Positions 1 to 64,000 of a stretch of 64,000 nt of DNA are shown one piece after another. The notes below the pieces were generated by a model. The model saw only the letters and a program-made list of their open reading frames with translations. It was not told where the DNA came from and made no database searches. Source of the stretch: Streptomyces sp. NRRL F-5630 (GTDB lineage: Bacteria; Actinomycetota; Actinomycetes; Streptomycetales; Streptomycetaceae); the NCBI RefSeq assembly GCF_000719475.1, contig NZ_JOGO01000008.1:62001-126000 (forward strand), given 5' to 3'. Position numbers and translations under genes: made by a program. Every line of letters starts with the position of its first letter. Within the stretch, counting starts at the first letter, position 1.

Positions 1-237
1 ACCGAGGCCGCCGTCCTGGAGGTCGCTCACCTCTCCCCGGCGCTTCTCATCGAACGCCTCACCACCGACGAAACGGGCCGTCCCGTCGCATACGTGCGCG
101 CCGTCTACCGGGGTGACCGCTACCGCGTCGTCTCCCGGCTCTCTGCGTCACGGCCGCGCCTGTGTGACACCGCTCCGCCGCCTTCACGCGCCGTGGTGGG
201 GGACAAGAGCGGGGTGCGCCGGGGGGACAGCCCTTGA
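1..237 (+). CDS. GntR-family regulator, C-terminal UTRA part (partial)
   Basis: Frame 1 is open from the window edge to TGA at 235-237, giving the last 78 residues of a protein whose start lies outside. The residues LLIERLTTDETGRPVAYVRA followed by YRGDRY are typical of the end of the UTRA ligand-binding domain of HutC/FarR-type GntR repressors, where a strand and the closing arginine-rich YRGDRY region precede the terminus. The tail after about residue 50 is low complexity. The DNA-binding domain is not visible, so effector and targets cannot be guessed. Family assignment is moderately sure. Confidence 0.7.
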   Translation, partial: TEAAVLEVAHLSPALLIERLTTDETGRPVAYVRAVYRGDRYRVVSRLSASRPRLCDTAPPPSRAVVGDKSGVRRGDSP

Positions 238-476
238 CCCGTGCCAACGCGGGGGGCCCGCTCAGGGAGGGGCCCGAGGCTGCGGGCCTCCTCTCCACGA
301 CCTCGCGCCTGGTCATTCCCGCAGACCACGGCACGATTGCCGGGCCGGGGCCGGTGAACGGCAGGCAACGGCCGCAGCCGCGTCCTTGCGTTGCTGACCC
401 CTGAGCCGGGGGAGTGGCCGGCCCTCCCGCTTCTCGGGGGAGGCGCCGCACTCCCTCTTGGCGAGCAATACCTGCG

Positions 477-531
477 TACCGGGAACCGCGCCCGAGTCGA
501 GGTACCTACCGGGAACCGCGCCCGAGTCGAG
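477..531. repeat. 25-bp direct repeat, two copies, in a 326-bp gene-free stretch (238-563)
   Basis: Copies at 477-501 and 507-531 are identical over 25 bases, starting TACCGGGAACCGCGCCCGAG, with a 30-bp period and a 5-bp spacer. They lie between the end of the GntR gene and the 3' end of the SDR gene. No gene is supported in 238-563; nothing else is seen there. The repeat could be a duplicated binding site or a slippage product. Confidence 0.8.
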
Positions 532-563
532 CGTTCCGAGGTCCGACGCCCCGGACGGTGCGA

Positions 564-1352
564 TCACACGATCTTCGTGGCGCCCGCGTCGATCGCCCAG
601 TTCTGGCCGATCGCGCTGGGCATGGTGGGTGAGGCGAGCAGCAGTACGGCGCGGGCGATCTCGGCGGGATCGATCATGGCGTCCACGAGCATTCCGTTCT
701 GCTTGGGCATGGCCTTGAGCAGGGTCTCGTGCGCGACCCCCAGCCCCTTCGCGACGCGGGCGACGTATCCGTCCTCGCCGGTCGTGAGGCTGGTCCGCGT
801 GAGGGAGGGCGACACCGTGTTGACGCGGACCCCCGAGGCCGCCACCCGTTCGGCGAGCCCTCGCGTGAAGGAGTTGAGCGCGGCCTTGGCCGAGGAGTAG
901 GCCAGCGGCTCTCCGCCGGGGCGCCGCGCGGCGTCGGAGCTGATGTTGACCACCGCGCCCTGGGCGCGGACAAGGGCCGGCAGGGCGGCCCGGGTGACCT
1001 CCACGGCGGCGGTGAAATTGAGGGTGAGGGCTGCGGCCCAGGCGTCCTCCGCGGCGTCGAACGGATCTCCCACCGTCCCGTCCGGCAGCACCCCGCCGCC
1101 GACGTTGTTGACCAGGACGTCCAGCTGCGGGATGCCGGTCAGAGCCTCGTCCACCAAGGCTCGGGGGCCGTCGGGGGCCGACAGGTCCGCCGCGATGAAC
1201 TTCGCGCCTGTGTCGTCCAGTTCGGGGGTGGTGTGCCGGGCGGTGGCGGTGACCCGGGCCCCTTCGCCGATGAACGCGCGAACGAGGGCGAGACCGATCC
1301 CCCTGCTCGCCCCGGTGACGAGGACATGTCGTCCTTCAAGCTGAAGGTCCAT
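564..1352 (-). CDS. SDR family NAD(P)-dependent oxidoreductase
   Basis: 262 residues, normal length for a classical short-chain dehydrogenase. The Rossmann motif TGASRGIG is at residues 13-20, NNVGG stands where NNAG is usual, and the catalytic Ser then YSSAK (Tyr-x3-Lys) follow near residues 138-155. The family oxidises or reduces hydroxyl/keto groups on small molecules in the cytoplasm; the substrate cannot be read from sequence. It is divergent from a TetR gene, and its probable promoter overlaps an inverted repeat, so repression by that TetR is likely. Confidence 0.9.
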   Translation of the reverse strand: MDLQLEGRHVLVTGASRGIGLALVRAFIGEGARVTATARHTTPELDDTGAKFIAADLSAPDGPRALVDEALTGIPQLDVLVNNVGGGVLPDGTVGDPFDAAEDAWAAALTLNFTAAVEVTRAALPALVRAQGAVVNISSDAARRPGGEPLAYSSAKAALNSFTRGLAERVAASGVRVNTVSPSLTRTSLTTGEDGYVARVAKGLGVAHETLLKAMPKQNGMLVDAMIDPAEIARAVLLLASPTMPSAIGQNWAIDAGATKIV

Positions 1353-1388
1353 GGCGGACTCCCTTTGGTGGGGTGCTCTGACTGATTA

Positions 1389-1428
1389 ATTAATGCGCCG
1401 AAGTCGCAGTAAAGTCAATAACTGCGAC
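1389..1428. promoter_or_regulatory. Probable TetR operator over the SDR promoter
   Basis: GTCGCAGT (1403-1410) and ACTGCGAC (1421-1428) form a perfect 8-bp inverted repeat around a 10-bp spacer in the divergent SDR/TetR intergenic region. On the minus strand a -35-like TTGACT (complement of 1413-1418) lies inside the spacer, and ATTAAT (1389-1394) follows 18 bp downstream as a -10-like hexamer. A repressor on the repeat would block the SDR promoter. The hexamers are read by eye. Confidence 0.6.
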
Positions 1429-1478
1429 AGTGGAGTATCAGTTGGCTTCGCTACGATAGCGCAGACCAAGGAGACGAC

Positions 1479-2105
1479 ATGGGTGAGACAGGCACGTCCC
1501 GGCGGATGCGGGCCGACGCCGAGCGCAGCGTGGCCCGCATCCTGGATGCCGCTGAGACGGTCCTGGCGCAGGACCCGGCGGCACCACTGGAGCGGGTCGC
1601 CGACGCCGCCGGACTGACGCGCGCCACCGTGCACCGGCGGTTCGCCTCGCGGAAGGTGCTGCTGGACGCCCTGGCCGAGCGGCTGACCCGGCGCTATCTG
1701 CTCGGTCTCGCCGAAGCCCGTGTCGACACCGCCCCGCCTCTGATCGCGCTGTACCGGGTCACCGAGAGAGTCTTCGAGCTGAAGCTCAGCCATCGCTTCG
1801 CCATCCAGCTCACCGAAGCGCTCACCCCGGAAGTCCGCAACGGCCTGTGCACGCTCTTCGCGCGCCTCCACGAAGCAGGCGTGATCACGGCAAGCGATCC
1901 GGACTGGTGCCAGCGCGTCTATCTCGCGCTGCTGCACGAAGTGCACGACCTGCCCGCCGACGCACCGGCGCTGGCCGCGGGCGAGGCGCCGGACGAGGAC
2001 GCGAGAAGGGTGGACCTGCAGGTCCGCACGGTCCTCGGAGCCCTGAACGGCAGCTCGCCCTCGCTGCTCGCGGGCGGCCCGCCGAACGAGACGAACGTCG
2101 GCTGA
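1479..2105 (+). CDS. TetR/AcrR family transcriptional regulator
   Basis: 208 residues. The N-terminal helix-turn-helix runs through about residues 18-62, with RVADAAGLTRATVHRRFASR as turn and recognition helix, followed by an alpha-helical ligand domain of about 140 residues. The ATG is preceded by AAGGAG at a good distance. It is divergent from the SDR gene, and the inverted repeat between them is the likely operator. It probably represses the SDR and perhaps itself; the ligand is unknown. Confidence 0.88.
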   Translation: MGETGTSRRMRADAERSVARILDAAETVLAQDPAAPLERVADAAGLTRATVHRRFASRKVLLDALAERLTRRYLLGLAEARVDTAPPLIALYRVTERVFELKLSHRFAIQLTEALTPEVRNGLCTLFARLHEAGVITASDPDWCQRVYLALLHEVHDLPADAPALAAGEAPDEDARRVDLQVRTVLGALNGSSPSLLAGGPPNETNVG

Positions 2106-2187
2106 CGCCGTGCCCCACCCCGTCATGGGTGGGCGGTCCCGCATACGTACCGGACCGGGAACGCCCCGGTGCCTCCCCCCAGTCCGC

Positions 2188-2205
2188 CGTCCCGGTACCG
2201 GGACG
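2188..2205. terminator. Palindrome between convergent genes
   Basis: CGTCCCGGTACCGGGACG is an 18-bp perfect palindrome between the ends of the convergent TetR and ArsR-like genes. It could act as a short bidirectional hairpin terminator. No T-run follows, which is common in high-GC actinomycetes. Confidence 0.4.
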
Positions 2206-2228
2206 ATGCGCCCCGGCCGCGGTGACGG

Positions 2229-3233
2229 CTACCCGTTCCCCTCCGGGTCGGCCCCGCCGGCCGCCAGCGCGGCCCCGAGCGGCGTGCGCTCGTACAGCAC
2301 GCGGTGACCCTGGCGACGGGACACCAGCAGCCCCGCACCGCGCAGCGCGGACAGGTGCGCGGACACCGAGGAGGGGGCCAGTCCGAGCCGCTCGGCAAGG
2401 CCGGTCGTGGACGCCGGGTCGGTCAGCGCGCCCAGCACGCGCGCCCTGGCCTGGCCCAGGAGCCGTGCCAACGCCTCGGAGGCGTCCGGACCCGTGGTAC
2501 GCCATAGCGCGCCGATCCCGCGTGCCGGATAGATCAGGGCCGGCTGCCAGGGTTCCTCGTAGCCGCCCGCCAGGTCCGGCCAGACGAACACGGACGGCAT
2601 CAGGACCAGCCCGCCGCCCTCCAGGACGCGCTCGTGGTCCCCTCGGGTGCCGTTCACCGTGAGCGTGGAATCGCGCCATCGCACTCGGGGCCCGAACTCG
2701 CCCAGCAGTGCTGCCAGACCGCCGTCCGCGAGCCTCTGGGAACGGTAGGCGACGTCCGCCTCCAGCAAGGCCCGCAGCTGTGGCCAGTCCGGCTTCACCA
2801 GGACTTCCCAGGCGTGTCGTAGACGGTCCGCCAGGAGCGCCACGGCGTTCTCCGGATCGGCGAGCAGCGTCCGGCCCGTCCGGCTGCGAGCGGCGCCCGG
2901 CGTGTCGGCCAAGGCAAGCGCCATCTCCTTGCGCGCGACCGCTGGATCGGTCGCGCGCACCCGCGCGAGCTCCTCCTCGAACGTGGCCAGTGGTCCGGGC
3001 GGAGGCGGGCTCCAGAAGTCCGGGATGTGGCCGCCCTCCGGCATCAGCAGCCCGACCGGGCCCAGATCGAGCGCCGCCGCCCTCTCCCGCGTACGCCGCA
3101 GCCACGGCAGGTGGTATCCGCGTCCGGCCCCGCGCAGCGCGAGCCGGACAGCGGCCTGCGTCTCCCACAGAGGCGAGATCGCAAACCGCACGCGCAGCAG
3201 GTCGCGTGCGTCGAAGCGCAGATGGAACGGCAT
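2229..3233 (-). CDS. ArsR-like winged-helix transcriptional regulator
   Basis: 334 residues from the ATG at 3233 (MPFHLRFDARDLLRVRF); upstream in-frame starts lack a plausible leader. The first 240 residues match the long N-terminal region seen in a Streptomyces class of ArsR-like regulators. The C-terminal 75 residues are a winged helix: LTDPASTTGLAERLGLAPSS, then VSAHLSALRGAGLLVSRRQG with the wing at GHRVLYE. No cysteine metal-binding motif is visible, so metal sensing is unlikely. It is divergent from an MFS exporter gene 105 bp away, its likely target. Confidence 0.8.
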   Translation of the reverse strand: MPFHLRFDARDLLRVRFAISPLWETQAAVRLALRGAGRGYHLPWLRRTRERAAALDLGPVGLLMPEGGHIPDFWSPPPPGPLATFEEELARVRATDPAVARKEMALALADTPGAARSRTGRTLLADPENAVALLADRLRHAWEVLVKPDWPQLRALLEADVAYRSQRLADGGLAALLGEFGPRVRWRDSTLTVNGTRGDHERVLEGGGLVLMPSVFVWPDLAGGYEEPWQPALIYPARGIGALWRTTGPDASEALARLLGQARARVLGALTDPASTTGLAERLGLAPSSVSAHLSALRGAGLLVSRRQGHRVLYERTPLGAALAAGGADPEGNG

Positions 3234-3338
3234 GCGGTGAACCTTCCCACCCGTGGAGGGGATCTCCAACGACGCCGGGACATTCGTCCTGAGCCGAAGG
3301 GATGGAATCGCCCGTCCTCCCGCCACAGGCTCACTCCC

Positions 3339-4628
3339 ATGTCCACCTCACCACCGGTCGCACCCGCCGGCTCCCCCGGTCATGTTCCCGACGCCCGATC
3401 CGGCTACCGCGCGGTACTGCGCGTACGGGAGTTCCGGGCCGTGTTCGCCGCGCACCTGTTGTCCGTGCTCGGCGTCGTCGTCAGCGAGATCGCCCTCACA
3501 ATCCTCGTCTACGACCTCACCCGCTCCCCGCTGTTGAGCGCGCTCACCTTCGCGGTCGGATTTCTGCCCTACCTGATCGGCGGCACTCTGCTGAGCGGCG
3601 TCACCGACCGTTACCCGGCCCGCCGTGTCCTGGTCGGATGCGATCTGCTGTGCGCGCTCATCGTCGCGGGCATGGTGCTGCCCGGCGTTCCGGTCATCGT
3701 GCTGCTGGGCCTGCGCTTCCTGCTCGCCGTCATCGCCCCGGTGTTCACCGGGACCCGCATGGCCGCGCTGACCGACATCCTGGGCGAGGGCGACCTGTAC
3801 GTCCTCGGACGCTCGCTGTTGCGCGTCGTCTCGCAGAGCGCGCTCCTCGCGGGCTACGGCGCGGGCGGCGTACTGCTCGCGGTGTTCTCCCCTCGCGGCG
3901 CGATCACCGGCACCCTGCTCACCTTCCTGTGCTCGGCGGCCCTGCTGCGCTGGGGCACCCGGGCCCGTCCCGCCCGTCACGTCCGAAGGCGGGCGCGGTT
4001 GCTCGCCGAATCCCTGGCCGGGGCCCGGTATCTCTTCGCCGACCGCCGCACCCGTGCCCAGGTCCTGCTCTTCTGGGTGCCCGCCATGTTCGTGGTGGCG
4101 CCCGAGGCGCTCGCCGCACCGTACGCCGACAGCATCGGCGCCTCCCCGGCCGCGCTCGGCCTGTTGATGTGCGCGATGCCCGCCGGGCACATCGCCGCCG
4201 AACTCGGCGCCGGGTCGTTGCTCGCTCCGCGTACCCGCTCGCGGATCGTGTATCCGCTCGCCGCCCTCGGGCTGCTCCCGCTCGCCGGGTACGCGCTGCG
4301 GCCCTCGCTCGTCTGGGCGATACCCCTCTTGGTGCTGGCCGGTGTCGGCGGCGCCTACGCCGTGGGGCTGGACCAGTGGTTCGTGGCCAGCGTGCCCGAG
4401 GAGCTGCGCGGCCGGGGCATGACGCTGATGACGGCGGGCCTGATGACCGTGCAGGGGATCGGCATGGCACTCGCCGGGCTCGCCGCCGAGTTCTGGCCGG
4501 TGCACCGCGTCGTCGCCGGCTCCGCGGTGCTCGGCACCGCTGTCTGCGTCCTCCTGGTGGCCGAAGCACGCAGAGCGCGGGCACGTCCCGAGACCTGGCG
4601 CGCCGACGAAGGTGCCGGAGCCCTGTAG
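3339..4628 (+). CDS. MFS transporter
   Basis: 429 residues with about 12 hydrophobic segments. The loop after TM2 reads LSGVTDRYPARRVLVGCDLL, the MFS motif A region (G-x-x-x-D-R-x-x-R-R). The overall pattern fits the MFS_3/enterobactin-exporter-like group of actinomycete permeases, which mostly export drugs or small metabolites by proton antiport. The ATG at 3339 was chosen because the protein then begins shortly before the conserved VREFRAVFAAHLLSVLG helix. The divergent ArsR-like gene is the likely regulator. Substrate unknown. Confidence 0.85.
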   Translation: MSTSPPVAPAGSPGHVPDARSGYRAVLRVREFRAVFAAHLLSVLGVVVSEIALTILVYDLTRSPLLSALTFAVGFLPYLIGGTLLSGVTDRYPARRVLVGCDLLCALIVAGMVLPGVPVIVLLGLRFLLAVIAPVFTGTRMAALTDILGEGDLYVLGRSLLRVVSQSALLAGYGAGGVLLAVFSPRGAITGTLLTFLCSAALLRWGTRARPARHVRRRARLLAESLAGARYLFADRRTRAQVLLFWVPAMFVVAPEALAAPYADSIGASPAALGLLMCAMPAGHIAAELGAGSLLAPRTRSRIVYPLAALGLLPLAGYALRPSLVWAIPLLVLAGVGGAYAVGLDQWFVASVPEELRGRGMTLMTAGLMTVQGIGMALAGLAAEFWPVHRVVAGSAVLGTAVCVLLVAEARRARARPETWRADEGAGAL

Positions 4629-4905
4629 GCCGCTTCCGGCCGGTCCGCCGGCGTCGCGCGGTCCCCCGGGCCGGGGCACGGTGGCGTGCGAGGTGTGCAT
4701 GGCGGTATCGGGCCGGGAGGAGTCGCGTGCATGGCCGTGCCGGGCCGCGGCGCGTCACGGGGGCGAGACGTGACGGCATCGAGAGAGCGTTCCGGGGTCC
4801 GTCTGCCTCGTCAACGGGGCGACGCGCTCGCCCGCCCCGTCAGCCGCCCTCCGCACCCGTCCGTGCGCCTTCCGCGTGTCGTCTCGTGTCGCCGCAGAAA
4901 ATCAT

Positions 4906-4919
4906 GCAAGCGCGCTTGC
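4906..4919. promoter_or_regulatory. 14-bp palindrome upstream of the atu-like operon; rest of 4629-4995 empty
   Basis: GCAAGCGCGCTTGC is a perfect 14-bp palindrome 77 bp before the TTG start of the operon, in a relatively AT-rich promoter-like patch. The size and symmetry suit a TetR dimer, and the operon ends with a TetR gene, so it is the best operator candidate. No gene is supported elsewhere in this 367-bp gap. Confidence 0.55.
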
Positions 4920-4995
4920 TTGTTTTGTCGCGTGCTGTGATGCTGCACTCTGCGAGGCCCCGTGTTTTCTCCAACACCGTTAAGGAGCAACCGCG

Positions 4996-6798
4996 TTGAC
5001 TCCCTCAGCCTCCTCGGCGCCCTCCGCCCCGCTCCGGGTCGGCAACGCGTCCGGTTTCTACGGTGACCGCTTCTCGGCCGTGCGGGAGATGCTGTCGGAC
5101 GGGCCGCTCGACGTGCTGACGGGGGACTACCTCGCCGAGCTGACGATGCTCATCCTCGGTCGCGACCGGCTCAAGGACCCGGCGGCCGGATACGCCCGCA
5201 CCTTCCCGCGTCAGCTCGCCGAGTGCCTCCACCTCGTCGCCGAGCGCGGCGTCCGCGTCGTCACCAACGCGGGCGGCCTCAACCCGGCGGGGTTGGCGGA
5301 GGAGTTGCGGCGGCTCGTGCGCCGCGAAGGGCTCGGCATACCCGTGGCGTACGTGAGCGGGGACGACCTCCTCGCCCGCCCGGAGGCCGCGGGCCGGGAG
5401 AGCTGGGGCGAGGGGGTGCTCACAGCCAACGCCTACCTCGGCGGACACGGCATCACCGCGTGCCTGCGCTCGGGCGCCCAGCTCGTCGTCACCGGGCGCG
5501 TCACCGACGCCGCGCTGGTCAGCGGCGCCGCCGCCGCGCACTTCGGCTGGAGCCCGGACGACCACGACCGCCTGGCGGGCGCCGTCGTCGCGGGGCACCT
5601 CCTGGAGTGCGGCGCCCAGGTCACGGGGGGCAACTACAGCGGCTTCACCGCCCACGACGTACGCCGCCCCGGCTTCCCGCTCGCCGAGATCGCCGCGGAC
5701 GGCAGCGCGGTCCTCACCAAGCATCCCGGCACGGGCGGCGCCGTCACCACGGGCACCGTCACGGCCCAGCTCCTCTACGAGACGGGACCGGCGCGCTACC
5801 TGGGGCCCGACGTCGTCGCCCGCCTCGACACGGTACGGATCGCGGCCGAGGGCCCCGACCGGGTCCGCGTGCACGGGGTACGGGGGGAGGCGCCGCCGCC
5901 CACGCTCAAGGTCGGCCTCTGCCGCCTCGGCGGCCACCGCGGCGAGGTCGTCTTCGTCCTCACCGGGCTCGACATCCCCGCCAAGGCGGCGCTCGTCCGC
6001 GCCCAGCTCGCCGACGCCCTCGCCGCGCGACCGCCCGCACGCGCCGACTGGGAACTCGTCCGCACCGACCATCCCGACGCCGCCACCGAGGAGACCGCGA
6101 GCGCCCTGCTCCGCCTCGTCGTGCGCGATCCCGACCCCGAGGTCGTGGGGCGCGGGATCGGCGCCGCCGCCGTCGAACTCGGCCTCGCCGGCTACCCCGG
6201 CTTCCACCTCACCGCACCGCCCGGAAAGCCGTCCCCGTACGGCGTGTTCACCGCGACGACCGTCCCGCAGGCCGCCGTGCGCCACACCGCGCACCTCCCG
6301 GACGGCGCCACGCTCGACGTCCCGCCGCCCGCGCGCACCGCCGCACCCCCGCCCACCGCGCCCCGCGTGGAGCTGCCGGCGCCGCCCGGGGCGGGGCCGG
6401 TGCGGCGGGTCCCGCTCGGGTTCGTCGCCGGGGCGCGCAGCGGCGACAAGGGCGGCGACGCCAACCTCGGCGTCTGGGCGCGCGAGCCCGCCGCGTGGCC
6501 CTGGCTCGTCCACCACCTCACCACCGAGCGCCTGCGCACCCTCCTGCCGGAGACGGCGCCGCTCACGGTGACCCGGCACGTCCTGCCCCACCTCCACGCC
6601 GTCAACTTCGTCGTGGAAGGTCTCCTCGGCGAGGGCGCCGCCGCCCGCCACCGCTTCGACCCGCAGGCCAAGGCGCTGGGGGAGTGGCTGCGGGCCCGCC
6701 ACGTCGACGTACCGGCCGCGCTGCTCGGCCCCGTGCCGCAGGCTCCGCGCGACCCCGACCCCGCGCCCCCCGACGCCCCAGAGGAGACCCGCGCGTGA
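4996..6798 (+). CDS. AtuA-like protein (DUF1446), acyclic terpene utilisation family
   Basis: 600 residues from a TTG start preceded by AAGGAG. Residues ~14-450 are the DUF1446/AtuA domain, beginning VGNASGFYGDRFSAVREML, with later VTGRVTDAALVSGAAA and LECGAQVTGGNYSGF. Residues ~470-580 form the small C-terminal AtuA-like domain with GARSGDKGGDANLGVWARE. AtuA is required for citronellol/geraniol catabolism in Pseudomonas, but its reaction is not established. It leads an operon with both carboxylase subunits, an acyl-CoA dehydrogenase and an enoyl-CoA hydratase. The stop overlaps the next start (GTGA). Confidence 0.88.
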   Translation: MTPSASSAPSAPLRVGNASGFYGDRFSAVREMLSDGPLDVLTGDYLAELTMLILGRDRLKDPAAGYARTFPRQLAECLHLVAERGVRVVTNAGGLNPAGLAEELRRLVRREGLGIPVAYVSGDDLLARPEAAGRESWGEGVLTANAYLGGHGITACLRSGAQLVVTGRVTDAALVSGAAAAHFGWSPDDHDRLAGAVVAGHLLECGAQVTGGNYSGFTAHDVRRPGFPLAEIAADGSAVLTKHPGTGGAVTTGTVTAQLLYETGPARYLGPDVVARLDTVRIAAEGPDRVRVHGVRGEAPPPTLKVGLCRLGGHRGEVVFVLTGLDIPAKAALVRAQLADALAARPPARADWELVRTDHPDAATEETASALLRLVVRDPDPEVVGRGIGAAAVELGLAGYPGFHLTAPPGKPSPYGVFTATTVPQAAVRHTAHLPDGATLDVPPPARTAAPPPTAPRVELPAPPGAGPVRRVPLGFVAGARSGDKGGDANLGVWAREPAAWPWLVHHLTTERLRTLLPETAPLTVTRHVLPHLHAVNFVVEGLLGEGAAARHRFDPQAKALGEWLRARHVDVPAALLGPVPQAPRDPDPAPPDAPEETRA

Positions 6799-8393
6799 CC
6801 CTCCTGCCCACCCTCGTGGACCCCGCCGCGCCCGCCCACCTCGCGCGCCGCGCCGCGCTCCTCGACAAGCTCGCCGCGCTCGGCACGGAGCACGCCAAGG
6901 CCCTCGCGGGCGGCGGCGAGAAGTACGTGACACGGCATCGCGGGCGCGGCAAGCTCCTCGCCCGCGAGCGCGTCGAACTCCTCCTCGACCGCGACACCCC
7001 GTTCCTCGAACTGTCCCCGCTCGCCGGCTGGGGCAGCGACTGGACCGTGGGCGCCTCGCTCGTCACCGGGATCGGCACCGTGAGCGGCGTCGAGTGCGTC
7101 ATCACCGCCAACGACCCGACCGTGCGCGGCGGAGCCAGCAACCCGTGGACGCTGAGGAAGGCGCTGCGCGCCCACGAGATCGCCCGCGCCAACCGGCTGC
7201 CCGTCATCAGCCTCGTCGAGTCCGGCGGGGCCGACCTGCCCTCGCAGAAGGAGATCTTCATCCCCGGCGGCGCGCTCTTCCGGGACCTCACGCGGCTGTC
7301 CGCCGAGGGAGTCCCGACCGTCGCCGTCGTCTTCGGCAACTCGACGGCGGGCGGCGCGTACATCCCCGGCATGTCCGACCACGTCGTGATGGTCAAGGAC
7401 CACGCGAAGGTCTTCCTCGGCGGTCCACCGCTCGTCAAGATGGCCACGGGCGAGGAGAGCGACGACGAATCACTCGGCGGCGCGGACATGCACGCCCGTG
7501 TCTCGGGCCTCGCCGACCACCTCGCCCTCGACGAACCCGACGCGCTCCGCCTCGCCCGCCGCGTCGTCGCCCGCCTGAACCACCGCAAGGCCCACCCCGC
7601 CCCGGAACCCGCCCCGCCCCCCTGCCACGACCCCGAGGAACTCCTCGGCCTCGTCCCCGAGGACCTGCGCGAGCCCTTCGACCCGCGCGAGGTCATCGGG
7701 CGCCTCGTCGACGCCTCCGACTACGACGAGTTCAAGCCCCTCTACGGCACCAGCCTCACGACCGGCTGGGCCCGCCTGCACGGCTACCCGATCGGCATCC
7801 TCGCCAACGCGCGCGGTGTCCTGTTCAGCGAGGAGTCCCAGAAGGCCGCCCAGTTCATCCAGCTCGCCAATCAGCGCGACATCCCCCTCCTCTTCCTCCA
7901 CCACACGACCGGTTTCATGGTCGGCAAGGAGTACGAGCAGGGCGGCATCGTCAAGCACGGCAGCATGATGATCAACGCCGTCGCCAACTCCCGCGTCCCC
8001 CACCTGTCCGTCCTCCTCGGCGCCTCCTACGGCGCCGGGCACTACGGCATGTGCGGGCGCGCCTTCGACCCGCGCTTCCTGTTCGCCTGGCCCAGCGCCA
8101 GGTCCGCCGTCATGGGCCCGCAGCAACTCGCCGGAGTCCTCTCGCTCGTCGCCCGTGCCTCCGCCGCCGCGAAGGGCCGCCCGTACGACGACGAAGCGGA
8201 CGCCTCGCTGCGCGCGATGGTCGAGCAGCAGGTCGAGGCCGAGTCCCTGCCCGTCTTCCTCTCGGGACGCCTCTACGACGACGGCATCATCGACCCGCGC
8301 GACACGCGCACGGTTCTCGGCCTGTGCCTCTCCGCCGTCCACACGGCCGAAGTCCGGGGCAGTCGCGGGGGATTCGGTGTCTTCCGCATGTGA
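6795..8393 (+). CDS. Acyl-CoA carboxylase, carboxyltransferase (beta) subunit
   Basis: 532 residues from the GTG at 6795, which overlaps the AtuA stop. Two crotonase-fold halves of a biotin-dependent carboxyltransferase are evident: N-half RHRGRGKLLARERVELLLD, NDPTVRGGA and GGAYIPGMSDH; C-half FLHHTTGFMVGKEYEQGGIVKHG and GASYGAGHYGMCGRAFDPRF. The form matches methylcrotonyl-/geranyl-CoA carboxylase beta subunits (LiuB/AtuC type) rather than acetyl/propionyl types. It transfers carboxyl from carboxybiotin to a branched 3-methyl-enoyl-CoA. The partner subunit follows 84 bp later. Confidence 0.92.
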   Translation: MTLLPTLVDPAAPAHLARRAALLDKLAALGTEHAKALAGGGEKYVTRHRGRGKLLARERVELLLDRDTPFLELSPLAGWGSDWTVGASLVTGIGTVSGVECVITANDPTVRGGASNPWTLRKALRAHEIARANRLPVISLVESGGADLPSQKEIFIPGGALFRDLTRLSAEGVPTVAVVFGNSTAGGAYIPGMSDHVVMVKDHAKVFLGGPPLVKMATGEESDDESLGGADMHARVSGLADHLALDEPDALRLARRVVARLNHRKAHPAPEPAPPPCHDPEELLGLVPEDLREPFDPREVIGRLVDASDYDEFKPLYGTSLTTGWARLHGYPIGILANARGVLFSEESQKAAQFIQLANQRDIPLLFLHHTTGFMVGKEYEQGGIVKHGSMMINAVANSRVPHLSVLLGASYGAGHYGMCGRAFDPRFLFAWPSARSAVMGPQQLAGVLSLVARASAAAKGRPYDDEADASLRAMVEQQVEAESLPVFLSGRLYDDGIIDPRDTRTVLGLCLSAVHTAEVRGSRGGFGVFRM

Positions 8394-8477
8394 GGGACGG
8401 TACCGGCGCGGTCCGTACGCGCCGCGCCGCGCCCGCCCGTACGAGCACACCCCCCGTCCCGCGAGAGGAGTCACCCC

Positions 8478-10613
8478 ATGACCGTCACCCCGCGCCCCGT
8501 CACCCGCCTCCTCGTCGCCAACCGCGGCGAGATCGCCCGCCGCGTCCAGCGCACCTGCCGCGCACTCGGCATCACCACCGTCGCCGTCCACTCCGACCCC
8601 GACACGCACGCCCCGCACGCCACCGAGGCCGACTTCGCCGTGCGCCTCCCCGGATCCGCGCCCGCCGACACCTACCTGCGCGCCGACCTCGTCCTCGACG
8701 CGGCGCGCGCCGCCGGGGCCGACGCCGTGCACCCGGGCTACGGCTTCCTCTCCGAGAACGCCGCCTTCGCCCGCGCCGTCACCGGCGCCGGGCTCACCTG
8801 GATCGGCCCGCCCCCCGAGGCCATCGAGGCCATGGCGTCCAAGACCCGGGCCAAGGACCTCATGGCCCGCGCGGGCGTCCCCCTCCTCGCCGCCGTCGAT
8901 CCCGCCGAGGCCACCGAGAAGGACCTCCCGCTGCTCCTGAAGGCAGCGGCGGGCGGCGGCGGGCGCGGGATGCGGATCGTTCGGGATCTCGCGGACCTTC
9001 CCGGGGAACTCACCGCCGCGCGCGCCGAGGCCCGCGCCGCCTTCGGCGACGACGAGGTGTTCGCCGAGCCGTACCTCGACCGGGGCCGGCACGTGGAGGT
9101 GCAGATACTCGCCGACCTCCACGGCACCGTATGGGTCCTCGGCACCCGCGACTGTTCCCTCCAGCGCCGCCACCAGAAGGTGATCGAGGAGGCACCCGCT
9201 CCTCTCCTGCCGCCCGCGCTGCGCACGCGCCTGCACCGGGCCGCCGAGGCCGCCGCGCGCGCCGTCGCGTACACCGGCGCCGGAACCGTCGAGTTCCTCG
9301 TCGAGAAGGACCGCGCCCACTTCCTGGAGATGAACACGCGCCTCCAGGTCGAACACCCCGTCACCGAGGCCGTCCACGGCGTCGACCTCGTCGCCCTCCA
9401 GATCGCCGTCGCCGAGGGCGAGCCCCTGCCGCCCGCCCCGCCCGCCCCGAGCGGGCACGCCGTCGAGGCCCGCCTCTACGCAGAGGACCCCGCCGACGAG
9501 TGGCGCCCCCGTACCGGGCGCCTGCACCGCTTCCGCGTTCCCGGCCACCTGCGCACCGACTCCGGGGTCATCGACGGCGACACCATCGGCGTCCACTACG
9601 ACCCGCTCCTCGCCAAACTCGTCGCCCACGCCCCCACCCGCCGGGCGGCGCTGCGCGCCCTCGCCGACGGACTCGCCCGCACCACCCTCCACGGCCCCGT
9701 CACCAACCGCGACCTCCTCGTACGCACCCTGCGCCACCCCGAGGTCGTCGCGGGCGGCGCCGACACCTCCTTCTACGGCCGCCGTCTCGCCGAGCTGACC
9801 GCGCCCGGCGACGCCCTCGCCGGGGAACTGGCCGCGCTCGCCGCCGCCGTCGCCCAGGCCCGTACCGCCGCGGGAGGCCGTGGCGGCCCCGGCGGCTGGC
9901 GGAACCTCCCCTCGGCCCCCGCGCTGCGCGCCTACCGCGCCGAACCCGCGGGCACCGTCCACGAGATCCGCTACCGCACCACGCGCGACGGCATCCGCCC
10001 GGAGGACCACCCCGGCGTCACGGTGGAGCCCGCCTCCCGCCCGGGCACGGTCCACCTCACGCGTGAGGGCGTCCGCCGCGCGTACCACGTCGCCGTCTAC
10101 GGCGAGGAGGACGGCGCCGAGGTCTACGTCGACACCCCCGGCGGCGCCTCGTACGCCTTCACCGCCCTGCCCCGCTTCCCCGCACCCGTCGCCCCCACCG
10201 CGCCCGGCTCCCTCCTCGCCCCGCTCCCCGGCACCGTCGTCCGCCTCGCCGAAGGACTCCGTGAAGGGGCCGAAATCGCCGAGGGAGCACCGCTGTTGTG
10301 GCTGGAGGCGATGAAGATGGAGCACCGGGTGAGTGCCCCGCGCGCCGGAGTCCTCGTCCGCCTCCCGGTCGGGCCCGGCCGGCAGGTCGAAGTCGGCGCG
10401 CTCCTCGCGGTCATCGCGGACCCGCCCCGGGACACCCCGCGCGACAGCTCACGGGACGGGCTTCGCGACGCCTCGCGCCAGGCACCGCACGACACTTCAC
10501 GAGACGGCCTTCGCGACACCCGATGCCAGGCACCGCGCGACGCGCCGCACGACGCCCCGCCCGCCCCCGTGCCCGAGACCCCCCGTCCCCCGAAGGAGGA
10601 CCCCGCACCATGA
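8478..10613 (+). CDS. Acyl-CoA carboxylase, biotin carboxylase/biotin carrier (alpha) subunit
   Basis: 711 residues. Biotin carboxylase spans about residues 8-450: VANRGEIARRVQRTCRALGI, the Gly-rich ATP loop AAAGGGGRGMRIV, and LEMNTRLQVEHPVTE. A linker and biotinyl domain follow, with EAMKMEH as the biotinylation motif near residue 613-619. It carboxylates its own biotin with ATP and bicarbonate, then feeds the beta subunit. Unusually, about 57 residues rich in R, D, A and P follow the biotinyl domain, containing a 16-residue repeat. The start is preceded by GAGAGGAG. The stop overlaps the next ATG. Confidence 0.93.
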   Translation: MTVTPRPVTRLLVANRGEIARRVQRTCRALGITTVAVHSDPDTHAPHATEADFAVRLPGSAPADTYLRADLVLDAARAAGADAVHPGYGFLSENAAFARAVTGAGLTWIGPPPEAIEAMASKTRAKDLMARAGVPLLAAVDPAEATEKDLPLLLKAAAGGGGRGMRIVRDLADLPGELTAARAEARAAFGDDEVFAEPYLDRGRHVEVQILADLHGTVWVLGTRDCSLQRRHQKVIEEAPAPLLPPALRTRLHRAAEAAARAVAYTGAGTVEFLVEKDRAHFLEMNTRLQVEHPVTEAVHGVDLVALQIAVAEGEPLPPAPPAPSGHAVEARLYAEDPADEWRPRTGRLHRFRVPGHLRTDSGVIDGDTIGVHYDPLLAKLVAHAPTRRAALRALADGLARTTLHGPVTNRDLLVRTLRHPEVVAGGADTSFYGRRLAELTAPGDALAGELAALAAAVAQARTAAGGRGGPGGWRNLPSAPALRAYRAEPAGTVHEIRYRTTRDGIRPEDHPGVTVEPASRPGTVHLTREGVRRAYHVAVYGEEDGAEVYVDTPGGASYAFTALPRFPAPVAPTAPGSLLAPLPGTVVRLAEGLREGAEIAEGAPLLWLEAMKMEHRVSAPRAGVLVRLPVGPGRQVEVGALLAVIADPPRDTPRDSSRDGLRDASRQAPHDTSRDGLRDTRCQAPRDAPHDAPPAPVPETPRPPKEDPAP
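10449..10544 (+). repeat. 48-bp imperfect direct repeat inside the carboxylase alpha tail
   Basis: Two adjacent 48-bp units (10449-10496, 10497-10544) encode SRDGLRDASRQAPHDT and SRDGLRDTRCQAPRDA. They lie after the biotinyl domain, in a tail most family members lack, and look like a recent in-frame duplication. Confidence 0.75.
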
Positions 10614-11776
10614 GTGTTTCCGACATCGTGGAGAGCCAGGAGCACCAGGACCTGCGCGCCGCCGTCGCCACCTTCGCCCGCTCCTACGGCCGCGACTACC
10701 TCACCCGCGCGCTCGGCGCCGGGAAGCCCCCGAGTGAGCTGTGGCGCGAGGCGGGCAAGCTCGGCTACCTCGGCGTGAGCATCCCCGAGGGGTACGGGGG
10801 AGGGGGCGGCGGGATCAGCGAACTCGCCCTCGTCCTCGAAGAACTCGGCGCCGCCGGATCGCCGCTGCTCATGATGGTCGTCTCCCCGGCGATCTGCGCC
10901 ACCGTCCTCACCCGCTTCGGCACCGAGGCGCAGAAACGGGCCTGGCTGCCCGGGCTCGCCGACGGCAGCCGCGTCATGGCCTTCGGCATCACCGAACCCG
11001 ACGCGGGCTCCAACTCCCACCGCATCACCACCACCGCGCACCGCGAGGGCGGGGCCTGGGTACTCACCGGGCGCAAGGTCTTCGTCTCGGGCGTCGACCT
11101 CGCCGACGCCGTCCTCGTCGTCGGACGCACCGCCGACGCCCGCAGCGGCCGCCTCAAGCCCTGCCTCTTCATCGTCCCGAGGGACACTCCGGGCTTCACG
11201 CGCACGCCCATCGCGATGGAACTCAAGGCCGCCGAGAAGCAGTTCGAGCTGACGCTCGACGACGTGCGCCTCCCCGCCGACGCGCTCGTCGGCGACGAGG
11301 ACGCGGGTCTCCTCCAGCTCTTCGCCGGGCTCAACCCCGAACGCGTCATGACCGCCGCCTTCGCGATCGGCATGGGCCGCTACGCGCTCGGCCGTGCCGT
11401 CGCGTACGCCAAGGAACGCACGGTCTGGAAGACGCCCATCGGCGCCCACCAGGCCATCGCCCACCCCCTCGCCCAGGCCCACATCGAACTCGAACTCGCC
11501 CGCCTCATGACCCGCCGCGCCGCCGCGCTCTACGACGCGGGCGACGACATCGGCGCGGGCGAGGCCGCGAACATGGCCAAGTACGCCGCCGCCGAAGCCT
11601 GCGCGCACGCCGTCGACCAGTCCGTCCACACCCTCGGCGGCAACGGCCTCACCGAGGAGTTCCAGCTCGCGCCCCTCCTCACCGCGAGCCGCGTCGCACG
11701 CATCGCGCCCGTGAGCCGCGAGATGATCCTCAACTACGTCTCGCACCAGACCCTCGGCCTGCCCAAGTCCTACTGA
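10610..11776 (+). CDS. Acyl-CoA dehydrogenase
   Basis: 388 residues; ATG overlaps the previous stop (ATGA). It has the full fold: N-terminal helical domain with LGYLGVSIPEGYGG, the FAD/substrate strand motif FGITEPDAGSNSHRITTTA, and the C-terminal bundle ending LGGNGLTEEFQLAPLLTASR. It should be a cytoplasmic flavoprotein introducing an alpha-beta double bond into an acyl-CoA, passing electrons to ETF. In atu/liu operons this step (AtuD/LiuA) provides the unsaturated substrate for the carboxylase. Exact acyl chain is unknown. Confidence 0.92.
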   Translation: MSVSDIVESQEHQDLRAAVATFARSYGRDYLTRALGAGKPPSELWREAGKLGYLGVSIPEGYGGGGGGISELALVLEELGAAGSPLLMMVVSPAICATVLTRFGTEAQKRAWLPGLADGSRVMAFGITEPDAGSNSHRITTTAHREGGAWVLTGRKVFVSGVDLADAVLVVGRTADARSGRLKPCLFIVPRDTPGFTRTPIAMELKAAEKQFELTLDDVRLPADALVGDEDAGLLQLFAGLNPERVMTAAFAIGMGRYALGRAVAYAKERTVWKTPIGAHQAIAHPLAQAHIELELARLMTRRAAALYDAGDDIGAGEAANMAKYAAAEACAHAVDQSVHTLGGNGLTEEFQLAPLLTASRVARIAPVSREMILNYVSHQTLGLPKSY

Positions 11777-11792
11777 CGCCAACGGAGTTGTC

Positions 11793-12527
11793 GTGACCCT
11801 CCTGATCCGCCCCGACGTGCGGGGCGTGCGCGCCGTGCTGCTCGACGCCCCGGAGCGGCGCAACGCCCTCTCCGCGCCCCTCGTCGCCGCGCTCACGACG
11901 GCTCTCACCGAGGCGGGCGCGGACCCCGCCGTCCGTGCCGTCGTCCTCGGCCACACCGGGACGACCTTCAGCGCGGGCGCCGACCTCAAGGAGCCCCCCG
12001 AGCCCGCCGCGATCCTCACCCTGCTCCACACCGTCGTCGCCCTCCCCAAGCCCGTCGTCGCCGCCGTCACGGGCCACGTACGGGCGGGGGGCCTCGGCCT
12101 CCTCGGCGCCTGCGACCTCGGCTTCGCCGGACCGGCGGCCGACTTCGCCTTCACGGAGGCCCGCCTCGGCCTCGCGCCCGCCGTCATCTCCCTCCCCCTC
12201 GCCGCCCGCCTCAGCCCCACCGCCGCCCGCCGCTACTTCCTCACAGGGGAGCGCTTCGGAGCCGCGGAAGCCGCCCGCATCGGGCTCGTCACCGAGGCCG
12301 TGGAGGACGTGGACGCCGCGCTCGCCCCGGTGCTCGACGCCCTGCGCGCCTGCTCCCCGCAGGGGCTCGCCGAGAGCAAGCGACTCGCCACCGCTACAGT
12401 GCTCGCGGACTTCGCCGCGCGCGGCGAGGACATGCTCGCCCTCTCGGCCGGGCTCTTCGCCTCCGCCGAGGCACGCGAGGGAATGACGGCCTTCCTCGAA
12501 CGACGGGACCCTTCATGGGCACGGTGA
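11793..12527 (+). CDS. Enoyl-CoA hydratase/isomerase family protein
   Basis: 244 residues from GTG at 11793, preceded by AACGGAG. Crotonase fold: PERRNALSAPLVAALTTAL near the N-terminus, FSAGADLKE for CoA and oxyanion, then VTGHVRAGGLGLLGACDLGF and FTEARLGLAPAVISLPLAAR. It probably hydrates the carboxylated enoyl-CoA (the AtuE/LiuC step). The last 13 bases overlap the following TetR gene, so translational coupling is likely. Confidence 0.9.
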   Translation: MTLLIRPDVRGVRAVLLDAPERRNALSAPLVAALTTALTEAGADPAVRAVVLGHTGTTFSAGADLKEPPEPAAILTLLHTVVALPKPVVAAVTGHVRAGGLGLLGACDLGFAGPAADFAFTEARLGLAPAVISLPLAARLSPTAARRYFLTGERFGAAEAARIGLVTEAVEDVDAALAPVLDALRACSPQGLAESKRLATATVLADFAARGEDMLALSAGLFASAEAREGMTAFLERRDPSWAR

Positions 12528-13123
12528 CACGCGCCGCACGCGGCGGACCACCCCGGCAGGACCGCAGCCGCGCCACGCGCGAACGGCTCCTCGAAGCCGC
12601 CGTCACGTGCGTCGCCGAACACGGCTGGACCCGCTCCACCGTCGCCGTCGTCGCGGAACGCGCGGGCGTCTCGCGCGGCGCGGCCCAGCACCACTTCCCT
12701 ACCCGCGAGGACCTCTTCACGGCCGCCGTCGCCTACATGGCCGAAGAACGCTCCGCGGCCCTGCGCGCTCTCTTCCCCGGCCCCCCGCCCGATCGCCACG
12801 CCGTCGTCTCCGCCCTCGCCGACCTCTACACGGGCCCCCTCTTCCGCGCCGCCCTCCAACTCTGGGTCGTCGCCTCGCAGGAGGAGAGCCTGCGCGAGGC
12901 CGTCGTCGCGCTCGAAGCCCGCGTGGGCCGCGAGACCCACCGCATCGCCGTCACCCTCCTCGGCGCCGACGAGTCACGCCCCGGGGTGCGCGAAACGGTC
13001 CAGGGCCTCCTCGACATGTGCCGCGGCCTGGGCCTCGCCGGCCTCCTCACGGACGACGGCCCGCGCCGGGAGCGCGTGGTGCGGCAGTGGGCCGCGCTCC
13101 TCGACGCGGCGCTGGGGGACTGA
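12515..13123 (+). CDS. TetR/AcrR family regulator of the atu-like operon
   Basis: 202 residues. The HTH is at about residues 14-62: RATRERLLEAAVTCVAEHGW followed by ERAGVSRGAAQHHFPTRED. The helical C-terminal half should bind an effector, perhaps an acyl-CoA of the pathway. It is the last gene of the operon and overlaps the hydratase gene, suggesting autoregulation together with the catabolic genes through the palindrome upstream of the AtuA gene. No HMG-CoA lyase or acyl-CoA ligase follows. Confidence 0.88.
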   Translation: MGTVTRAARGGPPRQDRSRATRERLLEAAVTCVAEHGWTRSTVAVVAERAGVSRGAAQHHFPTREDLFTAAVAYMAEERSAALRALFPGPPPDRHAVVSALADLYTGPLFRAALQLWVVASQEESLREAVVALEARVGRETHRIAVTLLGADESRPGVRETVQGLLDMCRGLGLAGLLTDDGPRRERVVRQWAALLDAALGD

Positions 13124-13216
13124 GGCACGGGGCGGGGACACGGTCGGGGGCACGGGCCTCCTCGTACGAGAGGCACGGCGCACCACCCGCCCGCGCCCGA
13201 CCGGCGCTCCTGCGCC

Positions 13217-14242
13217 TCACCCCACGCGCCGCCTCCGCCGTGCCAGCCACGTCTGCGCGATCACCACGACCGCCAGGAACGCGCCGGACACCACCTGCTG
13301 GTACGAGGAGTCCAGCGAACCGATCTGGTTGATGATGTTCTGGATCACTTTCAGCAGCAGGACACCGACGAGCGAGCCGCTCAGGAAACCGGACCCGCCG
13401 CTCAGGAGCGTCCCGCCGATCACCACGGCCGAGATCGCGTCCAGTTCCATACCGTTGCCGAGAATCGTCACGCCCGAGGCCAGCCACGCCGCGTTCAGGG
13501 CGCCCGCGAGCCCCGCGCACAGCCCCGACAGCGTGTAGACGTACGCCTTCGTACGGGCTACCGGCACCCCCATGAGCGCCGCCGCGTCCTCGTTCCCGCC
13601 CACCGCGTACACGTACTGCCCGAAGCGACTGCGGCGCAGCGCCACTCCGCCGAGCAGGAACAGCGCGACCGTGAGCCACACCGGGACCCCGACGCCGAGC
13701 AGCTTGCTCTGCCCGAGGTGCGTGAACCACGTCGACTTGTCGACAAGGTAGGTGTTCGCGCCCTCGTCCGTCACCGCGAGCAGCAGCCCCCGCGCGCCCA
13801 GCATCGACGCCAGCGTCACGATGAACGGGGCGAGCCGTGCCCGCGAGATGAGCAGCCCGTTCACCAGACCGATGAGCCCGCACACCGCGAGCGGCAACAG
13901 CAGTGCCACGGCGGTGCCGTACCGCGAACCCCACGCCGCGAGCACCCCGCCGAGCGCGAAGAGCGAGCCCACCGACAGGTCGATGCCGCCCGTGACGATG
14001 ACGAAGGTCATGCCGAGCGCCACCACGGCCAGGAACGACGAGGACAGCGCCATGCCCTCCAGGTTGTCCCCGGTCAGGAACGTGTCGAAGGACAGGCTCG
14101 CGACGACGACCGCCACGACGAGCGTGAGCAGCGCCCCGTGCTGCTGCGCGAGCGCGCTCAGCCGCTCCCCGCGCCCGGGGCCCCGTTCCTCGGGGAACAC
14201 CCGCTTCTCCTCGGCCGGGACCTCGGCGATCGTGCCGTTCAC
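13217..14242 (-). CDS. Sugar ABC transporter permease (YjfF/RbsC type)
   Basis: 341 residues from the GTG at 14242, which overlaps the stop of the upstream permease (GTGA). About ten hydrophobic segments belong to the branched-chain/ribose permease family. The signature LGMTFVIVTGGIDLSVGSLF occurs near residue 75-95 and a second GNEDAAALMGVPVARTKAYV at the cytoplasmic loop. It is the last gene of a four-gene importer operon and resembles E. coli YjfF, one of the two permeases of the galactofuranose importer. The second permease is encoded just upstream. Confidence 0.9.
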   Translation of the reverse strand: MNGTIAEVPAEEKRVFPEERGPGRGERLSALAQQHGALLTLVVAVVVASLSFDTFLTGDNLEGMALSSSFLAVVALGMTFVIVTGGIDLSVGSLFALGGVLAAWGSRYGTAVALLLPLAVCGLIGLVNGLLISRARLAPFIVTLASMLGARGLLLAVTDEGANTYLVDKSTWFTHLGQSKLLGVGVPVWLTVALFLLGGVALRRSRFGQYVYAVGGNEDAAALMGVPVARTKAYVYTLSGLCAGLAGALNAAWLASGVTILGNGMELDAISAVVIGGTLLSGGSGFLSGSLVGVLLLKVIQNIINQIGSLDSSYQQVVSGAFLAVVVIAQTWLARRRRRVG

Positions 14243-15201
14243 CGCTTCCCCCTCTCCCGCGCCGCGTAGACCGCGAGGACGATGACGACGGCCTGCGCGA
14301 TCTGCGTCCACGAGGGCGGCAGGTCGTGCTTGATGAGCGTGGCCGTCAGCAACTGGATGAGCACCGCGCCCGCGACCGTGCCGCCGATCCGTACCCGGCC
14401 CCCCGACAGCGGGGTGCCGCCCACCACGACGGCGGTGATCGCGGAGAGTTCCATGAGCGTGCCGAGCGAGGTCGGGTCGCTCGCCTGGAGCCGTGCCGTC
14501 GCGAGAATCCCCGCCACCGCCGCGAGCAGCCCCGACACCACGTACACGATCACGAGCACGCGCCGCACCGGGAGCCCCGCGAGTTTCGCCGCCGCCCGGC
14601 TGTCGCCGATCGCGAGCAACTGCCGCCCGAACGTGGTGCGCCGCACCACGAAGGCCACCACCACGGCGAGCACGGCCGCGATGAGGACGAGATACGGGAT
14701 GCCCAGCACGGAGCCGGTGCCGAGCGTGTTCATCCCCGGATTGCGCACGTCCTTGAGCTGGGGCAGCAGCACGAGCGCGAGACCGCGACCGCCCACCATC
14801 AGCGCGAGTGTCGCCACGATCGGCTGCACCCCGACGAAGGCGACGAGCGCTCCACTGGCGAGCCCCGCGAGCACCCCGCCGAGCGCCGCCATGAGCAGCG
14901 CGGGCACGAGCCCGTACCCGAGGTAGAGCGAGAGGAGCGAGGTCGCGAGCGCCATCACCGCGCCCACCGACAGGTCCACGCCCTCGGTGCCGATCGCGAG
15001 CGCCATGCCGAGCGCCACGATGACGATCGGTGCGACCTGGACGGCCTGGGTGCGGAAGTTCTCGGTGGACAGGAAGTGGGGCGTAAAGGCGATGTTGACG
15101 AGGAGGAGGACCACGACGCCCGCGTAGACGCCGTACTCCTGGAGCAGTCGGCGCAGCCGCTGCCGGTCGGCGAGCGTCGCGCGCAGTGCCAGCTCAGTCA
15201 T
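14239..15201 (-). CDS. Sugar ABC transporter permease (YtfT/RbsC type)
   Basis: 320 residues, multi-spanning. The family signature is LGMALAIGTEGVDLSVGAVM; in the related YjfF-type partner this reads VTGGIDLSVGS, so the two are paralogues forming a heterodimeric pore. The loop AIGDSRAAAKLAGLPVRRVL is the usual ATPase-contact region. The start overlaps the end of the ATPase gene by 8 bases, so translation is probably coupled. Neighbours and gene order match ytfQ-ytfR-ytfT-yjfF. Confidence 0.9.
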   Translation of the reverse strand: MTELALRATLADRQRLRRLLQEYGVYAGVVVLLLVNIAFTPHFLSTENFRTQAVQVAPIVIVALGMALAIGTEGVDLSVGAVMALATSLLSLYLGYGLVPALLMAALGGVLAGLASGALVAFVGVQPIVATLALMVGGRGLALVLLPQLKDVRNPGMNTLGTGSVLGIPYLVLIAAVLAVVVAFVVRRTTFGRQLLAIGDSRAAAKLAGLPVRRVLVIVYVVSGLLAAVAGILATARLQASDPTSLGTLMELSAITAVVVGGTPLSGGRVRIGGTVAGAVLIQLLTATLIKHDLPPSWTQIAQAVVIVLAVYAARERGKR

Positions 15202-16825
15202 CCCCGTCCCCCCTCCCGGCGGCGTCGCGCCCTCCGCCCCCGCCGCTTCCGCCGCCCCCGCCGAGGAGCGCGTCCCCGGCCGGTACCACCGAGGCGATCT
15301 CGGCCTTGCCCGCCTTCTCGTCCGCCGAGGGCGCGGTCGCGATCGCCGCCATGAGGTGGTCCTCGCTCACCTCGGCCCCCGACAGTTCGGCGACCACCGC
15401 GCCGTCCTTCAGCACCACCACGCGGTCCGAACCCTCCACGAGTTCCTCCGGGTCGGAGGAGATGAGCACGACACCGAGGCCCTCCCCGGCCAGTTCATCG
15501 ACGAGCCGCTGCACCTCCGCCTTCGCCCCGACGTCGATGCCCCGGGTCGGCTCGTCGAGAAGCAGCACCTGCGGGTGCATCGCGAGCCAGCGCGCCAGCA
15601 GCACCTTCTGCTGGTTGCCCCCGGACAGCTCGCCGACCTTCTGGCCGACGCCCGAGGTCTTGATGCGCAGCCGCTTCACGAAGGTGTCCACGATCCTGTC
15701 GACGCGCTTCTCGTCGACGAGGCCGAAGCGCGAGAGCCCCGGGAGCGCGGCGAGCGCGATGTTCTCCCGCACCGAGAGGCCCGGCACGATGCCCTCGGCC
15801 TTGCGGTCCTCGGGCAACAGGCTGATCCCGGCACGGATGGCGGCGGGCGTCGACCCGGTGCGTACGGGAGCGCCGTCCACCGCGACCGTGCCCGCGTCGG
15901 GCGGCAGCGCGCCGGCCACGGCCCGCACGGTCTCGCTGCGGCCCGAACCGAGGAGCCCGCCGAGCCCGACGACCTCCCCGGGGCGGACCGCGAACGACAC
16001 CTTCTCCAACTGGTGCCGCACCGACAGTCCGTCCACGGCGAGTACCGGCTGCCCCTGCCGGGCGTGGTTGCCCGTGAACTTCGTGACGCCCTCGGCACGC
16101 ACCTCGCCGAGCTGCCTGCCCAGCATGAGCGAGACGAGCCGCAGCCGCTCCAGCTCCGCGAGCGGCCCGGTGTGCACGACCTTGCCGTCGCGCAGCACCG
16201 TCACCTGGTCGCACACCTCGTACAACTCGTCGAGCCGGTGACTCACGTACACCACCGCGATGCCCCGCTCGCGCAGCATCCGGATGACGCCGAAGAGCGT
16301 CTCCACCTCACGCGGTTCGAGCGAGGACGTCGGCTCGTCCATGATGACGACCTTCGCGTTGACCGAGACCGCGCGGGCGAGCGCCACCATCTGCTGTGTG
16401 CCGACGCTGAGTTCGCCCAGCGGACGGCGTACATCCACCCGCACGCCGAGCGCCGCGAGCGCCTGGGCCGCCTCGCGGTGCATCCGCCCGAAGTCCACGA
16501 GGCCGAGGGCGCGCCGCGGCTCGCGGCCCAGGAAGAGGTTGCGCGCCACGCTCATGAGCGGGACGAGGTTGACCTCCTGGTAGATCGTGGAGATCCCCGC
16601 CTCCTGTGCCTGGAGCGGCGTCGCGAACCGCACCTGCTCGCCCTGGTACGTGACGCTGCCCCCGTCGGCGCGGTAGACCCCGGTCAGCACCTTGATGAGC
16701 GTGGACTTCCCGGCGCCGTTCTCCCCGATGAGCGCGTGCACCTCGCCGGCGCGGGCGGTGAAGTCCACGCCGTCAAGGGCACGCGTCCCGGGAAAGACCT
16801 TGGTCAGTCCCGTGACGGAGAGCAT
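15194..16825 (-). CDS. Sugar ABC transporter ATPase, two nucleotide-binding domains (YtfR/RbsA type)
   Basis: 543 residues from ATG at 16825, overlapping the binding-protein stop (ATGA); an in-frame extension upstream is non-coding in character. First ATPase domain: GENGAGKSTLIKVLTG, ELSVGTQQMVALARAVS, VIMDEPTSSL. Second domain: GLGGLLGSGRSETVRAVAG (degenerate Walker A), ELSGGNQQKVLLARWLA, LLLDEPTRGIDVG. This double-domain layout is typical of monosaccharide importers. A glycine-rich C-terminal tail (GGGGGSGGGGG-like) ends the protein. Confidence 0.93.
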   Translation of the reverse strand: MLSVTGLTKVFPGTRALDGVDFTARAGEVHALIGENGAGKSTLIKVLTGVYRADGGSVTYQGEQVRFATPLQAQEAGISTIYQEVNLVPLMSVARNLFLGREPRRALGLVDFGRMHREAAQALAALGVRVDVRRPLGELSVGTQQMVALARAVSVNAKVVIMDEPTSSLEPREVETLFGVIRMLRERGIAVVYVSHRLDELYEVCDQVTVLRDGKVVHTGPLAELERLRLVSLMLGRQLGEVRAEGVTKFTGNHARQGQPVLAVDGLSVRHQLEKVSFAVRPGEVVGLGGLLGSGRSETVRAVAGALPPDAGTVAVDGAPVRTGSTPAAIRAGISLLPEDRKAEGIVPGLSVRENIALAALPGLSRFGLVDEKRVDRIVDTFVKRLRIKTSGVGQKVGELSGGNQQKVLLARWLAMHPQVLLLDEPTRGIDVGAKAEVQRLVDELAGEGLGVVLISSDPEELVEGSDRVVVLKDGAVVAELSGAEVSEDHLMAAIATAPSADEKAGKAEIASVVPAGDALLGGGGGSGGGGGRDAAGRGDGDD

Positions 16826-17928
16826 CAGAAGGCCTTGCCCAGGTCGGCCGCGGCGTTGTCCTTGTCGTAGGCGCTGTCCTTGATGACGATGTCCTGCCGG
16901 ACCTCCTCGCCCTTCGTGAAGGTGTCGAGGGTCTGGAAGGCGAGCGGGCCGAAGCGCGGGTTGGACTCGATGACCCCCGAGATCCAGCCGTCCACGATCT
17001 GCTTGACCGCGTTGCGCGTCCCGTCGACCGTCACGATCTTGACGGCGCCGGGCTTCTTGCCCGCGCTCTTGAGGGCGTTGACGGCGCCGAGGCCCATCTC
17101 GTCGTTCTCGGCGTAGACGCCCTTGATCCCGGGCTTGGACTGGATGAGCTGCTCGGTGACCGACTGGCCCTTCTCGCGGGAGAAGTCGCCCGTCTGCTCG
17201 AAGACCACCTTGAGGTCCGGGGCCTTCTCGGCGATGCGGTCCTTGAAGCCCTTGGTGCGCTCCGTCGTGACGTTGTTCCCCGCCGCGCCGAGCAGGATCG
17301 CGACCTCGCCCTTGCCGCCCGTCGCCTCGATCATCTTGTCCGCCGCGCGCTTGCCCTGCTCGACGAAGTCCGAGCCGATGAAGCTCACATAGTCCTTGCA
17401 GGGCTCGGCGTTGATCTTGCGGTCGATTGTGACGATCGGGATCTTCTTGGCGCTCGCGGCCCGCAGCACCGGCTCCCAGCCGTCGGAGTTGAGCGGGGCG
17501 ATGACCAGCAGGTCCGCGCCCTTCGCGATGAGGTCCTGCACATCGCTGATCTGCTTCGAGAACTGCGACTGCGCGTTGACGGCGAGGAGTCTGACGCCGC
17601 GCTTCTTCGCCTCGGACTTGAGCGAGGCCGTCTCCGCGATGCGGAAGGGGTTGGCCTCCTTCTCGGACTGCGAGAAGCCCACCGTCGCCGAGGCGAGGTC
17701 GATCTTCTTCGCCCCGTAGGCGTCGAGCGTGCAGCCCTTGCCGCCGGCCGCCGGGGTCTCGACGACCTGCCCCGCGTCCTTGCCCCCGCTCGCGGTCGCG
17801 TTCTTGTCCTTCGACCCGCTGTCGTCGTCCTCCGACTTGGCGCAGCCGGTGGCGAGGGCGAGACTCGCGGTCAGGGAGACGGCCACCAGGGCCTTGAGGG
17901 TGGTGCGGTGGTACGCGGACGACTTCAT
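16825..17928 (-). CDS. Sugar-binding lipoprotein (YtfQ-like, periplasmic binding protein family)
   Basis: 367 residues from ATG at 17928, preceded by GGGAG. A lipoprotein signal with lipobox LATGC puts Cys near residue 29, so it is anchored outside the membrane. The mature part is a two-lobed LacI-like binding fold: ATVGFSQSEKEANPFRIAET, VIAPLNSDGWEPVLRAASA, IPIVTIDRKI, FEQTGDFSREKGQ. These track E. coli YtfQ, which binds galactofuranose, including the GWEPVL and GDF-R-KG regions. Substrate by inference: galactofuranose or a related furanose/oligosaccharide. Confidence 0.9.
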   Translation of the reverse strand: MKSSAYHRTTLKALVAVSLTASLALATGCAKSEDDDSGSKDKNATASGGKDAGQVVETPAAGGKGCTLDAYGAKKIDLASATVGFSQSEKEANPFRIAETASLKSEAKKRGVRLLAVNAQSQFSKQISDVQDLIAKGADLLVIAPLNSDGWEPVLRAASAKKIPIVTIDRKINAEPCKDYVSFIGSDFVEQGKRAADKMIEATGGKGEVAILLGAAGNNVTTERTKGFKDRIAEKAPDLKVVFEQTGDFSREKGQSVTEQLIQSKPGIKGVYAENDEMGLGAVNALKSAGKKPGAVKIVTVDGTRNAVKQIVDGWISGVIESNPRFGPLAFQTLDTFTKGEEVRQDIVIKDSAYDKDNAAADLGKAF

Positions 17929-18040
17929 GGTGTTCTCCCGTAGCGGCACGGACCCGTGCGAGCGCACGGGCACGAGGGAAAGGAACGTGGTCGTACTGCG
18001 GTCGACCCGCGACCGGGGTCAACTCCGCTTGTGCGTCTGG

Positions 18041-18069
18041 TTTTTACATCGTTGGAAGGTGGCTGTAAA
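18041..18069 (-). promoter_or_regulatory. Importer promoter with LacI-type operator
   Basis: On the minus strand TTTACA (18064-18069) and TAAAAA (18041-18046) are 17 bp apart. The spacer and -10 contain TTCCAACGATGTA (complement of 18045-18057). This matches TTGCAACGTTGTA upstream of the GH2 gene at 11 of 13 bases and is centred on AACG, as LacI-family operators are. Repression by the adjacent LacI protein is the simple reading. Confidence 0.65.
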
Positions 18070-18117
18070 CCCCTCGCGGCCAAGGCGCCCCCGCCGGGGT
18101 GTTCGGCGACGCGGGCC

Positions 18118-19164
18118 TCAGCGCCGTCCGAGTGTGCTCTCGCGCTCCAGGAGGCGGAAGGGGGCGAGGACGGAGGGCTGCTGCTCGGGCGGCGCGTCCC
18201 CGTCCCCGTTCACGCGCCGCGCCGCCGCCCGCTCCAAGGAGCTGACCAGCGAGGACACCGCGAGCCGGGCGATCGCCTTCTTGTCGGGCGAGATCGTCGT
18301 GAGCGTCACGGCGCCGTACCGCGACTCCGGCACGTCGTCGAATCCGACGACCGCCACGTCCCACGGGACCCGCAGGCCCCGCTCGTGCAGCACCCGCATC
18401 GCGCCCACCGCTACCAGATCGTTGTAGGCGAACACCGCGTCAGGCCGCATCCCCGAGTCGAGAAGCCGCGCCATCCCCTCGGCCCCGTCCCCCCGGTCCC
18501 AGCCCCCCGTGGGGGCCGCGAGCCGCTCCCCGCCGTCGAGCCCGGCCGCCCTCAGCTCCTCCCGCCAGCCCTGGAGCCGCAGTTGGGCGGGCCTGTTCGG
18601 GGAATCGGTACGGGCCCCGAGGAAGGCGATCCGCGTCCGGCCGAGCCGGATGAGGTGCCGCACCGCGCTACGGGCCGCCGCGACGTTGTCGATCGCGATG
18701 TGCGGGTACGGCAGCGCGTACTCCCGCTCCCCGAGCAGCACGAGGGGTACGTCGTCCGTCCGGGCCGACAGGTCCTCCGGCTCCAGTTCCAGCGGCGAGA
18801 GGATCAGCCCGTCGATGACCCGTGCCCGGAAGCCCTGGCTGACCAGGACCTCCCGCTCGCGCTCGCCCCGGGTGTGGTCGAGCAGCACCGTCAGCTCGTG
18901 CTCGGCCGCCGCGTCGATCACCTCCCCCGCCAACTCGGCGAAATAGGGATTGCCCAGCTCGGGGACCGCGAGCGCGATGATCCCCGTCCGCCCCTTGCGC
19001 AGGTTGCGGGCGGTCAGATTGGGGCGGTACCCCAGTTCGTCGATGGCCCGCTGGACCCGCTCCCGCATGGCCGGCGTGACGTGCTCGTAGTGATTGACCA
19101 CGTTCGAGACGGTCTTGATCGACACGCCCGCCAGTTGCGCGACGTCCTTGAGGCTCACCCGCAC
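18118..19164 (-). CDS. LacI-family transcriptional regulator of the galactofuranoside-like locus
   Basis: 348 residues. HTH at residues 3-24 (SLKDVAQLAGVSIKTVSNVV) with the hinge helix PNLTARNLRKGRTG near residues 48-61, then a periplasmic-binding-like sugar domain to the end (FAYNDLVAVGAMRVL and VAVVGFDDVPESRYGAVTLT). It lies between the importer operon and the divergent secreted GH2 gene, and similar operator sites face both. It should repress both until the imported sugar binds. Confidence 0.92.
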   Translation of the reverse strand: MRVSLKDVAQLAGVSIKTVSNVVNHYEHVTPAMRERVQRAIDELGYRPNLTARNLRKGRTGIIALAVPELGNPYFAELAGEVIDAAAEHELTVLLDHTRGEREREVLVSQGFRARVIDGLILSPLELEPEDLSARTDDVPLVLLGEREYALPYPHIAIDNVAAARSAVRHLIRLGRTRIAFLGARTDSPNRPAQLRLQGWREELRAAGLDGGERLAAPTGGWDRGDGAEGMARLLDSGMRPDAVFAYNDLVAVGAMRVLHERGLRVPWDVAVVGFDDVPESRYGAVTLTTISPDKKAIARLAVSSLVSSLERAAARRVNGDGDAPPEQQPSVLAPFRLLERESTLGRR

Positions 19165-19265
19165 GAAAACCCCTCCGCTTCACTCCGCGTCCCGGCGCCC
19201 GGGCGCGTCTGTCATGACCCTGGACAGTAGGCGAGAGGGCGTGCTCTCATGCCAACTGCCGTTCC

Positions 19266-19278
19266 TTGCAACGTTGTA
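19266..19278. promoter_or_regulatory. LacI-type operator between lacI and GH2 genes
   Basis: TTGCAACGTTGTA is nearly palindromic around AACGTT and sits in the divergent region, 113 bp before the GH2 start and 102 bp before the lacI start. It is the better-symmetry copy of the site in the importer promoter (18045-18057). Confidence 0.65.
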
Positions 19279-19378
19279 CAGACTGGAACGGCGAGCCGCC
19301 ACCCTTCCTCGACATGACATCGCGGGACCTTGCGCCAAGGCCCCCGTGGCAATGCCTCACGGCAAGAAGGAGGAGCAC

Positions 19379-22069
19379 GTGCGCAACCGCAGCAGATTCT
19401 CCCCGGCAGGGGGCGTGGGACGCCCCCTCGCCCTGTGCGCCGCCGCGCTGCTGGGCCTCGCGGGACTCACCGCGACACCCACCGCCAGCGCCTCGGACAC
19501 CGGGAGCACCCGCCCCGCGGCAGGCACCCTCACCCCCCACCCCGCCGCCCACGAACCCGGCACCGTGGAGCCGTCGGAGCTGCACGGCCTCCGGGGCGAC
19601 TACTACACCCAGTCCGCCCCGGGCGCCTTCGACTTCGACCAGCTCAAGGCCACCGCCTTCGACCCCTCGCTCGACTTCGACAGCCTGGAGTCCCGCCTGC
19701 AACAGGCCACCGGCCGGTCCGACGACGTCAGCGTCCGCTGGACGGGCCGCCTCGTCCCCGGCGAGAGCGGCGAGCACACCTTCCAGATCAAGGGCGACAA
19801 CGGTTTCCGGCTCTGGATCGGCGACACGCTCGTCATCGACCACTGGGTCGACGACTGGGACAAGGAACAGGTCTCCCAGCCCGTCACCCTGGAGGCGGGC
19901 AAGGCGTACGACCTCAAGCTGGAGTACTTCGAGCACGAGGGCGGCTCGAACCTCCACTTCTCCTGGACCCCGCCGGGCGGCACCCAGGCCCCCGTCCCGC
20001 AGTCCGCCTTCCGCACCCCCGAGGACTGGTCCTACGACGGCGCCACCTCGGCGACCGTCACCAGCACCGGCCGCACCCTCGCACTCGGCTTCCCGCGCTC
20101 CCTCGCCACCCCGCCGAGCACCGTCGCCAAGCACCTCAGCGCCAACATCGGCGGCGCCGACTGGCCCCTCGGCACCGTCCGCAAGGACCCCGCCGACCCC
20201 GCGAAACTCCTCGTGACGCTCAAGGAACCCGTCGTCGGCGCGGGCGGCTCCGTCGACGTGCGCTACGACGGCCAGGGCGGCCTGCGCACGAAGGGCGCCG
20301 ACGGCTCCACCATCGGCGCTTTCTGGGCGGGCGGCGCCAACGAGTCCACGTACCAGCTCAGCACCCGCTGGGCCAAGGACGTCGGCCCGAAGAACGCGCA
20401 CCCCGAGTACCCGCGCCCCCAGCTCACCCGCGACCGCTGGCAGAACCTCAACGGCACCTGGCAGTTCGCGGCGGCCAAGGAGGGCGAGGCCCCGCCAATC
20501 GGCAAGAACCTCGCCGAACGCGTCCTCGTCCCCTACCCCGTCGAGTCGCAACTCTCCGGCATCGAGCGCCACGAGGACCGCATGTGGTATCGGCGCACCT
20601 TCACCGTGCCGGCGAACTGGAAGGTCGGCCACGACCAGCGGCTCCAGCTCAACTTCGACGCCGTCGACTGGCAGGCCGACGTCTGGGTCAACGGCAAGAA
20701 GGTGACCAGCCACAAGGGCGGCTACGACCGCTTCTCCGCCGACGTCACCGACGCGCTCAAGCCGGGACGCACGCAGGAACTGGTCGTCGGCGTCCACGAC
20801 CCGACCGACGCGAAGAGCGGCGAGAACCCGCCCGTCGGCAAGCAGCGCCTCGACCCCAGCGGCATCTGGTACACGCCCAGCTCCGGCATCTGGCAGACCG
20901 TCTGGATGGAACCCGTCGCGGCCGAGCACGCCGACGCGCTCACGCTCACGCCCGACGTCGGCAACAAGCGCCTCGCCGTCGACGTCGCCGCCACCCGCGC
21001 GGGGCTCCCCGTGACCGCGACCGCCTACGACGGCAAGCGCAAGGTCGCCACCGTCCACGGCCGCACCGGCACGACCCTCCGCCTCCCCGTCAAGAACCCG
21101 CACCTGTGGTCACCCGACGACCCCCACCTCTACCGCCTGGAGGTCACCACCGGGAACGACCGCGTCGGCAGCTACTTCGGTATGCGGGACATCGCCGTCC
21201 AGAACGTGAACGGCACCCCGCGCACCGTGCTCAACGGCAAGCCCGTCTTCATGATGGCCACGCTCGACCAGGGCTTCTGGCCCGACGGCCTCCACACCGC
21301 GCCCACCGACGAGGCCCTCAAGTACGACCTCGTCCAGCACAAGAACCTCGGGTTCAACTCCGTGCGCAAGCACATCAAGGTCGAACCCGACCGCTGGTTC
21401 TACTGGGCCGACAAGCTCGGTCTCCTCGTGTGGCAGGACATGCCGGCCATGTCCGCCGTCCCCGACGAAGCGAGCGAGAAGGCCCAGTACGAGCACGAGA
21501 TGAAGCGGATGATCGACCAGCACGCGAGCAGCCCCTCGGTCATCATGTGGGTCACCTTCAACGAGGGCTGGGGACAGTACGACCAGGCCCGCGTCGCCGA
21601 CCAGGCGAAGAAGTGGGACCCCAGCCGCCTCGTCAACAACATGAGCGGCCTCAACTGCTGCGGCGCCGTCGACGGCGGCAACGGCGACATCGCCGACGCG
21701 CACGGCTACCCCAGCCCGGCCCTCCCGGCGCCCGACGGCAAACGCGCGCTCGTCAGCGGCGAGTTCGGCGGTCTCGGCCTCGCCGTACCGGGCCACGCCT
21801 GGCCGGTCCAGCAGAGCTACATCGGCGTCGAGAAGGAGGCGTACACCGACGAGTACCTCAAGAAGGTCGACGAGGTCCACGCCCTCGCCTGCAAGGGCGG
21901 CAACGGCTCCGTCTACACGCAGATCGCCGACGTCGAGGGCGAACTGAACGGCATCATGACCTACGACCGCTCCGTCATGAAGGCAGACGTCGGCAAGGTC
22001 CGCGCCGCCCAGCGCGCCCTGATCGACGACGCCTCGCGGGACACGGTACGGGGGTGCCCGGCGAGCTGA
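19379..22069 (+). CDS. Secreted PA14-GH2 family glycoside hydrolase
   Basis: 896 residues from GTG at 19379, chosen for AAGGAGG 7 bases upstream and the signal peptide that follows (cleavage near ASA-SD, residue 38). PA14 domain at about residues 67-200 (GLRGDYYTQSA, HTFQIKGDNGFRLWIGDTLV), likely glycan binding. GH2 sugar-binding and Ig-like domains at about 345-600, with WYRRTF and DWQADVWVNGKKV. Catalytic barrel to the end: acid/base Glu about 729 in FNEGWG, nucleophile Glu about 795 in SGEFGG. Streptomyces GH2 enzymes with this context include beta-galactofuranosidase; beta-galactosidase is the alternative. Confidence 0.9.
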   Translation: MRNRSRFSPAGGVGRPLALCAAALLGLAGLTATPTASASDTGSTRPAAGTLTPHPAAHEPGTVEPSELHGLRGDYYTQSAPGAFDFDQLKATAFDPSLDFDSLESRLQQATGRSDDVSVRWTGRLVPGESGEHTFQIKGDNGFRLWIGDTLVIDHWVDDWDKEQVSQPVTLEAGKAYDLKLEYFEHEGGSNLHFSWTPPGGTQAPVPQSAFRTPEDWSYDGATSATVTSTGRTLALGFPRSLATPPSTVAKHLSANIGGADWPLGTVRKDPADPAKLLVTLKEPVVGAGGSVDVRYDGQGGLRTKGADGSTIGAFWAGGANESTYQLSTRWAKDVGPKNAHPEYPRPQLTRDRWQNLNGTWQFAAAKEGEAPPIGKNLAERVLVPYPVESQLSGIERHEDRMWYRRTFTVPANWKVGHDQRLQLNFDAVDWQADVWVNGKKVTSHKGGYDRFSADVTDALKPGRTQELVVGVHDPTDAKSGENPPVGKQRLDPSGIWYTPSSGIWQTVWMEPVAAEHADALTLTPDVGNKRLAVDVAATRAGLPVTATAYDGKRKVATVHGRTGTTLRLPVKNPHLWSPDDPHLYRLEVTTGNDRVGSYFGMRDIAVQNVNGTPRTVLNGKPVFMMATLDQGFWPDGLHTAPTDEALKYDLVQHKNLGFNSVRKHIKVEPDRWFYWADKLGLLVWQDMPAMSAVPDEASEKAQYEHEMKRMIDQHASSPSVIMWVTFNEGWGQYDQARVADQAKKWDPSRLVNNMSGLNCCGAVDGGNGDIADAHGYPSPALPAPDGKRALVSGEFGGLGLAVPGHAWPVQQSYIGVEKEAYTDEYLKKVDEVHALACKGGNGSVYTQIADVEGELNGIMTYDRSVMKADVGKVRAAQRALIDDASRDTVRGCPAS

Positions 22070-22074
22070 GCACG

Positions 22075-22114
22075 GCGCCGGGCCCGTACGGATGATCCCG
22101 TACCGGCCCGGCGC
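22075..22114. terminator. Bidirectional hairpin between GH2 and bglC-like genes
   Basis: Arms 22075-22091 and 22098-22114 pair at 16 of 17 positions around a 6-base loop. The hairpin lies just after the GH2 stop and before the 3' end of the convergent GH1 gene. GC-rich without T-run. Confidence 0.75.
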
Positions 22115-22226
22115 ACACGGAGAAGGAGCGGGCGGCGCCCCCACGCGATGCCCGCCCCTTCCCGGGAGTGGGCGGCGACCCCCACGGCGCCTGCCCACTC
22201 CGTCCCGGCCCCCCGGCCCGGTGGCC

Positions 22227-23693
22227 TCAGCCCGGCAGCCCGCCGCGCCGGATCACCTCCGCGTACCAGTGGGCGCTCGCCTTCGGGATGCGCCGCTGCG
22301 AGGCGTAGTCCACGTACACCGCGCCGAAGCGCTTCGCGTACCCGTAGGACCACTCGAAGTTGTCGAGCAGCGACCACAGGAAGTACCCGCGCACGTCCGC
22401 GCCGTCCGCGAGCGCCTGCCGCACCGCCTCCAGGTGGGAGTGCAGGTACGCGATGCGCTCGGGGTCCTCGACCCGGCCCTCGGGCGAGACGTAGTCGTCG
22501 AAGGCCGCGCCGTTCTCGGTCACCATGAGCGGCAACTCGGGGTGCGTCGCGTGCAGTTCGGTGAGCAGGGTGTGCAGGCCCGAGGCGTCGACCGCCCAGT
22601 TCATCGCCGTGCGCTCACCCGGGGCCAGGTGGAAGGCGACGTCCTCGGAACCGGTCCACGGCGAGTGGTCGCTCGCCCCGTGCCCGTCGTCGCGCGCGTC
22701 GCCCGTGCCGTCCGAGGCGGAGACGATCGTCGGCGTGTAGTAGTTGACGCCGAGCACGTCGAACGGCGTCGCGATGGTCTCCAGGTCACCGGGCCTCACG
22801 AGCTCGTCCCAGTCCACGAGCGGTGCGGTGCGCCGGCGCAGGTCCTCCGGGTAGCCGCCGTCGAGCAGCGGGCCGGTGAAGATCCGGTTGCCCACCTCGT
22901 CGATCCGCCGCGCCGCGTCCGCGTCCTCGGGGCTCGTCGTGAGCGGGCGCACCTGGTGCAGATTGAGCGTGATCGAGGTCTGCGCCTCCGCGGGGAGCAG
23001 CCCGCGCAGCACCTGGACGCCCTTGCCGTGCGCCAGGTTGAGGTGGTGCGCCGCGCGCAGCGTCGCCGCCGGCTCCGTACGGCCCGGGGCGTGCACCCCC
23101 GAGCCGTAACCGAGGAACGCCGAGCACCACGGCTCGTTGAGCGTCGTCCACATCGGCACGCGGTCGCCGAGCGCCCCCGCGACGAGCGCCGCGTAGTCCG
23201 CGAAGCGCTCGGCCGTGTCGCGCAGCGGCCAGCCGCCCGCGTCCTCCAGCTCCTGCGGGAGATCCCAGTGGTAGAGCGTCGCCACCGGCGTGATCCCGGC
23301 CTCCAGGAGCGAGTCCACCAGCCGCCGGTAGAAGTCGAGCCCCCGCTCGACGGCCGGGCCGCGGCCCGTGGGCTGCACGCGCGACCAGGAGAGGGAGAAG
23401 CGGTAGGCGCCGAGGCCCAGCTCCTTCATCAGCGCGACGTCCTCGCGGTAGCGGTGGTAGTGGTCCGCCGCGATGTCACCGGTGTCGCCGTTGCGCACCT
23501 TGCCGGGGGTGTGACTGAAGGTGTCCCAGATCGACGGGGTCCGGCCGTGCAGCGTCGCGGCCCCCTCCACCTGGTACGAAGCGGTCGCGGCACCCCACAG
23601 GAAACCGGTGGGGAAGCCGGTGGGGGACGAGGAGGACGAGGCGCCGGGCGCGGCATCCGGCCGAGAGGAGGACTCGGGTCGTACAGCGGTCAT
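22227..23693 (-). CDS. bglC: GH1 beta-glucosidase, BglC-like
   Basis: 488 residues with no signal peptide, so intracellular. GH1 motifs: [16 protein letters not shown] near residue 30, acid/base Glu187 in TLNEPW, nucleophile Glu393 in TENGA, and [13 protein letters not shown] near the end. It should hydrolyse imported cellobiose and cello-oligosaccharides to glucose. It follows the ceb-like transporter genes. A CebR-box-like palindrome lies directly before the ATG and includes the GGGAG ribosome binding site. The N-terminal 25 residues are Ser/Pro-rich and dispensable-looking. Confidence 0.9.
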
Positions 23694-23694
23694 A

Positions 23695-23708
23695 TGAGAG
23701 CGCTCCCA
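23695..23708 (-). promoter_or_regulatory. CebR-box-like operator before bglC
   Basis: TGAGAGCGCTCCCA differs by one base from the known CebR box TGGGAGCGCTCCCA. It lies between cebG and bglC and covers the bglC ribosome binding site, so a bound repressor would affect this gene directly. Confidence 0.75.
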
Positions 23709-23735
23709 TGAAGTGAAGGGGAAGGAAGGAAAAGC

Positions 23736-24656
23736 TCAGCCCTTGACCGCGCCGGCCATGATGCCGCCCACGATCTGCTTGCCGAAGACGATGAACACCA
23801 CGATGAGCGGCAGGGTGCTGATGAGCGCGCCCGCCATCACGATCGACTGATCGGGGGTGTACGAGGCGCTGAGCTGGCCCAGCGCCACCTGGACCGTCGG
23901 ATTGGACTGGTTGAGCGCGAGGAACGGCCAGAAGAAGTCGTTCCACGCCTGCACGAAGGTCAGCATGCCGAGCACCATCATGGCGGGCCGCGCGGCCGGC
24001 AGGACGACACTGCGCACGATGCGCAGGTTGTTCGCGCCGTCCACCTTGGCGGCCTCGATCAGCTCGTACGGCAGCGCCTCGATGAGGTACTGCCGCATGA
24101 AGAAGACGCCGAAGGCGCTCACGAGCGTCGGGAAGATGACGGAGGGGAGCTTTCCGCCCCAGCCGATGTCCGACATGATCATGAACAGCGGGACGACGCT
24201 GAGCTGCGGCGGGATGGTGAGCGTCGCGATCACCGCGGTCATGAGGACCCCGCGCCCGCGGAAGCGCAGCTTGGCGAAGGCGTACCCGGCCAGGGTGCAG
24301 AAGAACAGCGTCGCCGCGGTGATGCAGCCCGCGACGATGAGGGTGTTCACGAGCGCCTTGCCGAGGCTGGCCTGCTCCCAGGCCGCCTGGAGGTTGTGCC
24401 ACAGGCGGCCGCCCGGCAGGAACGGCGGCGGGCTGTCGAGCACCCGCTGCTGATCGTGCGAGGCGGCCACCAGCGTCCAGTACAGCGGGAAGACGGAGAG
24501 CAGGCCGACCACCGCGAGAGCGATGTACGTGAACGGGCCGCCGCGCAACTGCTCACCGGCGCCGATGCGGAAGCGGCTTCGGCCGGACGTCTTCGGTCCG
24601 GGGGCCGCGGGGTCCGTGGCGGCGAGCACGGAAGGAGTGGGTGTGGTCGTGGTCAT
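23736..24656 (-). CDS. cebG: Cello-oligosaccharide ABC permease, CebG-like
   Basis: 306 residues from ATG at 24656, preceded by GAGGGAG; an upstream in-frame extension covers the CebF gene in another frame and is a shadow. Six membrane segments of the MalG-type permease family. The EAA-like loop is LIEAAKVDGANNLRIVRSVV followed by LPAARPAMMVL, the ATPase contact site. It pairs with the upstream permease. No ATPase gene is in the operon, as in other ceb operons that use the shared MsiK. Confidence 0.88.
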   Translation of the reverse strand: MTTTTPTPSVLAATDPAAPGPKTSGRSRFRIGAGEQLRGGPFTYIALAVVGLLSVFPLYWTLVAASHDQQRVLDSPPPFLPGGRLWHNLQAAWEQASLGKALVNTLIVAGCITAATLFFCTLAGYAFAKLRFRGRGVLMTAVIATLTIPPQLSVVPLFMIMSDIGWGGKLPSVIFPTLVSAFGVFFMRQYLIEALPYELIEAAKVDGANNLRIVRSVVLPAARPAMMVLGMLTFVQAWNDFFWPFLALNQSNPTVQVALGQLSASYTPDQSIVMAGALISTLPLIVVFIVFGKQIVGGIMAGAVKG

Positions 24657-24670
24657 GGGTTCGCTCCCTC

Positions 24671-25666
24671 TCAGCCCGCGCTCTTGCGCAGGAAGCGGCC
24701 GATCAGCCACTGGATCAGCGCGATCAGCAGCAGCAGGGCGAGCATCGACCAGGCCACGGCGGCGGCCGGGCCGAGGTGGCCGAGCTTCCAGCCGTAGTTG
24801 TAGAGATAGATGCTCAGCGTCTCGTACTGGTGCTCGCTGCCTCCGGTGGCACCGAGTGTGCCGCCCTCCAGGAGCAGCGGCTCCCCGAAGAGCTGCATCG
24901 AGCCGATCGTCGAGATGACGATGGTGAAGAGGATCGTCGGCCGCAGCGAGGGGATCGTCACCTTGCGGAACTGCTGCCAGCGCGAGGCCCCGTCGATCGA
25001 CGCCGCCTCGTAGAGGTCGGCGGGCACGGCCTGCATCGCGGCGAGGTAGATGAGCGCGTTGTAGCCGGTCCAGCGCCAGATGACGATGACCGAGATGGCG
25101 ATCTTCGAAGTCCAGTGCCCGTTGGCCCAGTTGGTGTCGCCCAGTCCGACGAAGTGCAGCAGGTAGTTGAGCAGACCGCCGTCGGGGCGGAAGACGAGCG
25201 CGAAGACCAGCGCGGCGGTGGCCACCGAGGTCGCGTACGGGGTGAGGATCACCGTGCGCCAGAACGTCGAGGCGCGCAGCCGGTAGTTGAGCAGGTGGGC
25301 GAGGCCGAGCGCCACGAGGAGCTGTGGCACGGTCGAGATGACACCGATGATGAAGGTGTTCGCGACCGCGTCCCAGAACTCGCTGTCGCCCAGGACGCGC
25401 TGGAAGTTGTCGAGCCCGATCCAGGTGGACTGGTCGAGCCCGGTCAGCTCGACGCGGTGCAGCGCGATCCAGCCGGTGTAGAGCAGCGGGTAGAGACCGA
25501 AGGCGGCGAAGACGAGGAAGAACGGGGCGATGTAGGCGTACGGCGACGCCTTGTCGTCCAGGCGCCACAGCCGGCTGCGCAGCCGGCGGCGTGCCTCGGC
25601 GCGTGCCTCGTCCCCCGCCGGGGGCGGGGGAGTGGCGGACGGCCTGGTGGGGGTGGAGGTGGCCAC
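24671..25666 (-). CDS. cebF: Cello-oligosaccharide ABC permease, CebF-like
   Basis: 331 residues from GTG at 25666, chosen for AGGAAAGGA just upstream. Membrane segments begin at PYAYIAPFFLVFAAFGLYPL. EAA loop: LYEAASIDGASRWQQFRKVT then IPSLRPTILFTIV. MalF/UgpA-type sugar permease. It is downstream of the solute-binding lipoprotein gene by 86 bp and 14 bp ahead of the second permease. Confidence 0.88.
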   Translation of the reverse strand: MATSTPTRPSATPPPPAGDEARAEARRRLRSRLWRLDDKASPYAYIAPFFLVFAAFGLYPLLYTGWIALHRVELTGLDQSTWIGLDNFQRVLGDSEFWDAVANTFIIGVISTVPQLLVALGLAHLLNYRLRASTFWRTVILTPYATSVATAALVFALVFRPDGGLLNYLLHFVGLGDTNWANGHWTSKIAISVIVIWRWTGYNALIYLAAMQAVPADLYEAASIDGASRWQQFRKVTIPSLRPTILFTIVISTIGSMQLFGEPLLLEGGTLGATGGSEHQYETLSIYLYNYGWKLGHLGPAAAVAWSMLALLLLIALIQWLIGRFLRKSAG

Positions 25667-25752
25667 GGTTGTCCTTTCCTTCCAGGACGGACGGACGGGG
25701 AAAGGGATGCCCGGGGTGGCCCGCCGGCGCGCGGGCCACCCCGGGCGCACCG

Positions 25753-27072
25753 TCAGCCGATCGACTTGTCGATGGTCTCGGTGGCCGCCTTCCAGGCGTC
25801 GGCGGGCTTGGTGCCGCGCTGCTCCATGTTGTTGATCTGCTTCGAGATCTCGTCCTTGATCGAGGCGTCCTTCGCGCCGAGGACGGCCTCGGGGATCGCC
25901 TGGGCCTCGGCCGCGTAGATCTCACCGATCGGTGCGTTGTTGAAGTACGGCAGCGTCGCGGTCTTCACGTCCGGGAGGTCGTACGCCTTCTTGTTGGACG
26001 GGAAGATGCCGACCGCCTTGAAGGTCTTCGCCTGCTGCTCGGGAGCGGTCAGCCACTTGACGAGCGCCGTGGCCTCCTTGACGTGCTTGCCGCCCTTCGG
26101 AACGCTCAGGAAGGAACCGCCCCAGTTGGCGGCCGTGTCACCGGGCGACTTGGCGATGTCCCACTTGCCCTTGAAGGCGTCCCCTGAGTTGGTCGAGATC
26201 TGCGCGGCCATCCACGCGGGGCAGGCCACCGTCGCGATCGTGCCCTTGCGCAGCGCGTTCGTCCACGGGTCCTGGAACTGCGCGAGGCCCTGGCTCAGCT
26301 TCTTGTCGGCGACCTCGGCGGCGAGCTTCCAGCCCTGCTTGACGCTGGCGCTGTCCTTGTAGATCGCCTTGCCGCTCTTGTCGTAGTACTGCTCGGCGTT
26401 CGAGGAGACGACGGCGTTGAACATGGCGCTCGCGGAGTCCATGAAGTACGTGCCCGCGGGCGCCTTCTTCTTGTACTCCTGACCGAGCTTGATGTAGTCC
26501 TCCCAGCCGCCTGCGACGGCCTTGGCCACCGTCTCGCGGTCGTCGGGCAGCCCCGCCTTCTCGAAGAGGTCGCGGCGGTAGCACAGGGACATCGGGCCGA
26601 TGTCGGTGCCGGCGCCGATCACCGCGCCGTCCTTCGTGGTGGCCTGCTTCTCCTTCCAGGAGACCCAGTCGCCCACGTTGATCGACTTGCTGAGGTCGAC
26701 GAACTTGTCCGCCTGGGTGTCCGTGACCTCCTTGACGCGCCCGACCTCGACCCCGACGACGTCACCGAGACCACTGTTGCTGTTGAGCTGCTGGAGCAGC
26801 TTCGGGTAGTAGTCCGCCTCGTTCGCGGTGGTGTCTTCCTTGACCGTGATGTTCGGGTGGAGCTTGTGGTACTCGTCGAAGAGCTTCGCCTCCTTGTACC
26901 CGAACTGGCCGTAATCGGCGACGGTCAGGGTGATCGATCCGTCGGACGCCTTGTCCGAGGAGTCGGAGTCGTCGCTGCAACCGGTCAGTACGAGGGCGCA
27001 GGCCGTCAGGGTCGTGGTCGCGAGGACCACGCTCTTCCTGGCGCGGCCGGGGGCCGTTCGGGTAATGCGCAT
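25753..27072 (-). CDS. cebE: Sugar-binding lipoprotein, CebE-like
   Basis: 439 residues from ATG at 27072, with AGGAG upstream. The signal peptide carries twin arginines weakly (RARKSVVLATTTL) and lipobox LVLTGC, Cys near residue 32. The mature part is a family 1 extracellular binding protein starting SITLTVADYGQFGYKEAKLF, close to CebE of Streptomyces. It should capture cellobiose/cellotriose for the two permeases. CebR-like boxes upstream support the assignment; without the boxes it could be any oligosaccharide. Confidence 0.85.
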   Translation of the reverse strand: MRITRTAPGRARKSVVLATTTLTACALVLTGCSDDSDSSDKASDGSITLTVADYGQFGYKEAKLFDEYHKLHPNITVKEDTTANEADYYPKLLQQLNSNSGLGDVVGVEVGRVKEVTDTQADKFVDLSKSINVGDWVSWKEKQATTKDGAVIGAGTDIGPMSLCYRRDLFEKAGLPDDRETVAKAVAGGWEDYIKLGQEYKKKAPAGTYFMDSASAMFNAVVSSNAEQYYDKSGKAIYKDSASVKQGWKLAAEVADKKLSQGLAQFQDPWTNALRKGTIATVACPAWMAAQISTNSGDAFKGKWDIAKSPGDTAANWGGSFLSVPKGGKHVKEATALVKWLTAPEQQAKTFKAVGIFPSNKKAYDLPDVKTATLPYFNNAPIGEIYAAEAQAIPEAVLGAKDASIKDEISKQINNMEQRGTKPADAWKAATETIDKSIG

Positions 27073-27186
27073 TCCACTACTCCTAGTTCCGGCAACGGTG
27101 CCGGGTCGAGAAAGCGGCGTGTGGGAGCGGGTGGTGAAGCGGTGCCGCTCAGGCCGGTGGGGCTGCGCGCATGCGTGCGACGGCCT

Positions 27187-27223
27187 GAGGAACGCTCCCA
27201 CGCCCGACGTGGGAGCGTTCCCA
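27187..27223. promoter_or_regulatory. Tandem CebR-box-like operators upstream of cebE
   Basis: TGGGAGCGTTCCCA (27210-27223) matches the CebR box at 13 of 14 bases. On the other strand GAGGAACGCTCCCA (27187-27200) is a weaker second copy (11 of 14), and a half-site TGGGAGCG occurs at 27122-27129. Centres are 115-145 bp before the cebE start, so the transcript should have a long leader. Confidence 0.75.
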
Positions 27224-27224
27224 C

Positions 27225-27915
27225 GTGATGCCGGAAGGTTGCTGCCTGGGCTGGCGGCCTGTCAAGAGATGAAGTCGGTTCTGTTGCCGGCGTATGTCGT
27301 ACGCGAGGCCGATACGGGCCCCGTGACGGCGGTGCGGGGCCGCCCGAGGTGTGAAAAGCCCAGTTCACGCCGCGCGTTGAGCCCCATGGCCTCGCTTTGG
27401 TAGCTGTGGGGTCACGAAGAGGCCACGTTCAGGACCTGACAGTTGGGAACGGTGACCTGGGCGGGGCAGGGGGGCCGGGACCGGTGCGAGGGTGGCCGCA
27501 CAAGGCCGTGCGGGGCCGCGGCATTCGCGAGTGCGACCGACGGGGGTGGCTTCCGGGAGTGAACGGATCGCGGAGGGCGGTGATTGCCCGAAGCGGCTGC
27601 CCCGGCGCCGCTCGGTGAAGGCTCGAAGGGCCTTTGCCGAAGTGAACGGGAGCGACGGGCCGTTCGGGCTCTGGTTCCTGGGGGCGAGGAGATCGCCCAC
27701 CGAGCTGCCAGACGACCGATTGCCTCGCGGATACGTGGCGCTCCGGCCCTCTCTAGCGAGAGTCCCGCCGGGGGACGTCCAGCCGGACGCCGTGCGTCTC
27801 GTCGCGCACGGGGGGTGAGTCCGCCGGGCGTCGCTCACGTCGGAGGCGTACGGGGCGCCGGAGGGCGTTCGTCGTCGAGCGGCCGTGTGCGGGCGGCGGT
27901 GGGTGGTACGGCGGG
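27225..27915. other. Gene-free stretch upstream of the ceb-like operon
   Basis: About 690 bp. Frames open here on either strand have no recognisable domain, poor codon-position bias and no convincing ribosome binding site. This is where a cebR gene would be expected by comparison with known ceb loci, and none is present. Confidence 0.6.
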
Positions 27916-28140
27916 TCAGCGGGTGCCGCGGCCTGTCGTCGCGGGCGGCTGAGGCGCGGAGAGGGTGGGGCGCTCGTCCGCCGCGTCGGGGACCTTCAGC
28001 ATCACGAGCCTGCGGGCGGCGCCGTTCCTGCGGCGCAGGCCGCGGTGGGTGTGCCGGGCGAGGACGAGGCCGAGTGCCAGCGAGGCGAGGAGCCATGCCC
28101 CGAGGACGACGAGGATCACGCCGAGAAGAGTCACGGCCAT
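27916..28140 (-). CDS. Small single-pass membrane protein
   Basis: 74 residues. One hydrophobic segment (VTLLGVILVVLGAWLLASLA) is followed by a basic stretch (RHTHRGLRRRNGAARR), which suggests an inside C-terminus, and a Pro-rich tail. GGAAAGG precedes the ATG. I do not recognise a family; small membrane proteins of this form are common in Streptomyces and mostly unstudied. It stands alone between the ceb-like operon and the lactonase gene. Confidence 0.55.
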   Translation of the reverse strand: MAVTLLGVILVVLGAWLLASLALGLVLARHTHRGLRRRNGAARRLVMLKVPDAADERPTLSAPQPPATTGRGTR

Positions 28141-28499
28141 CGCCGCCTTTCCGTCGTAGAGGCCCGAGCGGCATCCGTACCCGTCGTGTGACCGCTGAGG
28201 GGTGGTCGTACACCTGTGCTGTACGGGAAACAGTATGCCCTTGACAGCCGCTCAGGCGGAGAGCCGGTTGTGGGGAGGGATTGTGTGCGGACCCTGCCGA
28301 AGTGCCGGGGGCGCCCGCACGACTCCCGCGCCCCCGGTTGGACCCGGAGCCACCGGGGCCTCGCCGAGGGGCATCCTCCCCCAGAAGGACGGGCCCCGGC
28401 CCCGCCCCGCCACCAGCGCCGACCCCCGTCCGCCCGGCTGCTACCGTCGCCCGGGGCGTCCCGGAGGGGGGTGCCCGCCGGGCGCGGAGGGGTGGAGCA
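28141..28499. other. Gene-free stretch before the lactonase gene
   Basis: 359 bp with no supported gene. It should hold the promoter of the small membrane protein gene (minus) and of the lactonase gene (plus), but I see no clear hexamers or palindromes. The lactonase-frame reading continues upstream here without a plausible start. Confidence 0.5.
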
Positions 28500-29531
28500 G
28501 TGGACGGTACGTGGGCCGGGCGGGCGTACATCGGGTCATACACGGCAGGGGGTGGCCAGGGCATCACGCGCGCCGAGGTGGACGCGGCCACCGGGGCGCT
28601 CACCCCGCGGAGCGTCACCGGGACGGTGCCCGACCCCTCGTTCCTCGCGCTCGACGCGGCGGGGGAGCGGCTCTACGCGGTCAGCGAGACGACCGAGGGG
28701 GCCGCCGTCGCGCTCGACCTCACGGCGGGCGCGCCCACGCCGCTCGGCCCGCCCGTTCCCGTACGCGGGGAAGGTCCCACGCACCTGTGTCTGTACGACG
28801 GGCACCTCCTGACCGCGAACTACAACTCTGGTAGCGTCTCGGCGCTCCCCGTCCGCGCCGACGGGCGTCTCGGTCCCGTCTCGGGCGTCCTCACGCACAA
28901 GGGCTCGGGGCCGCACCCGCAGCGCCAGCAGGAGCCGCACGCCCACCAGGTGCTGCCCGACCCCTCGGGCCGCTGGGCCGTCACCGTGGACCTCGGCACC
29001 GACTCGGTGCGCGTGCTGAAGCTCGTGGACGGCGCGCCGGTCGTGCACCGCGAGTTCGCGCTGCGCCCCGGCTCGGGCCCCCGGCACCTCGTCTTCCACC
29101 CGGACGGGGGACACCTCTACGTCCTCAACGAGCTGTCACCCACCCTCACGGTGTGCCGCTGGGACGCCGGGGCGGGCACGCTCAAGGCGGTCATGGAGAG
29201 CGCGCTGCTGCCGCTCGCGCCGCGGGGCGACGCCTACGGCTCGGGGGTGCGGGTCTCGCCCGACGGGCGCTGGCTGTGGGCCGCCGTGCGCGGTGAGGAC
29301 GTCGTCTCGGTCTTCGCGCTCGTGGGCGACGAGGCCCGCCTCGTGACGACCGTCCCCTGCGGCGGCGCCTGGCCGCGCGACCTCGCCGTGCACCCCAGCG
29401 GTCGCTTCCTCTACACGGCCAACGAACACAGCGGCAATGTCACCTGGTTCGCCGTCGATCCCGGCACCGGGGTGCCGGAAAGGACCGGCTCCGTCGCCGT
29501 GCCCGCCGCCTCCTGCGTCGTCTTCGCCTGA
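28500..29531 (+). CDS. Lactonase family beta-propeller protein (6-phosphogluconolactonase-like)
   Basis: 343 residues from GTG at 28500, with GGAGGGG then GGAG upstream. Begins AYIGSYTAGGGQGITRAEVD, the first blade of the seven-bladed YbhE-type propeller (PF10282). Later HQVLPDPSGRWAVTVDLGTD, GSGPRHLVFHPDGGHLYVLN and WPRDLAVHPSGRFLYTANEH are successive blade repeats. The best-known member hydrolyses 6-phosphogluconolactone; many paralogues act on other lactones or are untested. No signal peptide, so cytoplasmic. A strong terminator follows. Confidence 0.85.
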   Translation: MDGTWAGRAYIGSYTAGGGQGITRAEVDAATGALTPRSVTGTVPDPSFLALDAAGERLYAVSETTEGAAVALDLTAGAPTPLGPPVPVRGEGPTHLCLYDGHLLTANYNSGSVSALPVRADGRLGPVSGVLTHKGSGPHPQRQQEPHAHQVLPDPSGRWAVTVDLGTDSVRVLKLVDGAPVVHREFALRPGSGPRHLVFHPDGGHLYVLNELSPTLTVCRWDAGAGTLKAVMESALLPLAPRGDAYGSGVRVSPDGRWLWAAVRGEDVVSVFALVGDEARLVTTVPCGGAWPRDLAVHPSGRFLYTANEHSGNVTWFAVDPGTGVPERTGSVAVPAASCVVFA

Positions 29532-29578
29532 GGCCGGCCTTCTCCACCGGGCCCGCACGGGCCCGGGCCCGCACGCCG

Positions 29579-29625
29579 CGCAGGGCCCGCTCCGGCACGT
29601 ACGCACGCCGGGAGCGGGCCCTGCG
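29579..29625. terminator. Bidirectional terminator between convergent genes
   Basis: Arms 29579-29593 and 29611-29625 are a perfect 15-bp GC-rich inverted repeat with a 17-base loop. It lies between the lactonase gene end and the 3' end of the convergent CbiX-like gene. Confidence 0.8.
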
Positions 29626-29679
29626 GGATGAGCACGCGGCGGCGACGGGCGGACGGCGGACGGGTGGCCCCGCGGCGGG

Positions 29680-30618
29680 TCAGCGCTGCGGGAAGCCCTG
29701 GGCGCGGGCCTGGCCGATGCCCAGCGCCTCCGTGTACTTGTCGACGACGAGCTTGCCGATCGCCGGGTAGGCGCCGAGCGGCTCGGCCGCCGGGCACTCG
29801 GCCTCCTCGGCCGCGCTCCCCAGCAGTCCTTCGTCCAGCTCGGGGCCCACGAGGTAGGGGGCCAGCGCGAGTTGCGTCGCCCCGGCCTCGCGCAGCTCGG
29901 CCGCCTTCGCGGCGATCGCGCCCTCCTGGTCGAGCGCGGCGGCCATGACGGGCACGGCGAGCCGCGCGGCGAGCAGCATGCCGGTGATCCCGGCCGCCTG
30001 CACGGCCTCCTCCCCGCCCACCGTGGCGAGGATGATCCCGTCGGCGGCCGTGGCGACGGTGAACAGCCGTGCCCGGTCGGCGCGCGCGAGACCGGCCTCG
30101 GAGAGGCGCACGTGCAGGGCTTCGGCGAGCAGCGGGTGCGGGCCGAGCACCGCGGTCAGCTCGGCGACCGCGCGGCTGTCGTTCACGGCCTGCCGCACCC
30201 GGCGCAGGAGCGCGCTGTCGGGCCCGGCCAGCAGCGGCACCACGACGGCGGCGGGACCGTCGTCGGCGGGCACGTCGACGCCCGCCTCGGCGGCCCGCGC
30301 GCGGCGCTCGGCGCGCTGCGCGGAGACGTGCGCGAGCACGGCACTCAGCTGCGGGTACTCGGCCTGGACCGGGTCGGTCTCCTCGCTGTCGAGGTAGCCG
30401 ACGTGCGCGTCGAGGCCGGGCAGCTCGGAACGGGCGATGCTCGTGACCTCGTCCGCCAGTTGCCGGACCTCCTTGCCCGGGGTCCCGGGCACGGCCAGGA
30501 CGAGGGCGGGGGCGTTGTCGGGCGCCACCACCGGTTCGGGGCGGCGGTGCCGTCCCGACTGGCGCGGACGGGGCATGCGGACGGGCAGGCCGGATGCGGG
30601 CCCAGAGGGGGTGCTCAT
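29680..30618 (-). CDS. Sirohydrochlorin chelatase/CbiX-like protein
   Basis: 312 residues from ATG at 30618. Two CbiX-like half domains can be followed: LVLAVPGTPGKEVRQLADEV ... VVVPLLAGPDSALLRRVRQA, then LGPHPLLAEALHVRLSEAGL ... QLALAPYLVGPELDE. The usual metal-coordinating His of CbiX is not conserved at AVPGTPG (canonical HGS-like start), so true chelatase activity is uncertain. It stands 165 bp downstream of a sugar kinase gene, not in a cobalamin or siroheme cluster. Confidence 0.7.
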   Translation of the reverse strand: MSTPSGPASGLPVRMPRPRQSGRHRRPEPVVAPDNAPALVLAVPGTPGKEVRQLADEVTSIARSELPGLDAHVGYLDSEETDPVQAEYPQLSAVLAHVSAQRAERRARAAEAGVDVPADDGPAAVVVPLLAGPDSALLRRVRQAVNDSRAVAELTAVLGPHPLLAEALHVRLSEAGLARADRARLFTVATAADGIILATVGGEEAVQAAGITGMLLAARLAVPVMAAALDQEGAIAAKAAELREAGATQLALAPYLVGPELDEGLLGSAAEEAECPAAEPLGAYPAIGKLVVDKYTEALGIGQARAQGFPQR

Positions 30619-30783
30619 GGCGCCGCATGGTACTGGTTTCCACCGGCTCGTCGTTCGGGCAGGGGGAGCGTGCGCGGTATCCGTCCGTATTTTTCCGGTC
30701 GGTACGGGAACGGGCCGGTGTCCCGCGCTTTCTCCCCCCGTCCCAGACGTCGCCGAGCCCCCACGGGCACCGCCCGGCACGAC

Positions 30784-31770
30784 TCAGCCGGACACCCGGC
30801 GCACCGTCAGGTGCGCCTCGTCCAGCGGCAGTCGGAGCCCGTCACCGGCGAGCGCCCGGGCAAGCAGGACGGCACCGTCCAGCGGATCGCCCGCCGCCGG
30901 CACTCGCGCCGCGTCCGGCAGGACGCGCGCCAGTTCCGTGGCGAGGGGGCCGAGCAGCGGCGCCCCCATCCGGAACAGGCCCCCGGTGAGCGCGACGACG
31001 CCGTCCGCCGGGCAGACCGCCGCGGCGGAGGCCGCGATGTGGCCCGCCGCGTCGCGCAGCACCCCGGCGGCGAGCGGGTCCCCGTCCTCGTCCGCGGCGG
31101 CGGCGACCTGCGGCGCGAAGGAGGCGAGGACGGCCGCCCGGTCGGTACGCGGGTACAGCAGCGCGGGCAGCCCCGGCAGCGCGCCGAACCGCGCCTCGGC
31201 CCTGCGCCTCAGTGCCGCCGAGCCCCCGGGCCGCCCGTCGAGCGCCCGCAGCGCCGCGTCGAGCCCGGCCCGCCCGATCCACGCCCCGCTCCCCGCGTCC
31301 CCGAGCAGGTGGCCCCAGCCGTCGGCGCGGTGCCAGGCCCGCAGGTCGGTGCCGAGCGCGATCATCCCCGTACCGGCGGCGACGACGGCACCCGCCCGCT
31401 GCCCGAGCGCGCCCGCGTAGGCCGTCGCCGCGTCCGATGCGAGTCCCAGCACCGGCAGCCCGAGCGCCTCGGAGAGCGCCCCGGGAAGCACGGCCCGCAG
31501 GTCGGCGCCGAGCGTCGCCATCCCCGCCGCGCCCACCACGAGCGCGGCGGGCCGCGCCCCCTCGGGCAGCGCGCCGCGCACGGCGGGCAGGAGCTGTTCG
31601 AGCAGGTGCGCCGCCGAGATCCCCTCGGCCCCCGTCCGTACGGGCACGCGCGAGACGAGCACCCTCGGCTCCCGGTACGGGCCGCCCGCCACCGCGAAGC
31701 GCACCCCGGAACCGCCCGAGTCCACGCCCACCACGACGGGCTCACGGCCAGCGGTGTCGTACGGCGGCAT
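30784..31770 (-). CDS. BadF/BcrA-type kinase, probable N-acetylglucosamine kinase
   Basis: 328 residues. N-terminal phosphate-1 motif VVVGVDSGGSGVRFAVAGG, then GAAGMATLGADLR, AAGTGMIALGTDL, and GHLLGDAGSGAWIGRAGLDA typical of the GlcNAc-kinase/BadF ATPase family, and LTGGLFRMG at the C-terminal adenosine region. It probably phosphorylates an amino sugar in the cytoplasm. Its promoter would face the divergent ung gene. No GlcNAc transport or deacetylase genes are nearby, so substrate is inferred from family. Confidence 0.82.
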   Translation of the reverse strand: MPPYDTAGREPVVVGVDSGGSGVRFAVAGGPYREPRVLVSRVPVRTGAEGISAAHLLEQLLPAVRGALPEGARPAALVVGAAGMATLGADLRAVLPGALSEALGLPVLGLASDAATAYAGALGQRAGAVVAAGTGMIALGTDLRAWHRADGWGHLLGDAGSGAWIGRAGLDAALRALDGRPGGSAALRRRAEARFGALPGLPALLYPRTDRAAVLASFAPQVAAAADEDGDPLAAGVLRDAAGHIAASAAAVCPADGVVALTGGLFRMGAPLLGPLATELARVLPDAARVPAAGDPLDGAVLLARALAGDGLRLPLDEAHLTVRRVSG

Positions 31771-31903
31771 GAGCGGGTCTCCTCGGGCTCACGGGACGGG
31801 GCGGGCGGCAGCCTAGCCCTCCGTGCCTCGGCCCGCTCACCCCGGGGGAGCCGGGCGCGGGCCGGGATTGGGACGTACGTCACTGCGCCGATAGAGTGAC
31901 ACC

Positions 31904-32581
31904 GTGCCAGCACAACCCTTGAACGAAGTGGTCGAAGCGGGCTGGGCCGAGGCCCTCGCCCCTGTCGCCGGGCGGATCGCCGCCATGGGGGACTTCCTGC
32001 GCGGCGAGATCGCGGCGGGGCGCACGTACCTCCCCGCGGGGAAGAACGTCCTGCGCGCCTTCCAGCAGCCGCTGGACGAGGTCAAGGTACTGATCGTCGG
32101 TCAGGACCCGTACCCGACGCCCGGTATGGCGATCGGCCTGAGCTTCGCCGTCGCCCCCGACGTGCGGCGTCTGCCGGGCTCGCTGGTCAACATCTACCGC
32201 GAGCTCCAGGCCGACCTCGGTGTCCCGCAGCCCTCCAACGGCGACCTCACTCCGTGGACCAGGCAGGGCGTGCTGCTCCTCAACAGGGCGCTCACGACCG
32301 CCCCCGGCAACCCGGCCGCCCACCGCGGCAAGGGCTGGGAGGAGGTCACCGAGCAGGCGATCCGCGCCCTCGTCGCGCGCGGCAAGCCCCTCGTCTCGAT
32401 CCTGTGGGGCCGCGACGCCCGCAACCTGCGCCCGCACCTCGGCGACTACCCCGCCATCGAATCGGCCCACCCCTCACCGATGTCCGCCGATCGCGGCTTC
32501 TTCGGCTCCCGCCCCTTCAGCCGTGCCAACGACCTGCTCCTCAAGCAGGGCGCGCAGCCGGTGGACTGGCGACTGCCGTAG
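31904..32581 (+). CDS. ung: Uracil-DNA glycosylase, family 1
   Basis: 225 residues from GTG at 31904. Motif A is [16 protein letters not shown] at residues 66-81 with catalytic Asp68; motif B is HPSPMS with His189 and the minor-groove loop. It removes uracil from DNA, starting base-excision repair. The Pro after GQDPY is usual in actinomycete Ung. Monocistronic, closed by a strong hairpin. Confidence 0.95.
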
Positions 32582-32610
32582 CGCCGGGAGCGGCGCCGAG
32601 GACGTGACCC

Positions 32611-32640
32611 GCCGGGCGCGGTGCGGACACCGCGCCCGGC
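32611..32640. terminator. Hairpin terminator between ung and GH125 genes
   Basis: GCCGGGCGCGGTG (32611-32623), loop CGGA, CACCGCGCCCGGC (32628-32640): perfect 13-bp stem. It lies between two convergent genes and should end both transcripts. Confidence 0.85.
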
Positions 32641-32647
32641 ACCGCTG

Positions 32648-33949
32648 TCACGCGGGGGCCCACAGGTGCCGGGAGCCGAGCCCGGCGACGTCGAGGGCGA
32701 GTTCGGCGTACATGGCGTTGGCCCAGGAGAACCAGGGGCGGGTGAAGCGCCGCGGGTCGTCCTTGTGGAACGACTCGTGCATCTGGCCCGTCCCCGCGTC
32801 GGTCGCGAGGAGGGTGTTCAGGGCCGTGTACCCCTCCGCACGGTCGGTGCTGGTCAGCCCTTGTACGGCGATCGCGATGGGCCAGATGTGCCCGTCGGGG
32901 GTGTGCGGGCTGCCGATGCCCTCGGCGGCCGCTCCCCGGTGCCAGGTGGGGTTCGCGGACGAGAGGACGAACCCGCGGGTGGCGAGGTAGACGGGGTCCG
33001 TGGCCGGGATGTTCGCGACGAGGGGCAGGGAGAGCAGGCCCGGCATGTTGGCGTCGTCCATGAGGAGTGTGTTGCCGTGGCCGTCCACCTCGTAGGCGTA
33101 GATCACGCCGTGCTCGGGGTGGTGGACGGTGCCGTGGCGCAGGACGGCGGTACGCAGCTCCGATGCCAACTGGGCCGCTCCTTCGGCGAGTTGCGTGTCG
33201 TCGGTGAGGCGGGCCAGTTCGGCGGTTCCGTCGAGGGCGGCGGCGGCACACAGGTTCGCGGGAATGTTGTAGCCGTAGGCGCACGCGTCGTCGCTGGGCC
33301 GGAACCCGCTCCAGGTCATCCCGGTCCGGGCGACGGGCGTGCCGCGTCCCGCGTTCGGCAGGGTGTCGCTCGGCGGGCAGTTCCGGCGGAGGAAGCGGTA
33401 CGTGGAGCGGTCTTCGTGGTCCTGCTCCGTGCGCCAGATCTCGATGGCGGTGCGGGCCGTCCGGAGAGTGGCGGCGACGTGGTCGGTGCGCCCGGTCGCC
33501 GCCCAGAAGCGACGGGCGAGGAGGAGCGGGAAGGCGAGGGAGTCGACCTCGTACTTCGCCTCCCACACCCACGGGTCCTCGCACAGGTCGTCCGGGTCGT
33601 GGGCGCGCCCGGACGGTTCGGCGTTGAAGGCGTTGGCGTAGGGATTGCGGGCGATCTGCTGGAACTGGCGGCGCAGCACGGCGAGTACGAGGTCCTGCAA
33701 GGGCGCGTTGTCCTCCAGGAGCGCGAGGTAGGGCATCAGCTGTGTCGAGGAGTCGCGCAGCCACATGGCGGGGATGTCGCCGGTGACGACGAAGGCGGTG
33801 CCGTCGGGCATGGGCCGGATGGTGCGGGCGAGGGTGTCGTCGAGGCAGCGCGTCAGCGTCCGGCCGAGGCGCGGGTCGCCGAGGTCGTCGAGCCGTCGTA
33901 CCGCCCGCTGGACGATCGGGTGGTCCTGGACGCTGGTGGGGAAGCGCAT
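32648..33949 (-). CDS. GH125 exo-alpha-1,6-mannosidase
   Basis: 433 residues from ATG at 33949; the upstream in-frame part runs through repetitive intergenic DNA. No signal peptide, so intracellular. The (alpha/alpha)6 barrel starts MRFPTSVQDHPIVQRAVRRL. Catalytic-cleft motifs are VTGDIPAMWLRDSSTQLMPY and VWEAKYEVDSLAFPLLLARR, with MTWSGFRPSDDACAYGYNIP and EGIGSPHTPDGHIWPIAI later. GH125 enzymes release mannose from alpha-1,6-mannosides with inversion. It is last in a minus-strand set with LacI, ROK kinase and mannose-6-phosphate isomerase. Confidence 0.92.
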   Translation of the reverse strand: MRFPTSVQDHPIVQRAVRRLDDLGDPRLGRTLTRCLDDTLARTIRPMPDGTAFVVTGDIPAMWLRDSSTQLMPYLALLEDNAPLQDLVLAVLRRQFQQIARNPYANAFNAEPSGRAHDPDDLCEDPWVWEAKYEVDSLAFPLLLARRFWAATGRTDHVAATLRTARTAIEIWRTEQDHEDRSTYRFLRRNCPPSDTLPNAGRGTPVARTGMTWSGFRPSDDACAYGYNIPANLCAAAALDGTAELARLTDDTQLAEGAAQLASELRTAVLRHGTVHHPEHGVIYAYEVDGHGNTLLMDDANMPGLLSLPLVANIPATDPVYLATRGFVLSSANPTWHRGAAAEGIGSPHTPDGHIWPIAIAVQGLTSTDRAEGYTALNTLLATDAGTGQMHESFHKDDPRRFTRPWFSWANAMYAELALDVAGLGSRHLWAPA

Positions 33950-34008
33950 GGGCGGGCCTTTCGGCGGTCGGGCGGAAGGGCTGGGGCGCGGAAGTCCGCA
34001 CGGGGTCG

Positions 34009-34110
34009 GGCATACGTGCACGGGGCGGCACACGTACAGGGGGCATGGCATACGTACCTGCGGCACGGCATACGCGAGGCCGTCGTCCGCCGAAGCCGAA
34101 GCCGAAGCCG
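34009..34110. repeat. 20-bp tandem repeats and a GCCGAA hexamer run
   Basis: In the 191-bp gap between the LacI and GH125 genes, units starting GGCATACGT or GGCACACGT occur at 34009, 34027, 34047 and 34067 (18-20 bp each). GCCGAA is repeated three times from 34089. Possibly slippage products; a regulatory role is untested. Confidence 0.7.
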
Positions 34111-34140
34111 CACCCGGACCTGGCCCCGGCCCCGAAGGTG

Positions 34141-35229
34141 TCAGCAGTCCTCGTGCGAGCGCTCCGGCACGCCCCCGGCAGCCGTCCCATGCCGGACGAC
34201 CCGGGTCGGGACGGTGACGCGTCGGGAGGGCGGCGGAGCCGTATCGCCTTGTTCGAGGCGGTCGATGAGCAGACGCGCGGCCTGGCGGCCCACCTCGTCG
34301 GCGTCGTAGGAGACGAGCGTGAGCGGCAGGCCGAGGACGTCGGACAGGTCGAAGTCGTCGAAGCCGGCGACGGGCAGGGTGCGGCCCGTCTTGTAGAGGG
34401 CGCGGATGGCGCCCTGGCTGAGGCGGTTGTTGGTGCAGAACAGGGCGGTGGGCGGGGCGGGCAGGTCCAGGAGTTCGAGGGTGGCTCGTTCGGCTGTCGC
34501 GGAGTCGACGAGGCCCTGGCGGATGAGGGCGTTGTCCGGGGCGACGCCGACCTCCTCGTGCGCGGCCCAGAACCCGCGCAGGCGTTCGGCGCCGGTGTAG
34601 AGCGCGGGCGGGTTGCCGAGGAAGGCGACGCGGGTGTGTCCCTCGGTCAGGAGGCAGGCGGTCGCTTCGCGCGCGCCGTGGAAGTCCTCGACGAGGACGC
34701 AGTCCGTGTCGATCCCGGCGGGCGGCCTCGCGGCCAGGACGACGGGGACGTGGCGCATGGCGGCAGCCAGGTGGTGCTGGCGGCTGCCCGCCGGGACCAC
34801 GATCAGTCCTTCGACCTGGTGGTCGACGAGGTCGTCGATGAGTTCGGGCTCCCGGTCGGCCTGTTCGCCCGAGTTGCTGAGGAGCATGCGGAAGCCGTAC
34901 CGCGTGGCGACTTCCTGGACGCCGAGGGCGAGGCGTGAGTAGAAGGGGTTGGCGAGATTGGTGACGACCAGGCCGATCATTCCGCTGCCGCCGAGGCGCA
35001 GGCTCCGCGCGGTCTGGTTGCGGCGGTAGCCGAGGCGGTCGACGGCGGCGAAGACCCGTTCCCGGGTCGCCTGCGACACGCCGGGGTCGTTCTTGAGCAC
35101 GCGTGACACGGTCATGGCGCTGACCTGTGCGAGCTTGCCGACGTCCTGCATGGTCGGCCCGCTGCCCCGGCGAGCGGTCATGCCCCTGCCCCTTTCGCTG
35201 CCTGCCTGGTCCGGCACGCTGGTCGTCAT
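34141..35229 (-). CDS. LacI-family regulator of the mannan locus
   Basis: 362 residues from ATG at 35229, which overlaps the upstream kinase stop (ATGA); an internal Met at 35181 is an alternative. HTH TMQDVGKLAQVSAMTVSRVL, hinge NQTARSLRLGGSGMIGLV, then a sugar-binding domain with FCTNNRLSQGAIRALY and PVAGFDDFDLSDVLGLPLT. It sits in the operon of the isomerase and kinase, so it is probably autoregulated. Likely targets are the two GTTAAC-containing operators at 37900 and 38046. Confidence 0.9.
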   Translation of the reverse strand: MTTSVPDQAGSERGRGMTARRGSGPTMQDVGKLAQVSAMTVSRVLKNDPGVSQATRERVFAAVDRLGYRRNQTARSLRLGGSGMIGLVVTNLANPFYSRLALGVQEVATRYGFRMLLSNSGEQADREPELIDDLVDHQVEGLIVVPAGSRQHHLAAAMRHVPVVLAARPPAGIDTDCVLVEDFHGAREATACLLTEGHTRVAFLGNPPALYTGAERLRGFWAAHEEVGVAPDNALIRQGLVDSATAERATLELLDLPAPPTALFCTNNRLSQGAIRALYKTGRTLPVAGFDDFDLSDVLGLPLTLVSYDADEVGRQAARLLIDRLEQGDTAPPPSRRVTVPTRVVRHGTAAGGVPERSHEDC

Positions 35230-36152
35230 GTCGCGTTCCGCGCCCAGTGGGCGGCCCCGATCAGCGGGGCGGCCTCGGGCTGTCGCGCCGGCGACACCGG
35301 TATGTCCGGTCCGCCGGCCGAGGCGAGCCCCGCGGTGAACGCGGGGTGGATCAGCTGCCACGACCGGGCCATGGAGCCGCCGACGACGACCGCGGTGGCC
35401 TCGAAGCGGTCGATCCACGGCGCCAGCGCCTGGCCGAGTGCGTCGAAAGCGTAGCGGAAGGTCAGGGCCGCGGCGGCGTCGCCCTTCTCGGCGCGCACCG
35501 CTATCTCGTGGACGTCGGGGGTCCCTCGCCCGTCCGGCGCGGGGGAGAGGCGTTCGTAGTGGGCGCGGATGCCCCGGCGCGACACGGTGTTCTCCAAAGG
35601 GCCGCCGTGGACGCGCAGATGGTGCACGTGTCCGCTCGGCGGGACTGCCGGGCCGGTGTGGACCGGGCGGCCGAGGGAGAGGAACGAGGAGCCCACGCCC
35701 GTGCCGAGGGTCAGGCACACGACGCGGTCGCGGCCCGCCGCGGCGCCCGCTCTGTGCTCGCCGATGGCGAACGCGTCGGCGTCGTTGAGGAAGCGCAGCC
35801 GCCGCGCACGTCCTGCCAGCCGCTCGCGCAGGCCGCGGCCGACGTCCACGCCGTGGAGGGACTCGAACTTGCCCACGCCGGTGAAGCGGCCGACGCCGGT
35901 GGCGTAGTCGAAGGGGCCGGGCATCGCCACGCCCCAGCAGGGATCGTGCCGGGTGGGCAGGGCGGACGCCGCCTCGGCGATGGTGTCGAGGACGGCGTCG
36001 GCCCCGTCGTGCGCGCCCAGGGGCAGCCGGATCACGGCGGAGGGTGCGGGGCGATCCGCGCCGACGTCGACGAGCGCGGCCGTGACATGGGTGCCGCCCA
36101 CGTCGAGGACCGGGACGGGCGCCGGGGGCCGCCCCGCGGGAACCGTCGTCAC
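35226..36152 (-). CDS. ROK family sugar kinase (cysteine motif missing)
   Basis: 308 residues from GTG at 36152, overlapping the isomerase stop. N-terminal phosphate loop VLDVGGTHVTAALVDVG, NDADAFAIGEHRAG with catalytic Asp, and LTLGTGVGSSFLSLGRPVHT. After this, ROK kinases usually have GH...CxCGxxGCxE for zinc; here it reads PSGHVHHLRVHGGPLENTVS with no cysteines. It probably phosphorylates mannose (or glucose) for the isomerase encoded upstream. Confidence 0.85.
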   Translation of the reverse strand: MTTVPAGRPPAPVPVLDVGGTHVTAALVDVGADRPAPSAVIRLPLGAHDGADAVLDTIAEAASALPTRHDPCWGVAMPGPFDYATGVGRFTGVGKFESLHGVDVGRGLRERLAGRARRLRFLNDADAFAIGEHRAGAAAGRDRVVCLTLGTGVGSSFLSLGRPVHTGPAVPPSGHVHHLRVHGGPLENTVSRRGIRAHYERLSPAPDGRGTPDVHEIAVRAEKGDAAAALTFRYAFDALGQALAPWIDRFEATAVVVGGSMARSWQLIHPAFTAGLASAGGPDIPVSPARQPEAAPLIGAAHWARNAT

Positions 36153-37867
36153 GCGTCGACCACCAGGGCCTTGACGACCCGCACCTCGGCGTCGCCCAGC
36201 GCGCGGACGCGGTAGGGGCCGACGGCGGCGGGGATCGTGAGGGTCTCGGCGAAGGCGAGGGAGTGGGTGGCGCCGTCGCCGTACTCGATGACGGCACCGG
36301 CCCCCGCGGCCACGTTGAGGATGTGGAAGCGGCCCGCGGTGTCGTCGGGCAGGGCCGCGCCCGGAGCCACGACATGACGGTGCACCGCGTAGAACATCTC
36401 GGGCAGCGCGCCGATGACCTCCTCGCGCCAGCCCTCGCCCGCGCGCGAGGTACGCGGCTCCTGCACGAGGTCCTTGGTGACGTCCTCGCCGCGCCGCGCG
36501 GTGTCCAGGTTGGCGAACCCGTGCTCGTACGGCAGGGGCCGGGACGCTCCGGTGGCGTCCTTGCGGAGCCAGTCGTACAGCCGCAGGGAGTACAGGTAGG
36601 GGGTGGCGCTGACCTCGAGGACGAGGTTGCCCGCGCCGGACGCGTGCGGGGTGCCCGCCGGGATCATGAACAGCTGCCCGGGTGTCGACGGGTGTGACTG
36701 GACGTGTTCCTCGACGGGCATCGGGGTGGCGTCGGCGATGGCCTCCTCCACCTGGCGCCGCATGGTGTCGAGGTCCGCCTCCGCGGTGAGGCCGAGCAGC
36801 ACGCGGGCGCCCTCGTCGCAGGCCGTGACGTAGTACGTCTCGTGCTGGGTGTAGGGCCAGCCGAAGACCTCCCGCATGTACCGCTCCCGCGGGTGCAGGT
36901 GCAGGGACAGGTTGCCGCCGCCCATGGTGTCCAGGTAGTCGAACCGGATCGGGAAGGAGGTGCCGAACCGGCAGTGCACGTCCTCGCCGAGCATGTCCTC
37001 GGGGTGTCCGGCGCACAGCAATTGGAAGGGGATCTCGACCTGGGGGCCGTCCTTCTCGCCGACGACGACACCGGCCTCGGGCGCTATCAGCTCGTAGCCG
37101 AGGGCGGTGTTGCCCGCCTGCGGAGTGAAACCGAGTTCGCCGGCCGCCCATTGGCCGCCCCACGGCGTCGAGTTGAAGTACGGGCGCGTGCGCACGGGCC
37201 CGCGGGTCAGCCGCGCGAGCGTGCCGCGCAGCGCGGCCCCCTCCAGTGAGGCGGGGCGGGCCGGTTCCTGCACGTCGATCCAGCGGTCGACGCGTGCGGC
37301 GATCGCGTCCCGGTGCCGGTCGAGCACGGGCCAGTCGGTGTAGAAGAGGCGGACCAGGTCGCCGGCTTCGCCCGGACGCCCCAGGTTGGCGCCGACCGGC
37401 AGCGCGCGCTGGGCCACCGCCGCTTCGGCGTACCGCTTCGGCAGGTCCGCGTACCAGAGCAGGTCCGGGCCGCACAGCGCGGCGCCCGGCCCGAAGGCCA
37501 CCGTCACCGCGGTGCCCGTCGGCCGTTCGGCCCGCGGTACCGCGTCGAAGAGGTCCGCGACGTCCCCGCGCGACAGCGGGGTGAAGAACGGGTCGTCGGC
37601 GGGGACGGGCTCGGCCGCTATCCGCTCGTGGGCCGCCGGCGCGTAGTGGTCACGGACATCGAGCAGCCGCACGTCGCGGCCCGCGGAGCGCACGGCTGCC
37701 GCGAGGCCCTCGGCCAGCGCGGCCCAGTCGAGCGCGGCCGGTCCGTCGACGGCCAGGACGAAGGGTCCTGACGGCAGCGCGGAGACCGCAGCGGGCCAGC
37801 CGGCGACCACCTCTCCGGCGGCCGGCGGGTAGGTGGGGAGGGGGTCGTACGTACGGGGCGCGGGCAC
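36149..37867 (-). CDS. manA: Large class I mannose-6-phosphate isomerase with N-terminal kinase-like region
   Basis: 572 residues, well over the usual ~390. The isomerase core runs from about residue 215: RPYFNSTPWGGQWAAGELGF, metal-site region GGGNLSLHLHPRERYMREVF with HETYYV, and PGQLFMIPAGTPHASGAGNL, then a C-terminal cupin-like part. The first ~210 residues resemble a uridine-kinase-like P-loop fold with a broken Walker A (FVLAVDGPAALDWAAL), so probably non-catalytic. It interconverts mannose-6-P and fructose-6-P. First gene of the minus-strand operon. Confidence 0.82.
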   Translation of the reverse strand: MPAPRTYDPLPTYPPAAGEVVAGWPAAVSALPSGPFVLAVDGPAALDWAALAEGLAAAVRSAGRDVRLLDVRDHYAPAAHERIAAEPVPADDPFFTPLSRGDVADLFDAVPRAERPTGTAVTVAFGPGAALCGPDLLWYADLPKRYAEAAVAQRALPVGANLGRPGEAGDLVRLFYTDWPVLDRHRDAIAARVDRWIDVQEPARPASLEGAALRGTLARLTRGPVRTRPYFNSTPWGGQWAAGELGFTPQAGNTALGYELIAPEAGVVVGEKDGPQVEIPFQLLCAGHPEDMLGEDVHCRFGTSFPIRFDYLDTMGGGNLSLHLHPRERYMREVFGWPYTQHETYYVTACDEGARVLLGLTAEADLDTMRRQVEEAIADATPMPVEEHVQSHPSTPGQLFMIPAGTPHASGAGNLVLEVSATPYLYSLRLYDWLRKDATGASRPLPYEHGFANLDTARRGEDVTKDLVQEPRTSRAGEGWREEVIGALPEMFYAVHRHVVAPGAALPDDTAGRFHILNVAAGAGAVIEYGDGATHSLAFAETLTIPAAVGPYRVRALGDAEVRVVKALVVDA

Positions 37868-37899
37868 AGGTGCTCCTTCATGGGCTGCGAGGCGAGCGA

Positions 37900-37911
37900 G
37901 TTAACGATAAC
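37900..37911. promoter_or_regulatory. LacI-type operator near the manA-like gene
   Basis: GTTAACGATAAC is palindromic at 10 of 12 bases with a CG centre, 33-44 bp before the manA-like start. It stands out as an AT-rich site in the divergent intergenic region. Confidence 0.65.
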
Positions 37912-38029
37912 AATGCCTGGCCGAAGGTGTCCATGGTCGATCCGTCACTCCTCCGCCTGAACGAAATGGCTATGACCTGCGGCAATTCTGCGTCAGTCTC
38001 TTGAGCCGCATTCTTTTCGGCGTGAAGTC

Positions 38030-38059
38030 TTGCTACCGCAGGAATGGTGTCGTTAACCT
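38030..38059 (+). promoter_or_regulatory. Promoter and operator for the mannan importer operon
   Basis: TTGCTA (38030-38035) and TAACCT (38054-38059) are 18 bp apart. GGTGTCGTTAAC (38046-38057) overlaps the -10 and matches the complement of the site at 37900-37911 at 10 of 12 bases. The start codon is at 38163. Hexamers are read by eye. Confidence 0.5.
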
Positions 38060-38162
38060 CCACGCAACACACACCGGGCAGCTCCCCTGTTCCACCGGCG
38101 TCGTAAGCGCCCCGTGATGCACATCCAGCCATACAGGTGGCCCGCTTCCGTGAAGGTGATCC

Positions 38163-39476
38163 ATGTCAGCATCGGGCAGGACCAGCAGTACGGCCGTACC
38201 GCTCGCCCGGCGCCGCTTCCTCGCGGGGGCGGCCGCCGGTGCGGCCGCTCTGGCCGCGGGAGGCTGCGCCCGGGGCGTGAGCACGTCCGCACAGCCGGGA
38301 ACCACGAGCATTTCCAACGACAACGCCACCTGGGACGAGGGCTACCGCTCGGCGGGCCGTGAGCTGGAGAAGATCACCGGCTACACGCTCAGGCCGCTGT
38401 CGAACCCGTCGGTCACCTCGTACCAGCAGGTCGTGCAGATGACCCTGCAGACCTCGAAGTCCTCCGACCTCGTCAAGTGGGCCTCCGGATACCAGCTCAA
38501 GCGGCTGGCGCGGGCCGGAGGGCTCACCGACCTGTCCCGCGTCTTCGCGCGGTACGCGGCCAAGGGGTGGGTGCGCCGCACCTCGCGCGACGCCGTCTCC
38601 TACCGGGGCGCGGCGTACGGCATCCCGCTGTACGAGTCGTACTACGTGCTCTTCTACAGCAAGCCGGTGTTCGCCGGGCTCGGCCTCTCCGCCCCCACCG
38701 ACTGGGACGGGCTGCTGCACTGCGCCGAGGTCCTGAAACGCCACAAGATCACGCCGTTCCTCGCCAGCCAGGTGGGCGGCTGGCCCGCGATCGAGTGGTT
38801 CCAGGAACTGGTCAGCAAGGTCGACCCGGACTTCTACCGCCGCCTGGTGGCCGGTGAGGCCTCCTACACCGACGAGCCAGCCCGCCGGGCGATGGACCTC
38901 TGGCAGGACTTCATGCGCAAGGGCTGGATGACACCGCCCGACTTCGACCAGGCACGCGGCCCCGGCGCGCTGAAGGAGGGCACGGTCGGCATGTTCCTGC
39001 ACGGCACCTGGCAGGCGTCCGGCATGTCGGCGGCGGGGATGAAGCCGGGCACCGGGTACGGCGCCTTCATCCTCCCGACGGTGCGTACCTCGACCCCGAA
39101 GAGCGTCATCGCCGAGTCGGGTGTGTTCGCTGTGCCCAGCCGCGCCTCCTCGCACGACGCGGCGATGGCGAACGTCGGGGCCTGGCTCGACCCGTCGGTG
39201 CAGCGGGTGTGGAGCGACTTCCTGGAGGACAGCTCCGCCAACCCGACTGTGCGCTCCAGCAACCCGGTGGTGGCCGGGCTCCAGCGGGACGTCGCCCGCA
39301 ACCGCCGCACCACCCTTGTCCGTTACTGGGAGGCCAGCCCGCCGAGCCTCATTCAGGGCAACACCAACGACCTCGGCGGCTTCATGGCCGGGCAGACCTC
39401 TCCCGCCACCACACTGCGCCGGATGGAAGAACGCGCGCGGAGCGAATGGGCGGCCTGGAAGCGAGACGAAGCATGA
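38163..39476 (+). CDS. Tat-type sugar-binding lipoprotein of the mannan locus
   Basis: 437 residues. The signal has a Tat motif RRRFLAG and lipobox LAAGGC (Cys about residue 38), so export is folded and membrane-anchored. The mature part is a family 1 extracellular solute-binding protein (WDEGYRSAGRELEKITGYTL, PLYESYYVLFYSKPVFAGLG, GTVGMFLHGTWQASGM). Two permease genes follow with ATGA overlaps and GH76/GH38 genes after them, so the ligand is probably a manno-oligosaccharide. Confidence 0.88.
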   Translation: MSASGRTSSTAVPLARRRFLAGAAAGAAALAAGGCARGVSTSAQPGTTSISNDNATWDEGYRSAGRELEKITGYTLRPLSNPSVTSYQQVVQMTLQTSKSSDLVKWASGYQLKRLARAGGLTDLSRVFARYAAKGWVRRTSRDAVSYRGAAYGIPLYESYYVLFYSKPVFAGLGLSAPTDWDGLLHCAEVLKRHKITPFLASQVGGWPAIEWFQELVSKVDPDFYRRLVAGEASYTDEPARRAMDLWQDFMRKGWMTPPDFDQARGPGALKEGTVGMFLHGTWQASGMSAAGMKPGTGYGAFILPTVRTSTPKSVIAESGVFAVPSRASSHDAAMANVGAWLDPSVQRVWSDFLEDSSANPTVRSSNPVVAGLQRDVARNRRTTLVRYWEASPPSLIQGNTNDLGGFMAGQTSPATTLRRMEERARSEWAAWKRDEA

Positions 39477-40432
39477 GTACTTCTCTGACCGAGCAACGCC
39501 CGCCGAGCCCGCCCGGCGGACCTGCCACGCCCCGGCGCACGACCGTCCGCCCTCCCCGGGCGCACACCTGGGCGGGGGCGCGTGAACGCCTCGCGGCCGG
39601 CGGGTTCATGGCCCCGGCCGTCCTCCTGGTCACGCTGTTCCTGCTGGCCCCGTTCGTGTGGACCGTCTACCGCAGCTTCTTCAGCGACTCCCGGACCGCG
39701 CCGTTCAGCTGGTTCGACAACTACACGCTGTTCGCCTCCGACCCGGCCCTGTCCCGCTCCATCCAGAACACCCTGATGTGGGTGGTGGGGACGGTCGCGC
39801 TCCCGTTCGTGCTCGGACTCGCCATCGCCTGCATGACCAACGCGAGCCGCCTCTCCCGGCTGGCCCGGCTCTGCGTCGTGCTGCCGTACGCGCTCTCAGG
39901 GTCCGCCGTGGCCGTGGTGTGGAACTTCATGCTCACCACCGACGGCGCCGTCAACCAGGTCCTCAACGGTGTCGGGCTCGACTCGCTGGCCCAGGGCTGG
40001 CTGCTCACCTGGCCCGGCAACACCCTCGTGATGATCCTCGCCAACGCCTGGCAGGCCACCGGCGTCGCCGTCATCCTCTTCCTCGTCGGACTGCAGTCCA
40101 TCCCGCCCGAGACGCTGGAGGCCGGTGCGCTGGACGGCGCGGGCGGCTGGCAGCAGTTCCGCCACATCGTCCTGCCGCAGCTCCGGCCGGTGTCGATCAT
40201 CGTGATCGGCATGAGCCTGGTCAACGGCCTCAAGTCGTTCGACCTGATCTGGGTGCTCACCCAGGGCGGCCCCGGACGGGCCACCGAGACGCTCGCCGTC
40301 TCCATGTACAACGAGACCTTCCTCGAACTGCGGCCCGGCGCGGGAGCGGCGATCGCGGTCGTCCTCACCATGATCGTCCTGGCCGCCTCCTGGCTCTACC
40401 TGCGCCGCCAGCTCGACGTGAAAGGCGGATGA
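39473..40432 (+). CDS. Sugar ABC permease (MalF type), mannan locus
   Basis: 319 residues; ATG overlaps the binding-protein stop. Six membrane segments, the first AVLLVTLFLLAPFVWTVYRS after a ~45-residue cytoplasmic tail. EAA loop LEAGALDGAGGWQQFRHIVL. It pairs with the next permease. No ATPase gene nearby, so a shared ATPase is implied. Confidence 0.9.
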   Translation: MSTSLTEQRPPSPPGGPATPRRTTVRPPRAHTWAGARERLAAGGFMAPAVLLVTLFLLAPFVWTVYRSFFSDSRTAPFSWFDNYTLFASDPALSRSIQNTLMWVVGTVALPFVLGLAIACMTNASRLSRLARLCVVLPYALSGSAVAVVWNFMLTTDGAVNQVLNGVGLDSLAQGWLLTWPGNTLVMILANAWQATGVAVILFLVGLQSIPPETLEAGALDGAGGWQQFRHIVLPQLRPVSIIVIGMSLVNGLKSFDLIWVLTQGGPGRATETLAVSMYNETFLELRPGAGAAIAVVLTMIVLAASWLYLRRQLDVKGG

Positions 40433-41250
40433 CGATGTCCTTCGGCCGCGTTCTGCGCAACACCACGCTCGTGGTACTCGCCCTGCTGTGGCTCGTCCCC
40501 ACCTGGCTCCTGGTCGTCAACGCACTTGTGCCCGCCGCGAGTTACTCCGGCAGTCCGCACTGGCTGCCCCAGGACTTCGGGCTCTTCGACAACATGTCGC
40601 AGGCCTGGGAGAAGGCCAACCTGGGCCCGGCGTTCGGCAACAGCCTCCTCTACTCCGTGGTCAGCGCCCTGGCCGCCGCGGTGCTCGCCGGGTTCGCCGC
40701 CTTCGCGACGGTCATCATGCCGGTCAAACGCCAGGCATGGTGGTTCTGGGTGATCTACTCCGGCACCCTGCTGCCCCTCCAGGTCTTCCTCCGCCCCCTG
40801 TTCCTGTCCTACGCGCACACCTCGCTCTACGACACCCAGCTCGGACTGGTGCTGATCTACACGGCGATCGCGGTCCCGTTCGCGTTCTTCGTCATGCGCA
40901 ACTACGCGCTGACCCTGCCCCGGGAGGTCGTCGAGGCCGCGCGCATGGACGGCGCGTCCTGGTGGCGGGTGTTCTGGCAGATCCACGTCCCGCTGACCCG
41001 GTCCGCCATGATCGCCGTGTTCGTCTTCCAGTTCGTGGCCGTCTGGAACGACCTCATGTTCGGCATCACCATGGTCACGAGCCGCAACATCCGGCCCGTC
41101 ATGGCCGCCCTCGCCGACCTCCAGGGCAACTACTCCAACGTCGGACCGCCCATCGTCCTCGCCGGCGCCCTCCTGGTCTCGCTCCCCACCGTGGTGCTGT
41201 TCTTCTGCGCCCAGCGCTTCTTCGTCAGCAGCCTGAAGATCCATCGCTGA
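40429..41250 (+). CDS. Sugar ABC permease (MalG type), mannan locus
   Basis: 273 residues; ATG overlaps the previous stop (ATGA). Membrane segments start TTLVVLALLWLVPTWLLVVN, and the EAA loop is VVEAARMDGASWWRVFWQIH. The C-terminus ends RFFVSSLKIHR, close to the usual ending of MalG-like permeases. With the MalF-type partner it forms the import channel. Confidence 0.9.
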   Translation: MTMSFGRVLRNTTLVVLALLWLVPTWLLVVNALVPAASYSGSPHWLPQDFGLFDNMSQAWEKANLGPAFGNSLLYSVVSALAAAVLAGFAAFATVIMPVKRQAWWFWVIYSGTLLPLQVFLRPLFLSYAHTSLYDTQLGLVLIYTAIAVPFAFFVMRNYALTLPREVVEAARMDGASWWRVFWQIHVPLTRSAMIAVFVFQFVAVWNDLMFGITMVTSRNIRPVMAALADLQGNYSNVGPPIVLAGALLVSLPTVVLFFCAQRFFVSSLKIHR

Positions 41251-41269
41251 GCCCGCAGTCTCCCCGCAC

Positions 41270-41319
41270 GGCTGAGCCGTCCGTACGGCTGAGCCGCCCC
41301 CTCCCGGCAGGGCTGAGCC
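41270..41319. repeat. Three GGCTGAGCC copies between permease and GH76 genes
   Basis: Copies at 41270-41278, 41287-41295 and 41311-41319 are identical 9-mers with near-dyad symmetry in a 146-bp gap. They may be hairpin-forming or binding repeats, or simple duplication. Confidence 0.5.
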
Positions 41320-41396
41320 GTACGCCCTCCCTCCTCCACCGCCGAGCCGTACCCGCCTTCTCTCAACTCCCCGACCGTTCGCGAAGGGCACCCCTC

Positions 41397-42659
41397 ATGC
41401 TGCGCTCGCTGCTCACCCGTGCCACCGCCCCCGTCCTCTGCGCGGGGCTGCTCTGGACCGCTGCCCCCGCCCACGCCCAGAGCCCCGACCGGGTCCGCCC
41501 CGTCCCCTCCGGCACCTGGGCCGCCCGCGCCACCGACACCTATCGAGCCCTGCAGACACACCTGTACGAGGGTGACGACCAGCACGGCCTCTACCTGGAG
41601 CACACACCCCGCCAGGACGGCGACCCCGCCCACTCCTTCCTCTGGCCGTTCCGCGAGGCCGCGCAGGCGGCCGTCGACATGCAGCACCTGCCGCGCACCG
41701 GCGCCGCCTACCGGCAGGACGCGGCCGACCGCTTCGACACCGCCGAGCTGTACCACACCTCCGGCGAGCGGCCGGGCTACGCGTCGTACCTCCCGGCCCC
41801 GCTCGGCACCGGCGGCGACGTGTACTACGACGACAACGCCGTCGTGGCCCTGACCCAGCTCGACCAGTACGAGGCCACAGGCGACGCACGCTTCCTCGAC
41901 CGGGCGGAGCAGGTCATCCCCGTCGTCTCCCGCGCCTGGGACGGCGACACCGGCAAGAGCTGCGCGGGCGGCATGGACTGGTACGACTCACCCGCCAACA
42001 CCATCCGCGCCACCAACGTCACCGCCTTGTCCGCCCAACTCGCCGCACGCCTCTACGCGCACACCCACGACCGTACGTACCTCACCAAGGCGCGGCAGTG
42101 GTACGGCTGGGTGTACTCCTGCATGCGCAAGGCGCCCGGCCTGTACATCAACGACCGCGGCGACGACGGCAGCGTCAACGAGACCCTGTGGACCTACAAC
42201 TCGGGCGCGATGATCGGCACCGCCACCGCCCTCTACCGCGGTACCGGGGACGCCCGGTACCTGAAGAGGGCAGTGGAGGACGCGCGCGGCTCCCTCGCCC
42301 ACTGGACCGAGGGCAGCCGTCTGCACGACCAGCCGGCCGTGTTCAACGCCTTCTACTTCAAGGACCTGCTCGACCTGGACTCCGTACACCCCGACCCGGC
42401 CTACCTGAAGGCCATGAGCGCGTACGCGGACAGCACGTACAAGTCCAACCGCGACACCACCACCGGCCTGTTCCGCTTCCAGCCGTCCAACGGCGGCGAC
42501 TACGACCCGCAGGCGCCGGCCGCGACCCTCAACCAGTCGGCGATGGTCCAGATCTTCGCCACCCTCGCCGAAGCGACCGGCCCCGGAGCGGCCCGCCCTG
42601 AGGTGAGCCGCCCCGAAGCGACCCGCCCCGAAACAGCCGACCACCGCGCCACCTCCTGA
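41397..42659 (+). CDS. Secreted GH76 alpha-1,6-mannanase
   Basis: 420 residues with a Sec signal (LLTRATAPVLCAGLLWTAAP, cleavage near AHA-QS, residue 27). (alpha/alpha)6 fold of GH76: WPFREAAQAAVDMQHLPRT, YYDDNAVVALTQLDQYEATG with the paired catalytic aspartates (DD), MDWYDSPANTIRATNV, LWTYNSGAMIGTATALYR. Endo-acting on alpha-1,6-mannan such as fungal or yeast wall backbones. C-terminal tail is a Pro/Glu/Arg repeat-like stretch. It would supply oligosaccharides to the importer encoded upstream. Confidence 0.9.
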   Translation: MLRSLLTRATAPVLCAGLLWTAAPAHAQSPDRVRPVPSGTWAARATDTYRALQTHLYEGDDQHGLYLEHTPRQDGDPAHSFLWPFREAAQAAVDMQHLPRTGAAYRQDAADRFDTAELYHTSGERPGYASYLPAPLGTGGDVYYDDNAVVALTQLDQYEATGDARFLDRAEQVIPVVSRAWDGDTGKSCAGGMDWYDSPANTIRATNVTALSAQLAARLYAHTHDRTYLTKARQWYGWVYSCMRKAPGLYINDRGDDGSVNETLWTYNSGAMIGTATALYRGTGDARYLKRAVEDARGSLAHWTEGSRLHDQPAVFNAFYFKDLLDLDSVHPDPAYLKAMSAYADSTYKSNRDTTTGLFRFQPSNGGDYDPQAPAATLNQSAMVQIFATLAEATGPGAARPEVSRPEATRPETADHRATS

Positions 42660-42725
42660 CGCGGCGACCCGGACCACCGCACCCGCACCACCGCACCCGC
42701 CCGACGCAAAGGACCCTCACGCCCC

Positions 42726-45700
42726 ATGCCCAAGCCGCCGCTGACCAGGCAATCCTGGTGGGACTCCGACATCGCGCGCGACCTCCTGAAGGAGCGCGTC
42801 GCCATCACCACCGGCCTCGCCGGTCTCCAGGTACGGCTCTCGGGGGAGCCACTGCTGCGCCACGACGGAAAGGGACGGCTGCTGCAGTCCGTCCGGCTCG
42901 CGGTGCTCCGCCCCGGAAGCACGGCCCCGTTGCCACGCGTCACCCGGGCCCACGTCACCACGAGCGGGGGCACCCCCGTCCCCTGCGAGATCGTGCCGGG
43001 TCCGGGCGACGACCTCCGCCTCCTGGTCCCGGAGGTGACCGAGCCCACCTCCTTGCTGATCGAACTCCCCGACCTCGAAGAGGGCACACAGATCGCCTTC
43101 CAGGTGACGCCGCAGCGCCACTGGACCCTGCACCTCGTCCAGCACTCCCACCTGGACATCGGCTACACCGATCCGCAGGGCCGGGTGATGGCCGAGAGCC
43201 GCGCCTATCTCGACTCGCTCCTCGAACTCTGCCGGGACACCGACGACTGGCCGGACCCGGCCCGGTTCCGCTGGGCCGTCGAGGGCTTCCACTCCTTCCA
43301 GGACTGGCGGGCCAACCGGCCCCGCCGCCAGGTGGAGGACTTCCTCGGCCGGGTGCGCGAGGGCCGCGTCGAACTCACCGCCATGCCCTTCAACCTGCAC
43401 ACCGAGACCTGCTCCACCGACGAACTCCACGAACTCCTGCGCCCGGTAACCGAGTTGCGCGACCGGCACGGCATCGACATCACCACGGCCATGCAGACGG
43501 ACGTGCCCGGCCAAGTGGTCGGCCTGCCCGACGTCCTCGCGGACAACGGCATCCGCTACCTGTCCGTCGCCCACAACTGGGCGGGCCGCGCCGTCCCCCA
43601 CCTCGTCGGCGGCGAGCACCTCCCGCGCCTCTTCCGCTGGCAGACGCCGAGCGGCAACAGCGTCCTGGTCTGGCGCACGGACACCCCGCACGGCCTCGCC
43701 TACATGGAGGGCTCCATCCTCGGCTTCGACGAGTCGTACGACCACGTCGACGACCTGCTGCCCGCCTACCTCAGCGCCCTGGCCCGCTATCCCTATCCCC
43801 ACCAGGGCCGCGGCATCCCCGGCTTCTCCGCGCTCGACCTGCCCGACACGGCGGACCCGTACCCGTGGGACGTGCTGCACCTGCGCGTGCTCGGCAAGTT
43901 CGCGGACAACGGCCCGCCGCGCCGGGTCATCTCCGACACGGTGCGCCGCTGGAACGAACAGTGGGCGTACCCGCGGCTGCGCGCCTCCCGCAACCAGGAC
44001 TTCTTCGAGGATGCCGAGCAGCGCGTCGGCGACCGCCTGGAGACCTACCGGGGCGACTGGACGGACTGGTGGGTCGACGGCGTGGGCGCGGGCGCCGTCC
44101 CGCTCGCCGCCATGCGACGCGGTCAGGCGGCCCTCGCCGAGGCACAGACCGTGGCCGGCTACGCCTCTCTCATGGGCGTGGACGGAGGCGCGGAAGTGAC
44201 CGGCGAAGCTCCGGGCATCTACCGTTCCGCCTCACTCTTCAACGAACACACCTGGGGCGCCGGCGACCCCTGGACCCATGGCGACCACGGCCACGGCTCC
44301 GGGCAGACGCAGTGGCACTGGAAGTACTCCCAGGCCCTGCGCGCCCACGACGACGCCGAGACGCTCCTGGACGCCGCCTCCGCCCTCCTCGGCGAAGCCT
44401 TCGCCGCGGCGGACGACGCGTCGGCCTCCTTCTACGTCGTCAACACGTGCAGCTGGCCACGGACCGAGACCGCCCGCCTCTTCCTGCCGGAGAGCACCGT
44501 CGCCCTCGACACTCCGGTCCAGGTCCTCGACGCACGCACCGGTCACCCGCTGCCCTGCGCCGAGGAGGCGCAGAGCAACGAGCGCCACCGCGCGGCGGGC
44601 CGCTTCCTGCACGTGCCCGTCGCGGACGTGCCCGCCTGCGGGGCGGTCCGCCTGGACATCGTCGTCACCGGCGCCGAGTCCCCCGTACCGCACGACGAGC
44701 CCACCGGGGTGGGCGTTCTGGAGAACGACCGCCTGCGCGTGACCGTCGACCTGCGCGAGGCGTGCATCGCCTCCATCGTCGACAAACGGACTGGCCGCGA
44801 GATGGTGCGCCAGGACGCCGTCGTCGGCTTCAACGGGTACGTGTACGACGAGTACGCCACCGCGGGCGGGTTCAACCACCAGTCCAGCAAGACCGTCGCG
44901 GACGACTCGATGCACCTGCTGGCCTCCCGCAGCACCGCCCCGCCGGCCGCGCTCGTGGACCGCATCACGGACGCCACCGGCCAGACCCTCGTCTACGAAT
45001 GCGCCCCGGCGGGCACCCGGCGCCTTCGCGTGCGCGTGCACCTGCCGCACGACGCGGCCCGCGTCGACATCGAGAACCGCATCGACAAGAACGCGACCCT
45101 GACCAAGGAGAGCGCCTTCTTCGCGTTCCCCTTCGCCCTCGACCGCCCCGTCGTGCACACCGAGGCCACGGGCGGTGTGCTCGGCACCGACCGCGAGACC
45201 GTGCCGGGTTCGGCCGCCCACATGCGGGCGATCCGGCGCTGGGTCAGCCTGAGCGACGGCACCCACCACGCGGCCCTGGCGACGGCCGACGCGCCGCTCG
45301 TCCAGCTCGGCGGCATCGCGATCCCGTACGTCCCCTACCCGCCGTCGCTGCCGCGGGAGGAGCCCGGCACCGTCTTCTCCTGGGTGCACAACAACATCTG
45401 GGACACCAATTTCCCCTCCCAGCAGGGGTTCGACCACGTCTTCCGGTACAGCGCCGGCTTCACCCAAGCCACGGCCACAGCCACAGCCACGGCCGAGGAG
45501 AACACCGACGCCGACGTATTCGCCGCACGGATCGCCGCGGTCACCAGCCATCCGCTGGTGCCGGTACGGGCCCGGGGCGGCGCCGGGACCGCGTGCCCGG
45601 CGCGGACCCACTTCCTGGACCTGGACGATCCCCGGGTGCGCCTGGTCGGGGCCACCGTCCCCGGCGACGGCACGCTCCTGGTGCGGTTGCAGTCCCTTGC

Positions 45701-45872
45701 GGACGCCCCCGTCACCTGTCGCCTGCGTACCCCGTTCCCCGTGGCACGCGCCGCCCGCACCACCTACCTGGGGCTGACCCCGAGCGACCTCGACCTGGAC
45801 GAGGACCAAGCGGTCCCGGTCGAGGTGGCGCCGCTCGGGACGGCGGCGGTGCTCCTCATCCTGCGCTCCTGA
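42726..45872 (+). CDS. GH38 alpha-mannosidase
   Basis: 1048 residues, full-length, no signal peptide. GH38 N-terminal zinc motif HSHLDIGYTDPQGRVMAESR, WAVEGFHSFQDW, TEMQ-like MQTDVPGQVVGLPDVLADNG containing the nucleophile Asp, then a long C-terminal beta domain (GVGVLENDRLRVTVDLREAC; VPYPPSLPREEPGTVFSWVH). It should cleave alpha-1,2/1,3-linked mannose from imported oligosaccharides, complementing GH125. Last gene of the plus-strand operon. Confidence 0.92.
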   Translation: MPKPPLTRQSWWDSDIARDLLKERVAITTGLAGLQVRLSGEPLLRHDGKGRLLQSVRLAVLRPGSTAPLPRVTRAHVTTSGGTPVPCEIVPGPGDDLRLLVPEVTEPTSLLIELPDLEEGTQIAFQVTPQRHWTLHLVQHSHLDIGYTDPQGRVMAESRAYLDSLLELCRDTDDWPDPARFRWAVEGFHSFQDWRANRPRRQVEDFLGRVREGRVELTAMPFNLHTETCSTDELHELLRPVTELRDRHGIDITTAMQTDVPGQVVGLPDVLADNGIRYLSVAHNWAGRAVPHLVGGEHLPRLFRWQTPSGNSVLVWRTDTPHGLAYMEGSILGFDESYDHVDDLLPAYLSALARYPYPHQGRGIPGFSALDLPDTADPYPWDVLHLRVLGKFADNGPPRRVISDTVRRWNEQWAYPRLRASRNQDFFEDAEQRVGDRLETYRGDWTDWWVDGVGAGAVPLAAMRRGQAALAEAQTVAGYASLMGVDGGAEVTGEAPGIYRSASLFNEHTWGAGDPWTHGDHGHGSGQTQWHWKYSQALRAHDDAETLLDAASALLGEAFAAADDASASFYVVNTCSWPRTETARLFLPESTVALDTPVQVLDARTGHPLPCAEEAQSNERHRAAGRFLHVPVADVPACGAVRLDIVVTGAESPVPHDEPTGVGVLENDRLRVTVDLREACIASIVDKRTGREMVRQDAVVGFNGYVYDEYATAGGFNHQSSKTVADDSMHLLASRSTAPPAALVDRITDATGQTLVYECAPAGTRRLRVRVHLPHDAARVDIENRIDKNATLTKESAFFAFPFALDRPVVHTEATGGVLGTDRETVPGSAAHMRAIRRWVSLSDGTHHAALATADAPLVQLGGIAIPYVPYPPSLPREEPGTVFSWVHNNIWDTNFPSQQGFDHVFRYSAGFTQATATATATAEENTDADVFAARIAAVTSHPLVPVRARGGAGTACPARTHFLDLDDPRVRLVGATVPGDGTLLVRLQSLADAPVTCRLRTPFPVARAARTTYLGLTPSDLDLDEDQAVPVEVAPLGTAAVLLILRS

Positions 45873-45883
45873 GGGAGGCGGGC

Positions 45884-45913
45884 GCCCTGCCGGGCCTATG
45901 CGTGCGGCAGGGC
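45884..45913. terminator. Hairpin overlapping the 3' end of the MarR gene
   Basis: GCCCTGCCG (45884-45892) and CGGCAGGGC (45905-45913) form a 9-bp stem with a 12-base loop between the GH38 and convergent MarR genes. The right arm overlaps the last codons of the MarR gene. Confidence 0.5.
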
Positions 45914-46375
45914 CTCGCGGCCGGTGTCCCTGACGGACCGCTCGATGGCGAACGCCGCCTCGGTGAACGCCTCGATCTGCTCGGGCGTCAGGTCCCGGAC
46001 CGAGATCTCCTCCAGGCTGCGCCACATGGCTTCGATCGGCTCCCGCATGGCGCGGCCCTTGTCGGTGAGATGGACGATCATCACCCGACGGTCGTACGCG
46101 GCCGGCTCGCGCACCAGCAGCCCGGCCTCCTGCATACGGCGCAGCGACTTCGAGACCGTGGAGTGGTCCAGCCCCACGCTGTCCAGAAGCTCGGACTGGG
46201 TCTGGCCGTCGCGGTCGAAGAGCTGCATGAGGAGCAGCTCCTGCCCGGGGTGCAGGTTCATCTCGCGGAGCATGGCGGAGGCGTGGGCACGGTGGGCGCG
46301 GGCCAGCTGGAAGATCGCGTAGCTGAGGCGGCCGTCGCGCGCCGTGCCGGGGAGCCTGGACGCCGGGTCGGTCAT
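45896..46375 (-). CDS. MarR-family regulator of the OYE/quinone oxidoreductase operon
   Basis: 159 residues; ATG at 46375 overlaps the OYE stop. Winged helix: LHPGQELLLMQLFDRDGQTQ, then LLDSVGLDHSTVSKSLRRMQ as recognition helix and AYDRRVMIVHLTDKGRAM as wing. Last gene of a three-gene operon. The twin palindromes ahead of the operon are the likely autoregulatory site, with an electrophile or quinone as probable inducer by analogy. Confidence 0.9.
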   Translation of the reverse strand: MTDPASRLPGTARDGRLSYAIFQLARAHRAHASAMLREMNLHPGQELLLMQLFDRDGQTQSELLDSVGLDHSTVSKSLRRMQEAGLLVREPAAYDRRVMIVHLTDKGRAMREPIEAMWRSLEEISVRDLTPEQIEAFTEAAFAIERSVRDTGREALPHA

Positions 46376-47469
46376 CGTGTTCCTTCCGCGCTGCTCAGGG
46401 CGGGGTAGTCGGTGTAGCCGCTCGCGCCGCCGCCGTAGAAGGTGGCCTGGTCGGGGGCGTTCAGCGGCGCCCCTGAGCGTAGCCGCTCGACGAGGTCGGG
46501 GTTGGCGAGGACCGGCGCGCCGACGGTGACGACATCGGCGAGGCCGTCCGATACGTCCTTGGCCCGTACGCCGAGTTCGGCACCGGCCCGGTTGAGAAGC
46601 AGCGTCCCCGGCCACAGCGACCGCAAGGTGCGCAGCAGTTCCTCGTCACCGGCGTGTATCAGGTGCAGGTAGGCGAGGTCCAGCGGGGCGAGGGCGCGGA
46701 CGAGGGCCGGGTACACCTCGTGGGTGTCGTCCTCGCGGATGTCGTTGTACGGGTTGCCGGGGGACAGACGGATGCTGGTACGGTCGGCGCCGATTTCGTC
46801 GGCGACCGCGGCGGCCACGTCGACGGCGAACCGGATGCGGTGGGCGACGGAGCCGCCGTAGCGGTCGGTGCGCTCGTTGGCGTTGCCGGACAGGAACTGG
46901 TGGATGAGGTAGCCGTTGGCGCCGTGGATCTCCACGCCGTCCGCGCCCGCCTCGACGGCGTAGGCGGCGGCGCGCCGGAAGTCGTCGACGGTGGCGGCGA
47001 CTTCGTCGGTGGACAGGGCACGGGGCGTGGGCATCTCCCGCATACCGGCCGCGGTGAACATGAGGCCCGCGGGCCGGATCGCGGAGGGTGCCACCGGCTG
47101 CCGGCCGTGCGGGGTGTTCTCGGGGTGGGCGATCCGCCCGGTGTGCATCAACTGGATGACGATCCGGCCTCCCTCGGCATGTACGGCGTCCGTGACCTTG
47201 CGCCAGCCGGCGACCTGCGCGGGGGAGTGGATGCCGGGGGTGAGCAGATATCCCTGCCCGTCGGAGGAGGGCTGGGTGCCCTCGGTGATGATCAGCGCGG
47301 TCGAGGCGCGCTGCGCGTAGTACTCGGCGTTCAGCGCGGTCGGCACGCCTTCGGGGGTGGAGCGGCTGCGGGTCATCGGTGCCATGGCCAGCCGGTGCGG
47401 GAGCCGGAGGCTTCCGGCGCGGGCGGGCTCCCACAGGGCGTCCAGGGCGGGGTCGACGTTCTCGAACAC
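46372..47469 (-). CDS. Old yellow enzyme family alkene reductase (NemA-like)
   Basis: 365 residues from GTG at 47469, chosen for AGGAG 6 bases upstream. FMN barrel: [60 protein letters not shown] with active-site His/Asn pair, [21 protein letters not shown]-terminal [20 protein letters not shown]. Reduces activated double bonds with NAD(P)H. Co-transcribed with a quinone oxidoreductase and a MarR gene, suggesting an electrophile or quinone stress response. Confidence 0.92.
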
Positions 47470-47509
47470 GGGTTCTCCTCGGTAGAAGGGGGGTGCGGGC
47501 GTGAGCGGG

Positions 47510-48424
47510 TCAGTCGACGGTGAGGACGAGCTTTCCGCGGCTGTGTCCGGCGTCGCTGGCCTGCTGGGCCTTGGCCGCGTCGGAGAGCGGGTGGGTCGCG
47601 CCGACGGTGGTGACGAGGGTGCCGTCGGCGGCCTGCTGGGCCAGTTCGGCGAGGCGGGCGGCCGAGCGGCGCTGGGGTCCCTCGGAGAAGACGACGCCCA
47701 GTTCGCGGGCGCGGAAGTCGGCGGTGGTGACGATCCGGTCGGTGGTGCCGCGCAGGGTGAGGGAGTCCTCCAGGGCGCCCTTGCCCGCGGCGTCGAGGAC
47801 GGCGTCGATACCGTCGGGGGCGAGGTCACGGACCCGCTCGACGAGGTGGTCACCGTAGACGAGCGCGGTGGCGCCGAGGGAGGTGACGTACTCCTGGTTG
47901 CCCGGTCCGGCGGTGCCGATGACGCGGGCACCTCGGGCGACGGCGAGCTGTACGGCGATGGTGCCGAGGGCGCCGGAGGCGCCATGGATGAGCAGGGTCT
48001 CGCCCGCCTTGACGTCGAGGATGTCCAGGGCGCGGTCGGCACCGTCGCTCGCCACGGGCAGGGCGGCGGCGTGCGTCCAGTCGAGCCCGGCGGGCTTGAG
48101 CGCGAGGACGGTCGCGTCGGCCAGGGCGTACTGGGCGTAGGAGCCGGTGTCGGACCAGCCGAGGACCGCGTCACCGGCCTTGAGGTGGTCGACTCCGGCC
48201 CCGACGGCGTCGACGACACCGGCGATCTCGCCGCCGGGGATCGCGGGCAGCGTGGTGGGGAAGATCGCTTCCATGGCGCCGGAGCGGATCTTGCCGTCCA
48301 CCGGGTTGACGCCGACCGCGTGGACCCGGACGCGGACCTGGCCGGGGCCGGGCTGCGGGATCTCCAGGTCCGCCTCGTGCAGGACCTCGGTGCCGCCGAA
48401 CGTGTCGAAAACGATGGCCTTCAT
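47510..48424 (-). CDS. Zinc-free NADP-dependent quinone oxidoreductase (MDR family)
   Basis: 304 residues. GroES-like start [35 protein letters not shown], then the Rossmann motif [20 protein letters not shown] near residues 145-165 and GHSRGKLVL near the end. No cysteine ligands for zinc. Reduces quinones or enones with NADPH. First gene of the operon, 40 bp before the OYE gene. Confidence 0.9.
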
Positions 48425-48481
48425 GGCTGCTGTCTCCTTGTGAGCCGGGCGCCCGACCCGAATATGTGGCCGGACACGTAA

Positions 48482-48532
48482 AACGTAGCAGCCATTGCGT
48501 GGCTAGCCAAGTGTTTTCTTGTGGCTAGCCAC
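48482..48532 (-). promoter_or_regulatory. Promoter with twin MarR-type palindromes
   Basis: TGGCTAGCCA (48500-48509) and GTGGCTAGCCAC (48521-48532) are perfect palindromes whose centres are 22 bp apart, two helical turns. On the minus strand TTGGCT (48505-48510) and TACGTT (48482-48487) are 17 bp apart, so the inner site covers the -35. The leader would be about 50 bases. The remaining 48541-48843 is gene-free and featureless. Confidence 0.75.
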
Positions 48533-48843
48533 GTTTCTATGCCGGACGGGGGGCCGGTGCCGAGTGCGCGGCACGGTGGCGCTGGCGCCGGAATCCTGCT
48601 TCGGCTGCTCGGGGAGGGCGTCGTGCATGACCCCGGCCGCGCGTGAGCGAGGACGGTGCGAAAACGGTGGTGAGATGGCCGAACCGGTCCAGGGGCTCTC
48701 GTCGGCCTCGCCGCCGGGACCCGCCATCGGGTCCTCGTGGTGTGCTGCCTCACCGTGTCCGGCCTCGCGCTCGGCGGACCTCGCCCGTGCGGGAGTACGT
48801 GCCACTTTCCTGACGGGCGGCCTCGTGAGGCTCGCCGCCGCGC

Positions 48844-49758
48844 TCACGCTCCTGCGCGCAGCACGTCCGCGACGCCTCTGATCCCCTCCGGCCCCACCCG
48901 GCAGCACCCGCCGATGAGTCGCGCCCCGGCTGTGTACCACTCGGCCGCGAGGTCCGGCGCGAAGCTCGGGTCGCTGCGCCAGCCCCGCGCGTGCGCGTCC
49001 CACCGCTCACCGCTGTTCGGGTACGCGACGCCCGGCTTCCCGCTCGCGGCGACCGCGCGCCGCACCGCGTCCGCCACCTCGCGCGGCTCGCAGCAGTTGA
49101 CCCCCACCGCCGCCACCTCGTCCGCCCCTGCCGCCAGCCCGAAGGCCGCGTCCAGCGACTGACCCGCCCGCGTCTCGCCGCCCGCCACGCTGTACGAGAG
49201 CCACACCGGCACCCCGCAGCCCCGCACCACGGCGAGCAGCGCCCGCGCCTCGTCCACGTCCGGGACCGTCTCCAGTGCGAGGACATCGGGCCCGGCCGCC
49301 AGCAGGGCCTCCACCCGGGGACCGTGGAAGCGTTCGAGCGCCGCGCGACCGACCCCGTACCGCCCCCGGTACTCCGAGCCGTCCGCGAGCATCGCGCCGT
49401 ACGGGCCCACGGATGCCGCGACCCAGCGGCTCCCCGAGGCGCGCGCCGCCGCCACCGACAGGGCGAGCAGCTCACGCGTGCGCGCCGCGTCGATCCCGTG
49501 CCGCGCGAAGCCCTCGAAGCTCGCCTGGTAGCTCGCCGTCGTCGCGACCTCCGCCCCGGCCAGGGCGTACGCGCGGTGCGCCTCGGTGAGCGCGGCGGGC
49601 TCGTCACGCAGCAGCCGCGCCGACCACAGCGCGTCCGCCAGCCCGTGCCCCGCGGCCTCCAGCTCGTTCGACAGCCCGCCGTCCAGGACGACCGCCCGCT
49701 CGCCCAGCGCCCGGACGAACCCCGCGGAGCCGGTCTCGTCAGCACCCGTACCGTCCAT
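48844..49758 (-). CDS. mmuM: Homocysteine S-methyltransferase
   Basis: 304 residues. Starts VVLDGGLSNELEAAGHGLAD; zinc-thiolate cysteines in GVNCCEPREV and GGCCRVGPEGIRGV complete the family signature. Transfers a methyl group, typically from S-methylmethionine, to homocysteine. Stands alone; its promoter region holds a 64-bp palindrome. Confidence 0.92.
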   Translation of the reverse strand: MDGTGADETGSAGFVRALGERAVVLDGGLSNELEAAGHGLADALWSARLLRDEPAALTEAHRAYALAGAEVATTASYQASFEGFARHGIDAARTRELLALSVAAARASGSRWVAASVGPYGAMLADGSEYRGRYGVGRAALERFHGPRVEALLAAGPDVLALETVPDVDEARALLAVVRGCGVPVWLSYSVAGGETRAGQSLDAAFGLAAGADEVAAVGVNCCEPREVADAVRRAVAASGKPGVAYPNSGERWDAHARGWRSDPSFAPDLAAEWYTAGARLIGGCCRVGPEGIRGVADVLRAGA

Positions 49759-49770
49759 GCCCCCAGGCTA

Positions 49771-49834
49771 GGGCCTGTCTTCAATCTCGCCTCTGCCGTG
49801 CTGCGGGCGACGAGGCGAGATTGAAGACAGGCCC
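49771..49834. repeat. 64-bp near-perfect palindrome, possible IS-end remnant or MITE
   Basis: Perfect 23-bp inverted repeats at 49771-49793 (begins GGGCCTGTCTTCAATCTCGC) and 49812-49834 enclose an 18-base loop. It lies between divergent genes, where a terminator is not needed. The outer GGGCCTGTCTTCAA resembles termini of some actinomycete insertion sequences as I remember them. No target duplication is evident. Confidence 0.75.
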
Positions 49835-49856
49835 GAGGGGACCGCCCCTCCTCACG

Positions 49857-49896
49857 TCGTACGAGAAGTTTCGTATTACGAGGACGTTCGTACTAT
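49857..49896 (+). promoter_or_regulatory. Promoter with repeated TCGTA sites before the second OYE gene
   Basis: TCGTACGA (49857-49864) and TCGTATTACGA (49871-49881) are perfect dyads, and a third TCGTA is at 49888. TACTAT (49891-49896) is a good -10. No clear -35. The ArsR-like gene downstream is a candidate binder. Confidence 0.5.
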
Positions 49897-49936
49897 GCTC
49901 GGCGGCCTCGCCACTTCACCACGAAAGGGGAATCGC

Positions 49937-51040
49937 GTGAGCGCGCTCTTCGAGCCCTACGCCCTCCGGTCGCTGACCGCCCGCAACCGGCTCTGGATGG
50001 CGTCCATGTGCCAGTACAGCGCCGTCCCGGACGGGCCGGAGCAGGGGGTGCCCAACGACTGGCACTTCCAGCACCTCGCCGCGCGCGCCACCGGCGGCAC
50101 CGGGCTCATCCTCACCGAGGCGACCGGCGTCAGCCCCGAGGCCCGCATCAGCCCCTACGACCTCGGGATCTGGAACGACGCGCAGGTCGAGGGCTTCCGA
50201 CGTATCACCCGCTTCCTCGACGAGCAGGGCGCGGTTTCCGGTGTCCAGCTCGCGCACGCGGGCCGCAAGGCCTCGACGGAGCGCACGTGGGTCGACCGCG
50301 GCGCCCCCATCCCGCCCGGCGCGGAGCACGGCTGGACGCCCGTCGCCCCGAGCGCCCTCCCCTTCAGCGACGCCCACACCGTCCCCGAGGAGCTGACCGA
50401 GGACGGCATCCGCGAGATCGTCGGCCAGTTCGCCGACGCGGCGCGCCGCGCGCTCGACGCCGGGTTCCGCACCGTCCAGATCCACGGCGCGCACGGCTAC
50501 CTCATCCACCAGTTCCTCTCCCCGTACAGCAACCACCGCACCGACGCCTACGGCGGCTCCTACGAGAACCGCACCCGTTTCGCGCGCGAGGTCGTCGACG
50601 CCGTGCGCGCCGTGTGGCCCGAGGAACTGCCGCTGCTCTTCCGCATCTCGGCCACCGACTGGTTCGAGGAGGACCCCGAGGACCCGCGTACGGGCTGGAC
50701 CGCCGACGAGACCGTCGCTTTCGCCCGCACCCTCAAGGAGCACGGCGTCGACCTCCTCGACGTCTCCACGGGCGGCATCTCGCCCACCGCGCCGATCGCG
50801 GCCGGCCCCGGCTACCAGGTGCGTTTCGCCGAGCGGGTCAAGAACGAGACCGACCTCGCCGCGGCGGCGGTCGGGCTCATCACCGAGGCACGGCAGGCCG
50901 AGAAGATCCTCGCGGACGGCCAGGCCGACGCGATCCTCCTCGGCCGCGAACTCCTGCGCGATCCGTACTTCGCCGCGCACGCCGCCACGGAACTGGGCGA
51001 GCGGCCGTACGTGGCGCAGCCCTACCACCGCGCGTACTGA
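49937..51040 (+). CDS. NADH:flavin oxidoreductase, YqjM-like old yellow enzyme
   Basis: 367 residues from GTG at 49937, chosen for AAAGGGGA upstream. FMN barrel with NRLWMASMCQYSAVPDG (Cys of YqjM-type enzymes), [56 protein letters not shown]. Reduces enones or nitro compounds with NAD(P)H. The following winged-helix gene may regulate it. Confidence 0.93.
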   Translation: MSALFEPYALRSLTARNRLWMASMCQYSAVPDGPEQGVPNDWHFQHLAARATGGTGLILTEATGVSPEARISPYDLGIWNDAQVEGFRRITRFLDEQGAVSGVQLAHAGRKASTERTWVDRGAPIPPGAEHGWTPVAPSALPFSDAHTVPEELTEDGIREIVGQFADAARRALDAGFRTVQIHGAHGYLIHQFLSPYSNHRTDAYGGSYENRTRFAREVVDAVRAVWPEELPLLFRISATDWFEEDPEDPRTGWTADETVAFARTLKEHGVDLLDVSTGGISPTAPIAAGPGYQVRFAERVKNETDLAAAAVGLITEARQAEKILADGQADAILLGRELLRDPYFAAHAATELGERPYVAQPYHRAY

Positions 51041-51170
51041 GCCCGCCCGCACGGCCGCTCCCGCCGCGTGCCGGTGCCGCCCCGTCGCCGGGGAAGCGGC
51101 ACCGGCACGCGTCGTACGATGGCCGCGCACCCACCGCCCGCACCCCGCCCCGCCCCGCCTGGAGTCCGCC

Positions 51171-51530
51171 GTGACGACCCCCGCCGCAGGCAGCCGCGCC
51201 CTGCCGCACCCCGAGCGCGCCGAGATCCGGCTCGAAGCGGTGCTCCACGCGCTCGCCGACCCGCTGCGGCTGCGCATCGTGCGCGAACTGGCGGCGCGGC
51301 AACGGGAGCTGAACTGCTCGGAGTTCCCCCTCCCGGTCACCAAGTCGACCTCGACGCACCACTTCCGCGTCCTGCGCGAGAGCGGGGTGGTGCGCCAGGT
51401 CTACCGGGGTACGGCCAAGCTCAACGGACTGCGCAGGGACGACCTAGACGCGCTCTTCCCCGGGCTTCTCGACCACGTCCTCGACGCCGCCGCCCGCGAG
51501 GCCGGCCGGCTCGGCGAGCCCGTCCGCTGA
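51171..51530 (+). CDS. ArsR-family winged-helix regulator
   Basis: 119 residues from a GTG. HTH region LHALADPLRLRIVRELAARQ, then PVTKSTSTHHFRVLRESGVV as recognition helix and YRGTAKLNGLRRDDLDALFP as wing. The Cys in LNCSEF is single, so a classical metal site is not evident. 130 bp after the OYE gene, probably its regulator. Its last 87 bases overlap the end of the NCS2 permease gene on the other strand. Confidence 0.85.
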   Translation: MTTPAAGSRALPHPERAEIRLEAVLHALADPLRLRIVRELAARQRELNCSEFPLPVTKSTSTHHFRVLRESGVVRQVYRGTAKLNGLRRDDLDALFPGLLDHVLDAAAREAGRLGEPVR

Positions 51531-52970
51531 GGACGCGGGGGGCGCCGCGGGCGTGGGGGGCGCCGAGGACGCGGGGGACGCCGAGAGCTCGGGGGATGCC
51601 GAGGACTCGACCGCCTCGGCTCCCGCGGGTTCCGGTGACCGCTTCGCGCCCGGCAGGTGGTTGAAGAGCAGGTTCAGGACGAGCGCGGTGAGGCATCCCG
51701 CGCTGATGCCGCTGTGCATGACCGTCTGGAACCCGTCGGGGAAACGGTCGTAGACCGTCGGAACGCCCACGGGGAGCAGTCCCACCGCGAGCGCGACGGC
51801 GACCACGGTCAGGTTGTGGTTGCCCTTGAAGTCCACCTCCGCGAGCGTGCGCAGCCCGCTCGCTGCGACCGTGCCGAACATGACCAGCCCGGCCCCGCCG
51901 AGCACGGGCGCGGGCACGGCGGCGACCACGGCCCCGAGCTTCGGCAGCAGGCCGAGCAGGACGAGCATCCCGCCGGCCGCCGCGACGACCCAGCGGCTGC
52001 GCACCCGCGTCATCCCGACGAGCCCCACGTTCTGCGCGAAGGCCGTGTACGGGAAGGTGTTGAAGACTCCGCCGAGCACCGTCGAGAGCCCGTCCGCGCG
52101 CAGCCCGTCCGCGAGCGTGCCCGGTTCCGCCTTGCGCCCGGTCATCTCGCCGACGGCGATGATGTCGCCCGAGGTCTCCGTCATCGACACGAGCGAGACG
52201 ATGAGCAGCGACACGATCGCGCCCGCCTCGAAGGTGGGTGTGCCGAAGTGGAACGGGGTGCTGATCCCCGCCCAGTCCGCGTCACCGACCCCGCCGAAGT
52301 CCGTGAAACCGAACGGGATCGCGACCAGGACCCCCACGACGATCCCGACGAGCACAGCGACCCGGCTCAGGAACGCCGGCGCGAACCGCTGCACGCCGAT
52401 CACGACGATCAGTACGAAGAGGGCGAGCGCGAGGTTCTTCGGCGCGCCGAAGTCCTTCGCGCCCTCACCGCCGGCGACCCACGCCCCGGCGACCGGCATG
52501 AGCGAGAGACCGATGACGAGGATGACCGTGCCCGTCACGAGCGGCGGGAAGAAACGCAGCAGCCGCCCGAAGACCGGTGCGAGCAGCACCATCGCGAGCC
52601 CCGCGACGATCACGGCCCCGTAGATCGCGGGCAGCCCGCCCGAGCCCGTGCCGATGAGCACCATCGGCGCGACGGCGGCGAACGTGCAGCCCTGCATGAG
52701 GGGAAGACGCACCCCGAACCGCCACACACCCACGCACTGGATGAGCGTCGCGACCCCGGACACCAGGAGGTCGGCGGTGATGAGATACGCGAGGTCGGCG
52801 GGCGACAGCTTCATCGCCCCGCCCACGATCAGCGGGACGGCGACCGCGCCCGCGTACATCGCGAGCACGTGCTGGAGCCCGAAGGCCAAGAGCTGTAGCG
52901 GGGGCGGTACTGCGTCCACGGGGTGAACGGCCTTCACGGGCCGCGCGGCGGCGGGTGGCGCGCTCGGCAT
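51444..52970 (-). CDS. NCS2 family uracil/xanthine permease
   Basis: 508 residues from ATG at 52970. About 12-14 membrane segments; family motifs FGLQHVLAMYAGAVAVPLIV, MTETSGDIIAVGEMTG and FNTFPYTAFAQNVGLVGMTR. Imports a purine or pyrimidine base with protons. The ~65-residue C-terminus is Ala/Ser/Pro/Glu-rich and overlaps the ArsR-like gene. Confidence 0.93.
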   Translation of the reverse strand: MPSAPPAAARPVKAVHPVDAVPPPLQLLAFGLQHVLAMYAGAVAVPLIVGGAMKLSPADLAYLITADLLVSGVATLIQCVGVWRFGVRLPLMQGCTFAAVAPMVLIGTGSGGLPAIYGAVIVAGLAMVLLAPVFGRLLRFFPPLVTGTVILVIGLSLMPVAGAWVAGGEGAKDFGAPKNLALALFVLIVVIGVQRFAPAFLSRVAVLVGIVVGVLVAIPFGFTDFGGVGDADWAGISTPFHFGTPTFEAGAIVSLLIVSLVSMTETSGDIIAVGEMTGRKAEPGTLADGLRADGLSTVLGGVFNTFPYTAFAQNVGLVGMTRVRSRWVVAAAGGMLVLLGLLPKLGAVVAAVPAPVLGGAGLVMFGTVAASGLRTLAEVDFKGNHNLTVVAVALAVGLLPVGVPTVYDRFPDGFQTVMHSGISAGCLTALVLNLLFNHLPGAKRSPEPAGAEAVESSASPELSASPASSAPPTPAAPPASSADGLAEPAGLAGGGVEDVVEKPGEERV

Positions 52971-53166
52971 GGGCACTCCCTGGGGGACGGCGGACCCGCA
53001 CGGGCCCGGGGCGGAGGGGACACGGCAGAGTGTGAGGCACCGTGCAACCACCTGGAACCGTAGGGAAGTTAAACATTCTGTTGATGTCCGCGGGATTTCC
53101 GTGCCGTTTCCCGCCCGCGGCCTCTCGCCGCGCGCGGGCGAACCCGCGCCGACTTCGCCGGCCAGC

Positions 53167-53278
53167 CCCCGCCGACTCCCTGCCCGGCCACCGCCGATGC
53201 CCTGCTCAGTGCCGACCGACGCCCTGCCCAGTCCCCGTCGACTGCCCCGCTCGGCCCCCCTCGATGGCCCCGCTCAGC
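53167..53278. repeat. Degenerate 22-23 bp tandem array (about five units) in a 451-bp gene-free stretch
   Basis: Units start at 53167, 53189, 53211, 53233 and 53256. Consensus is about CCCCGCCGAYKCCCTGCYCR then GY. Partial units may flank the array. No gene is supported in 52971-53421. The AT-rich patch at 53068-53086 could be the NCS2 promoter region. Confidence 0.7.
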
Positions 53279-53421
53279 CCCCGCCGAGGGGTCCGGGCGG
53301 CCGGTGCCGACGGTGGCTCAGGTGGCGCCGACCTGCGGGGCCCGTGCCGACGGTCCCCGTCCCTCCCCGGGGCGACCCCCGCACAAGCCGCCGCTTCCCC
53401 CGTCCTGCGCGAGTGCCGCAC

Positions 53422-54102
53422 TCAGCCCTTCGCCAGTGCCCGCATGCGGTGGATCTCGCTGCTCTGCTGTGCCACCACGTCGTTCGCCATCTCCTCGACC
53501 CGCAGGTTGTTGCCGCCGCCGAGCACCTCGCCCGCCATGTCGATGGCGCCTTCGTGATGCGTCGTCATGAGCCTGAGGAAGAGCCGGTCGAAGTCCTTGC
53601 CGCGCGCCGCCTTCAGCCGGGCGAGCTGCGCCTCGGTCGCCATGCCGGGCATCGTGCCGTGCTCGTGCTCCGGGGTGCGGGTCCCTTTCGGGTCGTACTG
53701 GGCCTGCCAGCCCTTCATCGCGTCGATCTCCGGGCCCTGCGTGTCCGCGATCCGTTCGGCCAGGGCCTTCACCCCGGCCGAGGACGCCCGCGCCGGGGCG
53801 AGCCGGCTCATCTCGATCGCCTGCGCGTGATGCGTCGTCATCATCGCCACATAGCGGAAATCAGCCGTGTTGGGCCGGTCGTCCTCCTTCTTGGCCGATT
53901 CCGCCTCCTGGGGGGAGAGCGTCTTCGCGGGCTCGCCCGGCTTGCCCGGCACGATCACCGAACTCGCCGAGGCCTTCGGCTCCTTGGCCCCGCCATCCGG
54001 CTCCTGACCTCCCCCTCCGCACGCCGCGAGTCCCAGGCACAGGGCGAGCGACAGTACGCCCCACAGGCCCCAACGGACACCAGGAGAACCAGAAGATTCC
54101 AT
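53422..54102 (-). CDS. DUF305 lipoprotein
   Basis: 226 residues from ATG at 54102. Lipobox LAAC with Cys near residue 28. Two DUF305 halves each contain the His pair: DFRYVAMMTTHHAQAIEMSR and DRLFLRLMTTHHEGAIDMAG, with further Met/His stretches (EHEHGTMPGMA). DUF305 proteins are four-helix ferritin-like exported proteins, often linked to copper; function not established. Divergent from the LVIVD gene. Confidence 0.88.
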   Translation of the reverse strand: MESSGSPGVRWGLWGVLSLALCLGLAACGGGGQEPDGGAKEPKASASSVIVPGKPGEPAKTLSPQEAESAKKEDDRPNTADFRYVAMMTTHHAQAIEMSRLAPARASSAGVKALAERIADTQGPEIDAMKGWQAQYDPKGTRTPEHEHGTMPGMATEAQLARLKAARGKDFDRLFLRLMTTHHEGAIDMAGEVLGGGNNLRVEEMANDVVAQQSSEIHRMRALAKG

Positions 54103-54237
54103 GACGATCCTGTTACCCGCTCTTGATATGTGCATGAGGAGCAGGATACTTCGATCAGTTCCCGAACCATTCAACTCCGTTCATCCACCGCTCAGATCAG
54201 GGCGAAGACGGGCGGAGAAGAGGGAGAAGAGGAAGTA

Positions 54238-55725
54238 GTGACCCTGTCCAACCACCCCCACACCCGGCGCAGACGCCTCGGCGTCGGCGCCGCGGCGGCG
54301 GGACTGCTCGCCGCGCTCCTCGCCGTCAGCCCCGCGGCGGCGACGCCGGGACCCGGCGACGAGAGCGCGTCCCGTACGGCGGTCAGTTCCGAAGCCGCCG
54401 CATCGGCCAAGAAGGACGTGGCGTCGGGCGAGGTACCGGGCCAGGACGAGATCGTCCACTCCCGCAACATCGAGCACCTCAGCAACACCCCCAAGGACGC
54501 GCTGGCCGGCACCAACTCCGACCTCGCCTTCCGGGGCAAGTACGCCTTCGCGGGCAACTACGACGGTTTCCGCGTCTTCGACCTGAGCGACCCGAAGAAG
54601 CCGCGCACCGTCACGCAGGTTCTCTGCCCCGGCTCGCAGAACGACATCTCCGTCTCGGGCGACCTGCTCTTCCTGTCCACGGACTCCTCGCGCAGCGACG
54701 ACTCCTGCAACAGCACGACGCAGCCCGCGACCGAGAAGTCCTCGTGGGAGGGCATCAAGGTCTTCGACATCAGCGACGTGCGGCACCCCGAGTACGTCGC
54801 CTCGGTCGAGACCGCCTGCGGCTCGCACACCCATACGCTCGTCCCCGAGCGCAAGGACGTGTACGTGTACGTGTCCTCGTACTCGCCGAGCGCCACGTTC
54901 CCGGACTGCCAGCCGCCGCACGACGGGATCTCCGTCATCAAGGTGCCGCGCAAGGCGCCCCAGCAGGCGAAGGTCATCGACTTCCCGGTCCTCTTCCCGG
55001 ACGGCGGCAACCCGGGCGCTCCCACCAACCCGGGCGTCTCGGCCACGACCGGCTGCCACGACATCACCACGCTGCCCTCCGAGGACCTCGCGGCCGGAGC
55101 CTGCATGGGTGACGGCATCCTCCTCGACATCAAGAACCCGGCGAAGCCGCGCGTGATCGACCGGGTCCAGGACAACAAGAACTTCGCGTTCTGGCACTCC
55201 GCCACCTTCAACCAGAAGGCGAACAAGGTCGTCTTCACCGACGAACTCGGCGGCGGCGGCGCGGCCACCTGCAACGCGCAGGTCGGCCCCGACAAGGGTG
55301 CCGACGGCATCTACGACATCGTCGGCAAGGGCGACAAGCGCAAGCTCGTCTTCCGCTCCTACTACAAGATCCCGCGCCACCAGGCCGACACCGAGAACTG
55401 CGTCGCCCACAACGGCTCGCTCATCCCGGTCAAGGGCAAGGACCTCATGGTCCAGGCGTGGTACCAGGGCGGCGTCTCCGTCTGGGACTTCACCAACTCC
55501 GCCAAGCCGCAGGAGATCGCCTACTTCGAGCGCGGCCCCCTCAGCACGGACCAGCTCGCCTTGGGCGGCTCCTGGTCCGCGTACTACTACAACGGCTACA
55601 TCTACTCGAACGACATCGAGAAGGGCTTCGACGTCCTGAAGATCAGCGACCGCCGCACCGACCCGGCCAAGAGGATCAAGGCCGACGAGCTGAACGTCCA
55701 GACCCAGCCGGACTACTTCGACTGA
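54238..55725 (+). CDS. Secreted LVIVD-repeat beta-propeller protein
   Basis: 495 residues from GTG at 54238, with GAGGAAG upstream. Basic n-region and hydrophobic GAAAAGLLAALLAVSPAAA make a Sec signal, cleavage near ATA. Blades follow: YAFAGNYDGFRVFDLSDPKK, GIKVFDISDVRHPEYVASVE, GVSVWDFTNSAKPQEIAYFE. Cysteines in CPGSQND, SCNSTT, TACGSH suggest disulfides. Role unknown; pairing with DUF305 suggests a shared cell-surface job. Confidence 0.85.
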   Translation: MTLSNHPHTRRRRLGVGAAAAGLLAALLAVSPAAATPGPGDESASRTAVSSEAAASAKKDVASGEVPGQDEIVHSRNIEHLSNTPKDALAGTNSDLAFRGKYAFAGNYDGFRVFDLSDPKKPRTVTQVLCPGSQNDISVSGDLLFLSTDSSRSDDSCNSTTQPATEKSSWEGIKVFDISDVRHPEYVASVETACGSHTHTLVPERKDVYVYVSSYSPSATFPDCQPPHDGISVIKVPRKAPQQAKVIDFPVLFPDGGNPGAPTNPGVSATTGCHDITTLPSEDLAAGACMGDGILLDIKNPAKPRVIDRVQDNKNFAFWHSATFNQKANKVVFTDELGGGGAATCNAQVGPDKGADGIYDIVGKGDKRKLVFRSYYKIPRHQADTENCVAHNGSLIPVKGKDLMVQAWYQGGVSVWDFTNSAKPQEIAYFERGPLSTDQLALGGSWSAYYYNGYIYSNDIEKGFDVLKISDRRTDPAKRIKADELNVQTQPDYFD

Positions 55726-55802
55726 GCCGCTGGGCGTCTGCCCCACCGGTCCCCGCGCGTGCGAAGCCGTCTTCCGCCCGTGCCCGGACCGTGCACCACC
55801 AC

Positions 55803-55836
55803 GACGGGCCACCTTCTCCCGGGGAGGTGGCCCGTC
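55803..55836. terminator. Terminator of the LVIVD gene; rest of 55726-56044 empty
   Basis: GACGGGCCACCT (55803-55814) and AGGTGGCCCGTC (55825-55836) form a perfect 12-bp stem with a 10-base loop, 78 bp after the stop. No gene is supported in the 319-bp gap; the convergent HAD gene ends at 56045. Confidence 0.85.
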
Positions 55837-56044
55837 CCCGCGCCGGGGAGCCGGACGCCGACACGGGCCCCGCTCGCCCGCCCCCGTCGCGACGGACAGC
55901 GCCGTGAGCCGCCGCACGGCCGAGACACCGGCACGTACGGGCTCGCCCGCCGCCGCGAGACCGAGGCACTCGCCCCGCCGACGCGGTCCGCGGCGAGTGG
56001 ACCGGACGACGCGAACGCTGCCCCGCCGAACGGCCGCGCGTCGT

Positions 56045-56758
56045 TCAGGCCGCCGCGTCCACCAGATCCAGTACCGGCCGCAGGCCCGCCGGACGGGACG
56101 TCACCGGGAGGTGCTCGACGAAGTGGACCGCGCAGCCGAGGGCACTCGCGCCGCCGTCCGCCTCGCGGCTGTCGCCCACCATCAGCGTCTCCGGGCCCCG
56201 CGCGCCGAGCACCCCGCACGCCGTCGCGAAGAGCCGCGCGTCGGGCTTCTGCATCCCGTGCTCGAAGGAGAGCGTGTACGCGTCGACGAAGGCGTCGAGG
56301 CCGTGCGCGCGGAAGACGGGGCGTATGTCCCAGCCGACATTGCTCACCACGCCGATCCGGACGCCCCGCGCCCGCAGTCCCGCGAGGACGTCGTGGGCGT
56401 CCGGGTAGGGCCGCCAGCTCTCGGGCCGCATGTGCCGCGCGTACAACTCCTCGTGCAGCGCGTCGTCCGGCAGCGCCACGTGCCGCGACAGCCCCGTGTA
56501 CGCGGCCCGGTGCGCCGCCGCGCTCTCGTCCCGTACGGGCCACAGCTCCGCCGTACGCGCGTCGGGGAACCGCACCGGCGCGCCCGGGGCGCCGCCCGGC
56601 TGGGCCCCCACCCGCTCCAGCGCGGCGGCGAGCTCGACGAGCCGCGCCTCCGGCAGGGCGTGGCCCCTCGCGGCGAGCGCCCCGCGCAGCCACTCCTCGG
56701 CCGGTTCGATGCGCAGCAGCGTCCCTGAGAAGTCGAAAAGGACCGTCTTGATCGTCAT
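56045..56758 (-). CDS. HAD family hydrolase
   Basis: 237 residues from ATG at 56758. Motif I LFDFSGTLL has Ser at the second aspartate position (usually DxD); the first Asp nucleophile is present. Motif II is VVSN, and motif IV is MVGDSREADGGASALG. Small-molecule phosphatase of the HAD-IA class; substrate unknown. The Asp-to-Ser change at DxD suggests low phosphatase activity or another reaction. Confidence 0.82.
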   Translation of the reverse strand: MTIKTVLFDFSGTLLRIEPAEEWLRGALAARGHALPEARLVELAAALERVGAQPGGAPGAPVRFPDARTAELWPVRDESAAAHRAAYTGLSRHVALPDDALHEELYARHMRPESWRPYPDAHDVLAGLRARGVRIGVVSNVGWDIRPVFRAHGLDAFVDAYTLSFEHGMQKPDARLFATACGVLGARGPETLMVGDSREADGGASALGCAVHFVEHLPVTSRPAGLRPVLDLVDAAA

Positions 56759-56790
56759 ACGAAGATCCTCGGGGCGGCTCCGGATCCCGG

Positions 56791-57483
56791 TCAAGACGCC
56801 CCGGCGCCCCGCCGCACCCGTGTCCCGAGCACCACGAGCAGCGCCCCGAGGAGCCAGCCCCCCACCACGTCGCTCGGCCAGTGCACCCCGAGCCACACCC
56901 GCGTCAGCCCCACCCCGACGACGCTCACCACGAGCACCGCGCCCACCGCCCACAGCACCGGACGCGGCGCCCCGTACCCGCGCAGCACCCACCACAGGAG
57001 CCCGCTCACCACCGTCGCGGTCAGCGCGTGGCCCGAGGGGTACGCGGCGAAATGCGCGGAGTCCACGGGGTCCCGCCACACCGGCCGCGGCCGTCCCACC
57101 GCCGCCTTGAGCAACTGCTGGAGCACCGCGCTCACGACGCACACCACCGCGATCCGAACGGCGAGTCCCCGCGCCCCGCGAGCGAGCAGCCACACCACGA
57201 GGAGCGCGGCGAGCAGCCGGAAGGTCCACGGGTCCCACACCCAGTCGCTCAGCACCCGGCACGTGTGCGTCAGCCCTTCGTCCCGCACGGCCCGCCGGTG
57301 CGCGGAACGGGCCACCGAGGAGTCGAGCGAGAGCAGCGGCGGCCACGAGGAGGCCACGAGCCCGAGGAGAAGCGCCGAGAGCCCGCCGAGAACGAGAGCC
57401 GCCGTCCTCCACCGCCCGCTCGCGCTCGTGGGCGTCCCCTGCCCCGGCGGAGTGCGGGGTGTGCCGGTGGTCGCTGGAGGCAT
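56791..57483 (-). CDS. PAP2-family membrane phosphatase
   Basis: 230 residues, about six membrane segments. Catalytic motifs KAAVGRPRP (C1), YPSGHALT (C2) and TRVWLGVHWPSDVV (C3) are complete. Dephosphorylates lipid pyrophosphates or phosphatidate at the outer face. Precedes the HAD gene by 32 bp, so possibly one operon. Confidence 0.9.
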   Translation of the reverse strand: MPPATTGTPRTPPGQGTPTSASGRWRTAALVLGGLSALLLGLVASSWPPLLSLDSSVARSAHRRAVRDEGLTHTCRVLSDWVWDPWTFRLLAALLVVWLLARGARGLAVRIAVVCVVSAVLQQLLKAAVGRPRPVWRDPVDSAHFAAYPSGHALTATVVSGLLWWVLRGYGAPRPVLWAVGAVLVVSVVGVGLTRVWLGVHWPSDVVGGWLLGALLVVLGTRVRRGAGAS

Positions 57484-57581
57484 ACGGGTTCCTCAGGGGC
57501 GGGGGCGGAACAGGGCACGCGCTCCGTGGGGGGAGCACGCGACGCGTACGTCCGCAGAGCCTAAGGCCCGGGCCCGCCGTC

Positions 57582-58517
57582 TCAGCCGAGCACGCGCAGG
57601 GCCGGGACGAGTGCGACGAGCACGGGGACGAGCGGGACGAGCGCACCCGCCGCCGTCCACTGGAGCCTGCGGCCCGCCGTCAGCCGGGGGCGGGCCTCCA
57701 GGAGCCGGTGCACGCGACGCGGCACGTCGGCGTGGGGTGTGGGGGCCGGGCCGAAGACGCCGCGGTCCTCGTTCAGCTCCACGAGCGCGAGGGCCGTGGT
57801 CAGGCGTCCGAAGCGGCGCGAGGCGACGTCGTCGGCCGCGAGCTCGACGAGCCGGTGCATCTCGTCGCGGAACGCGGCGAAGACCGGGACCTGCGGAAAC
57901 CCCCGCGCGAGCGCTCCCGAGCAGTGGAGGAGCCAGTCGTGACGCGCGTGCGCGTGGCCGAGTTCGTGGGCGAGGACCGCGTCGAGCTTGCTGCCCTCCA
58001 GGCGGCGCAGAGCCGCCGTGGTGATCACGAGCTGCGGGGGAGTGCCGGGCAGCCACCACGCCTCGGGCTTCTCGCCCTCCAGTACGCGCAGCCGCTCCTT
58101 GGCGGGCCCCTCGCCCGGGAGCCGCGGGGAGCGCGTCCTGAGCGCGGCGCGCTCGGCGCGCCTGCGCCGCCTGCTCTCGCGGATCTCCCGGCTCAGCATC
58201 GCCGCCGTCCAGGCCCCGCCCGCCGCGAGGACGAGCGCGGTCGCCCCCGCCCAGGGGCCCGCGGTGCCGAGCGCGTACGCGTCGATCACGCCGTGCGGCG
58301 CGGAGGCGAAGAGCTGCCCGCGCACCGCCTTCCAGGCAGCCGCCGCGCTCAGCGCCATCGCGAGGGCGCAGCACATGAGCACACCGCCCACGACGCACTG
58401 CCACAGCCACAGCGCCACGATCGGCTCGCGGTCCGTCCACGGGACACGGGCGATCACGCGGGGAGCGAGCGCAGCGGTGAGCGCGCCGAGCAGGAGCAGG
58501 GCCACCGGGACCATCAT
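57582..58517 (-). CDS. M56 family membrane metallopeptidase
   Basis: 311 residues with N-terminal membrane segments, VLAHELGHAHARHDW (HExxH zinc motif) and ELAADDVASRRFG with the third ligand Glu. Similar to BlaR1/MecR1 peptidase parts without a sensor domain. The BlaI-like regulator that usually sits next to these genes is not seen on either side. Confidence 0.88.
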   Translation of the reverse strand: MMVPVALLLLGALTAALAPRVIARVPWTDREPIVALWLWQCVVGGVLMCCALAMALSAAAAWKAVRGQLFASAPHGVIDAYALGTAGPWAGATALVLAAGGAWTAAMLSREIRESRRRRRAERAALRTRSPRLPGEGPAKERLRVLEGEKPEAWWLPGTPPQLVITTAALRRLEGSKLDAVLAHELGHAHARHDWLLHCSGALARGFPQVPVFAAFRDEMHRLVELAADDVASRRFGRLTTALALVELNEDRGVFGPAPTPHADVPRRVHRLLEARPRLTAGRRLQWTAAGALVPLVPVLVALVPALRVLG

Positions 58518-58680
58518 GCGTCCAGCCTATGGGGGCGGCCGGTACGGAAGATACAGACTTTCATGGCAAGTGACGCACGCCACGGATCATCGCGTGCTGT
58601 TACGGGCCGCGCACGCAGTGTGAGGGCCCCGCGCGTGCCGACCGCGCGGCGGAGCGCGGCGCCACGGCGGGGGAGTGGCC

Positions 58681-59241
58681 TCACACCGCCAGCAGCATCG
58701 CGAGCATCCCCGTCGCCATCGCGAGCCGGCAGGCCCGCACGACCTCGGTGCGGCCCGTCCAGTGCGTGGGCGCCGGGCCCTGCGGCCCGCCCGCAGGGAC
58801 GAGACGCGTGCCGGTGTAGAGGACATAGGCCGTGTAGTAGGCGAGGAGCAGCCCCGTGAGCAGCGGGACCCCGCCGGGCATGTGCCCGCCGCCGTGGCCG
58901 GCGTGCCCCGCCGGGGCGCTCGCCATCGCCCACGCCATGTAGGCCATGGCGAGGGTGCCGACGAGGTGGTGCACGTGGTGCGCCGAGCCCGCGCGCGCCG
59001 CCCACAGTGCCCGCAGCGCGGCGCCCCCGAAGACGACGGCGCAGCAGCTCCAGGCCCACGCCGGTGGCTGGAGCACGGCCGCGGGCACCGCCATGACCGC
59101 CATCGCGAACCCCATGAGCGCTTCCCCGCCCGCCGTGCCGCGCACGCCCTGACCGGGGTCGCGCATCCGCAGCAGGCAGTACGCCGACGTGGCCGCGCTC
59201 AGCGCGACGAGCAGCCAGGCGGCCGGTCCCGGAGCGTGCAC
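58681..59241 (-). CDS. DUF5134-like membrane protein
   Basis: 186 residues from GTG at 59241. Five or six hydrophobic segments (WLLVALSAATSAYCLLRMRD; LMGFAMAVMAVPAAVLQPPA) with a His-rich loop (AHHVHHLVG; GHAGHGGGHMP). Matches the DUF5134 family common in Streptomyces; function unknown. The His-rich loop suggests metal binding but this is inference. Confidence 0.8.
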   Translation of the reverse strand: MHAPGPAAWLLVALSAATSAYCLLRMRDPGQGVRGTAGGEALMGFAMAVMAVPAAVLQPPAWAWSCCAVVFGGAALRALWAARAGSAHHVHHLVGTLAMAYMAWAMASAPAGHAGHGGGHMPGGVPLLTGLLLAYYTAYVLYTGTRLVPAGGPQGPAPTHWTGRTEVVRACRLAMATGMLAMLLAV

Positions 59242-59413
59242 GGCGATCCCCCCGTCGGAGCCTCAAGGGCCGAGAGTCATGACGGAGAGGGTCTGCCCGC
59301 GGCAGGCGGCGCCCAAGGGGTCGCACGGGGGTATGCGGGGGAGTGCGAGGGGGCGCGGGTGGCTGCCCCGGTCCCGGCGGGCGCCCGGACAGCCCGGCCC
59401 CGGGCGCACCGGC

Positions 59414-60352
59414 TCAGAGCGCTCCGGGCATCCGGGGACGGCCGTACGGAACGGCCGAAAGGGGCCCGGTGGGGGCCTGGTCCCCGGTAGTCGGGACGGG
59501 GGCGTGGGTGCGGGCCCCGTCGACCGGGCGGCCGGGGAAGTCGGCCTCCTCCAGGACGCCCACGCACGCGCGATGGACCTGGCGCGCGGTGAGGCGCGGA
59601 TCCTGGACGTCGAGCATGTCGGAGACGACCTCGGCGGCGAGCGAGGCCCGGACGCCGTGCGCGCGCAGCGTGTCGAGCATCCCCGCCACATGGCCGCCGC
59701 CCTCGCCCGGCAGGAGCCGGTGGTGGCGGGCCTCGTAACGCGGGTCGCGCAGCGGGGTGCGCAGCGCGTCGGCGAGCTGGACGGCGATGATCCGCTCGGC
59801 GGGAACGGGCGCCAGGTCGGCGGCGGTCGCGCCGGAGCGCGCCCAGTGCCAGCAGTCGACGAGGACGCCGCCGTTCGTCTCCCCCGCCGCCGCGACGACC
59901 TCCCAGGCCGCGCCGATCGTCCGGATGCCCGCGTAGGGGAGGAATTCGAGCGCCGCCCGCGCCCCGCTCGCGGCGGCCTTGCGGCACACGCCCGCGAAGC
60001 CGGCGGCCAGGTCGTCGAGCGGGCGCGCGGCGAAGACCGTGGCGTGCACGCGTTCGGGGCGGAACAGCGCGACGAGCCGCTCGGCGAGCGCGTCGTCCTC
60101 GCGGGCCCGCCGGCCGGCGCCTCCGCCCCACGCGGTGAGCAGTTCGATCTCCGTCACGCGCAGTCCGCGCGCGTCGAGCAGGTCGGTCATCCGGCGGTCG
60201 GTCCACCCCGCCTCCAGTGCGTCCTTGTACTGCTCCACGGACAGGCCGAGGCCCTGGAAGCCCGCCTCGACGGCAGCCCCCACCCGGGTGCCGAAGGGCA
60301 CGGCGCGAAGCGTCTGGGCACTGAGGGTCAGCTCGTAGGACACGGGACTCAT
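59414..60352 (-). CDS. Sugar phosphate isomerase/epimerase-like TIM barrel
   Basis: 312 residues of the xylose-isomerase-like barrel. Candidate metal ligands: Glu in ALEFLPYAG, Asp/His in GGVLVDCWHWARSG, and Glu in SLAAEVVSDML, with HVHA-like segments weaker. Cytoplasmic. The family also includes inositol and hydroxypyruvate enzymes, so substrate is unknown. No related sugar genes adjoin it. Confidence 0.8.
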   Translation of the reverse strand: MSPVSYELTLSAQTLRAVPFGTRVGAAVEAGFQGLGLSVEQYKDALEAGWTDRRMTDLLDARGLRVTEIELLTAWGGGAGRRAREDDALAERLVALFRPERVHATVFAARPLDDLAAGFAGVCRKAAASGARAALEFLPYAGIRTIGAAWEVVAAAGETNGGVLVDCWHWARSGATAADLAPVPAERIIAVQLADALRTPLRDPRYEARHHRLLPGEGGGHVAGMLDTLRAHGVRASLAAEVVSDMLDVQDPRLTARQVHRACVGVLEEADFPGRPVDGARTHAPVPTTGDQAPTGPLSAVPYGRPRMPGAL

Positions 60353-60501
60353 CCTAACTTCGAGGCGCTCAGCTGGGGAAACCCCGGCCCCGACGGCTGA
60401 AATGCCGCGACGTCGCGCCGCCTTCGCCCCTCCCTCGGGCCGCCGAGGCCGCCGACGACCCGGGGTAAGGCCGCCTGGACTGGCACCCCGTGCCGTAATT
60501 A

Positions 60502-60527
60502 TTTACTGGTAAAACACTTGCTAACCT
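60502..60527 (+). promoter_or_regulatory. Promoter-operator of the FUSC-MarR operon, possibly leaderless
   Basis: TTTACTGGTAAA (60502-60513) is an inverted repeat with arms TTTAC/GTAAA. TAACCT (60522-60527) is a good -10; transcription would start about 60534-60535, at the ATG (60535), so the mRNA may be leaderless. No ribosome binding site is seen before the ATG. Confidence 0.6.
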
Positions 60528-60534
60528 TGTGGGT

Positions 60535-62298
60535 ATGAGTCGTCCCGTCCCCTCCAGCCCCACCGAGAAGCGCCCGACCACGTCGCCCGCCCCCGGACCG
60601 CGCGCCAAGAAGCGCCCCCTCGCCGGTGTCCTCCGCCTCGGCGGGCTCAACGACACGTGGTTCAAGCCCGCCACCGGCGTCGCTTCGGCCGCGGTCATCC
60701 CGCTCTTCACGCTCCTCGCGCTCGGCCGGCTCGACCTCGCCGCCTACACGATGGCCGGCTCCCTGTGCGCCCTCTACGGCCACAACCTCCCGTACGCGCG
60801 CCGCGCCCGCGCCGTCCTGTGGGTCATCCTCGGCATGCTCGCCGGAGTCACCCTCGCGATGGTGACCTCCGCCGCCACGGACTCCATTCCCCTGCTCATC
60901 GCGGTCGGCGCCGCCATGGTGGCCGTCCAGAAGACCCTGTGCGAGAGCACGGGCATCGGCGCCCCAGGCCCCGTGATCTTCGCCTTCGTCAGCTCGGCGA
61001 CCCTCTTCGCACCGCAGACCTTCGCCGCCGTACCGGGACACCTCGCCCTCACCGTCGGCGCCGCCGCGCTCTCCTGGTGCGTCACGATGGCGCCCGCCCT
61101 CCTGCGCCCCACGGGACCCGAGCGCCGTGCCACGGCCCGCGCGCTCGAAGCCGTCGCGGCCTTCCTCGCCACCCCGGCCGGGGACCCCGCGCGCGACCGC
61201 GCCCGCGCCGCGGCGGTCACCGCCGTCCACGCCGGCTGGCAGGCGCTCTACGCGACGGGCCGCCGCACCCCCGTACGCCGCGGCCTCGAACGACTCCTCG
61301 TGCGCGCCGAGACCGCGCTCGCGGCGCCCCACGAGGCGGACGCCGCCCTCCTGAGGGAACAGGCGGGGAGGATACGGGGCACCGGGCCGCTGCCCCGGCC
61401 CACCGACCTCGACGAGGCCGCCCTCCAGGAACTCGCCGGCATCGACATCGAGCGCGCCCGCCGCCCGCGCGCCGCCCACCCCGTCCTGCGCGCCTTCGCC
61501 CCCGGCTCCCCCCTGCTCCCCGTCATGGCCCGCGCCTTCCTCGGCTCGCTCCTCGCCGGGCTCCTCGCCTGGGGACTCGGCAGCGACCGCCCCTACTGGG
61601 CGATCGTCACCGCCGTCGCGATCTTCCAGACGAACGTGACCCTCAGCTGGGCGCGCGCGATCCAGCGCACGGTGGGCAACGTCGTCGGCGTCGGTGTCTT
61701 CGCGCTGATCGCGCCCCTCGCCCACACGACCCCCGCCGCCCTCGTCGCCCTGATCACCGTCCTGGCCTTCGGCGCGGAAGCCCTCATGCCCCGCAACTAC
61801 TGGCTCGGCAGCATCTGCGTGACCCCGATGGCACTCCTGATCGGCGAGTTCGGCGGCAGGCACGGCACGGGCCCGCTCGTCGGCGACCGCGTGCTCGACA
61901 CCGTCGTCGGCGCCGCGGTCGGGCTCGTCGTCGCCGTCCTCGTCACCAACCGCCGCGCGAGTGCCGCGCTGGAACGCTCCCTCGCCGCCGCCGACGCGGT
62001 GCGCGAGGAGACGGAGGCCCTCCTCGCCCGCACGGGAGCGAGCGCCGTCGATCTGGAGCGGGCCCGCCGCCGGCTCGCCGCCACGCTCGTCGCGCTGCGC
62101 GCGGCGGCCGACACGGCGGGCGGCGAGTGGTGGCAGCGCGCGGTGCCCGAACGGCGGGTGCTGGACGCCGAGCGCGCCGGACACCGTACGCTCGCGGCGA
62201 CAGTGACACGGCAGGGCCTGCTCGCCACGCGGCCCGCCCCGAAGGACCCGCGGCCCGTATCCCACGAGCGGTCCCACCAGGAGGACATACCGGTATGA
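60535..62298 (+). CDS. FUSC family membrane transporter
   Basis: 587 residues from ATG at 60535 (a GTG at 60529 is an alternative). Two sets of membrane segments: residues ~40-170 (ASAAVIPLFTLLALGRLDLA) and ~325-455 (AFLGSLLAGLLAWGLGSDRP, then YWAIVTAVAIFQTNVTLSWA), separated by a cytoplasmic helical region. FUSC proteins are linked to efflux of aromatic acids and similar compounds. Followed by a MarR gene with ATGA overlap, its likely repressor. Confidence 0.87.
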   Translation: MSRPVPSSPTEKRPTTSPAPGPRAKKRPLAGVLRLGGLNDTWFKPATGVASAAVIPLFTLLALGRLDLAAYTMAGSLCALYGHNLPYARRARAVLWVILGMLAGVTLAMVTSAATDSIPLLIAVGAAMVAVQKTLCESTGIGAPGPVIFAFVSSATLFAPQTFAAVPGHLALTVGAAALSWCVTMAPALLRPTGPERRATARALEAVAAFLATPAGDPARDRARAAAVTAVHAGWQALYATGRRTPVRRGLERLLVRAETALAAPHEADAALLREQAGRIRGTGPLPRPTDLDEAALQELAGIDIERARRPRAAHPVLRAFAPGSPLLPVMARAFLGSLLAGLLAWGLGSDRPYWAIVTAVAIFQTNVTLSWARAIQRTVGNVVGVGVFALIAPLAHTTPAALVALITVLAFGAEALMPRNYWLGSICVTPMALLIGEFGGRHGTGPLVGDRVLDTVVGAAVGLVVAVLVTNRRASAALERSLAAADAVREETEALLARTGASAVDLERARRRLAATLVALRAAADTAGGEWWQRAVPERRVLDAERAGHRTLAATVTRQGLLATRPAPKDPRPVSHERSHQEDIPV

Positions 62299-62840
62299 CG
62301 ACGGCGAACGACCCGGCCGGAGCCCCCGCGGGGAGCCACCACGACTCGGTGGCCACCGTCGTACGGCAGTGGCGCTCGGTGCACCCCGGCATCGACACCG
62401 CGCCGATGGAGCTGATCGGCCGGGTCAATCGCTGCGCCGCCCTCTTCCAGCAGGCCGAGGACGCGCCACTGCGGCGCGGCGGGCTCAGCCGCGCCGAGTT
62501 CGACGTGCTCGGCGCGCTGCGCCGCACCGGCGGCGAACTGACCCCCGGGGAGCTGGCCCGCGAGACGTACTCCTCGGGCGCCGCCGTCACCAAGCGGCTG
62601 CGCAGGCTCCAGGAGCGCGGGCTCGTCGAGCGCAGGACCGACCCGCACGACCGGCGCGTCAGCAGGCTCACCCTCACCGAGGCGGGCACCGCGCTCGTCG
62701 ACGACCTCCTGCCCGACCAGCTCGCCTTCGAGGCCACCGTCCTCGGCGGACTGCCGCAGGAGGAGCGCGAGCGGCTCGTGGGACTGCTCGGCGAACTCCT
62801 CGGACAGCTCGAAGGGCGCCTCGGCGGGCCGAGGTACTGA
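62295..62840 (+). CDS. MarR-family regulator of the FUSC transporter
   Basis: 181 residues, start overlaps the FUSC stop. Winged helix GGLSRAEFDVLGALRRTGGE, then ARETYSSGAAVTKRLRRLQE as recognition helix and DPHDRRVSRLTLTEAG as wing. Probably represses the operon through the dyad before the FUSC gene. The inducer may be a substrate of the transporter, such as a phenolic acid. Confidence 0.9.
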   Translation: MTTANDPAGAPAGSHHDSVATVVRQWRSVHPGIDTAPMELIGRVNRCAALFQQAEDAPLRRGGLSRAEFDVLGALRRTGGELTPGELARETYSSGAAVTKRLRRLQERGLVERRTDPHDRRVSRLTLTEAGTALVDDLLPDQLAFEATVLGGLPQEERERLVGLLGELLGQLEGRLGGPRY

Positions 62841-62970
62841 GCCGGGTCCGAGCACTGAGCGGGGGCCGGGTAACGAGCCGGGGCCGGGTGCCGGTCCCGG
62901 AGCTCCGGGCGCGGAGCCGGGCCGGAAAACCGGCTGCCCCACGAGGCGCGATCTGTGAGGGTGACCCGTC

Positions 62971-63507
62971 ATGACCACCTACGAACTCCTCCTCATCGGC
63001 GGCGGCGCGGGCGTCGGCAAGACCAGTGTCGGCTTCGAGGTCTCCGCCGTCCTGCGCCGGGCGGGGACGGCGCACTGCCTCATCGAGGGCGACTTCATGG
63101 ACCAGATCCACCCCGCTCCCGCCGACGACCCGCACCGCACCGCCCTCACCGAGCGCAACACCGCCGCCGTCTGGGCGAACTACGCGGCCCTCGGCCAGCG
63201 CCGCCTCGTCTACACGAACACCGTGAGCATCCTCGAAGCGCCCATGCTCGCGCGGGCCATGGGCGGCGACGACGTCAGGACCACCCTCGTCCTCCTCACC
63301 GCCACCGAGGCCACCGTGCGCGAGCGGCTCACCGCGCGCGAGATCGGCACCGAGGCCGAGGCGCACCTCGCGCGCAGCCTGAGCATGGCGCGCCGCCTGG
63401 ACGCGGAGGCTCCGCCCGGCACGGTACGCCTCGCGACCGACGGGCGATCCGTCCCGGACCTCGCGGCCGCAGTGGTGCGCGCGAGCGGCTGGGCGGCGCA
63501 AGGCTGA
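62971..63507 (+). CDS. P-loop ATPase/kinase-like protein
   Basis: 178 residues. Walker A GGGAGVGKTS at residues 10-19, Asp in IEGDFMDQIHP like the Asp of shikimate/gluconate-kinase folds, and a late RERLTAREIG region. Small-molecule kinase or zeta-toxin-like fold; no antitoxin gene is next to it, so toxin function is not supported. Substrate unknown. Confidence 0.75.
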   Translation: MTTYELLLIGGGAGVGKTSVGFEVSAVLRRAGTAHCLIEGDFMDQIHPAPADDPHRTALTERNTAAVWANYAALGQRRLVYTNTVSILEAPMLARAMGGDDVRTTLVLLTATEATVRERLTAREIGTEAEAHLARSLSMARRLDAEAPPGTVRLATDGRSVPDLAAAVVRASGWAAQG

Positions 63508-63637
63508 GCCGCCCCCTTCCCCGTACCAAGATCGTCGGGTTGACCCCGCCCTCGCGCCGGGGAAGAGTACGCCCGGCCCCGCTCCCCGCGAGGCCGCCGT
63601 CCCCTGCGGCTCCCGCCCACGAAGGACCCCGATCCCC

Positions 63638-63922
63638 ATGGCCCCCGCACCTCCTGACGAGGCGCCCGAGACCGCCCGTGTGCGCCGTCCCGCACTGTGG
63701 CTGCTGCTCGTGCCCGCCCTGCTCTACGTCCTCGCCCCGCTCGTCGCCAACCGCGTCGAACCCCGCGTGCTCGGCCTGCCCTTCCTGTGGGCCTGGGTCA
63801 TCGGCGCCACGATCCTGAGCCCCCTCCTCATCTGGCTCACCGCCCGCCTCGACCCCGTCTACCGCGCCAACGCCCCCGAACCGCTCGCGGGCGACGCCAC
63901 CACGGAAGGGCGCCGGTCATGA
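63638..63922 (+). CDS. DUF3311 membrane protein
   Basis: 94 residues with two membrane segments: LWLLLVPALLYVLAPLVANR and LPFLWAWVIGATILSPLLIW. DUF3311 proteins commonly precede sodium:solute symporter genes and may be small partner subunits. The stop overlaps the next ATG (ATGA). Confidence 0.88.
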   Translation: MAPAPPDEAPETARVRRPALWLLLVPALLYVLAPLVANRVEPRVLGLPFLWAWVIGATILSPLLIWLTARLDPVYRANAPEPLAGDATTEGRRS

Positions 63923-64000
63923 GCGGCTCCGCCGTCCTCGCCACCACCGTCTTCGGCCTCGCCATGCTCGCGACCGTCCTCATCGGCCTGTGGAGCGCGC
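63919..64000 (+). CDS. Sodium:solute symporter, N-terminal fragment (cut by window edge)
   Basis: ATG at 63919 overlaps the DUF3311 stop. The visible residues start MSGSAVLATTVFGLAMLATV and enter a first membrane helix. The family call rests mainly on gene context with DUF3311. Confidence 0.6.
   Translation, partial: MSGSAVLATTVFGLAMLATVLIGLWSA

Follow-up and report, generated by a model that had tools for sequence, protein, structure and literature searches.

The window analyzed here, a stretch of 64,000 nucleotides from contig 8 of the Streptomyces sp. NRRL F-5630 genome (G000), carries between positions 13217 and 22069 a locus in which the gene for a LacI-family regulator lies together with genes for a sugar importer and a secreted hydrolase. 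Leftward from position 19164, the minus strand encodes the LacI protein (18118..19164; PF00356 and PF13377), a predicted furanose-binding lipoprotein (SBP) similar to GafA and YtfQ (16825..17928; a LATGC lipobox is seen in its translation), a YtfR-like double ABC ATPase (15194..16825; PF00005 in two stretches) and two CUT2 permeases with PF02653 domains, one YtfT-like (14239..15201) and one YjfF-like (13217..14311). On the plus strand, divergent from lacI, lies the gene for a secreted PA14-GH2 protein, a predicted beta-D-galactofuranosidase by its Pfam domains, PDB matches and position in a tree (19379..22069; the GTG start is our choice). According to Pfam and NCBIfam, the SBP, the double ATPase and the two permeases follow the gene order of GafABCD/YtfQRT-YjfF. 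All genes that the first-pass annotation named for the interval 16825..22069 are present; as that interval ends at 16825, though, the ATPase and both permeases fall outside it. The recognition helix of the LacI protein, GVSIKTVSNVVN, is conserved among its homologues.

Predicted operators of the locus and the source genome

The motif TTSCAACGWTGTA occurs without mismatch at 18045-18057 on the minus strand (operator 1, TTCCAACGATGTA) and at 19266-19278 on the plus strand, in the intergenic region from which lacI and the GH2 gene diverge (operator 2, TTGCAACGTTGTA). Even when 2 mismatches are tolerated, the window contains no match besides these predicted operators, and both are exact at the coordinates where the first-pass annotation had placed one shared motif, i.e., at the importer promoter and before the GH2 gene. 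With the same tolerance, 5 in 100 shuffled windows also contained at least 2 matches; judged from the window alone, the motif is therefore no more than suggestive. A search of the whole genome (7.06 Mb), which had been proposed as a check, yielded 3 exact matches, two at the locus and one before a gene for a GH127 protein; with up to 1 mismatch, 7 matches were found, as compared to 1 for the reversed control pattern. The 1-mismatch match at C48:25231, inside the coding sequence of a paralogous lacI, was set aside, as was that on contig C94 (L007), which was followed only to the reading frames nearby.

Operator 1 occupies most of the spacer of a promoter-like stretch, TTTACA-17-TAAAAA, which can be read on the minus strand from 18069 to 18041. 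The 17-nucleotide spacer between -35-like and -10-like hexamers noted earlier is thus real, while the operator is not wholly inside it, as its last two bases overlap the -10-like hexamer. A promoter scan made no call at this stretch, and its -10 is poor. As TTTACA is the reverse complement of TGTAAA at one end of the operator, it may represent a half-site, with or in place of a -35 box.

Conservation of the operator pair across related loci

To define related loci we used the best 80 of 586 GH2 relatives, among which 56 were classified as window-type (GH2 with at least 63% identity); the loci nearest to the window locus, found via the GH2 protein, are from Streptomyces. A locus was scored as having LacI if a homologue with at least 65% identity was present anywhere in the fetched stretch; in 20 of the 22 window-type loci with LacI the end of this homologue is at most 330 bases from the GH2 match, and in 2 (L024 and L029) the homologue lies 2.9 kb behind that match. 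A site with up to 1 mismatch precedes GH2 in 21 of these 22 loci (22/22 with up to 2 mismatches), as compared to 6 of the 34 window-type loci without LacI (19/34 with up to 2 mismatches; some of these loci end at a contig edge). The difference between 21/22 and 6/34 is significant (P = 4.8 × 10-9, Fisher's exact test, relatedness not corrected). The SBP gene is preceded by a site with up to 1 mismatch in 17 of the 19 window-type loci that have both LacI and SBP, and all 19 carry TTTACA-N15-TGTAAA before the SBP gene, a pattern scored without requiring the operator core. Among the 24 other loci of the best 80, the 4 with LacI all have a site before GH2 and one has a site before SBP; for the 20 without LacI, a site was found before GH2 in 3 and before SBP in none of the 9 that have an SBP gene. 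Overall, the operator pair tracks the window-type LacI gene across species. The consensus of the operator was drawn from sequences that contain the core (43 distinct sequences on the importer side and 38 on the GH2 side) and is thus informative only in its flanks.

For 13 of the 34 window-type GH2 genes without LacI, only a 2-mismatch site was found, e.g., a TTGACAACGTTGTA-like site or TTACATCGATGTA (for example in L026, L031 and L040), which suggests that other regulators took over the GH2 gene at these loci. Among the eight Nonomuraea and Microbispora loci (L061-L068), the core CAACGWTG was absent from both strands in 7; in the eighth, L068, it is located 5.3 kb before GH2. Regulation in these genera thus appears to differ, although the genes for GH2, SBP, ATPase and permeases are co-directional in 7 of the 8 loci (L062 shows GH2 alone).

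The PA14-GH2 enzyme

The best PDB matches of the window GH2 are 9j6n (617.7 bits) and 9j6m (615.4 bits), followed by 7sf2 (460.6 bits) and 7xyr (290.3 bits), while further GH2 enzymes scored about 111 bits or less. The available text of PMC12243196 describes 9j6n and 9j6m as the beta-D-galactofuranosidase of strain JHA19 (ORF1110) and places 9J6M in GH2_18 and 7XYR in GH2_19. When the enzyme is compared with characterized ones, as the first-pass annotation had advised, a galactofuranosidase of solved structure is thus closest; beta-galactopyranosidase or glucuronidase identity was rejected, as the matches to beta-galactosidases and beta-glucuronidases are far weaker. In a tree built with a quick method from at most 75 loci rows, with clusters L164-L175 left out, ORF1110 falls into a 74-row actinobacterial group together with the window GH2 (support 92) and apart from 7XYR and a second GH2 of the genome. 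Two long branches of this tree, those of ORF1110 and L078_14635, join each other. The second GH2 (L119 7020-8936, contig C28) is of the 7XYR (GH2_19-like) type and is accompanied by a CUT1 system; a related site, TTACAACGATGTAA, with the inverted ends TTACA/TGTAA, precedes it.

The acid/base candidate of the window enzyme is E729 in FNEGWGQ (protein numbering, with F at 727), which matches the NE motif of E464 in ORF1110. According to the available text of PMC11084152, E464 and E573 of ORF1110 are named as catalytic, E573 as the nucleophile, and E464 was tested by mutation. If the numbering is set so that E464 falls on the NE motif, the E573 named in that text corresponds to E550 of the chain, which aligns with an Ala in the window GH2; the nucleophile may therefore be better sought in the GEFGG motif. 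The Glu of this motif (E795 in the window enzyme), which we take to be the nucleophile candidate, is spaced 66 residues from the acid/base Glu in both the window GH2 and ORF1110. In a loose motif count over 80 rows, the NE motif was missing in 3 and the nucleophile motif in 9.

A PA14 domain (PF07691, 86.6 bits) lies N-terminal to the GH2 part of the protein, which measures 896 amino acids from the chosen GTG. Among the 120 best relatives listed for the window enzyme, every one contains PA14, and 94 are 860-870 amino acids long. The catalytic region of window-type enzymes is 50-52% identical to that of ORF1110, for which the abstract of PMC4560423 reports galactofuranosidase activity only. A PA14-type galactofuranosidase, ORF0643, is known from strain JHA26, and its PA14 domain matters for Aspergillus fumigatus galactomannan (PMC5391426); its length is given as 869 amino acids in the available text of PMC7278926. 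The earlier statement that GH2 beta-galactofuranosidases of Streptomyces have been reported is borne out by these two enzymes. By homology, the window PA14-GH2 is thus a predicted beta-D-galactofuranosidase. Two further groups of galactofuranosidase-like GH2 proteins were seen, an ORF1110-like group and a PA14-type group (about 50% identical) whose open frames are longer; in many cases, genes of the two groups lie a few kb apart and at a similarly short distance from GH127 (including L164-L174).

The binding protein and the importer

The best matches of the window SBP are GafA of Mycobacterium smegmatis (PDB 6hyh/6hbd/6hb0) and the proteins of Shewanella and Escherichia coli, with 37-38% identity; the PDB matches also include 5ocp and 2vk2. 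None of the four importer proteins reached the cut-off of an NCBIfam equivalog (SBP, 196.9 bits with a cut-off of 510; ATPase, best match YtfR, 586.3 and 850; permeases, best matches YtfT, 178.7 and 535, and YjfF, 224.1 and 363). The available text of PMC10191376 states that the binding-site residues are identical in three GafA/YtfQ proteins, that the Arg38-Asp111 pair of the E. coli protein makes room for galactofuranose (Galf) and that Phe40 of the Shewanella protein probably blocks this sugar. The window SBP keeps Arg38, Asp111 and Glu41 of E. coli YtfQ, the last at the position of the Shewanella Phe40, while the stacking Trp of the GafA pocket is replaced by Phe. Among 71 homologues (window included, some sharing a genome), Phe was found at this position in 70 and Trp in 1; among the 19 rows with less than 70% identity, 1 keeps Trp. 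All pocket columns of the window protein were found in 69 of the 71 rows, with one row differing at one column and one keeping Trp. The binding protein described earlier as YtfQ-type is thus GafA/YtfQ-like, and GafA and YtfQ are indeed its closest characterized relatives, with the Arg, Asp and Glu residues kept; it is not a strict YtfQ orthologue, given its 37-38% identity, the exchange of Trp for Phe and the missed cut-offs. In short, the protein falls outside strict GafA membership yet retains the traits that are described as accommodating Galf.

Linkage and co-occurrence of importer and GH2

We assessed co-occurrence in a panel of 199 Streptomyces genomes, 63 of which contain the SBP (E ≤ 1 × 10-60). 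A strong GH2 match (E ≤ 1 × 10-150) was present in 62 of these 63 genomes, as compared to 45 of the 136 genomes without SBP (P = 7 × 10-21, Fisher's exact test); the only exception, G117, has an SBP with 48% identity. With the window left out and one GH2 position counted per genome (i.e., that seen nearest to SBP), SBP has a galactofuranosidase-type GH2 on its contig at a distance of no more than 10.3 kb in 55 of 62 genomes. Moreover, in 4 of 12 fetched clusters (L164, L165, L166 and L174) an importer of this kind is encoded together with a homologue of LacI (69-82% identity) and a GH2 sharing 78-82% identity with ORF1110, and GH127 is present in three of the four. The proposal that release and uptake of one sugar belong to one regulon gains support from the operator pair that follows lacI and from this linkage and co-occurrence.

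A GH127-lectin protein behind the third exact site

The third exact site of the genome is located on another contig, 64 bases before the gene for an 811-amino-acid protein whose translation shows a twin-Arg-type signal and which has the catalytic and middle domains of GH127 and a ricin-B lectin domain. We fetched 30 GH127 loci (the genome's own copy and others with 61-72% identity); a site with up to 1 mismatch was found in 22 and one with two mismatches in 2. No site was found in the other 6, and in 4 of these the GH127 gene immediately follows a GH2 gene of the same orientation. In 15 of the 30 loci, the fetched stretch of some 5 kb also encodes a galactofuranosidase-type GH2. Among 150 genomes GH127 was found in 31, of which 30 also contain a strong GH2 match and 28 the SBP. 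The E-x-C and CC motifs are present in all 30 matched GH127 stretches. The only NCBIfam match of the protein was to aceric acid hydrolase (57.4 bits, with a cut-off of 950).

alpha-D-Galf has the ring configuration of beta-L-arabinofuranose (beta-L-Araf). Correspondingly, beta-D-Galf has that of alpha-L-Araf, as described in the available text of PMC11084152. We tentatively propose that the operator-bearing GH127-lectin protein acts as a furanosidase on a Galf glycan rather than as a beta-L-arabinofuranosidase and, most boldly, that it is an alpha-D-galactofuranosidase, a reading that we rate as speculative and rather doubtful. If it were true, the regulon would strip both anomers of Galf.

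Extent of the regulon and a second LacI group

From 34 genomes with an SBP of at least 75% identity we chose 10 further genomes, which together contain 32 exact sites, as compared to 1 match for the control pattern. Of the exact sites, 19 are located at the counterparts of the window locus (one of them placed by coordinates), 3 before GH127, 8 at loci of LacI paralogues and 1 before a gene for GH43; 1 was not fetched. The motif is thus specific but common to a second LacI group, which has the same recognition helix, SIKTVSNVV. The source genome itself encodes such a paralogue on contig C48, with the same helix and 52% identity to the window LacI. This paralogue gene adjoins a gene of the Gfo/Idh family (L120 6260-8745), and members of the paralogue's own family have the same operator in other genomes. 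The GH43 gene behind an exact operator (L236 307-1437, genome G002) perhaps encodes one more furanosidase of the regulon.

These data bear on two alternative explanations. The operators might serve a family of LacI paralogues or several LacI proteins, so that the window LacI would control only part of the genes that bear sites; the helix shared with the C48 paralogue and the quarter of exact sites at paralogue loci speak for this, and a paralogue with the same operator bears in particular on which LacI controls the distant GH127 site. On the other hand, at window-type loci the occurrence of the site goes with that of the window-type LacI gene, and we judge this explanation unlikely, though deserving real weight. 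That the similarity of the operators reflects chance or a promoter remnant, with the genes being mere neighbours, could be argued from the shuffled windows; given the conservation of the site pair in many species and the single control match against 32 exact sites, we consider this extremely improbable.

The sugar of the regulon

Starting from the observed genes and sites and their observed conservation, linkage and co-occurrence, we consider it quite likely that the locus is a galactofuranose utilisation regulon, for which we infer substrate, ligand, LacI binding and induction from sequence. The LacI protein would hold the importer and GH2 promoters shut via the two copies of one operator. 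The secreted PA14-GH2 would, by homology, release beta-D-Galf from Galf glycans, e.g., those of fungi, and the GafA-like lipoprotein would catch the freed sugar, probably while it is still a furanose, for import by the CUT2 ABC complex. Inside the cell, Galf would relax to galactopyranose and then be fed into the Leloir pathway; the source genome encodes a galactokinase, and no galactose catabolic gene with an operator site was found. The secreted GH127-lectin protein encoded on another contig would form a further unit with the same operator. The earlier assignment of the locus to galactofuranosides agrees with the relation of its GH2 to the crystallized galactofuranosidase and with the sister clusters that pair importer and LacI with an ORF1110-like GH2, and on these sequence comparisons it appears well founded.

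Alternatively, the regulon could serve L-arabinofuranose, with the importer taking up L-Araf and both GH2 and GH127 acting as arabinofuranosidases on plant glycans. The available text of PMC10191376 reports a higher apparent affinity of YtfQ for L-arabinose than for D-galactose, and L-Araf is taken up by the GafA systems of Shewanella and M. smegmatis; moreover, the family of the co-regulated GH127 is named for beta-L-arabinofuranosidases. The source genome, however, has on contig 19 a separate set of araB, araA and araD, accompanied by a LacI gene of its own and a ChvE-type SBP (539.6 bits, with a cut-off of 460), and no ara gene was found among the window ORFs scanned. With araA as the only pathway marker counted, AraA_N (E ≤ 1 × 10-20) was found in 7 of the 63 genomes with the importer (56/63 without it), as compared to 26 of the 136 other genomes. 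In addition, ORF1110, whose homologues with 78-82% identity occur in the sister clusters, has no arabinofuranosidase activity according to the abstract of PMC4560423, and the residue of the Shewanella protein described in PMC10191376 as probably excluding Galf (Phe40) is replaced in the window SBP by Glu, as in E. coli. L-arabinose as the sugar of the regulon is thus disfavored by the low frequency of araA among the genomes with the importer and by the host's own ara locus, and we regard it as improbable.

Neighbouring loci in the window

An alpha-mannan-type locus is present at 32648-45872, with genes for GH125, LacI, a mannose-isomerase-like protein (weak match), a CUT1 importer, GH76 and GH38. 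As fungal galactomannan is an alpha-mannan with Galf side chains, this locus and the Galf locus could serve one substrate. We tried the alpha-mannan genes as part of a conserved Galf system and rejected this; 11 of 199 genomes contain a GH125 relative (E ≤ 1 × 10-100), and G010, whose GH2 is 93% identical, has none; the alpha-mannan locus is thus taken as a strain-level neighbour only. A GH1 beta-glucosidase and a CUT1 importer are encoded at 22227-27201, with two CebR-like boxes at 23695 and 27210 (one mismatch each). As many CebR-like boxes with up to 2 mismatches occurred in 17 of 100 shuffles. This segment is probably a cellobiose system, separate from the Galf regulon.

Comparison with known systems

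Galactofuranosidases have been cloned from soil Streptomyces, and uptake and sensing of the freed sugar were not described in the literature searched. Likewise, a regulon of this makeup was not described in the titles and abstract openings of that literature, a search whose coverage excludes most subscription journals. For such enzymes, the locus proposes an importer and a regulator, names an operator, predicts an inducer and points to GH127 as a further enzyme for Galf glycans; it represents a genomic handle for finding galactofuranosidases and, possibly, a basis for a Galf biosensor.

Among CUT2 systems, GafABCD/YtfQRT-YjfF of E. coli, M. smegmatis and Shewanella provide the best matches and the same four-gene order. 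The window importer differs from them by an SBP with only 37-38% identity, by the Phe in place of Trp, by scores below the NCBIfam cut-offs and by its LacI neighbour; it is also linked to a secreted galactofuranosidase-type enzyme, unlike GafABCD with its linkage to ara genes. The window enzyme resembles ORF1110 of JHA19 (PDB 9J6M/9J6N) as a secreted Streptomyces GH2 with an NE acid/base motif, with AbfB in ORF1110 where the window enzyme has PA14, and it shares with ORF0643 of JHA26, another secreted Streptomyces GH2, the PA14 domain, a comparison made by domain and size alone. The regulon GH127 has the domains and the E-x-C and CC motifs of the beta-L-arabinofuranosidase family, and is set apart by its distant match to 4qjy (65.9 bits), its ricin-B lectin tail and its location beside galactofuranosidase-type GH2 genes. 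CebR is an example of a LacI-controlled regulon for sugar import plus hydrolase in Streptomyces; regulons of this type also show one LacI and a near-palindromic operator with a central CG, whereas the regulon described here has another operator, another sugar and a CUT2 rather than a CUT1 importer. Each part of the regulon is therefore of a known kind, and what is new is the combination, the variant of the binding protein and the link to GH127.
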